The notes below the pieces were generated by a model that saw only the letters and a list, made by a program, of their open reading frames with translations, was not told the origin of the DNA and made no database searches. 34,466 bases of DNA, from positions 1 through 34,466 of the IMG/VR virus record IMGVR_UViG_3300032431_000027; one strand, 5' to 3'. Below, piece by piece: positions 1 to 34,466 of this stretch (its first letter is position 1; each line of letters begins with the position of its first letter). Origin of the DNA: a virus. The position numbers and the translations under genes are program-made.

Positions 1-179
1 GTCGGCGCGGTCGGTGTTGCTGTAGCGGCGCGCGATAAATCGACGGCCAAACGCGCGATAAATGCTTGGCTGAAAAATTACCGGGGCGGGAAGGACGTTT
101 CCTATGCTGCAACCCGATGCGGGTATCGGACGGGTCGGCGCGGGGCTGAGAGGGTCGGCGAGAGGTCGCGCGGTGCTCG
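1..179. other. Non-coding left edge, possible phage end
   Basis: These bases lie downstream of the last minus-strand tail gene. I see no gene with a credible start and ribosome binding site on either strand. Plus frame 1 stays open but runs into the antisense of the tail gene, so it is probably a shadow. The stretch holds two exact copies of a 12-base word (29-40 and 52-63). In transposable phages the outer 100-200 bases of each end are non-coding and carry several transposase-binding sites, so this could be a phage terminus. It could also be a spacer before further tail genes outside the window. No host gene can be recognised. Confidence 0.4.
29..63. repeat. Two direct copies of CGCGCGATAAAT, 23 bp apart
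   Basis: The 12-mer CGCGCGATAAAT occurs exactly at 29-40 and again at 52-63, a spacing of about two helical turns. Such spacing suits repeated protein-binding sites, for example MuA-type sites at a phage end. A related GATAAAC word is present in the opposite orientation near the right edge (about 34376-34382). The repeat is seen directly; its role is inference. Confidence 0.4.
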
Positions 180-992
180 CTACAGCAGCTCGGCGGCCTC
201 AAGCGTTGCCGAGAAGAAATTGCCGCCAGTGTGCTCAAGGTCGATCGGCTGCGTCAGGTGGCAGTACATCCCGAGCCGGTGGATCGCCTGCAGATCGAGC
301 GCGCCGTCGGCTTGCCTCGTCCGCGGCAGCACGATCGCCGGTTGCGTTGTCCCGAGCCGGTACCCGAGCTGCTGGAAATCAAAGAGCGCGTTGCTCGGGA
401 CACCAAACGCCAGGTCAAAGGGGATCTGCTGGAACGCCAGAGAAAGTCGTCGGGTGCGTCTGCGGACTCGGCTGTGGCCCTGCTTGCCGCGGCTGCGCTT
501 GACGTAGCCCGGATCGACTACATCGGGGTTCCAGTCCAGGTGGATCGACTGCGGCGGGACAAACAGCGGCCCGGCCCAGATCCGACCGACGCTGTACGTC
601 GAGCCAGCGACGGAGCCAAATCTGAACGCAAGCGCGTTTGTTACAATTCGCGCCGGCAGGAGGAAAAAGAGATTCACCGTGAACTCGCTCGTTGCGTATT
701 CAAGAACCGGCGTTGACGGCGTGATCTCAATATCGGGGCCGTGCGCGATCCGCACTGAGAGAGTGCTGCTGGAGCGCACGTCGAGCAGCGCGACGACGTC
801 CACAGGCGATGTCGCGGACGCCAGCTGACGCACAAGCACCCGATCGGCCAGCCCATGGCTGGCGGCCCAGGGCAGGCCCAGCTGCGGGCCCACAAGGTTG
901 TCCAGCGGTGAGATATCCAGCAGCAAAGAGCTGCCGAAGGGCGCCGACCAGCTGCCGCCTTGCATCCAATCTTGATATGCGATCGCGGTCAT
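180..992 (-). CDS. Tail-tip/baseplate protein, second tandem paralogue
   Basis: A 270-residue protein, clearly a paralogue of its upstream neighbour (1003-1821). About half of the residues match along the whole length, including the start (AIAYQD), SPLDN, VALLDVR, FFLLPARIVT, YSVGRIWAGP, FVPPQ, TRRLS, FDFQQL, IVLPRTR, AIHR.GMYCHL and the end LEA.ELL. I chose the ATG at 992, 10 bases after the upstream stop and behind AAGGGA; it aligns with the paralogue's start, while an upstream in-frame start at 1025 would overlap that gene. Position downstream of tape measure and hub genes suggests a tail-tip or distal baseplate component. I see no catalytic motif. It is the last gene before the left edge. 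Confidence 0.75.
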   Translation of the reverse strand: MTAIAYQDWMQGGSWSAPFGSSLLLDISPLDNLVGPQLGLPWAASHGLADRVLVRQLASATSPVDVVALLDVRSSSTLSVRIAHGPDIEITPSTPVLEYATSEFTVNLFFLLPARIVTNALAFRFGSVAGSTYSVGRIWAGPLFVPPQSIHLDWNPDVVDPGYVKRSRGKQGHSRVRRRTRRLSLAFQQIPFDLAFGVPSNALFDFQQLGYRLGTTQPAIVLPRTRQADGALDLQAIHRLGMYCHLTQPIDLEHTGGNFFSATLEAAELL

Positions 993-1002
993 ACAATCCC
1001 TT

Positions 1003-1821
1003 TCACAAAAGCTCATCGGCTTCAAGCGCCGCGGAAAAATAGCCGCCGCCAGAAGGGGCGATTTTCAGCGGCCTCAGGAGGTGGCAGTACATTCCAACCC
1101 TGTGAATCGCATGCACGTCGACGTCGCCGTTTGCCTTGCGCGTGCGCGGCAGGACAATCACAGGATCAGTCGCGCCGATTCGAAACGACAGCTGCTGAAA
1201 ATCAAATGTCGAGTTGTCCTGCACACCAAACGCCTGGGCAAAATCGACGTGCGAGAAGCGCATCGACAAGCGCCGAGTGCGGTCCCGGACCTTGCTGTAG
1301 CCCTGCCTGCCAGGGCTGACGACCATCTCGCCCGCATCGACGACGCCGGTCTTCCAGTCCCGCTGAAGACCCTGAGGCGGGACGAAAACAGGACCGGCCC
1401 AGATCCGACCGACGGAGTAGACGTCTTTGTGCGCACCGGAAAAAAGGAAGCCAATCCGGCTTGTCACGATCCGCGCCGGCAGCAGAAAAAACGCGTTGAC
1501 GGTGAAATCGCTGCTCGCATATTCAATGATCGGCGTCGACGGCTCGATTACGACCCGTCCCGGCCCGTAGACGAGGCTGATGCTCAGAGCGCCCTCGTAG
1601 CGCACGTCCAGCAGCGCGACCAGGTCAACGGGGGTTGTAGGCGACGCGAACTCGCGCTCAATGACGCGCTGAGCCAGACCGTGCTCGGCTTCCCATCGCA
1701 CGCCGAGCTGCGGGGTCAGCGCGTTGTCAAGAGGTGACAGATCAAGGGCCAGCGGGCTGGTGCCCGATCCGGGCACCCAGCGGCCGTCTTGCACAAAATC
1801 CTGGTACGCGATCGCGCTCAT
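1003..1821 (-). CDS. Tail-tip/baseplate protein, first tandem paralogue
   Basis: A 272-residue protein whose start overlaps the stop of the hub-like gene (ATGA at 1818-1821), so translation is probably coupled. It shares roughly half its residues with the next gene (180-992), which points to an old tandem duplication. The conserved blocks (SPLDN, LPARIVT, YSVGRIWAGP, VLPRTR, GMYCHL) are spread over the full length, so both copies keep the same fold. There is no signal peptide or membrane segment. In siphophages this position, after tape measure and hub, holds distal tail or tail-tip proteins; that assignment comes from context only. The duplicates may form a hetero-oligomer or may have split roles. 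Confidence 0.75.
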   Translation of the reverse strand: MSAIAYQDFVQDGRWVPGSGTSPLALDLSPLDNALTPQLGVRWEAEHGLAQRVIEREFASPTTPVDLVALLDVRYEGALSISLVYGPGRVVIEPSTPIIEYASSDFTVNAFFLLPARIVTSRIGFLFSGAHKDVYSVGRIWAGPVFVPPQGLQRDWKTGVVDAGEMVVSPGRQGYSKVRDRTRRLSMRFSHVDFAQAFGVQDNSTFDFQQLSFRIGATDPVIVLPRTRKANGDVDVHAIHRVGMYCHLLRPLKIAPSGGGYFSAALEADELL

Positions 1822-3443
1822 TCTTTCGCCTTGTCAGCGGGCCTGCTGCCCCACAGCAGCAGCTGCACGCGCCCCTCGCCCAAGGTGCCCTGGACGTCAG
1901 CGACACACAGCAGCTGGCCAGCCTCGAGGCCAAACGCGTCGACTTTTAGCAGCACCACGTCGCCCGGCTGCAGCGTCACTGCAGCGTCCGCATCCAGCAG
2001 CACGGTGAGCCTCCAAAACCACCGCGGCTCGGAGTAGAGCGTCGCGCGGTACGCGGCTTCGTTTGCGCCGGATTGCAGCAGCGTCGGCATTCCAGCGTCC
2101 GCCGCTGGACGGCTGACGTCGCCGGATCCGCTGCGGGTGTCGAGGCGGTCTGTCCCCAGCCCGCCGCGAGCGCTGGAGTATTCGTCGTCGACAACGAAGA
2201 GCGTCGCAAATCGATATGCGCGACTCAGTGCAGCGCCGAAGTCGGTGTCGCGCACGCTACCAGCCAGCTCGCTAGGTGCGTGCTGGTGCCAGTTTCGGGA
2301 CGTGAGAACAGCGTCCGCAAGCCCCGGGGCCGCGTCGAATTCGGGTTGCACTTCGCCCTCGATCGAGTTGCTGTCGATCGTCATCACCGGGCTGCCGCTG
2401 GGCACGCGCCAGCGCGCCAGATGGAAAACGCCGTCGGGGGCAATCCACCACCAGGCGCTCAGGCTGTCTGCGATCTCTGTCAGCAGCTGCGAGTACGTCA
2501 ACGACGAGTCGACAAATCGACCGAGCAGCGCCTGCGACTCAAAATGCAGCGACAAGAGGCCGGCAAAATTTAGACGCGAAATCGACCAGCCCCTACGAAG
2601 CACCAGAAGCGCCTCAACGATGCGATGCAGCCGACCAGGCGCGAACGGCGAAAGCTCGGTCGACGGGCCGCGAACAAGCGCCGTGATTCGACCGGCCGTG
2701 GCTTGGTTCAGCAAAAAACCGTGCTCCTGGCCAACGCTTGCCGCGCTCCACTGCGCACCTGTCGTCAGCAGCACGCCGCTATCGTAAACAGCGCTGATGC
2801 CACTCAATCCGCCAAGCGAGGCTGCTGCGCCGCTGTCGTGCACTGCAAATCGCAGGGTCGGCGCCCCTGTATGCAGCGCAGGCACGGAGTTGCACTGCCC
2901 CAGCGTCACGGGCAGCAGCCGCCCCTGCTGCGGCCCAGACGTGTACGTCTCCGTCTGAATTGGCACATCGAGCTCGGCTGCTGCGTCTGAGAGCACAAGG
3001 CGAACCGCTGATTCACCGACGCCTTCCACGCGCTCGATCACCGCGCGCGCAACAAGCAACATCGCTGCGATGGGCGCATCCGGCGGTCCAAAATACACGC
3101 GAACGATCGAACCGCGCAGCGGGGTAAACATCCACGCATCTAGCGCACGGTCGGCGTTGATCAGCTCGACGCTGCCGATGCCGTAGACCGCGCGACCGCT
3201 GCCCCAGAATGCCAGCGCCGCGCGGCGCTGAAATCGAATCTCGCCGCCGATACGGGGCTCAGCGACAAGACCAGAATCCAGGTGCGCGAAACGGCCGTCG
3301 CTGAACCAGCGCCGGCCGCCAGGCGCATCGACTTCGACAAGAACCGTTCGCAGTCCGCGACGCGCTTCGGCGTACGACGTGCCCAGCCAGTTGAACGAGT
3401 CGTTCCAACGGCGGTCCTCGTTCCAGCGCAAGTTCAGGCCCAT
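1818..3443 (-). CDS. Tail hub / tail-tip protein
   Basis: A 541-residue soluble protein rich in beta-type sequence. The first 110 residues include W-rich repeats (RWNEDRRWNDSFNW) and a stretch typical of phage tail proteins (VELINADRALDAW). The middle (about 310-370) reads like a tail hub core: ADSLSAWWWIAPDGVFHLARW, followed by a PSGSP turn. The C-terminal part (about 490-541) has a beta-barrel-like run ending in VQLLLWGSRP. Its place after the tape measure fits the central hub that closes the tail tube tip, as in other long-tailed phages. The start ATG lies 3 bases after the upstream stop, and its own stop overlaps the next start. The function is inferred from position and general character. 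Confidence 0.6.
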   Translation of the reverse strand: MGLNLRWNEDRRWNDSFNWLGTSYAEARRGLRTVLVEVDAPGGRRWFSDGRFAHLDSGLVAEPRIGGEIRFQRRAALAFWGSGRAVYGIGSVELINADRALDAWMFTPLRGSIVRVYFGPPDAPIAAMLLVARAVIERVEGVGESAVRLVLSDAAAELDVPIQTETYTSGPQQGRLLPVTLGQCNSVPALHTGAPTLRFAVHDSGAAASLGGLSGISAVYDSGVLLTTGAQWSAASVGQEHGFLLNQATAGRITALVRGPSTELSPFAPGRLHRIVEALLVLRRGWSISRLNFAGLLSLHFESQALLGRFVDSSLTYSQLLTEIADSLSAWWWIAPDGVFHLARWRVPSGSPVMTIDSNSIEGEVQPEFDAAPGLADAVLTSRNWHQHAPSELAGSVRDTDFGAALSRAYRFATLFVVDDEYSSARGGLGTDRLDTRSGSGDVSRPAADAGMPTLLQSGANEAAYRATLYSEPRWFWRLTVLLDADAAVTLQPGDVVLLKVDAFGLEAGQLLCVADVQGTLGEGRVQLLLWGSRPADKAKE

Positions 3444-3446
3444 GGG

Positions 3447-4262
3447 TCAGCTCGGAAACGCGCAGTGCGCGGGCCGCGCAGCGCCCCAAGCGATCGAGTC
3501 AAGTACGGCGATATCGCTGTTGACTGCCGAATTAAAACCGGACCACGCGGCGGAGATCAGCAAGCTGCTGCTGCTCGGCACGTTGGAGGAAACGGTCTGA
3601 TCAAGCACTACGGCGCCGCCATCGTTGCGGATCACGCAGCGCGCGCTGCTTGCTGTCACCCAGCTGATATCGACAGTGACCCACACGCCGGCGACCAGCG
3701 TCGCCGTGGTGCCTGCGGACGTGCGAACGCCCGCCGACGCGCACTTGAAGGTGGCCGTGCCGCCCGGTGTGACTGCGAGATAGCAGCCCGTTGTGGGCTC
3801 GCCGGTGCTCGCAGTTCCGTTGTGCAGGCCGAGGAACAGCGTGGAGTTCGCGACGCTGGTTTTCGGCGCAAACACTGCGCGATACGACAGCCCGGCCGCG
3901 CCGATGAACAGCCCGCCAGACGCAAGACGGAAACCGCCGGACAGCGTCCCGCCCGATCGGACGCGAATGATTCCAGGATGCAGGCCCGAGTAGTCGACAG
4001 CATCCGGCGCATTCGTGATCGTCCCCAAATTGATGGCCGCGCTGGCTGTCAGCACCGACGACGCAGCGACTGATGAGCTGTGCATGTCAACTTGCTCCCA
4101 CCGCGCCGCGAGTGCGCTGCGCAGCTCGTTCTGCATCGCGAGCGCGGCGTTCTGGACGTGCGCAACGACCGCAGTCGCCAAGCGCGTCGGGTCGTTCATG
4201 CGCGGGTTGTCGCTAAGGTTCGCAAAAGCGTCGGACTCAGCGGGGAAAAGAGTTGCGGTCAT
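3447..4262 (-). CDS. Tail protein with jelly-roll-like C-terminal part
   Basis: A 271-residue protein starting 2 bases after the tape-measure stop. Residues 1-60 look helical (AVVAHVQNAALAMQNELRSALAARW). Residues about 70-260 are Ser/Thr/Ala/Gly-rich with alternating hydrophobic residues, as expected of a lectin or concanavalin-like beta-sandwich: YRAVFAPKTSVANSTLFLGLHN, then GVWVTVDISWV and DGGAVVLDQTV. This pattern is common in virion proteins that bind surfaces. Between tape measure and hub it would belong to the tail tip, so receptor or glycan binding is possible but not shown. No enzyme motif is visible. Confidence 0.55.
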   Translation of the reverse strand: MTATLFPAESDAFANLSDNPRMNDPTRLATAVVAHVQNAALAMQNELRSALAARWEQVDMHSSSVAASSVLTASAAINLGTITNAPDAVDYSGLHPGIIRVRSGGTLSGGFRLASGGLFIGAAGLSYRAVFAPKTSVANSTLFLGLHNGTASTGEPTTGCYLAVTPGGTATFKCASAGVRTSAGTTATLVAGVWVTVDISWVTASSARCVIRNDGGAVVLDQTVSSNVPSSSSLLISAAWSGFNSAVNSDIAVLDSIAWGAARPAHCAFPS

Positions 4263-4264
4263 CG

Positions 4265-7200
4265 TTAGCGTCCTCGGGCCTGCACCAGGTCGCCGGTGCG
4301 TCGTGTCTCAGCGGCAAGGCGGCTTGCGCCGTCCCTGTGGGTTGTTTCCAGCGCAGCCAGGCGATCGACAATCGCACCCTGACTGCGCGTTTGCTCTGCG
4401 CGCAGCTCGCGCAGCTCTCGCACTACAGCGTCGCTGCTGTTTGCAGCCGCGGGGCCCATCGAGAGGCCGCTGCCGCGGGCGAATTGAGCGACCGCTGCAG
4501 GCAGGATTATTTCGCCCTGGTGGATGAGCGCCGGCCCGGTGCGAGGCACGAACCCACTGCCGACCGCGTAGCTGGGCAGGCCGGCGGCCGTGTTCGCTTC
4601 GCCCAGGTTCTGGACGATGCGCCCGAGCAGCCCCCGCACCTCGACCAGCGCGTCGAGCTGCAGCGAGGCGGTCGCGTTGATGTCCCGCAGCGTCGTGAGC
4701 TCGGTGACGATAGGCGTCGGCGAAATGTTGCTGAAGAAAGGCGCGAGCAAGTCGCGGATACCTGCGGGCATCGCGTTAATTGCGCGCTCGGCCTCCTCGA
4801 CCGCAAGCGTGGAATCGGCATCAGATGTCGCGCTTCGGATGGCATCGAGCGGGCCGGCGAGCTGCTCTCGCAGGTCCGCTGGCACGCCTGCCAGGGTCGC
4901 GTCCAGCGCTTGATTTAGCAGCGACTGCCGGTCAGCGAGCGTGCCCAGTTCGACGCCGACATTTCGCGCGAGCTCGGTCACGTCGACGCCCAGCTGCGCA
5001 GCCATCGCGGCGAGGCTGCTGGCTGTCTCGACGCTCAGTTCGTCGAGATTGATGCCGAGCGCGCCCGCAAGCTCGGTGAGGTTTAAACCGATCGATGCCG
5101 CCACATCTGCCAGCGGATCGCCGGTCGCCTGGATCAGCTCGCGAATCATCAAACCGAGCTGCCGCATCATCTCCGCGCGCTGCTCAGTGAGCTGATCGTC
5201 GAGCATCGCGTCGCGCTGATCGTAGAGCGCTTGCAGCTCCGGCGAGACGCCAGCGCTGCCGCCCACGGAGCCGCCCACGGAGCCCGCGCCAGGCGCTCCG
5301 GCGCCCGGGCCGGCGACAGGTGCGAACTCGAGCAGGCGCGCGACACGGTCACGCACGTAAGCCTCGGTATCGCCGAACTGCGTAAACGATGCACTGAACG
5401 AGCGCTCCTCGCGCAGAAGCGTGTCGGCGAGCTGAGTAATGCGCTGCAAGGCGTTCACGTCGCCGCCGGCCGCTGCCGTGGCGGCTGCGTCGAACTGACG
5501 GCGGGCCTCGGCCAGCCGCTGCTCCGGCGTCAGGCTCGACAGGTCACCGAGCAGCTGCGAATCCAGCCAGTCCTGAATGCCCTGCAGCGCGGCCAGCTGC
5601 TGCTGATAGACGGCAGCCGACGCGGCGCCAACATCGTTGATCGCGCCGATTTGCGTATCGGTGCTCGCACGCTGGGCGGCTTCAATCTCAGCGATCTGCG
5701 ACGTGACCTGGTCCAGCGGCGTGCCGAACAGCTCGCCGACAAGATCCGCTGCCGACTGCCGCAGGCGTTCAATCGCGGCTGCAGCGCGCTGCGCGGCGAT
5801 CAGGTGCACGAGGCCGAGGTCTTCCTCGGCTGCGGACTGCATGCCCGCTGCGCGCGCGGTGTCGGTGAGCGCCTCAATCGTGTCTGATGTCCAGCGGCCG
5901 ATGCTGCGAATTTCAAGCGCGAACTCGCTCATGCCCGCCGAGCCCAGCTCTTCGCGTAGATCCGCAACCATCGCTGCGTAATCCTGCAGCGCTGCCACCT
6001 GCGCCTCCAGCGCCTGCTGCGCCTCGGCCTGGCCGCGCTCAAGCATCGTGTAGTAGGCGTCTGCCGTGTCCGCCAGGCGCAGCAGCGTCGCGATCTGCTC
6101 GCGGCCGGATTCTGTCGTCGCGTCGAGCGATTGCATCAGCTCAAACATTCCCTGGCGCGTCGCGGGGATCGTCAGCCCGGACTGCTCAAACGCCCGCGTC
6201 AGGTCGCTTTGCAACAACTCAAACTTGCGCGACTCGGGTGCAAATTTATCGACGAACGACAGCATGCCACTGACGAATTCTTCGATTCCGCCGACAAGAT
6301 CGATGAGGCTTTCGCTGATCTGCGCAAACCGCTCCGGCTCAATTTCGTCGAGCGAGAAACCCAAGCGGCGCAGGCCTTCTTGCGTCACCTGCACGCCGGT
6401 CGCGACGCGCACGAGAGTTTCGCCGAGGCCTTCGCCCACGCGCTGAAACTGCGCGATGAACGGCACGACCGCGCCGGCCAGCCCGTCAAAAATCGAGCTG
6501 AACACGGCGAGTAATTCCGCCTGTTGCTCCTCAGCGGTAAGGTCCTTGAGGCTGATCCGGATCTCTTCAAGCTGAAACGCGGCGAGTGCGGCTTCAATCT
6601 CGGCGGGGAGCAGGCCCAACGCAAGCGCACCCTCGCGCACGGTGTTGACGAGCGAATCGATCACGAGCTGAAACTGCGCCTCGAGGCCGCCGCTGACGTT
6701 GACGATTTCCTCGCTTGTACGCCGGCTGCCGAAGCGCCAGCTGCGGCTTTGGACTTCCTGAAAAGCGCCGAGCACGATGCCTTCTAAAATGTTGCCCATG
6801 ATCACGATTCCCTGGTCCGTGATTCGCGAGCTGCCGCCCAGCAAATTCAGTGGATCCAGCGGCAGCGAGCGCAGAGCGCCGCCCATGAACACATCGCCGA
6901 AACGCGTCGCCGCGGGCAGATCAGCAAAGCCCGACTGCCCGGCGCCACGCGCAAGCATGCCGCCTGCTGAGTCAAGCCCGTTCTGCAGCGCGATCAACGC
7001 GCGCAGCATTCCGCGATTGATGCCGACCAGCTCGGAGGTCGCGTCAGCTGTGATTTCCAGCGCGTTTAGAATCGATTCGGATTTCGCCGCGGCGTCGCCC
7101 AGCACGCTGCCAGTGCCCTGCTGCTCCTGCCGGCGGGCCGCCGTGTCAGTGAAGCCCGCCGACCCGCCAAAACTGCCAATGCTGCCGGCAAGGTTTGCGA

Positions 7201-9595
7201 TCAAAGGGGCAATTGCGGCGGCCATGAGTGACATTCGGACAGGCGCGCTGTACGGGTCGCCCGTGCCCTGATTGAGGACTGCGGAGATGCCCTGCACGAG
7301 CGCCAGCGCGTCGATAGCGACTTGCATCGCGCGGAACGACGCGCTGCCCTGCGATGCGAGCGATTGCATGCCGCGCAGCGCTTCGGACGTGGCCTCGACA
7401 ATGCCCGGGCCGAGGGTGCCGTGCAGATCGCGCAGCGCGGCCTTCAGCTCAGCCACGCGCGGCCCGCCGCGCGCCAATTCTTTGTCGAGCGCGTTGCCGA
7501 CAAGCTCGATATCCGTGATCAATCGATTCAGGCCGGTATCGGCGAGATCTGCCAGCACGTCTTCAAAAGTGCGCCCGACCTCTTCGACAGCCTCGCCTGA
7601 TTCCCGCAGGTCTTTTGCAAGCTCTTCGAATGCCTGCTTGCGGGCCTTCGCCAGGTCGTCTACAGCCTCGACCGACAAGCTGTTTCCAGCCACCAGCTGC
7701 TGCTCAATTTCCGAAATCGCCGCAAGCTGATCACGGTACGACTGCGCGGCCGCCACTGCCGGGCCGCCCAGCGCGACGGCCTGCCGGTCCAGAATTCTCG
7801 CCAGGCTCTGCAGTGCGCCGCCCGCCTCACCCATGCCGGCGACCCACTGCTGCGTGTCCTGCGCGGCCGTTGCGATCGCGCCCGAGGCCTTCTCAACGCC
7901 GGCCTTCAGCGCGCCCGTCTTGCCCGTCAAATCTGCAGTGGCGTCTGCGGCGGCGTCAGTCGCGTCGCGATGCGCAAACTGGGCCTCGGTGGCCTGCATC
8001 ATGTCGTCCATCATCGCGATATTTGCAGCGTCGGCCTGGGCCCACTCGCCGCGCAGCCGCTCGACCTCGCCCGCTGCGGCGGCCGTAGCTGCCCCCGTAT
8101 TGCGCAGCTCGGACGCCAGCCCCGTCAGCGCCTGGCCCGCCCCGAATGTGAAGTCAGCGCGCAGGCCCAGCGGCAGGTCAATATTCGCGAGATCGACGTA
8201 CGACTCAATCAGCTCCGCCAGCTTGTTGCGGATCACATCAATCGATGCCACCGCAGCAAACGCCAGTGCGGCGAACGCGACTTTGGCGCCGAATTCGATC
8301 TGGTTCCAGACGTTGAAAAACCCCGCAACGAGCGCATTGCCGGCGATCTGCACGACCTCGAATTCTTCGCGCAGCCACGTGCCGATCTGCCAGCCCGCAA
8401 ACAGCGCGACGAGCCCGCCCAGCGCGGCGGTGACCAGCCCAATGCTTTTGAGCGACGCCAACATGCCGGCCGCTTGAGCAATTCCGAGCGTCCGCGCGAG
8501 CGCAATGTTGATGACGTACTGCTGCGCCTGGAACACCAGCTGCGCGCTGTATGCGAGCACCGCGCGCAGCAGCTGCGCGCCCCACACCGCGAGCAGAACT
8601 GGCGCCAGCTGCACGCCCAGGCGAATGGCTGCGGCGATCTCGTCTGAGAACCGGCCAATCGCGTTTATCGCACTGGCCAGCCCATCTAGGATCACCGGGA
8701 TGACCCCCACGAAAGCCGACACCAGCGTGTCAAAACCCGCGGCGACTTCCGGCGATTGCATCTGTTGCACAACAGCCTCAACCGCCCCGCGCACTTCGGG
8801 CAATCCGCCCTTGGCTTCCAGCAGATCGCCGAGCGCGTTTTTCAGCGAGGCCAGCGCGCCGCCGAGGGTGTCGCGCGCGGCCACGGCCGCACCACCGAAC
8901 TGGCGCTGGAGCTCGTCCAGGATCACGCCTTGGGCTTCTGCCACGCGGCCGGTCTCGACGAACTGCTTGATCACGTCCTTTTGCTGATCCGTGAATTGGA
9001 TCCCGGACCTCGCCAGCGCGCTGAGCCCTTCGATCGGATCGTTCAGCGCCTTGCCGAGCTGCAGCGCGGCGCTCTTGAGGTCAGTGCCCATTGCCGTCGC
9101 GGTGTCTAGGATTGCAAGCTGCGCGCGCTGAAACTCACTGCCGCCGATTTGCGTAAACGTCAGCAGCAGCGACTGCATCTCCATCACCGCTTCGTCGCCG
9201 TACGTGGTCAGCGTCTGCAGCTCCGCGGCCATGCTTGCGAGCTCGGGCGCGGCAAAGCCGGCGGCGCCGCCGGTCGAGCGCACGCGCGTTTCCAGCTGCT
9301 TGAAAGCTGCCTCTTGCCGGAGGGTGTTGCTGATGATTCCGCTCACCACCGCGCCGACAGACTGCAGGCCGATAAACGCGCCGACAAACCCAAGCACCTG
9401 ACGTTTTGCGCCCGCCAACTGCCGGCCGACGCGCTCCGCGCCCTGCCCTGTCGTGTCGAGGGCTCTCGTGGCCTTCTGTCCGGAGCGCTCGCTTGTCGAC
9501 CCGATCCCGTCGAACTCCGACCGCACCTTGCGAACGCCGCTCACAGCGCCGGAAGCGTCCGACGTAATCCGTAGGGTCACCGTCTGCTCAGCCAC
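4265..9595 (-). CDS. Tail tape-measure protein
   Basis: At 1776 residues this is the largest gene in the window. It begins with the usual tape-measure N-terminus (TVTLRITSDASGAVSGVRKV), then a region typical of phage tail length proteins (about residues 60-260, with LETRVRSTGG and QLGKALNDPIEGLSALARSGI). Several hydrophobic segments follow (about 330-460), then long Ala/Glu/Gln-rich helical stretches. Near residue 1440 there is a short Gly-Ser-Val repeat, encoded by a 12-bp tandem near 5262-5285. The protein sets tail length and occupies the tail lumen; at about 1.5 angstrom per residue the tail would be near 265 nm. The start is GTG behind GGGAG. The length fits a siphovirus, not the short contractile tail of Mu. 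Confidence 0.93.
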   Translation of the reverse strand: MAEQTVTLRITSDASGAVSGVRKVRSEFDGIGSTSERSGQKATRALDTTGQGAERVGRQLAGAKRQVLGFVGAFIGLQSVGAVVSGIISNTLRQEAAFKQLETRVRSTGGAAGFAAPELASMAAELQTLTTYGDEAVMEMQSLLLTFTQIGGSEFQRAQLAILDTATAMGTDLKSAALQLGKALNDPIEGLSALARSGIQFTDQQKDVIKQFVETGRVAEAQGVILDELQRQFGGAAVAARDTLGGALASLKNALGDLLEAKGGLPEVRGAVEAVVQQMQSPEVAAGFDTLVSAFVGVIPVILDGLASAINAIGRFSDEIAAAIRLGVQLAPVLLAVWGAQLLRAVLAYSAQLVFQAQQYVINIALARTLGIAQAAGMLASLKSIGLVTAALGGLVALFAGWQIGTWLREEFEVVQIAGNALVAGFFNVWNQIEFGAKVAFAALAFAAVASIDVIRNKLAELIESYVDLANIDLPLGLRADFTFGAGQALTGLASELRNTGAATAAAAGEVERLRGEWAQADAANIAMMDDMMQATEAQFAHRDATDAAADATADLTGKTGALKAGVEKASGAIATAAQDTQQWVAGMGEAGGALQSLARILDRQAVALGGPAVAAAQSYRDQLAAISEIEQQLVAGNSLSVEAVDDLAKARKQAFEELAKDLRESGEAVEEVGRTFEDVLADLADTGLNRLITDIELVGNALDKELARGGPRVAELKAALRDLHGTLGPGIVEATSEALRGMQSLASQGSASFRAMQVAIDALALVQGISAVLNQGTGDPYSAPVRMSLMAAAIAPLIANLAGSIGSFGGSAGFTDTAARRQEQQGTGSVLGDAAAKSESILNALEITADATSELVGINRGMLRALIALQNGLDSAGGMLARGAGQSGFADLPAATRFGDVFMGGALRSLPLDPLNLLGGSSRITDQGIVIMGNILEGIVLGAFQEVQSRSWRFGSRRTSEEIVNVSGGLEAQFQLVIDSLVNTVREGALALGLLPAEIEAALAAFQLEEIRISLKDLTAEEQQAELLAVFSSIFDGLAGAVVPFIAQFQRVGEGLGETLVRVATGVQVTQEGLRRLGFSLDEIEPERFAQISESLIDLVGGIEEFVSGMLSFVDKFAPESRKFELLQSDLTRAFEQSGLTIPATRQGMFELMQSLDATTESGREQIATLLRLADTADAYYTMLERGQAEAQQALEAQVAALQDYAAMVADLREELGSAGMSEFALEIRSIGRWTSDTIEALTDTARAAGMQSAAEEDLGLVHLIAAQRAAAAIERLRQSAADLVGELFGTPLDQVTSQIAEIEAAQRASTDTQIGAINDVGAASAAVYQQQLAALQGIQDWLDSQLLGDLSSLTPEQRLAEARRQFDAAATAAAGGDVNALQRITQLADTLLREERSFSASFTQFGDTEAYVRDRVARLLEFAPVAGPGAGAPGAGSVGGSVGGSAGVSPELQALYDQRDAMLDDQLTEQRAEMMRQLGLMIRELIQATGDPLADVAASIGLNLTELAGALGINLDELSVETASSLAAMAAQLGVDVTELARNVGVELGTLADRQSLLNQALDATLAGVPADLREQLAGPLDAIRSATSDADSTLAVEEAERAINAMPAGIRDLLAPFFSNISPTPIVTELTTLRDINATASLQLDALVEVRGLLGRIVQNLGEANTAAGLPSYAVGSGFVPRTGPALIHQGEIILPAAVAQFARGSGLSMGPAAANSSDAVVRELRELRAEQTRSQGAIVDRLAALETTHRDGASRLAAETRRTGDLVQARGR

Positions 9596-9610
9596 GTGGC
9601 CGCACTCCCT

Positions 9611-10359
9611 TCAGCTCTTTGAGTTGAGCAGCGGCCGAGCCGCGGCCACGACGCATTGGACGCGCGCGAGCACGTCCTCCCACTCGCTGCGCGGCACGCG
9701 CAGCACGGCAAGCGCAGCTCGTATCTCGACCATCGAAATCCCTTGCCAGAACGCGGCGCCGGGCCCGATCACCAGCGCCCACATGCATGACCGGTACACC
9801 GACACCGCCAGCCAATTGCACGTGAGCACCTCGATATCGCTGCATTGGTGGGGTGAGTTCCATTTTGCGATTACGTCGGCAGGTGCGCCGAACTGGGCCA
9901 GCTGCTCCGCAACTGCATGCCGATCAACCTGCTTGCGGCCGCCGCTTAGCGCTTCGGCGACCGCTTCAAGTTTTTTGCCGGTGCGGCGCGGTAGCCGCTG
10001 AAAAACGCGTCGAAAGTGGCAACCCGCAGCGCCAGGGTTGAGAGCACCTGCTCACGCTGTTTTGCAGGGTCGTACGCAGTGCCGTCACCGTCGCCAATTC
10101 CGTCCACGCCCTCGAGCACTTCCTCAAGCACGCGGAGCTGGTAGTCGGTCACCTGCCGCGTCGTCGGGACCTGGCGATTGCCCTGTTCGTCCTCGTCGCC
10201 GATCTCGCGGATATCGTCCATAAATTCGGTAAAGCGATCGCTCGACACGAATTTGTAGCGGGCGGTGAATTCGCCTTCGTTGAAAACGCCGGCTTTCTCG
10301 GTCGGCAGGCGGACCTTGACGACCGCGGCAAAAGTGCTGATCTGGATGAGCTTGAGCAT
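9611..10359 (-). CDS. Tail assembly chaperone GT, -1 frameshift product
   Basis: Joined product of two overlapping frames. Translation starts at the ATG at 10359 and reads 130 codons to the slippery heptamer AAAAAAC (minus strand 9976-9970). It slips back one base and continues for 119 codons to the stop at 9611-9613, giving about 249 residues. The second frame has no good start of its own near the junction (only a GTG at 9829, inside the frame), but is open and protein-like from the slip site: LEAVAEALSGG, then VAEQLAQFGAPADVIAKW, VLTCNWLAVSVY and VEIRAALAVLRV. Its place between tail tube and tape measure is where lambda makes gpG and gpGT, chaperones that bind the tape measure and recruit tail tube subunits. 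Confidence 0.75.
9935..9976 (-). promoter_or_regulatory. Programmed -1 ribosomal frameshift signal
   Basis: On the minus strand the heptamer A AAA AAC (9976-9970) sits in the zero frame of the tail chaperone gene, as X XXY YYZ sites require. After a 5-nt spacer (TTGAA) comes an inverted repeat: 5' arm GCGGTCGCC (9964-9956) pairs with GGCGGCCGC (9943-9935), nine pairs including one U-G, around a 12-nt loop. The zero-frame stop TAA (9948-9946) lies in that loop. The -1 frame is open across the site and on to 9611. Heptamer, spacer, stem and open frame together match the textbook layout of a -1 signal. Confidence 0.8.
9946..10359 (-). CDS. Tail assembly chaperone G (zero-frame product)
   Basis: A 137-residue protein made when ribosomes do not slip. 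The start ATG at 10359 follows the tail-tube gene by about 90 bases; an in-frame open stretch up to 10584 lies antisense-like inside the tail-tube gene and was not used. The sequence starts MLKLIQISTFAAVVKVRLP, has an acidic middle (DDIREIGDEDEQG) and a helical end (LSTLALRVATFDAFFSGY), as usual for tail chaperones (the TAC family of siphophages). The last codons before the stop contain the slippery site and the 5' arm of a hairpin. Without frameshifting the product ends NLKRSPKR. Known chaperones of this type coat the tape measure before tube assembly. Confidence 0.75.
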   Translation of the reverse strand: MLKLIQISTFAAVVKVRLPTEKAGVFNEGEFTARYKFVSSDRFTEFMDDIREIGDEDEQGNRQVPTTRQVTDYQLRVLEEVLEGVDGIGDGDGTAYDPAKQREQVLSTLALRVATFDAFFSGYRAAPAKNLKRSPKR

Positions 10360-10399
10360 GGTTTTTCCGTGTAGGTGATGGGCATTGATCGGTGCATGA

Positions 10400-10422
10400 C
10401 TCGGCCGCCAGAGGCGGCCGAG
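10400..10422 (-). promoter_or_regulatory. Perfect 10-bp hairpin after the tail tube gene
   Basis: The arms CTCGGCCGCC and GGCGGCCGAG are perfectly complementary around a 3-nt loop, 26 bases downstream of the tail-tube stop. On the transcribed minus strand no T-run follows, so this is not a classic intrinsic terminator. It may protect the 3' end of a processed tail-tube message or cause partial termination, keeping downstream genes lower than the tube gene. Confidence 0.55.
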
Positions 10423-10447
10423 CAAAGGCGCAAAAATTGCCGGTTGA

Positions 10448-11377
10448 TCAGGTGAAAGTGAGGGAGTACTCGTCGCCGCCGGCACCCGAGGGCACTGCGG
10501 TGAATGCGATGTCGAAGCCGGCGACGCCTTCAATATCGACAGGCTTCGGGTACTCCAACTGAGCGCGAATCGGCGCAGAAACACTGCGGCCGCCGGTGCT
10601 TGTGATCGCGTTCGTGATCACTACGATCGATTGCGCGTTTGCCAGCGCCCAAGGATTCCAAGTCGCAAGCGCGTCGTTTTTGACGACCTGCAGCGTGCCG
10701 GTCGGCTTGCGGTCAGTCAGCACCACTTCGCGGTTTTCGCTGGTCTCGATAAGCGGCAAAGTTGCGTTCTGCGCGAGAGACAGCTGGCGTGCGTAGACGG
10801 GCACACCGGCGATCTGCACGTTCCACGTCTCCGTCTCGATCGCAGCCGGGGTGCTGAATGCCGCCCAGTCGATCGACGCGGGCGCCTCGCCGTCTTGCGG
10901 GATAACCAGCAGCCCGGTCAGCTGCACGGTCGCTTTGGCGTATTCCTTGACATTGAAGGCGAAGGACATCGAGCCGCGCACACCCAGCATCCGAAAACGA
11001 ATGCCGGCCATGAAAAAATCGATCGTGGCGGAGGGCAGGCCCAGGCTGATCGGCGCGTAAACCGCGTTGGTAGCGGGCGTCAGCACCTCGCTGTGGCCGC
11101 AGATGCGATACAGCCCGCCGAGCGGCGCGGCCAGCCCCGCAGTCGCGGATCCAATCACATCCACCGTGCCGCTCAGCGTGATCCGTTTGCCGACAAGCAC
11201 GAACGGGTCGCCACCAAAATGCGGCGAGTCCAGGTTGCGTTCCAGCTTGTCCGCAACGGGCTCAATCGAGGAGTCCATCAGCCGGATTGCGTTGGCCGCG
11301 GCCATCGTGGCGGCGACGCCGTAGGTGGTTTCGATATTGAGCAAAGCGACGCGGTCAGTAGAGCTGCGGAAGGGCAT
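10448..11377 (-). CDS. Major tail tube protein
   Basis: A 309-residue protein placed between tail completion genes and the tail chaperones, the standard slot for the tail tube subunit. The N-terminus (SSTDRVALLNIETTYGV) and the end (PVDIEGVAGFDIAFTAVPSGAGGDEYSLTFT) match the general pattern of siphophage tube proteins: an opening loop and a final beta-strand segment. The start is ATG behind AAGGAG, one of the strongest ribosome binding sites in this operon, which suits a very abundant protein. A perfect hairpin follows the gene. In Mu this slot would hold a sheath gene followed by a short tube gene; here there is one long tube gene and no sheath, so the tail should be non-contractile. Confidence 0.75.
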   Translation of the reverse strand: MPFRSSTDRVALLNIETTYGVAATMAAANAIRLMDSSIEPVADKLERNLDSPHFGGDPFVLVGKRITLSGTVDVIGSATAGLAAPLGGLYRICGHSEVLTPATNAVYAPISLGLPSATIDFFMAGIRFRMLGVRGSMSFAFNVKEYAKATVQLTGLLVIPQDGEAPASIDWAAFSTPAAIETETWNVQIAGVPVYARQLSLAQNATLPLIETSENREVVLTDRKPTGTLQVVKNDALATWNPWALANAQSIVVITNAITSTGGRSVSAPIRAQLEYPKPVDIEGVAGFDIAFTAVPSGAGGDEYSLTFT

Positions 11378-11380
11378 GTA

Positions 11381-11641
11381 TTACTCCTTGCGGGGGCCGG
11401 ACTTCCGGCGCGGTGCGGTTTCGATGGGCGGCAAAGCGGTCGCGCCGCCGTCGTGGATTTGAGCCTCTAAATCGAGCGTCTCGACGGCGTCGGGATCGGT
11501 CTGCGTAATCGGGTGAGGGGCAGTCGGGTAGCCCGTGGGCGGCTGCAAGCAGGTCAAACTGCCGTCAGCCTCGCGGCGATAGCTGCCGCCGTCCCGCGGC
11601 ATTGGCAGCGGTGTATTCGGTTGGGTCGGGTTGTCTTTCAT
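11381..11641 (-). CDS. Small proline-rich protein before the tail tube
   Basis: An 86-residue polar protein. Its ATG at 11641 overlaps the stop of the upstream gene (ATGA), which decides the start over a longer in-frame reading beginning at 11692. It is rich in Pro, Thr and Asp (TQPNTPLPMPRDGG, then PTAPHPITQTDPDAV) and ends with a basic tail (RRKSGPRKE), so it is likely to be largely disordered. I do not recognise a family. It lies in the same slot as the short DUF2635-type proteins of Mu-like phages but does not clearly match them. Its role in tail assembly is only suggested by its neighbours. Confidence 0.6.
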   Translation of the reverse strand: MKDNPTQPNTPLPMPRDGGSYRREADGSLTCLQPPTGYPTAPHPITQTDPDAVETLDLEAQIHDGGATALPPIETAPRRKSGPRKE

Positions 11642-12081
11642 CACTGGCGCACCTCCGCGCGGTAGCGGGTCTGATAAATCACTTGGCTGCACAGCCAGCT
11701 GGCGAGATAGAACTCGTCGCGCGCAGTATCGAAATGCAGGCCCTGGTAGCGCTCAAAGCCGTCCGGGCTCCATCCGAGAAGCCGCGCGTCTACCGCGCTC
11801 TGCAATGCGTCCATCGCCTTGCGAGCTGCGGATCCGGTGTCAGCGGTGCCGGCGTGGCTGACGAACAGAACGACCTGGACTGAGACGCGAATGTTCTGCA
11901 GCAGCACGCCGTTGCTTGCGCCGATCGGTGGCTCGCCGTGTCGCTGGTGCACAACGAATGCGGCCGGCGCGGCACGCGGTTTCTGCGCGATCGCAGTCGA
12001 CAGATCGGCTGCGTCGCCGATCAACTTGAGCGCGGTGACAGCCGCCAAGCGATCCATTACTGCTGCGGTCGGAAAACTCAC
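11641..12081 (-). CDS. Tail terminator-like protein (Mu gp37 type)
   Basis: A 146-residue protein beginning with GTG at 12081, which overlaps the stop of the DUF1320 gene (GTGA). The N-terminus is an Ala-rich helix (AAVMDRLAAVTALKLIGDAADL). A beta-rich core follows (NIRVSVQVVLFVSH, then ARDEFYLASWLCSQVIYQTRY), as in the gp37/tail-terminator-like proteins found after gp36 in Mu-like phages. Such proteins cap the tail tube or join it to the head. Order is as expected: capsid, gp35-like, gp36-like, this gene, tail tube. The family assignment rests on order plus overall pattern, so another neck protein is possible. Confidence 0.6.
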   Translation of the reverse strand: MSFPTAAVMDRLAAVTALKLIGDAADLSTAIAQKPRAAPAAFVVHQRHGEPPIGASNGVLLQNIRVSVQVVLFVSHAGTADTGSAARKAMDALQSAVDARLLGWSPDGFERYQGLHFDTARDEFYLASWLCSQVIYQTRYRAEVRQ

Positions 12082-12599
12082 AGGCCGCCTAGGGTGCCGC
12101 GACTAAAAAGGCGCGGCCTCGCGGTGATGCGGACCCGACCCGCGTCAGCGTCGGCTGAGTCTGAATTCACTGGCGCGAGAGGGTCACCAGCGCCGAGGCT
12201 CAACGCGCCGCCGGCTACCAACAAAAGGGCGCGGCGGGCGTCGCGATAGTCGCGCTCGATGCGGCCCACGCCCTCGTCGAGGGCCTCGCGGTGTGGGTGC
12301 AGGTGGTAGAGCGCGAATGCGCGCGTCCACACCATCAGCACGGGAAATTTGACGACGTCGGCGGGCAGCAGATAGCCGCGCTGGCTCAGGTACGCATTCA
12401 CCTCGCCTGTCGCCGCTTCGCACTGCTCGGTGACAGCGATGAGCGCGGCGTCGGCTGCGGCGATTTCAAGCGCCGAAAATGCGGTGCGGTCACCGGCGGC
12501 GAGCGTGGCATCCCAGAGCTCCAGCGGCAGCTCAAAAAGCTGCGCGAGGTCGAGGCTGCCGCCGGGGCGGCTGGAAAGCTGGTGGGGGCTGACGTACAC
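12078..12599 (-). CDS. DUF1320 head-tail connector (Mu gp36 type)
   Basis: A 173-residue protein with the opening typical of DUF1320 (Mu gp36/J-like): a short YVSPHQL start, then LAQLFEL and helices with many Ala/Asp residues. There is a run of the VNAYLSQRGYLLP kind and the FPVLMVWTRAFALYHLH helix that marks this family. It continues with ERDYRDARRALLLVAGGALSLG and a polar C-terminus. Family members act at the head-tail joint. The start is GTG at 12599, just after the stop of the gp35-like gene, with AAGG upstream. Its stop overlaps the next GTG start. Synteny with other Mu-like phages is good. Confidence 0.75.
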   Translation of the reverse strand: MYVSPHQLSSRPGGSLDLAQLFELPLELWDATLAAGDRTAFSALEIAAADAALIAVTEQCEAATGEVNAYLSQRGYLLPADVVKFPVLMVWTRAFALYHLHPHREALDEGVGRIERDYRDARRALLLVAGGALSLGAGDPLAPVNSDSADADAGRVRITARPRLFSRGTLGGL

Positions 12600-12602
12600 G
12601 GA

Positions 12603-12941
12603 TCAGGCCTTGGGATTCGGGAGATTGGCGGCAGCCTTGGCAGCAGCTTTGGCAGCAGCCTTGGCCGGCGCCTTGGCGACGCGTTTTGCCGGCGCCTTCG
12701 GGGCGTCAGGCGCTGCAGGTTTGGCGGCGGATTCCTGCGGCGCGTCGTCGGCCAGGCTGGCGGATCCCGCAGCAGATTTCAGGGTGGGCGCGCGGGTCAC
12801 GATCAGCTGCGCCTCGCCCTCGATCGCTTCGAGCTGCTCGACCGTGAGCTGATCAAGCGGGATCTCGCGCGGCGCGCGGGTGAACTCAAAGCTGGCGCGA
12901 CGAAACGACTGACGGACTGAGACGACTAGGACTGACGACAT
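12603..12941 (-). CDS. FluMu gp35-like protein with histone-like tail
   Basis: A 112-residue protein. Residues about 5-50 resemble the FluMu N-terminal domain of Mu-like prophages (SFRRASFEFTRAPREIPLDQLTVEQLEAIEGEAQLIV). The rest is low-complexity: an Ala/Pro/Lys-rich tail (PKAPAKRVAKAPAKAAAKAAAK) like histone H1 or bacterial AlgP-type tails. Such basic tails often bind DNA or the inner capsid surface. It follows the major capsid gene after a strong hairpin, as gp35 follows gpT in Mu. The start ATG has GAGG upstream. The tail is encoded by 12-bp repeats, so its length may vary between relatives. Confidence 0.7.
   Translation of the reverse strand: MSSVLVVSVRQSFRRASFEFTRAPREIPLDQLTVEQLEAIEGEAQLIVTRAPTLKSAAGSASLADDAPQESAAKPAAPDAPKAPAKRVAKAPAKAAAKAAAKAAANLPNPKA
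12627..12686 (-). repeat. Five 12-bp repeats encoding AKAA-type tail
   Basis: Five imperfect 12-base units follow one another (GGC.GCAGC.TT-like on the plus strand). They encode the Lys/Ala repeats at the C-terminus of the gp35-like protein. The units differ by a few bases each. Slippage here would change the length of the basic tail without breaking the frame. Confidence 0.7.
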
Positions 12942-12957
12942 GGGAACCTCTGATGAG

Positions 12958-12986
12958 ACTGACCGCGGCCATGGGCCGCGGTCAGT
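12958..12986 (-). promoter_or_regulatory. Perfect 13-bp hairpin after the major capsid gene
   Basis: The arms ACTGACCGCGGCC and GGCCGCGGTCAGT are perfectly complementary around a 3-nt loop. The hairpin fills most of the gap between the capsid stop (13010) and the next start (12941). No T-run follows on the transcribed strand. Like the hairpin after the tail tube gene, it could stabilise the 3' end of capsid mRNA or lower readthrough into downstream genes. Confidence 0.6.
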
Positions 12987-13009
12987 ACGGCTTCTAAGCT
13001 GGACCTGGC

Positions 13010-13909
13010 TTAGGCCAGGCGCGAATCGTCGAGCACCTCGACGAGTCCCCTCATGACATTGTCGGCACCGTTTGCGAGGGTGGTCGCACTGACCAGCTTC
13101 ATCGCAGCGAATTTCAGTGCCGGCGGCACTACCAGCAACGTCGGCTTGAAGCCCAGCTCCCGGCCGTTATCGCCCTTGCGAGCAGTCATTGCGGTGTAGC
13201 CCGCGACCAAGCTGGCCTCGTCGAGGACCGCGCGGCTGCCGTACGCCTGCTGCCAGAAACCAAAACCGACATTGCAGCGGCTGTCGACGCCGTAGATGTA
13301 TTCCTTGCGGTTGAAAACATTCTCGTCCGTGTCCGCAGTCATTGAGACGAAGTGCGGCTTCTTCCGTTCCTGGTAGATGATCGGCTTCAGTGCGCGGCTT
13401 GTGTCGAGCAGATACCAGGGCGTACCGCTGCCGCCGTTGTTGTCCCAGTTCGACTGCGACTCGACCACGCCGTTCGAATTGATCACCGGGTGATCGGTAT
13501 CAAAAAAGAACTGGCCGTCGTAGCACAGCGTGCTGTTGCCGAGCTTCAGCAAGCTGAAAACAAGGTCGTCGGGGTGCTCGCCGGCGGACTGCCCGAGTTC
13601 TTTCATCAGCGGCGTGTAGATGCCCAAATTGTCGTCGTCGATATCGTCGCGATCGACGCCGACAGTCAGCTCGAACGGTTTGTTGCGGATCGCGTAGCCG
13701 TGAGCCGCCATGCCGTTGACGACGCGGTCGCCGAGCCACTCGCGCATTTTCGGAAATTTGCCGAGCCATCCGTACTCGTTACTTTTGCTGCTCGACGTGA
13801 CGTACGTCGCGATGCGCGCGTAGTTAGACGGCGCAGCGCCCATGCCGTCCTTAAAAGCCGCGCTGAAAGCGACGTAGAGCGTGCGCAGGGTGCCTGTATT
13901 GATGAGCAT
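13010..13909 (-). CDS. T: Major capsid protein (Mu gpT type)
   Basis: A 299-residue protein with the hallmarks of the Mu gpT family: the start LINTGTLRTLYVAFSAAFKDG, then the W-L-G-x-x-P-x-x-R-E-W motif (WLGKFPKMREWLGD). This is followed by KPFELTVGVDRDDIDDDNLG, then FFDTDHPV, and a C-terminal part with GFKPTLLVVPPAL. Family members form the icosahedral shell after proteolysis and scaffold removal. The gene follows protease/scaffold and decoration genes, as in Mu-like phages. The start ATG has GGAGAG upstream and a strong hairpin follows the stop, both fitting a highly made protein. The length (about 300 residues) is normal for the family. Confidence 0.93.
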   Translation of the reverse strand: MLINTGTLRTLYVAFSAAFKDGMGAAPSNYARIATYVTSSSKSNEYGWLGKFPKMREWLGDRVVNGMAAHGYAIRNKPFELTVGVDRDDIDDDNLGIYTPLMKELGQSAGEHPDDLVFSLLKLGNSTLCYDGQFFFDTDHPVINSNGVVESQSNWDNNGGSGTPWYLLDTSRALKPIIYQERKKPHFVSMTADTDENVFNRKEYIYGVDSRCNVGFGFWQQAYGSRAVLDEASLVAGYTAMTARKGDNGRELGFKPTLLVVPPALKFAAMKLVSATTLANGADNVMRGLVEVLDDSRLA

Positions 13910-13949
13910 GAATCTCTCCGAGAAGTAGAAGGCGGGCTAGAAAGCCCCG

Positions 13950-14357
13950 TCAGAATTGAACCCACACGCCGCGCTCATTCACGTCGCGCAGAACGCCAGC
14001 CGGCGAGCGGGTGCCGGTGCCGTCGGTCCGCGCAACGGTTTGGTTGTCCACGATGTGAACAATCGCGCCGATATCGCCGCGCGTGACCAAGTCCGCGGCA
14101 GCGGAGTTGTCGAGCGCGAAACAGCCGCGGCGGACGCGCACGCTAATCGCGCCTGCGGCGCCGCCAACGTTGTCAGCGGTGACCTCGACAACGCCGACGC
14201 CACGCCGCGCTGTCGCTGTGGCGCCGGGCTCGGCAAATCCGCTGGCGTTGACCATCGCGATCGTCCCGGCCAGCAGCCGGACGTTCCCGGCTACGGGCAG
14301 ATCCACATGGGTCGCGTCGCGGCGGGGGGTGTTGCGCTCAGCAGTGGTAGCGGGCAT
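13950..14357 (-). CDS. Small capsid decoration-like protein
   Basis: A 135-residue protein between scaffold and major capsid. It is rich in small residues and beta-type runs (VDLPVAGNVRLLAGTIAMVNASGFAEPG, then ADNVGGAAGAISVRVRRGCFALDN). It ends VLRDVNERGVWVQF. This resembles the short beta-rich proteins (DUF2190-like) that sit beside gpT-type capsids and may bind the capsid surface. The exact family is uncertain. The start ATG has GGAG at proper spacing. A 5-bp hairpin (13934-13947) lies in the short gap before the capsid gene. Shape and position suggest decoration or stabilisation of the head. Confidence 0.6.
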   Translation of the reverse strand: MPATTAERNTPRRDATHVDLPVAGNVRLLAGTIAMVNASGFAEPGATATARRGVGVVEVTADNVGGAAGAISVRVRRGCFALDNSAAADLVTRGDIGAIVHIVDNQTVARTDGTGTRSPAGVLRDVNERGVWVQF

Positions 14358-14394
14358 TTGGATTTACTCCGTAAGGGGTTTGGGTGGGCGCCGC

Positions 14395-14913
14395 TTAGCC
14401 GACCGCACGCGCGGTGCGCTCGGTGCGCTCGGCGGCATAGGCGGCCTCGCTGATCCCGAGCGCCGTGCACACGGCGCGTTCCTCAGCGTTGAGTGCGGTG
14501 CTGGCGTCAGCTGCGCCGCGGCCATCGAGGCCGCTATCCGGCGCGATCGTGTGCGCGCTGGCAACGTACGCGCGGAAGCGTTCAAGTCCGGCAGCGTCGT
14601 TGCACAGCGCGCGGTGATAGTCGGCCGATGCCGGCGCGATCTTCCGATCTTTCAGCGCGCCCTCCATGGCCAAATCGACGCTGGCCTTGAGCTGAGCTGC
14701 GTCGCGCTCGCGCAGCTGCGTCTCAGCGTTTTGTGCGCGCGTCTGCGACTGATCGTAGTCAGCGCGCGGGACGTAGCGCTGCAAATCCCGCGACTCAGAA
14801 TTGATCGCCGTGCGCAGGGCTGCGATCGCCGCGAGCACTGCGGCCTCGTCCGCATCAACAGACACGCTGAGAGCGGCGGCCACGGCCGCTGAGAGTGAAA
14901 GTTTGAGTTCCAT
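14395..14913 (-). CDS. Internal-start scaffold protein (Mu Z type)
   Basis: In-frame ATG at 14913 within the protease gene, preceded by CGGAGAAAAAC, a strong ribosome binding site with correct spacing. It would yield a 172-residue protein starting MELKLSLSAAVAAALSVSV. This is the helical, acidic C-terminal part of the precursor (runs such as QSQTRAQNAETQLRERDAAQLKASVDLAMEGAL). Mu and lambda use the same layout: protease with a nested scaffold gene read from an internal start. The second start is needed because far more scaffold than protease is required. The evidence is the Shine-Dalgarno site and the family parallel. Confidence 0.65.
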   Translation of the reverse strand: MELKLSLSAAVAAALSVSVDADEAAVLAAIAALRTAINSESRDLQRYVPRADYDQSQTRAQNAETQLRERDAAQLKASVDLAMEGALKDRKIAPASADYHRALCNDAAGLERFRAYVASAHTIAPDSGLDGRGAADASTALNAEERAVCTALGISEAAYAAERTERTARAVG

Positions 14914-15393
14914 GTTTTTCTCCGAGTTGAGTGCTTGAAGCGGAAGGTTGGGGGTGTTCGTAAGCCCAGCGGACACAAGACGCACGATGCGTCCAGTACC
15001 GGGGTCGAAATCGAAAACGGGGGAGAGAAACCGGTACTCGCGATTGAGCACCTGGTCGTGACCGCGATCGGTCCAGCGCACGTCGGCCCAGAGCGCCCCT
15101 TCGCGCACGTTGAGCGCGGTGATCCAGGCAGCGGCCGGCGCCGTCTGCCCCTTGGGCGCGCGGTGCTGTGTCGCGTGCTCCCAATCAATGGGCAGCTCGA
15201 TGCCGCGTGCGTTGAAAGCCCGCAGCGTGGCGTCGACAGCGGCGCCGTCAAAAAGCCAGCTGCGCCCGTCGCGACCGACCACCGCCGGGCCCGTGGGAAT
15301 CAGCTGGACCGACGACGGCACGCCAGTGGCGCCAGCGACGTCGACAAGGCCGAGTTCAGAGCAGAGCGCGAGGGTGTTGGAGGCGTTGGGCAT
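14395..15393 (-). CDS. I: Prohead protease / scaffold precursor (Mu gpI type)
   Basis: A 332-residue protein that leads the minus-strand head operon. The N-terminal half matches Mu I-type proteases: VQLIPTGPAVVGRDGRSW, then the conserved block PIDWEHATQH with GQTAPAAAWI after it, and YRFLSPVFDFDPGTGRI. The C-terminal half is helical and charged, as in scaffolds. An internal ATG at 14913 probably makes the scaffold alone. I chose the ATG at 15393 because it lies nearest the family's usual start; a GTG at 15417 is also possible. The protease should cleave the scaffold during head maturation. Its usual partner gpG lies on the other strand at the far end of the window. Confidence 0.85.
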   Translation of the reverse strand: MPNASNTLALCSELGLVDVAGATGVPSSVQLIPTGPAVVGRDGRSWLFDGAAVDATLRAFNARGIELPIDWEHATQHRAPKGQTAPAAAWITALNVREGALWADVRWTDRGHDQVLNREYRFLSPVFDFDPGTGRIVRLVSAGLTNTPNLPLQALNSEKNMELKLSLSAAVAAALSVSVDADEAAVLAAIAALRTAINSESRDLQRYVPRADYDQSQTRAQNAETQLRERDAAQLKASVDLAMEGALKDRKIAPASADYHRALCNDAAGLERFRAYVASAHTIAPDSGLDGRGAADASTALNAEERAVCTALGISEAAYAAERTERTARAVG

Positions 15394-15491
15394 GGGGCGA
15401 TTGTTCGCCTGCTGCACGCCTGGGTGGGTTTCGACAGCTCGAAATCAGTAGCGGATCGCTGCGGCGGGAAACTCGCGCCGAGGTCGCGCGC

Positions 15492-15521
15492 ATGATCCAC
15501 GGCGCGGCATGGTTACGTCAA
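15492..15521 (-). promoter_or_regulatory. Candidate promoter of the minus-strand late operon
   Basis: On the minus strand, TTGACG (15521-15516) is followed after 18 bases by GATCAT (15497-15492), 4 of 6 matches to TATAAT. It lies about 100 bases before the start of the protease gene. The -35 box is embedded in GTTGACGTAAC, an imperfect form of the GTTACGTAAC palindrome found at 17269. A regulator bound there would block the promoter. A Mor/C-type activator could also act here instead. Confidence 0.35.
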
Positions 15522-15537
15522 CTAACGAGGTGCCCCA

Positions 15538-15663
15538 ATGGTCGAAATCACGACAACTATCTACAACGCAGTCTCGGCCTCTTCGATCTCGCGAGCGTGC
15601 CGTGCGCATCGCGCACAACCGCGGCGGCCGGCTGCGAGGAAAATAACCTGCGGCAGCGCTTGA
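15538..15663 (+). CDS. Possible 41-residue basic peptide
   Basis: A short open frame with an ATG at 15538 and GAGG seven bases upstream. It encodes MVEITTTIYNAVSASSISRACR, then a basic tail with RRPAARK. Its stop overlaps the first base of the 15663-15680 palindrome. I do not recognise it. In favour are the good ribosome binding site and codirection with the following genes; against are its length and the lack of a clear promoter. It could be a leader peptide for the cassette downstream. Confidence 0.3.
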   Translation: MVEITTTIYNAVSASSISRACRAHRAQPRRPAARKITCGSA

Positions 15664-15688
15664 CGTTACGCGCGTAACGTGCGAATGT
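15660..15688 (+). promoter_or_regulatory. Candidate promoter with 18-bp palindromic operator
   Basis: TTGACG (15660-15665) is followed 17 bases later by GAATGT (15683-15688). Between and overlapping the boxes lies a perfect 18-bp palindrome, ACGTTACGCGCGTAACGT (15663-15680). The first gene of the plus cassette starts at 15729. A palindrome between -35 and -10 is the usual place for a repressor operator. The half-site GTTACG recurs at 15512 and 17269. Confidence 0.5.
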
Positions 15689-15728
15689 ACTTCCACGCCA
15701 GCAACCGCCGGCACCGAGGAGAGACCAC

Positions 15729-16097
15729 ATGCCAGCCACTTCGATCAAAATGCTTGACGGCTTCGACCTGATCCGATTCGCACTTAATCCAAATATGGAG
15801 CTGCGTAGCGTAAGCGAGGAGCTTCTTGTCCAGGCGAGCGAGATCCTGACCGAAATGTTCCAAGGCGCGAGCGTGGCCGAGCCTGCCGCGTTTGCAAAAG
15901 AGTGGCGCGAAATCCACGTCGCCGCTCGGAGAATCGGCAAAGTTTCCGGCGACACTGAGAAGTCCTTTCGCGCTCTGTCAGAGATACAGGAGATCGCCTA
16001 CGCGACGACTGAGGCCTCCATCTTGTGGGCGCTTGTCGCGCAGTGCCTGACTCCTGAGCAGTTTAGCGCGCTGCAACTCGTCCCGGCCGCGTCATGA
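15729..16097 (+). CDS. Unknown helical protein, first gene of small cassette
   Basis: A 122-residue soluble, mostly helical protein with no recognised family. Visible runs are DGFDLIRFALNPNMELRSVSEELLVQASEILTEMF, then an acidic and basic middle, and ATTEASILWALVAQCLTPEQFSALQL. No signal peptide or metal motif is present. The start ATG has GAGGAGA upstream. Its stop overlaps the next start (ATGA), so it is the first member of a coupled set of five genes. The set lies between the head operon and the early genes, where temperate phages often keep accessory genes for host takeover or defence; a role of that kind is only inference. Confidence 0.65.
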   Translation: MPATSIKMLDGFDLIRFALNPNMELRSVSEELLVQASEILTEMFQGASVAEPAAFAKEWREIHVAARRIGKVSGDTEKSFRALSEIQEIAYATTEASILWALVAQCLTPEQFSALQLVPAAS

Positions 16098-16375
16098 GCG
16101 CCGGCACCGACCCCAAGAACTCAACCAGCCTGCACACCTACCAGACGCGCGAGGCGACGACCGACTGGCAGCCCTGCAAGGCGAAATGTCTGGCGGGCGC
16201 GAAGGCCGCCGCACAGCGCAGGCAGTCATTTCAGGGCACGGCGCTGTCCGTCGGAATCAGGGACAACAGCAGCGGCAAGATCACCGTGATCGCTCAAAAG
16301 CGGCCCATCGACGCCATTGATATGAACGCGCACAGCGCGTGGTGCGCAGTGCAAAACGAGGAGTACCCGTCGTGA
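16094..16375 (+). CDS. Unknown small protein with DNSSGKI motif
   Basis: A 93-residue protein, coupled by ATGA to the gene before. It has a polar start (TYQTREATTDWQPCKAKCLAGAKAAAQRR) with two Cys, then GTALSVGIRDNSSGKITVIAQKRP and a short end with HSAWCAVQNEE. The DNSSGKI stretch is repeated in the second next gene (16605-16937), and the DNA there is nearly identical over 21 bases, so the two genes may share a duplicated piece. I do not recognise the family. The protein is probably a small cytosolic factor. Confidence 0.6.
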   Translation: MSAGTDPKNSTSLHTYQTREATTDWQPCKAKCLAGAKAAAQRRQSFQGTALSVGIRDNSSGKITVIAQKRPIDAIDMNAHSAWCAVQNEEYPS

Positions 16376-16608
16376 GCAGCACATACAAGGATCACACCTT
16401 CAACTCGACAGCGATCAGCACACCCGGTGCCGGTCGCGTGTACGAGATTGAGGGCGCTCACGGCAAGAGCGCGAGGTGCCGGCCGTTCCTCACGTCGATT
16501 GCTGCTTGCCGCAGATACGTGAACACCCGGATCGATCTGGCGCTGTTCAACGCGCGCGCGAACCAATCCATTAACGCCCACGCTGGACCTTTCGGAGAAA
16601 CGCCATGA
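16372..16608 (+). CDS. Unknown small basic protein
   Basis: A 78-residue protein with a GTG start at 16372 that overlaps the upstream stop (GTGA). An in-frame start further up (16339) would overlap more and is less likely. The sequence is polar and basic, with TPGAGRVYEIEGAHGKSARC and AACRRYVNTRIDLALFNARAN. No family is recognised. The tight coupling on both sides supports its being translated. It is the weakest member of the cassette because it has no recognisable domain and few hydrophobic core residues. Confidence 0.5.
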   Translation: MSSTYKDHTFNSTAISTPGAGRVYEIEGAHGKSARCRPFLTSIAACRRYVNTRIDLALFNARANQSINAHAGPFGETP

Positions 16609-16937
16609 CTCGCTTCATCATCATCGACAACAGCAGCGGGAAGATCTTCGGCGACACGGCAAAAGGTCTGGCATCTCATCAGATTTACTGGACGGAAAAA
16701 AGCGAAGCCAACATCATCGACGCCGTCAGCCTGCTGCACGAGGAACACGCCGCATCCATCTGTCACTACGTCTACCACCGAAGCGCGCCGATCACCGCTA
16801 TCGATGGGTACTACGTCTACGACGCGAGCGACAAGCAAGGCATTTGCACTGACGATAGGCAGGACGAGGACGCGATTTTAAAGATCGAGTCCTCCTGTCC
16901 GTATCTGGGCTTTGTTGAAGTCTTAATCGTCGAATGA
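16605..16937 (+). CDS. Unknown protein starting with IIIDNSSGKIFGD
   Basis: A 110-residue protein, coupled by ATGA to both neighbours. The start MTRFIIIDNSSGKIFGDTA looks like a beta hairpin and resembles the opening of small phage proteins of unknown role that begin with a similar ID.SSG.I.GD run. The middle is helical (ANIIDAVSLLHEEHAASICHYVYH), then YYVYDASDKQGI, and the end is acidic (LGFVEVLIVE). It shares the DNSSGKI segment with the 16094 gene. No catalytic residues are evident. Codon use looks somewhat less GC-rich than in the flanking early genes, which may point to a separate origin. Confidence 0.6.
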   Translation: MTRFIIIDNSSGKIFGDTAKGLASHQIYWTEKSEANIIDAVSLLHEEHAASICHYVYHRSAPITAIDGYYVYDASDKQGICTDDRQDEDAILKIESSCPYLGFVEVLIVE

Positions 16938-17152
16938 CCGCCGTCAAAAACGATCCCGCCAGCCTGGCTGAGCGGGTCCGCAGCAGCGAGGCTCGATCGA
17001 TCGCGCGGGGCGCGCGCCGGATCCCTGGGGGGCTCCTTCCGCCGGAGGCAGCGGCAGCGCTGAAAAAGCTGCAGGCGGGGGGGTACGCGGCGTCGCTCAG
17101 CAAATGTATTGCGCGCGCGCTGAGCGAGGCGGCTGCACGCTGCCGCAATTGA
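16934..17152 (+). CDS. Probable ribbon-helix-helix regulator
   Basis: A 72-residue protein, last of the coupled cassette. After a basic N-terminus (ERVRSSEARSIARGARR) residues 28-35 could form the DNA-contacting strand. Residues 37-49 (PPEAAAALKKLQ) would form helix A and 54-68 (SLSKCIARALSEAAA) helix B, a pattern like Arc/CopG repressors. Such dimers bind short palindromes with half-sites of 5-6 bases, and GTTACG palindromes lie just before the cassette (15663-15680) and just after it (17268-17279). It is therefore a candidate for the missing phage repressor or for an autoregulator of the cassette. The fold assignment is by eye only. Confidence 0.45.
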   Translation: MTAVKNDPASLAERVRSSEARSIARGARRIPGGLLPPEAAAALKKLQAGGYAASLSKCIARALSEAAARCRN

Positions 17153-17267
17153 TGCGCACCACCGCTGCCTGCCGGCTCTATCTGATACCGCTGCGGGAAA
17201 TGCTGGCCGCCTGCCGCTCAGCGCAGCGAGGACGGACGCAAGGCGCGGACGCAGAGCCGTCTGCGCG

Positions 17268-17279
17268 TGTTACGTAACA
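17268..17279. promoter_or_regulatory. 12-bp palindrome TGTTACGTAACA
   Basis: A perfect palindrome sharing the GTTACG half-site with the 15663-15680 operator and with the imperfect site near 15512. It lies between the end of the small cassette and the early promoter. It may bind the RHH protein encoded just upstream. The palindrome is seen directly; the binding partner is inferred. Confidence 0.4.
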
Positions 17280-17445
17280 GCCTCCGGGCCGAAACTCGAC
17301 CCCATGCCGCCGGCTGCGCCCTGTAGGCGCTTAGAGGGCCGCTGGCGCGGCCGGCAGGCGAGGCAGCGGCGCGCCGGACGCGCCGGACGCGATTGCCAGG
17401 CGCCTGCCGCCACGGCAGCGCTCGCACAGATCCTTTGCGCACCGC

Positions 17446-17474
17446 TTGACACGGAACGTTGAACCCGCCATTGT
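17446..17474 (+). promoter_or_regulatory. Candidate early promoter
   Basis: A consensus -35 TTGACA (17446-17451) and, 17 bases on, CATTGT (17469-17474), a weak -10. This is the best -35 box in the early region and lies 35 bases before the Ner-like gene. Downstream, GTTTGAAAC (17486-17494) is a small palindrome in the likely transcript start area and could be an operator. Confidence 0.45.
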
Positions 17475-17508
17475 TTGCCTACCCCGTTTGAAACTAACAG
17501 GCACGCCA

Positions 17509-17745
17509 GTGAAAATTGACGCACCCGACCCCAGCCGTGAACTCCTATACAAGATCAAGGCGCATTTTGTCGGCCAGGGCAAAACCCTCGCCGGCTGGTG
17601 CCGAGACAACAAAATCGACCAGTCACACGCCCGCGCCGCCGTGCTCGGCACGTGGGACGGCCCAAAGGGACGGGCGGTCCGAGCCGCGCTGGCAAAAGAG
17701 GCCGGAATCACGCCACCGAACAAGCGCGAAAAGGCCGCGGCATGA
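17509..17745 (+). CDS. Ner/gp16-like early HTH DNA-binding protein
   Basis: A 78-residue protein. I chose the GTG at 17509, because the longer in-frame reading would start at 17446 inside the promoter's -35 box. The sequence ELLYKIKAHFVGQGKTLAGWCRDNKI, then SHARAAVLGTWDGPKGRAVRAALAKEAGI, matches the pattern of small phage HTH proteins of the BcepMu gp16/Ner kind: R-G-x-T-L-x-x-W-A, a second helix and the recognition helix ending in a GRA..ALA..AGI stretch. Such proteins bind the early control region and dampen early transcription or the lysogenic promoter. It is the first gene of the early operon and overlaps the next by ATGA. Confidence 0.65.
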   Translation: MKIDAPDPSRELLYKIKAHFVGQGKTLAGWCRDNKIDQSHARAAVLGTWDGPKGRAVRAALAKEAGITPPNKREKAAA

Positions 17746-17864
17746 CCCGCCGCCAGCGTCGGATGAACGAGCCGCGGGGCGCCGACTTCGGGCTGATCTT
17801 CGGCTGCTTGCTGATGGTCACCGGATGGGGGCTGATCGCCGCCGCTCTGCTGGGGTGGATTTGA
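17742..17864 (+). CDS. 40-residue single-span membrane peptide
   Basis: A small gene starting with the ATG that overlaps the Ner-like stop (ATGA) and ending in a TGATG overlap with the next gene. After a basic head (TRRQRRMNEPRG) there is one strong membrane span, GLIFGCLLMVTGWGLIAAALL. Such tiny inner-membrane proteins in phage early operons often modify host membrane enzymes or exclude other phages, but no specific function is visible here. The double coupling makes it likely to be translated. Confidence 0.6.
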   Translation: MTRRQRRMNEPRGADFGLIFGCLLMVTGWGLIAAALLGWI

Positions 17865-18160
17865 TGAGCGCTGCCGTGCTCAGGGCGTTCGACCTGGTGT
17901 GGGCTTTGCAGGGCCAAAGCCTCAACGGACTGCGGCTCAAATCGCTTGCCGACGCAGTCAGCCAGCAGGAGCCCACAACCCTGCGCGATCTGAACGCGCT
18001 CGCCGATGCCGGCGTCGCCGAGCGCGTGCCCAAAGCGCCCGACTGCTGGCGCCTATCTCCGCGCCTAGTGCAGGTCGCAATCGCGCATCAAAGCGAGGTC
18101 GCGCGACAGACACAAGAGCTGTCCGACTTCGCAAACCGCTACACCCGCTTGCCCAACTGA
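17864..18160 (+). CDS. IclR-like winged-helix regulator
   Basis: A 98-residue protein with a typical IclR-type winged HTH: VLRAFDLVWALQGQSLNGLRLKSLADAV as helices 1-2, PTTLRDLNALADAGVAERV as recognition helix and following helix, then the wing (APDCWRLSPRLVQVA). It consists of the DNA-binding domain and a short helical tail, without the effector domain of full IclR proteins. Short proteins of this type are frequent just upstream of transposase A in Mu-like phages. It could regulate early genes. The start ATG overlaps the upstream stop. Confidence 0.7.
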   Translation: MSAAVLRAFDLVWALQGQSLNGLRLKSLADAVSQQEPTTLRDLNALADAGVAERVPKAPDCWRLSPRLVQVAIAHQSEVARQTQELSDFANRYTRLPN

Positions 18161-18180
18161 CCACCACCGAGGACCACACG

Positions 18181-19101
18181 ATGCCAAAGAAAACGCCCGC
18201 CGCTGCTCTGGACCCCACCCGCGTCGTCAGCCAGACGCTCCCCGAAGACGCGGCCAACGCGCTGGTGGTGCAGGCGACCCTCAGCAACTACAGCGACGAG
18301 CGAGACCTTGTGAACCAGCTGCTAGGGCAGGTGCAGGCGACCGAGTCCCTCCGGAAAATTTCCCAAACGATCGGAGTTTCCAAACTTCTCTACGTAAAGG
18401 AATCAAAGGTTTACAAGTCGCTCAAGGGAATGAGGACAAACGGTTTGGAGTTAAAGGGGACCTGGCAGGAGTTCTGTGAGCTGCTGGGAATGTCTGACGA
18501 AAAGGCGAACAGCGACATCGCCAACTTCAAGACCTTTGGCGAAGAGGCCCTGAGGTCAATGACTTCGATGGGCATTGGATACCGCGAGCTCCGCGCATTC
18601 AGGAGCCTGCCAGAGGACAGCCGAGCCGCGCTGATCCAGGCCGCACGCGAGGGCGACAAGGAGCAGCTGCTCGATCTCGCTGAGGAGCTCATCAGTCAGC
18701 AGGAGGCCGAGAAGGCCAGCCTGCAAAAAACCCAGCAGGAGGCCGAGGCTCGCGCGGCGAGATTGGAGAGGCAGGCCGCTGAGAAAGACGAGCAGATCGA
18801 TGAGCTGAAAGGCGAGCGCAAGCGTCTGCGGCAAGAGTGGTCACGCAAAGGCCTCGACGAGCGCGTTGTCGATCTGCGAGCAGGCGTGCAGGCAGCGGCG
18901 GTCGACGTGCTCTCTGCGCTCAGCCCCGGGCAAGACGACCCGGCCGGGCTCCACGGCGCGATTCGCGCGCTGCTTGAGGATGAGCTGGCCGCGGCGACTG
19001 ATCATGCTGATTTCCTTGCCGGGGTTTTCAACGAGCTGATCGCCAACCTGTGCGCCGTCCGGGACAGCTTGCCCGTGTCCGTGCCGACGCGAGGGGCCTG
19101 A
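18181..19101 (+). CDS. Early coiled-coil protein upstream of transposase
   Basis: A 306-residue protein. The ATG at 18181 follows GAGG; longer in-frame readings are shadows of the previous gene. Residues 30-170 form a compact domain with the run LRKISQTIGVSKLLYVKESKVYKSLKG, then TWQEFCELLGMSDEKANSDI and MGIGYRELRAFRSLPED. This has the feel of a ParB/KorB-like or plasmid-type helical DNA-binding domain. Residues 175-245 are a clear coiled coil (EAEKASLQKTQQEAEARAARL). I do not recognise a named family. Proteins of this sort recur next to A in B3-like phages, so a role in transposition or replication control is plausible. Confidence 0.6.
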   Translation: MPKKTPAAALDPTRVVSQTLPEDAANALVVQATLSNYSDERDLVNQLLGQVQATESLRKISQTIGVSKLLYVKESKVYKSLKGMRTNGLELKGTWQEFCELLGMSDEKANSDIANFKTFGEEALRSMTSMGIGYRELRAFRSLPEDSRAALIQAAREGDKEQLLDLAEELISQQEAEKASLQKTQQEAEARAARLERQAAEKDEQIDELKGERKRLRQEWSRKGLDERVVDLRAGVQAAAVDVLSALSPGQDDPAGLHGAIRALLEDELAAATDHADFLAGVFNELIANLCAVRDSLPVSVPTRGA

Positions 19102-19102
19102 G

Positions 19103-20869
19103 ATGTCAGCCCAGCTCGAAACCGCTGCTCTTCGCCTGCTGCAAGCGCCTCGCGGCGAGCGCACCTGCGTCGCGGAGCAACTGGCTGCCGAGCTGGGCTG
19201 CAGCACCGCCACCGTTTACGCGCGAGTGAAATTGTTCATGCCAACCAAACCCCGCAAGCGCCGCGCAGATGCCGGCGCCAGCACCCTGAGCCGCGATGAA
19301 GCGCGCGAAATCGCCGCCTACATCGAATCCACTCGCCGACAGACAGGAACAGGCGCGGCGTACCTAGAGGACGCAGTGCGCCATTTGCGCGCGAACGGCC
19401 GGATCGCTGCCGGGCGTGCAGACGCAGAGAGCGGGGAGTTCCTGCCGATGAGCCTAAGCGCGATCCGCCGCGCGCTGCGAACGCACCATTTTCACCCCGC
19501 GCAGCTGGCCGCTACGTCCCCGTCCATTCGCTTGTCCAGCCCGCACCCGAATCACTGCTGGCAGATCGACGCATCAGTCAGCAGACAGTTCTACCTGAGC
19601 GACGACGGCGCGAAGATCATGGACAAGAGGACGTACTACCGCGGCAAGCCGGCGAATTTTGCCGCGATCACTTCGCAGCGCATTTGGCGCTACGCGATCA
19701 CTGACCACGCATCGGGATGCATAGAGGTCTTCTACGTGCAGGGTGCTGAGAGCGCCAGCAATTTCCTCGCAGCGTTTATCCACTCGATGACGGAGCGCGA
19801 GACCGGGACAATGTTCGGGCGCCCAACGTTTTTGATGAGCGACCCCGGCAGCGCTGTCACAGCGGCCACCACGAAAAACCTGTGCGCGGCAATTGGCTGC
19901 ACGCTCATCGTTAACGAGGCAGGCAACGCGCGCGCAAAGGGGCAGGTGGAGCAAGCCAACTACCTCGTCGAGACCCACTTCGAAGCGAATCTAAAAATGC
20001 GCGCGCCGGTGACCAGCATCGCCGAGATCAACGCGCTGGCGCAGCAGTGGATGCGCGATTTCAACGCCACACGCACCCACACCCGCACGCTGGAAACGCG
20101 CCGCGCAAGCTGGGGTCGGATCACGCCGGAGCAGCTGGTGCGCGTGCCCTGCATCGAGGTGCTGCGCCAGCTTGCCAACTCCCACCCAAAGCTGTGCACC
20201 GTTCGGGATTACCTGATCAAGTTCGGCGGGCGTGTATTCAATCTGCGCGATCTGCCGGGCGGCGTGCTGAACGGTCAGCGGGTCGAGGTGGTGCGCAACG
20301 CGCTGGATCCAGACGAAACGACGGCGCGCGTCCTGTGCAAAGACGCCGAGGGGCGCGGCCAGCATTTTCTAGCGCCGCTCGACGCGCGCAAGGGGTTCGG
20401 TTTTTTGGCCTCATCGGCCGAGATCGGGACCGAGTTCAAGTCCGTGCCCGAGACCGCCGCGGACGCAGCCCGCAAAGAGCTCGATCGGCTTGCGATGGAC
20501 GCGTCCACGGACGCTGAGGCAAAGGCCGCGCGGCGGGCTAAACGGATCCCGTTTGGTGGGCGAATCGATCCGACAAAAGCGCTTCGCGAGGCCAACATCC
20601 CAGATGTTTTGCCGCGCGCCGGTCGCAGCCTGGACGTCGACGCTCCGCGGGTAATCGAGCCCGTACCTGTGCCGCACATCCGGCCGCAGTACGCCGCGCG
20701 GGTGCTGGGGCACGTCGAGATGGCGCAGCAGCTGCGCGCGCAGATGCCGGGCTGGAACGCCCACCACTTCGCCCGTATGGCCGCGATGTGGCCGAACGGT
20801 GCGTCTGAGGACCAAATGGACGCGATCGCCCGCGAGCTGGCCGCGCCGGCACTGAGGGCCGTGCCATGA
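19103..20869 (+). CDS. A: Transposase A (MuA-type DDE recombinase)
   Basis: A 588-residue DDE transposase. It starts with a winged-helix-like region (AEQLAAELGCSTATVYARV). The catalytic core has D156 in CWQIDAS, D247 in FLMSDPGS and E283 in AKGQVEQAN, with the last pair about 36 residues apart. A Mu-type C-terminal beta-barrel follows (TVRDYLIKFGGRVFNLRDLPGG), then a helical end likely to contact ATPase B. It cuts the phage ends and joins them to target DNA. The sequence keeps all three acidic residues and so should be active. It lies mid-window rather than near one end, which is unusual. Its last bases overlap the B gene (ATGA). Confidence 0.95.
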   Translation: MSAQLETAALRLLQAPRGERTCVAEQLAAELGCSTATVYARVKLFMPTKPRKRRADAGASTLSRDEAREIAAYIESTRRQTGTGAAYLEDAVRHLRANGRIAAGRADAESGEFLPMSLSAIRRALRTHHFHPAQLAATSPSIRLSSPHPNHCWQIDASVSRQFYLSDDGAKIMDKRTYYRGKPANFAAITSQRIWRYAITDHASGCIEVFYVQGAESASNFLAAFIHSMTERETGTMFGRPTFLMSDPGSAVTAATTKNLCAAIGCTLIVNEAGNARAKGQVEQANYLVETHFEANLKMRAPVTSIAEINALAQQWMRDFNATRTHTRTLETRRASWGRITPEQLVRVPCIEVLRQLANSHPKLCTVRDYLIKFGGRVFNLRDLPGGVLNGQRVEVVRNALDPDETTARVLCKDAEGRGQHFLAPLDARKGFGFLASSAEIGTEFKSVPETAADAARKELDRLAMDASTDAEAKAARRAKRIPFGGRIDPTKALREANIPDVLPRAGRSLDVDAPRVIEPVPVPHIRPQYAARVLGHVEMAQQLRAQMPGWNAHHFARMAAMWPNGASEDQMDAIARELAAPALRAVP

Positions 20870-22038
20870 GCCTGGCGCTGAAGTACCTGTTGATTGAGCA
20901 CGGCATCAGCCAGCGTGCCGCGGCGACCGCCTGCAGCACGAGCGTCGCCACGATCAACAGGCTAGTGAGCCGCGCGGAGTGGCCCGGAAACCCCGAGACC
21001 GCACTGCATCTGCGCGCGGCCATCGAATCGTTTCTGACTGCGCGCGGGCTGCCCGCCATCGACGCTTTCAAGAAGGCCCTGCCGCGCACCAACGCGACAG
21101 GGCCGGTTGCCCCCGCAGAACTCCCCGAGCTCAGCCACCACAACGAGGACATCACCATGCTACTCCGCAGACACACGCTGACCCAAGCCGCCCGCCAGCA
21201 TTTTGAGCTGCCGGCCGATCCGTTCGACGACATACAGGAAGCGGCCGACGTATTCATCAGCGGAGACATCCGCTACGTGCGTGATGCGATGTTCGGCACT
21301 GCGATGCGCGGCGGCTTCATGGCCGTGATCGGAGAGAGCGGCGCCGGCAAATCTACGCTCCGCGAGGAGCTCGTCGACCGCCTGCAGCGCGAGCAGCGCA
21401 ACGTCCTCGTGATCGAGCCGTTCGTGCTGGCGATGGAAGACCGCGACTCAAAAGGCAAAACCCTGAAATCGCAGCATATCGCCGAGGCGATCATGGCGAC
21501 GATCGCGCCGCTTGCGAGGGCGAAAATCAGCCCCGAGGCGCGGTTCCGACAGCTCAAAGAAACGCTCGTCGAGAGCTGTCGCGCGGGCATGCGCCACGTG
21601 CTGATCATTGAGGAAGCGCATGCGCTACCAATCCCCACGCTCAAGCACTTGAAGCGGTTCATCGAGCTGAAAGACGGCCTCAAGAAATTGCTTGGAATCG
21701 TGCTGCTGGGCCAGCCGGAACTGGCGCAGAAACTGGCCGAGCAGAACCCGGAAGTGCGCGAAGTGGTGCAGCGAATCGAGATCGTTACGCTGGCGCCCCT
21801 GGACAACGACCTCGACGCCTACTTGAAACACCGCTTCGAGCGCGCGGGTGTCCCGGTGGCGCGTGTGCTGGACCGCGCCGCAGTAGACGCCCTGCGGGCA
21901 AAGCTGGGCGCGCAGAAAGGCCGCGGCATGAGCCTGCTGTATCCGCTAGTGGTGCACAACGTGCTCGCCCGAGCGATGAATATCGCGGCCGAGATCGCCG
22001 CGCCGCGCGTTACTCCTGACTGCATAAAGGGGGTGTGA
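20866..22038 (+). CDS. B: Transposition target ATPase B (MuB type)
   Basis: A 390-residue AAA+ ATPase, coupled by ATGA to transposase A. Residues 1-60 contain an HTH-like part (HGISQRAAATACSTSVATINRLV). Walker A is GESGAGKS (156-163), Walker B HVLIIEEAH (244-252), and the sensor-like run LGIVLLGQPELAQKL follows. This matches MuB and the related ExeA/TniB ATPases. MuB coats target DNA, brings it to the transposase and stimulates strand transfer. The C-terminal part has an Arg/Lys-rich helical domain. The length is somewhat greater than Mu B (312 residues) because of the N-terminal extension and linker. Confidence 0.92.
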   Translation: MSLALKYLLIEHGISQRAAATACSTSVATINRLVSRAEWPGNPETALHLRAAIESFLTARGLPAIDAFKKALPRTNATGPVAPAELPELSHHNEDITMLLRRHTLTQAARQHFELPADPFDDIQEAADVFISGDIRYVRDAMFGTAMRGGFMAVIGESGAGKSTLREELVDRLQREQRNVLVIEPFVLAMEDRDSKGKTLKSQHIAEAIMATIAPLARAKISPEARFRQLKETLVESCRAGMRHVLIIEEAHALPIPTLKHLKRFIELKDGLKKLLGIVLLGQPELAQKLAEQNPEVREVVQRIEIVTLAPLDNDLDAYLKHRFERAGVPVARVLDRAAVDALRAKLGAQKGRGMSLLYPLVVHNVLARAMNIAAEIAAPRVTPDCIKGV

Positions 22039-22039
22039 C

Positions 22040-22249
22040 ATGAGCGACATCAAAACCCCGTGCGTGCCGTGCCCCTGCTGCGGCACGTGCCTCACGCAAT
22101 CGGCAAACGTGGTGCCGAACTGCAACGCCGCGGTCTACAGCCAGCACGCTGAGCAATGCAAATTCGGGATCGTTGTGACGTGCGTCGAATGCGAGACCGA
22201 GTTCTCCACGTGGGTCTCGGTCGGCGACCTCGCCCTGGTGCACGCGTGA
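22040..22249 (+). CDS. Small Cys-rich zinc-ribbon-like protein
   Basis: A 69-residue protein with CPCCGTC near the N-terminus and TCVEC near the C-terminus, plus further Cys and His between them (PNC, QHAEQC). The arrangement suggests a zinc ribbon. No family is recognised. It starts one base after the B stop and its end overlaps the next gene (GTGA). Small zinc proteins are common in the semi-essential early region of Mu-like phages. Confidence 0.6.
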   Translation: MSDIKTPCVPCPCCGTCLTQSANVVPNCNAAVYSQHAEQCKFGIVVTCVECETEFSTWVSVGDLALVHA

Positions 22250-22593
22250 GCGCCTCAATCGAAACGATGCGCGCCTCTGCCGACCGCGCCGAGCGCGCCG
22301 ACCCGCATCTGGTCAGCGCTGTAGCAGCCGAGCTCGACGCCTGCAATGCGGTGTTTGCCGCGGCGCTCCGCTCGGCACTGAGTGCTGTGTACGCAGCCAA
22401 CGATGCCGGCGCGGCGGTGCTCTCGATCGAGATCCACGGCGGCCACCCGCGCGTGCAGGTTCTGCCGCCCACTCGGCCCGAAAAACTCGACGGCGCGATG
22501 CGGCGGCGAGAGACGCGCGACGGCCTCACATCGGTCGCCATGGTGGCGGTGCGCCACGGCGCGCTCATTGAATGGCAGGAGGTGCGCTCATGA
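22246..22593 (+). CDS. Unknown 115-residue early protein
   Basis: Begins with a GTG overlapping the upstream stop. It has a helical start (SIETMRASADRAERAD), an Ala-rich helix (VAAELDACNAVFAAALRSALSAVYAAND) and a beta-type run (AAVLSIEIHGGHPRVQVLPP). No family is recognised. Its first codons are nearly identical in DNA (about 37 bases, 4 mismatches) to those of the lysis transglycosylase gene (26294-26338 region), although the two proteins are otherwise unrelated. It belongs to the coupled run of small genes downstream of B. Confidence 0.6.
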   Translation: MSASIETMRASADRAERADPHLVSAVAAELDACNAVFAAALRSALSAVYAANDAGAAVLSIEIHGGHPRVQVLPPTRPEKLDGAMRRRETRDGLTSVAMVAVRHGALIEWQEVRS

Positions 22594-22796
22594 CCCTCCG
22601 GGTAGCAACGAGCAAGAGTCGGCGGCTCCGCGCGATGCAGTTTGCGCTCTGGGCGCATACGCGCGGCGAGAGGCTGCCCAGCAACCCCCGGATCGCAGCG
22701 ATTTTCGAGTGCGGGGTTCACACCGCGGCCGACCTGAAGCGGGATTTTATCGAAGCCCGAAGGCCTTATTTGGAGCGCCCAAATGGACCCGGATGA
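22590..22796 (+). CDS. Small HTH-like early protein
   Basis: A 68-residue basic protein starting at the ATG that overlaps the upstream stop. It has a helical pattern resembling a short HTH: RRLRAMQFALWAHTRGERLPSNPRIAAIFECGVHTAADLKRDF. The segment with NPRIAAIFECGVHTA could be helix-turn-helix, suggesting DNA binding. No named family is recognised. It lies in the semi-essential early region between B and DUF3164. Confidence 0.5.
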   Translation: MTLRVATSKSRRLRAMQFALWAHTRGERLPSNPRIAAIFECGVHTAADLKRDFIEARRPYLERPNGPG

Positions 22797-22926
22797 CGAT
22801 CTGCCGCCGGCCCTCGGCGAGGCCTTTCGCGATGCCTTCCACGACATGTTCGCCAACCAGAATGAAGCCGCGCAGCACGCTGCGCCGGCAGCATCTAAGG
22901 AGCTTCCCGATGAATGCCAAGACTGA
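22783..22926 (+). CDS. 47-residue acidic peptide
   Basis: A short gene starting at an ATG 9-10 bases after GGAG, overlapping the end of the previous gene and the start of the DUF3164 gene. The product is acidic (MDPDDDLPPALGEAFRDAFHDMF) with an Ala-rich middle and ends DECQD. It fills the only gap in the otherwise continuous run of coupled genes, which supports its being real. Function unknown. Confidence 0.5.
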   Translation: MDPDDDLPPALGEAFRDAFHDMFANQNEAAQHAAPAASKELPDECQD

Positions 22927-23533
22927 CCCACACGTCGCCTACCGACGCGACACCCAGGGCCGGCTAGTGCCCGAGAGCCAGATCCGACCGATTGACCTTG
23001 CGCGCGATGAACTCGTGCAAGCGCTCGTGCGCGATGCGATGCCCCTGCGCGACGCGCTGCGGGACTACCGCGGGCGCGCCTTCGCCGACATCGCTGCGTT
23101 CATTGAGCTGAGCGCTGAGCAGTACGGCGCAAAAGTTGGCGGAGCGAAGGGCAACGTGACGTTGCTGAGCTTCGACGGCGAGTACAAAGTGCAGCGCGCG
23201 ATCGCCGAGACCATCATTTTCGACGAGCGGTTGCAGGCAGCGAAATCCCTCATCGACGAGTGCCTGATCGAGTGGACCGAGGGAGCACGGACGGAGATCG
23301 CAACGCTCGTGCAGGACGCGTTCCGGGTCGACGGCAGCGGCACCATCCGCACCGGCAGCGTGCTCGGCCTGCGCCGGCTTGCGATCGACGACCCGCGCTG
23401 GCAGGAGGCAATGCGGGCCATCGGCGAGGCGGTGCAGGTGGTGGGCAGCAAGACCTACTTGAGGATCTACCAGCGGAACGCCCTCGGGGCGTATCTGCCG
23501 ATCAGCCTGGACATTGCGGCGGTGACGCCATGA
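22910..23533 (+). CDS. DUF3164 family early protein
   Basis: A 207-residue protein with the pattern of DUF3164, common in Mu-like phages. It starts RRDTQGRLVPESQIRPIDLARDELVQAL, and the core has GGAKGNVTLLSFDGEYKVQRAI and FDERLQAAKSLIDECL. A later stretch has VGSKTYLRIYQRNALGAYLPISLDI. The ATG at 22910 has AAGGAG upstream; the open frame extends further up but only as a shadow. The function of the family is unknown; members lie between B and gemA. The length is usual (about 200 residues). Confidence 0.8.
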   Translation: MNAKTDPHVAYRRDTQGRLVPESQIRPIDLARDELVQALVRDAMPLRDALRDYRGRAFADIAAFIELSAEQYGAKVGGAKGNVTLLSFDGEYKVQRAIAETIIFDERLQAAKSLIDECLIEWTEGARTEIATLVQDAFRVDGSGTIRTGSVLGLRRLAIDDPRWQEAMRAIGEAVQVVGSKTYLRIYQRNALGAYLPISLDIAAVTP

Positions 23534-24207
23534 ACCGCGAAGACCTGATGCGCAAAATCCGAGCCTGCCTGCGCCTGTCAAAATCAGCAAACGAGAACGA
23601 GGCGGCTACTGCGCTTCGGCAGGCTCAGGCGCTTATGCAGAGGCACGGGATCAGCCCAGCCGAAGCGCTGGCGGGGGGCGTGTCTGAGAGCACTATCGGC
23701 TGCGCGCGACGCGGACAGAATCTGCACAAGTCGCTGTTGGATTTGGTCTATCTAATCGGTCGGGGTTTCCGCTGCAAGTCGATGCTCGGCACTGGCCGCG
23801 GCTGCCCAGTTTTAGTGGTTTTTTTCGGCACCGGCGTCGATCCGAAAATTGCCGCGTACGCATTCGAGGTCCTGCGTCGTCAGATGGACGTCAGCTGCAG
23901 AAAGCACCTCTCTCGAGTGCGGCTGCGGAAAAATCGCGATGCGCGCGGTGAGGCTTTCCGGCGCGGATGGGTGTGTGCGTTGTGGCAGCTGTTCCCGGCT
24001 GCCGAGAAGTCGATGGAGCTGATCGAGAAGCTCGACGCGTACAAGGCCGCACGCTGGGACGTTCTGACAGATTTGGAGACCAAGGACCACAACCTCGCGC
24101 GCACAGAATTCGGCGATTTCGACGCAGGCCTGGAAGCCGGCCGGAAGGCGCGGCTGCACGCTGGCGTCGCTGGTGATCAGCAGCAGGCACTGGAGCACGC
24201 GAAATGA
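23530..24207 (+). CDS. DUF2786 family early protein
   Basis: A 225-residue protein starting at an ATG that overlaps the DUF3164 stop. The N-terminal 45 residues are typical of DUF2786: IRACLRLSKSANENEAATALRQAQALMQRHGI. The remainder has a beta part (CPVLVVFFGTGVDPKIAAYAFEVL) and a basic helical part (FRRGWVCALWQLFPAAEK), seen in phage proteins of this kind. The function is unknown. Codirection and overlap with gemA support its place in the early/middle operon. Confidence 0.8.
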   Translation: MNREDLMRKIRACLRLSKSANENEAATALRQAQALMQRHGISPAEALAGGVSESTIGCARRGQNLHKSLLDLVYLIGRGFRCKSMLGTGRGCPVLVVFFGTGVDPKIAAYAFEVLRRQMDVSCRKHLSRVRLRKNRDARGEAFRRGWVCALWQLFPAAEKSMELIEKLDAYKAARWDVLTDLETKDHNLARTEFGDFDAGLEAGRKARLHAGVAGDQQQALEHAK

Positions 24208-24806
24208 GTCACGCAGCGAACGAACGCCGCCGGCGCCGGCTGGCCGCGATCCACACAGCCAAGCGCGCCCTGCACTTGGACAACGACACGTACCGCGATT
24301 TGATCGAGCGCGTCAGTGCGCTGTCTGGCCCGGCCCAGCGCAGCGCAGGCGATCTCACTGAGGGCCAAATCATCGCTGTACTCGAAGAGTTCAAGCGCCT
24401 CGGCGGCCTGAAGCCGGCGGCAAAGGCCGCAGGCAAACCGCGCAACTTCGACCAGCTGCCGCTGATGATCACCAAGGTCGAGGCAATGCTGGCCAGCATG
24501 CAGCTGCCCTGGAGCTACGCGGACGCAATCGCCTTGCGTCAATTCAAAGTCGAGAAAGTGGCGTGGTGCCGGAAGCAGGAGCAGCTGCAGGCGATCATTG
24601 CGGCGCTGTACGTTGAGCAGCAGAAGCGCGAGCTGCTCGCCGGCATCGAGCGCGTGCGCGAGCAGCAGGGCTTGACTGTTGAGCAGTTGGAGGCCCGCTA
24701 CGAGCTGACAGAAACGCGCAACTGGCGGCGCAGTTTGCCCGTGCTGAAAACGCTTTCAGAAGCGCTGACGGGCGAGCAGATGGAGCAGGAGCCCGCCCCG
24801 CGATGA
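24204..24806 (+). CDS. gemA: GemA-like regulatory protein (Mu gp16, DUF1018)
   Basis: A 200-residue protein of the gp16/DUF1018 family. The N-terminal domain has AAIHTAKRALHLDNDTYRDLIERVSALSG, then LTEGQIIAVLEEFKRLGGLKP, close to the family pattern. The middle has LPLMITKVEAMLASMQLPWSYADAIA and the end is charged and helical. In Mu, GemA modulates expression of host genes and DNA topology around phage growth. The gene is coupled to both neighbours by ATGA and precedes mor, as in Mu. Confidence 0.85.
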   Translation: MSHAANERRRRRLAAIHTAKRALHLDNDTYRDLIERVSALSGPAQRSAGDLTEGQIIAVLEEFKRLGGLKPAAKAAGKPRNFDQLPLMITKVEAMLASMQLPWSYADAIALRQFKVEKVAWCRKQEQLQAIIAALYVEQQKRELLAGIERVREQQGLTVEQLEARYELTETRNWRRSLPVLKTLSEALTGEQMEQEPAPR

Positions 24807-25360
24807 GCCTGCGATTTACGTGCCCCGCGTGCGGCTGCCAAGGCGACCTGGAAGTGTTTCTGGTCGAGGACGAAGCCAAGCGCTTTGCGACCCGATTCGC
24901 CGGAATGGAGCCGGCGCTCGGGCGCGCGGCATTGGCCTATCTGCGCCTGTTCAAGCCGCCAAAGCAGGCGCTGCGCCTGGCGCGTGCGGCGCGGTTGATT
25001 GATGAGCTCGCTGAGCTGGTCGATGCCGGACAGGTGTCGCGCGACGAGCGCAGCGGCCTGCGCCGCGCGGCCACGCCTGCCATGTGGGCCGCCGGCATCG
25101 AGCAGATGCTAGCGAACCCGCCGAGCGGGCTGCCGCTTTCAAGCCATCACTACCTGCGCGCGGTAGTTTTCGGCGTTGCGGAGGAGGCGATGGCTGCCGC
25201 TGAGCGCAAGCGCGAGGACGACCGCAAATCTGGCAGGCATCGCGGCACTGCGCAGCCAGGTGCCACCGACCCGGCTGCAGATCGACGCGCCTATGCCGCG
25301 CAAATGCTCAATCTAGGCGCGTGGTCGCGCGAGCAGCACGACGCGCACATAAAGGACTGA
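24803..25360 (+). CDS. Unknown protein with N-terminal zinc motif
   Basis: A 185-residue protein starting FTCPACGCQGDLEVFLVEDEA, with CPAC as one half of a possible zinc site. It is followed by helical segments rich in Ala and Leu (ALGRAALAYLRLFKPPKQALRLARAARLIDELAEL) and a basic, polar C-terminus. Proteins of similar size occur between gemA and mor in B3-like phages. No enzyme motif is visible. It may be a DNA-associated early protein; that is inference from the zinc motif and the genomic place. Confidence 0.6.
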   Translation: MSLRFTCPACGCQGDLEVFLVEDEAKRFATRFAGMEPALGRAALAYLRLFKPPKQALRLARAARLIDELAELVDAGQVSRDERSGLRRAATPAMWAAGIEQMLANPPSGLPLSSHHYLRAVVFGVAEEAMAAAERKREDDRKSGRHRGTAQPGATDPAADRRAYAAQMLNLGAWSREQHDAHIKD

Positions 25361-25361
25361 A

Positions 25362-25781
25362 ATGCACGGCGATACCGACGATCTGTTTGATGCGCTGACC
25401 TGCGACCCGCTCGATCTGATCGAGCGAGGCGGCGCTGCGCTTGCTGATCGCACGCGCTGGCCGCAGCGATTGACTGAGCTGTTCGATATCGAGCTCGCGT
25501 TTTCGCGCCGCACGATGGCCAACGGAGATGCTGCCGAAGACGCCGCGGCTCGGACAATCCTGATTGCCGACTACCTGGGCGGCTCGGTGATCTACCTGCC
25601 GCGAGGCGGCGCGCTGCGGCAAGCGGTGCGCGATGCGTTGATCTACACGCGATTCACCGGCGCAAATCACGACGCGCTGGCCCGCGAGTTCGGCCTGACC
25701 ACGGCAGCGGTTTACAAAATCCTGCAGCGCGAAACCGCGCGGAGAAAGTCGAAAATGCAAGGCCGGTTGTTCAACGGCTGA
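25362..25781 (+). CDS. mor: Mor-type middle/late transcription activator
   Basis: A 139-residue protein matching the Mor/C family: a helical dimerisation part (WPQRLTELFDIELAF), the characteristic stretch GGSVIYLPRGGALRQAVRDALIYTRF, then a C-terminal HTH (HDALAREFGLTTAAVYKILQRE). Mor activates the middle promoter of Mu and C the late promoters; this single gene may serve both roles, since no second copy is present. It is the last gene of the early/middle run, followed by a clear terminator and then the lysis and head genes, as expected for a switch to late transcription. Confidence 0.9.
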   Translation: MHGDTDDLFDALTCDPLDLIERGGAALADRTRWPQRLTELFDIELAFSRRTMANGDAAEDAAARTILIADYLGGSVIYLPRGGALRQAVRDALIYTRFTGANHDALAREFGLTTAAVYKILQRETARRKSKMQGRLFNG

Positions 25782-25801
25782 GCCGCTGCTAAAGTTCAGT
25801 C

Positions 25802-25830
25802 AAGGCCCGCATTTGCGGGCCTTTCTGTTT
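25802..25830 (+). terminator. Intrinsic terminator after mor
   Basis: A 10-bp perfect stem (AAGGCCCGCA / TGCGGGCCTT) around a 2-nt loop, followed by TCTGTTT. It lies 20 bases after the Mor stop and separates the early/middle operon from the lysis genes, so the latter need their own promoter. Confidence 0.8.
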
Positions 25831-25878
25831 GGAAGCATCGAAACACGTTACCCCTGCAGCGCACGCCATTCTGGCCCT

Positions 25879-25897
25879 GCCAGCGCGCCGCGCTGGC
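25879..25897. promoter_or_regulatory. 9-bp inverted repeat before the lysis/late genes
   Basis: GCCAGCGCG and CGCGCTGGC flank a single central base, in the 130-base gap between the mor terminator and the holin gene. A dyad in this place may be the binding site of Mor or another late activator. I see no convincing -35 or -10 box around it, which fits an activator-dependent promoter but does not prove one. Confidence 0.35.
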
Positions 25898-25958
25898 TCC
25901 TCGTGGTGAGGCTGGGGTGGCGCGACGCAGGTCTCGCCGCCCCTCTTAGGAGACCGGC

Positions 25959-26267
25959 ATGCAGACCAAGTTCAGCCCCGTTTCGCGGGCGCGCAAACTG
26001 TTCAACAAGCTCACAAGCCAGCCAGTGCTGCTGGTCGCGCTCGCCACGTTCGCCGTGGTGCTCTTCATGAATCCCATGAAGCTGGGGCTGATGCTGTATG
26101 GCATTGCCAAGCTGACGGCGTTCGCCTTTGCCGGCGACTGGGTCGACAGCCGCATCTTCAAGCGCGCGCAGCCTGATCAGCTCGAAGGCATCGCCGAAGG
26201 CACCGCATGGAAACGCAAAGGCTTGATCGTCGCGGCCAGCATTGTGGCCGGCGCGCTGGTGCCCTGA
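25959..26267 (+). CDS. Putative holin
   Basis: A 102-residue membrane protein. Span 1 runs PVLLVALATFAVVLF, a second hydrophobic stretch follows (LGLMLYGIAKLTAFAFAG), and a third weaker one lies at the C-terminus (LIVAASIVAGALV). The N-terminus is basic. This fits the 2-3-span holins of B3/BcepMu-like phages. Holins form the membrane lesions that let the endolysin out and time lysis. The ATG has TAGGAGA upstream; the stop overlaps the next start (TGATG). The gene is followed by the transglycosylase and spanins, completing a lysis cassette. Confidence 0.7.
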   Translation: MQTKFSPVSRARKLFNKLTSQPVLLVALATFAVVLFMNPMKLGLMLYGIAKLTAFAFAGDWVDSRIFKRAQPDQLEGIAEGTAWKRKGLIVAASIVAGALVP

Positions 26268-27013
26268 TGTCTGACAGCAAGCACCGCAGCGGACTCGTGC
26301 TCGCTTCGATCGAAGCGATGCGCGCCTCTGCCGGCCGCAGCCACCGCCTCGGAGGCGTCCTCGCTTATGCGCACTACCTGCTCGTTGCTTTTTCGATTGC
26401 TTTGCTGGTTTTCGCCGCCGCCTTGCTATTCCCCGCAGTCGCGTGCGCAGCAACCGTGGACAACATTCGAATCCCGCAGGCCAGCGTCGGCTACCGGCTG
26501 CAGGTGGAACGTGCGGCGGCGAGCTACTTCGGACTGCATGCAAGCCCGGCACGGCTCGCGGCCCAGATCCACCAGGAGAGCAGTTGGCGGCCGGCAGCAC
26601 AAAGCGCGTTCGCGAATGGGTTGGCGCAGTTCACACCGGACACAGCGGCCTGGCTGCCGAAAGTCTGCCCGGAGCTGATGGCGTTTGACCCTTGGGACGC
26701 GAGCCAGTCAATCCGCGCGGCTGCATGCTACAACCGCTGGCTTTACGACCGCGTGTCCGGCGCAAGCGAGTGCGATCGCTGGGCGTTCACGCTGAGCGCG
26801 TACAACGGCGGCCTGGGCTGGGTGCGCCGCGACAAGGCCCGCGCGTCAGCTGCAGGTGCCGACGCTTCGAAGTGGTTTGGTCACGTCGACGCGCACTCGC
26901 CGCGCGCGGGCTGGGCGATCCGCGAAAACCGCGGGTACGTGGTCCGAATTCTGCTGCAGATTGAGCCGGCTTACGTGCGCGCTGGCTGGGAAGGTCGGAC
27001 GGTGTGCCCTTGA
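26267..27013 (+). CDS. Lytic transglycosylase endolysin
   Basis: A 248-residue protein with a membrane or signal-anchor segment (about residues 36-62, YLLVAFSIALLVFAAALLF), ending in VACAA. The transglycosylase SLT domain follows: catalytic E104 in IHQESSW, then ANGLAQFTPDTAAW, ACYNRWLYD and LSAYNGG. It cleaves the glycan backbone of peptidoglycan. The N-terminal segment suggests a signal-arrest-release or Sec-exported endolysin. The start ATG overlaps the holin stop; a longer in-frame start at 26207 would overlap the holin gene. The first codons share about 37 bases with the 22246 gene. Confidence 0.88.
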   Translation: MSDSKHRSGLVLASIEAMRASAGRSHRLGGVLAYAHYLLVAFSIALLVFAAALLFPAVACAATVDNIRIPQASVGYRLQVERAAASYFGLHASPARLAAQIHQESSWRPAAQSAFANGLAQFTPDTAAWLPKVCPELMAFDPWDASQSIRAAACYNRWLYDRVSGASECDRWAFTLSAYNGGLGWVRRDKARASAAGADASKWFGHVDAHSPRAGWAIRENRGYVVRILLQIEPAYVRAGWEGRTVCP

Positions 27014-27624
27014 TTTCCACCGCTGCAGGGCTCGCGAAGGCCGGCGCATGGAAGCTGCTGCCGTACGCGTTGGTGGCCGCCGCGGCGCTGGCTGCTGCCA
27101 GCGCGCTCGGCGGGTTTTATGCCGGGCAATCGTTCGAGCGCGGGCAAGCCGCGCTGCTGCAGTTGCCCGTGTTGCAGCAGGACGCGCAAGCGCTGGCGGC
27201 CTCGGCGCAAGCGCTGCGTCGCAACGCCGCTGACTCCGCCGCGCGCTTCCGCCGCTCGGCGCTTGCACTCGAAATGATCCGCGAACGGCACGAGGTGACC
27301 AGCAATGATCTACGACGCACATTTGCCGCGCAGAGCTCGGTGCTGGACGACTACGTTGCAGCGCGGCCTGATCTCGCTGCTGTGCGCCTCGATGCTGACG
27401 GCGTGCGCATTTGGAACGCCGCGGCTGGCGCTGCAGAGCCCGCCCAGCCCGCCGCCGCTACCACCGTCGGCAGCGAGCCGCACACCGTGCCCGGCGAGCC
27501 TGCCAATGCTGCTGGCGGGCGCTTCGATGGCGGACATGCTCCGGAACTTTCAACTAGCGGCGCAGCAGTACCACGCGTGCCGACTCCAGCTTCAATCGCT
27601 CGCGGAAGAAGTCGCGCGCTATGA
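27004..27624 (+). CDS. Rz-like inner-membrane spanin
   Basis: A 206-residue protein with an N-terminal membrane span (LLPYALVAAAALAAASALGGFYAG) and a coiled, Ala/Gln-rich periplasmic part (LQLPVLQQDAQALAASAQALRRNAADSAARF, then LEMIRERHEVTSNDLRRTF). The C-terminus is Pro/Ala-rich. This is the layout of inner-membrane spanins (Rz), which pull the outer membrane to the inner one in the last step of lysis. The GTG start at 27004 overlaps the transglycosylase stop; a TTG at 27010 is also possible. A second gene, 27305-27697, lies nested in another frame, as in Rz/Rz1 pairs. Confidence 0.75.
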   Translation: MPLISTAAGLAKAGAWKLLPYALVAAAALAAASALGGFYAGQSFERGQAALLQLPVLQQDAQALAASAQALRRNAADSAARFRRSALALEMIRERHEVTSNDLRRTFAAQSSVLDDYVAARPDLAAVRLDADGVRIWNAAAGAAEPAQPAAATTVGSEPHTVPGEPANAAGGRFDGGHAPELSTSGAAVPRVPTPASIARGRSRAL

Positions 27625-27697
27625 GCAGGCCGTCAAAGCGAACTACTGCTCAGATCTCACCGCCGCCCAGCTCCGCGTCGACGAGTGCGCGGAATGA
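27305..27697 (+). CDS. Rz1-like outer-membrane spanin lipoprotein
   Basis: A 130-residue protein whose start lies inside the Rz gene in a different frame, preceded by GAGGTG. It has a lipoprotein signal: basic start, LISLLCASMLTAC with lipobox L-T-A-C, so C34 would be the lipidated residue. A Pro-rich stretch follows (PPSPPPLPPSAA), then a helical part (FQLAAQQYHACRLQLQSLAEEVARYEQAV). This is typical of o-spanins, although it extends 73 bases past the Rz stop and is longer than most Rz1 proteins. It would be anchored in the outer membrane and pair with the inner-membrane spanin. Confidence 0.75.
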   Translation: MIYDAHLPRRARCWTTTLQRGLISLLCASMLTACAFGTPRLALQSPPSPPPLPPSAASRTPCPASLPMLLAGASMADMLRNFQLAAQQYHACRLQLQSLAEEVARYEQAVKANYCSDLTAAQLRVDECAE

Positions 27698-27902
27698 TCC
27701 GCTGCTGCAGCTCCGGCTGAACCTGCAGCACTACGTGCGCACCCTGCGCGCGCGGCTGGCCAGCGGTCAATCCGACGGCGCAGCCCTGCGGCCTGACGCG
27801 CGCGCAGGCTACACCGGCCAGCACAGCGCATTCAGCGCCTGCCTGGCTGACCTTGAGGACGCGCTGGAAGGCAAAACAGTGGAGAGACGCCCCCTTGTCT
27901 GA
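27621..27902 (+). CDS. Unknown 93-residue protein after the spanins
   Basis: The start ATG overlaps the Rz stop (ATGA) and lies inside the Rz1 gene. The N-terminus is Ser/Thr/Pro-rich (SKRTTAQISPPPSSAST) and the middle helical (LLQLRLNLQHYVRTLRARL). The C-terminal half is polar with a short acidic helix (FSACLADLEDALEG). No family is recognised. The stop overlaps the TraR-like start. The helix after residue 28 may be the conserved core and the N-terminal part merely overlap, so the true start could be later. Confidence 0.45.
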   Translation: MSRPSKRTTAQISPPPSSASTSARNDPLLQLRLNLQHYVRTLRARLASGQSDGAALRPDARAGYTGQHSAFSACLADLEDALEGKTVERRPLV

Positions 27903-28107
27903 CGTCGTCGACGCCGCAAACGAGCGCGCCGAGCTGGATTTGCAGCTGGCGCTTCAGGCCCACCACCGACGCCAGCCGATTGCCGACCGCACGTGCAGCG
28001 AATGCCGTGACTGCGGCGGCGATATCGAGCCCGCGAGACTCAAGGTGCTGCCTTTTGCCTGCCGCTGCGCATCCTGTGCGCACGATCACGAGAGAGGTGC
28101 GCGCTGA
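27895..28107 (+). CDS. TraR/DksA-type zinc finger protein
   Basis: A 70-residue protein with the DksA/TraR C4 zinc motif: C-R-D-C, 17 residues, then C-A-S-C. The N-terminal helix includes VDAANERAELDLQLALQAHHRR, like the acidic coiled tip of TraR. I chose a TTG start at 27895 with GGAGAG upstream; there is no better ATG. Phage TraR-like proteins bind RNA polymerase in the secondary channel and mimic DksA plus ppGpp. Here it could retune host or late transcription. Codirectional neighbours overlap at both ends. Confidence 0.75.
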   Translation: MSDVVDAANERAELDLQLALQAHHRRQPIADRTCSECRDCGGDIEPARLKVLPFACRCASCAHDHERGAR

Positions 28108-28490
28108 TGCTGCCCTACGTGCCGATGGTGCTGCAGCTTGCGCAGGTGCTGGCAGTGATCGGCTCTGCCGCCATCAGCATTTTTGTCTACTTGAAAACCC
28201 GCTCGGACCAGCGCTTCAAGCAGCAGGCTGAGCAGACCTGGTCAAAGCTCGGCGAAATCGAGCGCGAGCTGAACGAAATCGACGAGCGCGTCGATCATTT
28301 CCGCGATCGCCTGGCGCTGGCTGAGGCCCGTCTGCGCGAGATGCCGACGCACCGGGATCTGGAGGGCCTGCGAGTCCAGATCAGCACGGCCAACAATCAG
28401 CTGAGCGCGCTCGACGAGCGCAGCCGCGCAACGCTCACAGCGCTGGGCCGAATCGAAACCTTCCTGCTTGACGGAGTCAAAAATCGATGA
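28107..28490 (+). CDS. DUF2730 membrane-anchored coiled-coil protein
   Basis: A 127-residue protein with one N-terminal membrane span (VLQLAQVLAVIGSAAISIFVYL), then a long coiled coil (SKLGEIERELNEIDERVDHFRDRLALAEARL) ending ALGRIETFLL. This matches DUF2730, found in many Mu-like phages before the terminase genes. The function is unknown. The start ATG overlaps the upstream stop (TGATG). The length is normal for the family. Confidence 0.8.
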   Translation: MLPYVPMVLQLAQVLAVIGSAAISIFVYLKTRSDQRFKQQAEQTWSKLGEIERELNEIDERVDHFRDRLALAEARLREMPTHRDLEGLRVQISTANNQLSALDERSRATLTALGRIETFLLDGVKNR

Positions 28491-28780
28491 AGACCTTTGC
28501 TGATCGACTTCTCGAAGACCGGCGTCTTGTCTTGCTGCGCATCCTGTCGGAGCAGAACGCAACGCGCGCTAACAGCTCGGTGCTGACGGCGGCGCTCGAT
28601 CATTTCGGCCATGCGGTTTCCCGGGACTGGATCCGCACGCAGCTCCGCTGGCTCGAAGAACAGGGCCTTCTGCGCATTGAAGATATCGGCCCCGTGCTGG
28701 TGGCCACGCTCACCGAGCGCGGCGCTGATATCGCGCAGGGCCGCGGCCTCGTCGACGGCATCAGCCGGCCGGGCGCGTGA
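28487..28780 (+). CDS. VpaChn25_0724-type winged-helix phage protein
   Basis: A 97-residue protein with the pattern of the VpaChn25_0724 family, found between DUF2730 and the small terminase in Mu-like phages. It has a run like RLVLLRILSEQNATRANSSVLTAAL, then GHAVSRDWIRTQLRWLEEQGLLRI and a wing-like end (VLVATLTERGADIAQGRG). This is a winged-helix DNA-binding fold. It may help DNA packaging or regulate late genes. The start ATG overlaps the DUF2730 stop. Confidence 0.75.
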   Translation: MKTFADRLLEDRRLVLLRILSEQNATRANSSVLTAALDHFGHAVSRDWIRTQLRWLEEQGLLRIEDIGPVLVATLTERGADIAQGRGLVDGISRPGA

Positions 28781-28782
28781 CT

Positions 28783-29334
28783 ATGAGCCGAGGGCGGAAA
28801 TCCAATATCACTCGGCTGCCGGCGGAGCAGCGCGCGCACATCGAGCTGCTGCTGCGCGAGGACCGGCACACACTGAAAGAAATGCTCGACGCGGTGCGTG
28901 CGCGTTTTCCTGAGGCGGACGTCTCGCGCAGCGGCCTGCATCGCTATCAGAGCAGCCTTTCCGAGCTCACGGCCCGCATGCGCGAGATCGATCGTGCGGC
29001 CGCTGCGCTTGTCGGTGAGCTGGGCGAGGGTGTCGGTGAGAAGGCCGGCGCGCTGCTGGCCCAGGCAGTAACCACGCTGGCCACAAACGCAGCACTTCGG
29101 GCGCAAGAAAATGAGGACATCACGATCGACGAGGTGCGCAAGCTCGCCCAGGCCGCGAAACTCGCGATGGACGCGCGCAGGATCTCGCTGGCCGAGCGCG
29201 AGCAGATCGAAGAGGGCGCACGAAAGCGCCTGCTGATTGAGCAGCAGGCGCGGCTGTCGGACACGGTGAAAGCGGGCGGCCTGTCGCAGGAGTTCGCGGA
29301 CACGCTGCGCAAGAAAGTGCTGGGCTGCGAATGA
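28783..29334 (+). CDS. Small terminase-like protein (DUF3486, Mu gp27)
   Basis: A 183-residue protein starting SRGRKSNITRLPAEQRAHIELLLRE, then VSRSGLHRYQSSLSELTARM, the DUF3486 pattern. The N-terminal part is HTH-like, and the later part is helical (NEDITIDEVRKLAQAAKLAMDARRISLAERE). In Mu-like phages this gene precedes the large terminase and is thought to recognise phage DNA for packaging. The ATG at 28783 is taken as start; a GTG at 28777 overlapping the upstream stop would add two residues. Confidence 0.82.
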   Translation: MSRGRKSNITRLPAEQRAHIELLLREDRHTLKEMLDAVRARFPEADVSRSGLHRYQSSLSELTARMREIDRAAAALVGELGEGVGEKAGALLAQAVTTLATNAALRAQENEDITIDEVRKLAQAAKLAMDARRISLAEREQIEEGARKRLLIEQQARLSDTVKAGGLSQEFADTLRKKVLGCE

Positions 29335-30893
29335 GCAATGAGCTCTCCCAGCTGCTACCCGCAACAGACGCCGCGCACTACAGCGCGGCGTCTCCGGCTG
29401 TGCTGCTGCCCTACCAGCAGCGCTGGGTAGAAGACGGCAGCCAGCTGAAGGTCGGCGAGAAGAGCAGGCGCATTGGTTTGACGTGGGCAGAAGCTGCGGA
29501 CAATGTTTTGATCGCCGCTCTTGAGCGCAAGGCGGGCGGCCAAAACGTCTACTACATCGGATACAACATGGACATGGCCATCGAATACATCGAGGCCTGT
29601 GCAATGTGGGCGCGCGTTTTCAATCAAGCGGCGAGCGCTGTTGAGGAAGGCGAGGACGTTTTCAAAGACGGCAACGATGAGCGCCACATCAAGACGTACA
29701 CCATCCGCTTTGCTAGCGGATTCCGAATCGTAGCGCTGAGCTCGCGGCCGGCAAACCTGCGCGGCAAACAGGGCGTGGTCGTGATCGACGAGGCGGCATT
29801 TCACGGCCAGCTTGACGAGCTGCTGAAAGCAGCGCTGGCTCTGCTGATCTGGGGCGGCCGCGTGCGCGTGATCAGCACTCACGACGGAGATCAGAACGCT
29901 TTCAATGAGCTGGTACAGGAGATCCGCGCAGGCAAGCGCCGCGGAAGCGTGCATCGGATCGACTTCCATCAGGCCGTTGCGCAAGGGCTTTACAAGCGCA
30001 TTTGCTTGCGCCTGCGCAAGCCGTACGACGCGGCAGAAGAGTCTTTGTGGATCAAGGGCGTCTACGACGTGTACGGCGACGCGGCCGAGGAAGAGCTCGA
30101 TGTTATTCCGAGCCAAGGCACTGGCGCGTGGCTAACCAGCAGCCTGATCGAGGCGCGGATGTTCGATGCGCCGGTGCTGCGCTTTACCGCGGTAAAGGGA
30201 TTTGAGCAGCGCTCGGATCACGACCGCTGGCAAGCGGTGCAGGATTGGCTCGACGTCGAAGTCGAGCCTGCTCTTAAAACGCTGAACCCAAATCTCGACA
30301 GCGTTTTCGGCCAAGATTTTGGCCGCAGCGGAGACCTCACGGTCATGGTGCCGGCGCAGGTTCTGCAGAACCTGTCCCGCCGTGTCCCTTTCCTGCTGGA
30401 GCTGCGCAACACTCCGCACAAACAGCAGGAGCAGATCGCCAATTTCGTGCTCGACCGGCTGCCGAGATTCCGCAAGGCCGCAGTCGATGCACGCGGCAAC
30501 GGCCATGCGCTGAGCGAGTTTCTTGCACAGAAATACGGCTACGAGCGCGTTGAGCTGGTGATGCTCTCGGAGACGTGGTACCGCGAGCAGATGGGGCAGC
30601 TGAAGGCCGCATTCGAAGACGCGCTGATCGAGCTGCCACGCGACAAGGATGTCCTTGCTGACCTGCGCGCGTTCAAAGTTGTGCGCGGCGTCGCTCGAAT
30701 TCCAGACGGCAAATCGAAAGGCAGCGACGGCGGACAGCGACACGGCGACGCCGGCATCGCGATCGCCCTCATGCATTACGCCAGCAGGCAGGACGTCGAA
30801 TTCATCGACTCGCACCGGGTGAAGGCCTGCGATGAGTTCGATGACCAGCAAATCCGTACCGGCGGGCGCTGGCGCGTACACAAGGATTTTTGA
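29331..30893 (+). CDS. Terminase large subunit (Mu gp28 type)
   Basis: A 520-residue packaging motor. Residues 41-55 form a Walker A-like loop (VGEKSRRIGLTWAEA), 147-157 the Walker B (GVVVIDEAAFH), and the nuclease part has GQDFGRSGDLTVMV (about 324-337) and VDARGNGHALSEF (about 384-396) with acidic residues. The end reads GRWRVHKDF. It pumps DNA into the prohead and cuts it, for Mu-like phages by headful packaging from the integrated copy. The start overlaps the small terminase stop. The length is normal. Confidence 0.93.
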   Translation: MSNELSQLLPATDAAHYSAASPAVLLPYQQRWVEDGSQLKVGEKSRRIGLTWAEAADNVLIAALERKAGGQNVYYIGYNMDMAIEYIEACAMWARVFNQAASAVEEGEDVFKDGNDERHIKTYTIRFASGFRIVALSSRPANLRGKQGVVVIDEAAFHGQLDELLKAALALLIWGGRVRVISTHDGDQNAFNELVQEIRAGKRRGSVHRIDFHQAVAQGLYKRICLRLRKPYDAAEESLWIKGVYDVYGDAAEEELDVIPSQGTGAWLTSSLIEARMFDAPVLRFTAVKGFEQRSDHDRWQAVQDWLDVEVEPALKTLNPNLDSVFGQDFGRSGDLTVMVPAQVLQNLSRRVPFLLELRNTPHKQQEQIANFVLDRLPRFRKAAVDARGNGHALSEFLAQKYGYERVELVMLSETWYREQMGQLKAAFEDALIELPRDKDVLADLRAFKVVRGVARIPDGKSKGSDGGQRHGDAGIAIALMHYASRQDVEFIDSHRVKACDEFDDQQIRTGGRWRVHKDF

Positions 30894-30895
30894 AA

Positions 30896-32446
30896 ATGGT
30901 CACGTCACGCATTCTCGGCCCTGACGGCCACCCGATCGAGTACGACGTTCTCCGCGAAGAGGTCGCGCAGGGTGGGCTCACCGGAATCCGGCAGGTCTGG
31001 CACGCGAGCGAAGCGAACGGGCTGACGCCGCAGCGCCTGGCAAGAATCCTCGAAGAGGCTACGCACGGGTCGGCGCAGGCGTATCTGACGCTAGCGGAGG
31101 AGATGGAAGAGCGGGACCTCCACTACGCCTCCGTCTTGGGCACGAGAAAGCTCGCGCTCGCCGGCCTGGACGTTCGAGTCGACGCTGCTTCCGACGATGC
31201 CCAGGACGTGCGCATCGCGGACGCCGTGCGCGAGATCATCGAACTGCCGAGCTTTGGCGAATCCCTTTTTGAGCTCACCGACGCACTCGGCAAGGGCTAC
31301 TCCGCTATCGAGATCGTGTGGGATTCAAGCGCGAAGCAGTGGATGCCGGATCGGTTCATTCACCGCGATCCCCGCTGGTTCCAGTTCGATCGCGAAACCG
31401 GGCAGGAGCTGCGGCTGCTTGACGAACGGGACCCGGTCAACGGGCTCGCGTTGGCGGCCTTTAAGTTCATTGTTCACAAACCGCGCATTCGCAGCGGCCT
31501 ACCGATCCGCGGCGGCCTCGCGCGGCTGGCCGCCCCGGGGTATATGTGCAAGGCGTGGAGCTGGCGAGACTGGATGGCGTTCGCCGACATTTTCGGCTTG
31601 CCGATGCGCGTTGGCCGATACGGCCCGGGCGCGACCAAGGCTGATATCAGCAAACTGATGTCCGCCGTGGCAAATCTTGGCAGCGATGCGGCCGCAGTGC
31701 TGCCAGACAGCACGCGCATCGAGTTTGAAGCGGCACCGAACACCGCTGGCGCGGCCGATTTTTTCGAGCGGCTGGCAGGCTTTTGGGATCGCCAGATCAG
31801 CAAGGGCGTGCTGGGCCAGACGATGACCGCCGACGACGGCGCGAGTCTTGCGCAGGCAAAAGTGCACAACGACGTGCGGCTGGATCTGCTTCTAGCAGAC
31901 AGCAAGTCCCTGCAGAACACTCTCAACCGCATGCTTGTGCGGCCGTTTGTCGACCTGAATTTCGGGCCCGGACGCTACCCGAAGCTAGTCGTGCAAGTGC
32001 CCGACACTGAGGACACTGCAGCGCTGGTGGATGCACTTGAAAAACTGGTCCCGCTGGGCCTAGAGGTCGAGCAATCCGTGATCCGCGACAAGCTGGGCCT
32101 GCCGGACCCGGCCAGCGGCGCGGTACTGCTGCGAGCGCCGGCTGCAGCTGCGCCGCTGCCCGCACAGCTTCAACAAGCCGCGAATCGCGAGCTGCCCGAC
32201 GCGTCCACTGCCGACGACCAGGCCGAGCAACTTGAGCGTGCGGCCGCGCCGGCATGGGAGAACGTGCTGCAGGCGATCGAGGAAATCGTCGAGAGCGCTG
32301 AAAGCCTTGAAGACCTGCGCGAAAAGTTGCAGGCCGCGTACACCGAACTACCGCGCGAGCAACTCGGTGAAGTACTGGCGATGGCGTTCGCCGCGGCGGA
32401 GCTAGCCGGTCGCTACGACGTGGCGCAGGAGTCAGGTCGTGGCTGA
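30896..32446 (+). CDS. Portal protein (DUF935, Mu gp29)
   Basis: A 516-residue portal with the DUF935 pattern: ILGPDGHPIEYDVLREEV near the start, then LYLTLAEEMEERDLHYASVLGTRKLAL-like packing (here AYLTLAEEMEERDLHYASVLG), YSAIEIVWDSS, FIVHKPRIRSGLPIRGGLAR and FADIFGLPMRVGRYGPGA. The C-terminal 100 residues are acidic and helical. It forms the ring through which DNA enters the head. I chose the ATG at 30896; a TTG two codons upstream overlaps the terminase stop. The stop overlaps the next GTG. Confidence 0.93.
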   Translation: MVTSRILGPDGHPIEYDVLREEVAQGGLTGIRQVWHASEANGLTPQRLARILEEATHGSAQAYLTLAEEMEERDLHYASVLGTRKLALAGLDVRVDAASDDAQDVRIADAVREIIELPSFGESLFELTDALGKGYSAIEIVWDSSAKQWMPDRFIHRDPRWFQFDRETGQELRLLDERDPVNGLALAAFKFIVHKPRIRSGLPIRGGLARLAAPGYMCKAWSWRDWMAFADIFGLPMRVGRYGPGATKADISKLMSAVANLGSDAAAVLPDSTRIEFEAAPNTAGAADFFERLAGFWDRQISKGVLGQTMTADDGASLAQAKVHNDVRLDLLLADSKSLQNTLNRMLVRPFVDLNFGPGRYPKLVVQVPDTEDTAALVDALEKLVPLGLEVEQSVIRDKLGLPDPASGAVLLRAPAAAAPLPAQLQQAANRELPDASTADDQAEQLERAAAPAWENVLQAIEEIVESAESLEDLREKLQAAYTELPREQLGEVLAMAFAAAELAGRYDVAQESGRG

Positions 32447-33683
32447 CACGGCGGCTGGAGACCCTCGCGTTCGGGGCGTGCTGCGCCAGCCCTTTGCTCA
32501 GCAAGTGGCTTTTTTCCGCGCAAAACTGGGCACCTTGATTCCGACCGCTGGTTGGCGCGACGTGATGCGCCAGCAGCACGATCGGGCTTTCATGGTGGCC
32601 GGCGCGCAGAACGCGGACCTGCTGTCCGGGCTCGCGGCGGCTGTCGAACGGACGATCTCGCAGGGCGGCAGCATCGAGAGTTTTCGCGACGATTTCCGTC
32701 AGCTGGTTCGCCAAACCGGTTGGGATTACTCGGGCGAATTTAATCAGCGCACGCGCACGATCTACCGCACAAACATGTCGGCAAGTTATGCGGCCGGCAG
32801 AACTGCTCAGCTGCGCGACGGCGACTTTGATTTTCTGATGTATAAGCACGGCGGGTCGGCAGATCCGCGGCCGGAGCATTTGGCGTGGGACGGCCTGGTG
32901 CTGCCGGCAGACCACCCGTTTTGGGAGACCCACACGCCTCCAAACGGCTGGGGCTGTTCGTGCCGCGTTGTCGGCCTGCGGCGGCCCGAGGATGCGGCGC
33001 GGCTCGGCGGAGATTCCTCCAAGGAACTGCCAAAGGGCTGGGACGAACGCGACCTGGCGACCGGTGGTGCACCGCGGGGAATCGACGAGGGCTGGGACTA
33101 CCGGCCCGGCGACAGCGTCAGCGATATCGTGCAGGCAATGGCTGAGAAGTCGCAGCAGTGGGATTACACGCTGGCGAAGGCCTTCATGCAGGACGTACCG
33201 GAAGTGGCGCGCGACCGATTAGCCGAGGCCTATCGACGGCTGCCGTCAGTCGCCACGGCGACGAAGCTCTATGCGCAGGGCGTCGTGGAACAGCTGCCGC
33301 GGCAGGATTACTTGACCCTCGGATTGCTCACGTCGAGCCAGATCGCGAAGGTCAGCGCGCTCAAATCTGTTGACGTAGCGCAGTTTGATTTTGCACTCGA
33401 CCGGATCTCCGTGACTAACAGCCAGCGCAAGCACGGGAATGAGAAAACCGAGGCGGCGCGTGGGCAGCGCGCGGTCACGACGGCCGACTATCGATTGCTC
33501 CCGCAGCTCGTAGATGCGCCCGACGCTGTGTCCGATGCCGGCACGTCAAGGGAGAACGGGCTGCCGCTGGTCGAGTACCGCAAACGTTTTGGAAGCGAAG
33601 ACCTGGTGGGGGTCTTTGAGATTCGCGAAGGGCGCCGGATGCTCGCGCTCACAACCCTGCTCGTCAAGAAAATCAAACCGTGA
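32439..33683 (+). CDS. F: Head morphogenesis protein gpF with extra C-terminal domain
   Basis: A 414-residue protein. Residues 60-185 match the Mu F minor-head domain: TIYRTNMSASYAAGR, then DPRPEHLAWDGLVLP and the closing HTPPNGWGCSCRVVGL with two Cys. After a linker, residues about 290-412 form a second domain (LTLGLLTSSQIAKVSALKSVDV, SVTNSQRKHGNE, then LVEYRKRF and ALTTLLVKK) resembling the phage Barnase-EndoU-ColicinE5/D-RelE-like (PBECR) nuclease fold. Such domains are known to be fused to gpF-type proteins and may be injected. Mu F itself lacks such an activity. Start GTG at 32439 overlaps the portal stop. The second-domain call is by pattern only. Confidence 0.88.
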   Translation: MADTAAGDPRVRGVLRQPFAQQVAFFRAKLGTLIPTAGWRDVMRQQHDRAFMVAGAQNADLLSGLAAAVERTISQGGSIESFRDDFRQLVRQTGWDYSGEFNQRTRTIYRTNMSASYAAGRTAQLRDGDFDFLMYKHGGSADPRPEHLAWDGLVLPADHPFWETHTPPNGWGCSCRVVGLRRPEDAARLGGDSSKELPKGWDERDLATGGAPRGIDEGWDYRPGDSVSDIVQAMAEKSQQWDYTLAKAFMQDVPEVARDRLAEAYRRLPSVATATKLYAQGVVEQLPRQDYLTLGLLTSSQIAKVSALKSVDVAQFDFALDRISVTNSQRKHGNEKTEAARGQRAVTTADYRLLPQLVDAPDAVSDAGTSRENGLPLVEYRKRFGSEDLVGVFEIREGRRMLALTTLLVKKIKP

Positions 33684-33760
33684 CTTGGTCCCTACGTACG
33701 AAGGGCTTCTGGGCGCGACCCAGGGCATGCGTGCCGCGGATCAAAGGGGCTGAGCGATGA
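33680..33760 (+). CDS. Possible 26-residue peptide between F and G
   Basis: A GTG overlaps the gpF stop (GTGA), and the short frame ends in an ATGA overlap with gpG. The product is basic with several aromatic residues (VTWSLRTKGFWARPRACVPRIKGAER). It fills the 73-base gap exactly with coupling on both sides, which suggests real translation, perhaps to pass ribosomes on to gpG. No family is recognised and the length is very small, so confidence is low. Confidence 0.35.
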   Translation: MTWSLRTKGFWARPRACVPRIKGAER

Positions 33761-34305
33761 GCCAGGGCAACGCTTTTGTGATCCAGCTCGACGACTCGGC
33801 GGTTCAGGAAATGCTCGGCCGCCTGCAGCAACTGGGTGATCAGAGAAGGCTTCTGCAGGAAATCGGCGAGCACGTGGCCGAGACAACAAAGCGGCGTTTC
33901 GACACCAGCCGCGCCCCAGACGGCTCGCCGTGGGCCGCAAACACGCAGACAACGCTCGAACGATTTCTCAACAAATACAAGAGCAGTTTCAGCAGCAAGA
34001 CGGGGCGAATAAGTGCGCAGGGCGCGCAGCGGGCTTCAGGCAAAAAGCCCTTGGTCGGCGAGACCGGCGCGCTTCGCACAACGATCAACTATCGCGTGGG
34101 CGCCGGATTTGTCGATATCGGCAGTCCGATGGAATACGCACGTGTGCAGCAGCAGGGTGCCGCAGCCCGGAGCTTCGCGGGCGGCAAGGCACCCTGGGGC
34201 GACATCCCGGCCCGTCCGTTTCTTGGCCTTTCCTCGGACGATTCGAACTGGCTGGGTGAGCGAGTAAGCAGGGCCCTTGCGGAGGCCGCTGCAGCTTCCG
34301 GCTGA
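33757..34305 (+). CDS. G: Virion morphogenesis protein gpG
   Basis: A 182-residue protein of the phage virion morphogenesis family (Mu G type). The start is VIQLDDSAVQEMLGRLQQLGDQRRLLQEIGEHVAETTKRRFDTS. Then come APDGSPWAAN, KPLVGETGALRTTINYRVG, DIGSPMEYARVQQQGA and DIPARPFLGLS, all typical of the family. It takes part in head or tail completion. In Mu the next gene is I (protease), but here the window has no gene after G and gene I lies on the opposite strand at 14395-15393. Confidence 0.88.
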   Translation: MSQGNAFVIQLDDSAVQEMLGRLQQLGDQRRLLQEIGEHVAETTKRRFDTSRAPDGSPWAANTQTTLERFLNKYKSSFSSKTGRISAQGAQRASGKKPLVGETGALRTTINYRVGAGFVDIGSPMEYARVQQQGAAARSFAGGKAPWGDIPARPFLGLSSDDSNWLGERVSRALAEAAAASG

Positions 34306-34466
34306 AATTACCGTCCTCGCAACTTTCTTTCAAACCCGTCCCAGTTTGTCCCAGCAAATCCCAGCCAATTTCGGGTTTATCTAGCTTTTGGCCTGGTGAA
34401 TATCAAGCGCGGGAACAGCTGCGGTAGCCGAGTGCGGCCAGCTCGGCGTCCGGAAATTTTAGATCC
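34306..34466. other. Non-coding right edge, possible phage end
   Basis: The last 161 bases follow gpG and are more AT-rich than the genes. They carry three TCCCAG words at exact 10-bp spacing and a GATAAAC word on the minus strand (about 34382-34376), similar to the GATAAAT words at the left edge but inverted. This would suit the outer end of a transposable phage. The frame of gpG stays open after its stop, but no start or ribosome site supports a gene. Where phage DNA would end and host DNA begin cannot be seen. Confidence 0.4.
34338..34367. repeat. Three 10-bp repeats with TCCCAG core
   Basis: GTCCCAGTTT, GTCCCAGCAA and ATCCCAGCCA follow one another directly, so TCCCAG recurs every 10 bp, on one face of the helix. 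Helically phased repeats of this sort usually bind a protein array. At the phage edge they could be transposase or host-factor sites. The repeat is direct observation, its role inference. Confidence 0.55.

Follow-up and report, generated by a model that had tools for sequence, protein, structure and literature searches.

On the minus strand of the window (the whole 34,466-nt stretch of DNA analysed here), a tail tube gene is followed by a chaperone open reading frame and a tape measure gene, and a pair of overlapping chaperone frames occupies the space between tube and tape measure (Table 1). Starting at 9976, 121 codons of the −1 frame are free of stops, up to a TGA at 9613-9611 that directly precedes the ribosome site of the tape measure gene. 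Profile searches with the window's own zero-frame protein gave no significant chaperone match. Among twelve aligned homologues of this protein, two match Phage_TAC_4 and four match PHROG 313 (tail assembly chaperone), and DUF1799 matches were found in six of the twelve aligned homologues of the −1 frame extension. Through these relatives, Phage_TAC_4 and PHROG 313 link the first frame to tail assembly chaperones, and the second can be grouped with DUF1799/PHROG 680. AlphaFold2 models of the two halves were too uncertain to be used (mean pLDDT 48.5 and 50.0).

Table 1. Coordinates of the tail-module features in the window.
Feature	Coordinates	Strand	Basis or remark
Major tail tube protein	10448..11377	−	PHROG 290, E 1e-11; weak Phage_tube_2; homologues in 12 named phages
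Zero-frame tail assembly chaperone (G-like), 137 aa	9946..10359	−	open frame; 66-68% identity in three IMG phages
Slippery heptamer A AAA AAC	9970..9976	−	zero-frame phase, context GCA AAA AAC TTG
Spacer TTGAA, 5 nt	9965..9969	−	TCGAA in relatives
Putative stimulatory hairpin, 5' arm GCGGTCGCCG	9955..9964	−	folding
Hairpin loop, 10 nt, contains zero-frame stop	9945..9954	−	folding and comparison
Zero-frame stop TAA	9946..9948	−	inside hairpin loop
Hairpin 3' arm CGGCGGCCGC	9935..9944	−	folding
−1 frame T-like extension, 119 codons + TGA, no start of its own	9611..9970	−	CTT at 9970-9968 onward; PHROG 680 match
Predicted GT-like fusion, 249 aa (130 + 119)	9611..10359	−	predicted from the frameshift
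Tape measure protein	4265..9595	−	own GTG start; AGGGAG ribosome site 9610-9605

The window appears to be a complete, end-to-end Mu-like genome. Its left end reads TGTAGCGGCGC…GATAAAT from position 21 and its right end …ATCAAGCGCGGGAACA at 34417. The likely Mu-type left terminus is 5'-TGTAGCGGCGCGCGATAAAT at 21, with GATAAAT at 34 and 57, and the likely right terminus is GGGAACA-3', with its last base at 34417. Two relatives (G001 and G003) have the same termini and differ abruptly in sequence outside them, which would leave about 20 and 49 bases of host DNA in the window. At the left end (180-15417), the minus strand encodes protease, capsid and tail; at the right end (19103-34305), the plus strand encodes terminase, portal, F-like and G-like genes after the transposition genes. 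The head genes are split between both genome ends on opposite strands, and the strands are opposed in three relatives too. This arrangement differs from the collinear RC1 and D3112 and from the layout of B3.

A predicted slip site and hairpin near the end of the chaperone gene

The heptamer A AAA AAC constitutes codons 128-130 of the 137-codon chaperone frame. The stem predicted downstream of it comprises 10 bp, including one U-G pair (9964-9955 with 9944-9935). The 35-nt hairpin element has a predicted dG of −21.1 kcal/mol (z −2.4), and longer segments around it give z values of just −1.6 to −1.8, which are modest because the genome is GC-rich (65% GC). A downstream stimulatory structure is frequent but not obligatory in shifts of the lambda G/GT type, and here a conserved hairpin takes that place. 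The first-pass annotation had proposed a zero-frame heptamer at 9976-9970, a 5-nt spacer, a zero-frame stop within the loop and a location between tail tube and tape measure, all of which hold; its outer limits for the hairpin (9964-9935) stand as well, but folding replaces its 9-bp stem and 12-nt loop with 10 bp and 10 nt.

Such an arrangement is rarely expected by chance. An in-phase AAAAAAC occurred anywhere in the chaperone gene in 0.6% of codon shuffles and within the last 15 codons of the gene in 0.055%. The 23 genes of the window contain 14 in-phase heptamers of eight X/Y types, and only the A AAA AAC under study lies less than 60 nt from a stop. The openness of the −1 frame is, taken alone, weak evidence, an equally open frame being present in 7% of dinucleotide shuffles. 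The strong evidence for the signal is its conservation.

Conservation of the signal and of both frames

Searches of genome contigs found no relative. Three IMG/VR phages (L001-L006) are 63-68% identical to the window in both proteins and have an identical heptamer, an identical stem and a 5-nt spacer that differs by a single base; the first-pass annotation had suggested aligning relatives to see if these three elements are conserved, and they are. Roughly 50 nt surrounding the signal form a block with two substitutions relative to these phages, while the flanking DNA is widely different. Both changes (CTT to CTC and CTA to CTG) are synonymous in the −1 frame, and the second converts the zero-frame stop TAA to TGA, which is found in L004-L006, still within the loop. 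Within the initial 15 codons of the −1 frame, 7 of 9 four-fold sites were unchanged; the corresponding figures are 19 of 39 for the later part of this frame and 23 of 48 for the upstream zero frame, though these numbers are small and part of the conserved block is doubly coding.

In a more distant phage (L043), whose tail tube is 41% identical, we found A AAA AAC separated by 5 nt from an 11-bp stem with a TAG in the loop, so that heptamer, spacer length and hairpin are all kept. Relative to the window, this stem shows two double compensatory changes (C-G to A-U and G-C to C-G) and one change from U-G to U-A. Its 3' arm is shifted by one nucleotide relative to the codons, and therefore structure rather than protein sequence appears to be kept there. 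Since it comes from a single lineage, this covariation is suggestive and not statistical support for the hairpin.

For a wider comparison we used the 12 named phages in which a tail tube homologue could be detected, among them Agrobacterium JP1, which matches half of the tube only. All 12 have an in-phase heptamer, which is A AAA AAC in S-LBS1, S-CBS1, S-CBS3, Vibrio ZX4290, Leptolyngbya Lsp-JY19 and JP1, and G GGA AAC in RcapMu, RcWaterboi, RC1, RS1, ThpP1 and Me-ZS1. The heptamer is thus kept though the proteins of these phages are just 16-37% identical to those of the window. In all 12, as well as in L019 (see below) and L043, 112-151 codons of the −1 frame stay open before the tape measure gene is reached. 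The sole invariant residues in the 12-sequence alignments are the zero-frame Asn at the slip site and Lys-Leu in the −1 frame, all of them belonging to the slip site. The hairpin downstream is strong in S-LBS1, S-CBS1, S-CBS3 and Vibrio ZX4290 (z −3.1 to −5.4) and did not reach significance on folding in RC1, ThpP1, Lsp-JY19 and Me-ZS1. In most of the more distant relatives, the zero-frame stop immediately follows the heptamer. Among all relatives compared, none had a broken heptamer while retaining both frames, the outcome named in the first-pass annotation as counting against it.

The second slip codon is AAC, never AAG or AAA, in every member of both tail-module alignments. The Leu codon of the −1 frame, whose first base is the C of AAC, is invariant too, which may explain the constancy of AAC.

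A DNA pattern search returned nine loci, three of which are the known relatives. A fourth, L019, is a true relative with an in-phase A AAA AAC and a zero-frame stop directly after it. Two further matches (L016:3337-3657 on the minus strand and L020:3655-3990) are linked to the window by DNA pattern only. Both combine an extended zero frame and an in-phase A AAA AAC with 107-112 open codons in the −1 frame, and they are perhaps further tail chaperone frameshifts. L013, L014 and L018 look unrelated.

The −1 frame had also been described as protein-like, and comparison bears this out. Codons 16-49 of this frame all precede the first codon at which it could start; 14-16 of these 34 residues are kept in relatives, with 7-9 synonymous changes. 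The substitution pattern therein indicates that the frame is conserved as protein before any start codon that could serve it. Identity is 63% in the −1 frame, against 36% in the alternative shifted frame, where stops occur. A Mu-type −2 shift was rejected on these grounds, the conserved frame being −1.

Probable programmed frameshifting and alternative explanations

A programmed −1 ribosomal frameshift yielding a G-like and a GT-like chaperone is by far the best explanation of this arrangement, and we assign it a probability of about 0.95. The majority of ribosomes would translate 10359-9946 to the stop and so produce the 137-aa chaperone. A minority would stall at the hairpin with the Lys and Asn tRNAs on A AAA AAC, and these tRNAs would re-pair one base back on AAA AAA in a tandem −1 slip; translation would then proceed in the −1 frame to 9611 to give the 249-aa fusion. 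Since A AAA AAG slips more readily than A AAA AAC in E. coli, the efficiency of the shift could be low. By analogy with lambda G/GT, the short form may coat the tape measure protein and the T part of the fusion may recruit tail-tube subunits; the lambda mechanism, the roles of its products and its wide occurrence are reviewed in PMC5009743.

It is conceivable, though rather unlikely, that the stop-enclosing hairpin is itself selected in this clade and that its melting links termination to the frequency of frameshifting. We raise this idea because the layout is preserved although stem pairs have been replaced and the stop may be TAA, TGA or TAG.

In most deposited relatives, the second frame appears as a truncated open reading frame by itself, named hypothetical or tape measure, which fits the expectation of the first-pass annotation that automatic annotation would miss or shorten it. 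Taken at face value, these entries would have the second frame initiate independently as a gene in its own right, perhaps through coupling to termination of the first, and the GTG codons at positions 50, 58 and 60 of the −1 frame could serve as such starts. However, no ATG, GTG or TTG precedes codon 50 in the window, the GTG at codon 50 lacks a Shine-Dalgarno match, and conservation starts at the heptamer, far upstream of any shared start. Retention of the heptamer across phages with such divergent proteins also speaks against a separate gene, which we consider very improbable.

The fusion could otherwise be translated from an edited transcript, to which RNA polymerase slipping on the run of six A residues at the site had added a base. 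RNA polymerase slippage usually requires a longer run. Moreover, the six phages with G GGA AAC have no such run at the same place, and a downstream RNA hairpin with compensatory changes would be unexpected, making polymerase slippage more improbable still. A chance overlap, or a sequencing error splitting one gene, would suit the weakness of −1 openness as evidence, but has a negligible probability given the recurrence of this arrangement in five other IMG contigs and in the 12 named phages.

Comparison with known tail frameshifts

The programmed −1 shift proposed for the window resembles that of lambda G/GT in position, in its two-product logic and in the tandem −1 slip site. The lambda slip site is G GGA AAG, compared to A AAA AAC in the window. 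In the searches made, the window proteins showed no direct sequence similarity to G or T of lambda. Xu, Hendrix and Duda (2004), as cited in PMC5009743 and PMC4378225, are the source for a widespread −1 tail-assembly frameshift of dsDNA phages. Mu gp41 shares position and purpose with the arrangement in the window, whereas it uses a −2 shift and belongs to a contractile-tail module.

Among Mu-like phages, Rhodobacter phage RcapMu (NC_016165) offers a close parallel. Its genes 49/50 share with the window a homologous tail tube, the gene order, an in-phase heptamer and a −1 T extension of the DUF1799 kind, and its record annotates a 'potential −1 frameshift' at the exactly homologous nucleotide. 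RcapMu differs from the window in its heptamer, G GGA AAC, and in a zero-frame stop directly after it, and identity to the window's two halves is 16% and 23%. The Pseudomonas phages of the PaMx73/D3112 type likewise combine a Mu-like genome and a flexible tail with a predicted −1 shift; in PaMx73 (D3112 group) the predicted site is T TTT TTC, which unlike that of the window lies 43 codons ahead of the stop, and Mu's −2 shift is called exceptional (PMC4378225). The authors of the KS10 study give a matching summary (PMC2628397). The tail tube of these phages was not found by a search with that of the window. In the chaperone genes of DMS3 (L034:11718-11724) and D3112 (L023:25008-25014) we observed an in-phase T TTT TTC with the −1 frame open for 87-88 codons, in agreement with the prediction for PaMx73, and in B3 we observed C CCT TTC with 93 open codons.

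The first-pass annotation therefore overstated the novelty of finding a −1 shift like that of lambda in a genome of the Mu type: because of the RcapMu record and the prediction in PMC4378225, such a shift in a Mu-like siphophage is not new and was already on record as a prediction. To this record the window adds a well-supported member, a clear and well-conserved case among the known tail-chaperone frameshifts. The signal emerges as a regular part of a siphophage tail module common to transposable phages and cyanophages, and annotation of such modules should join both frames.
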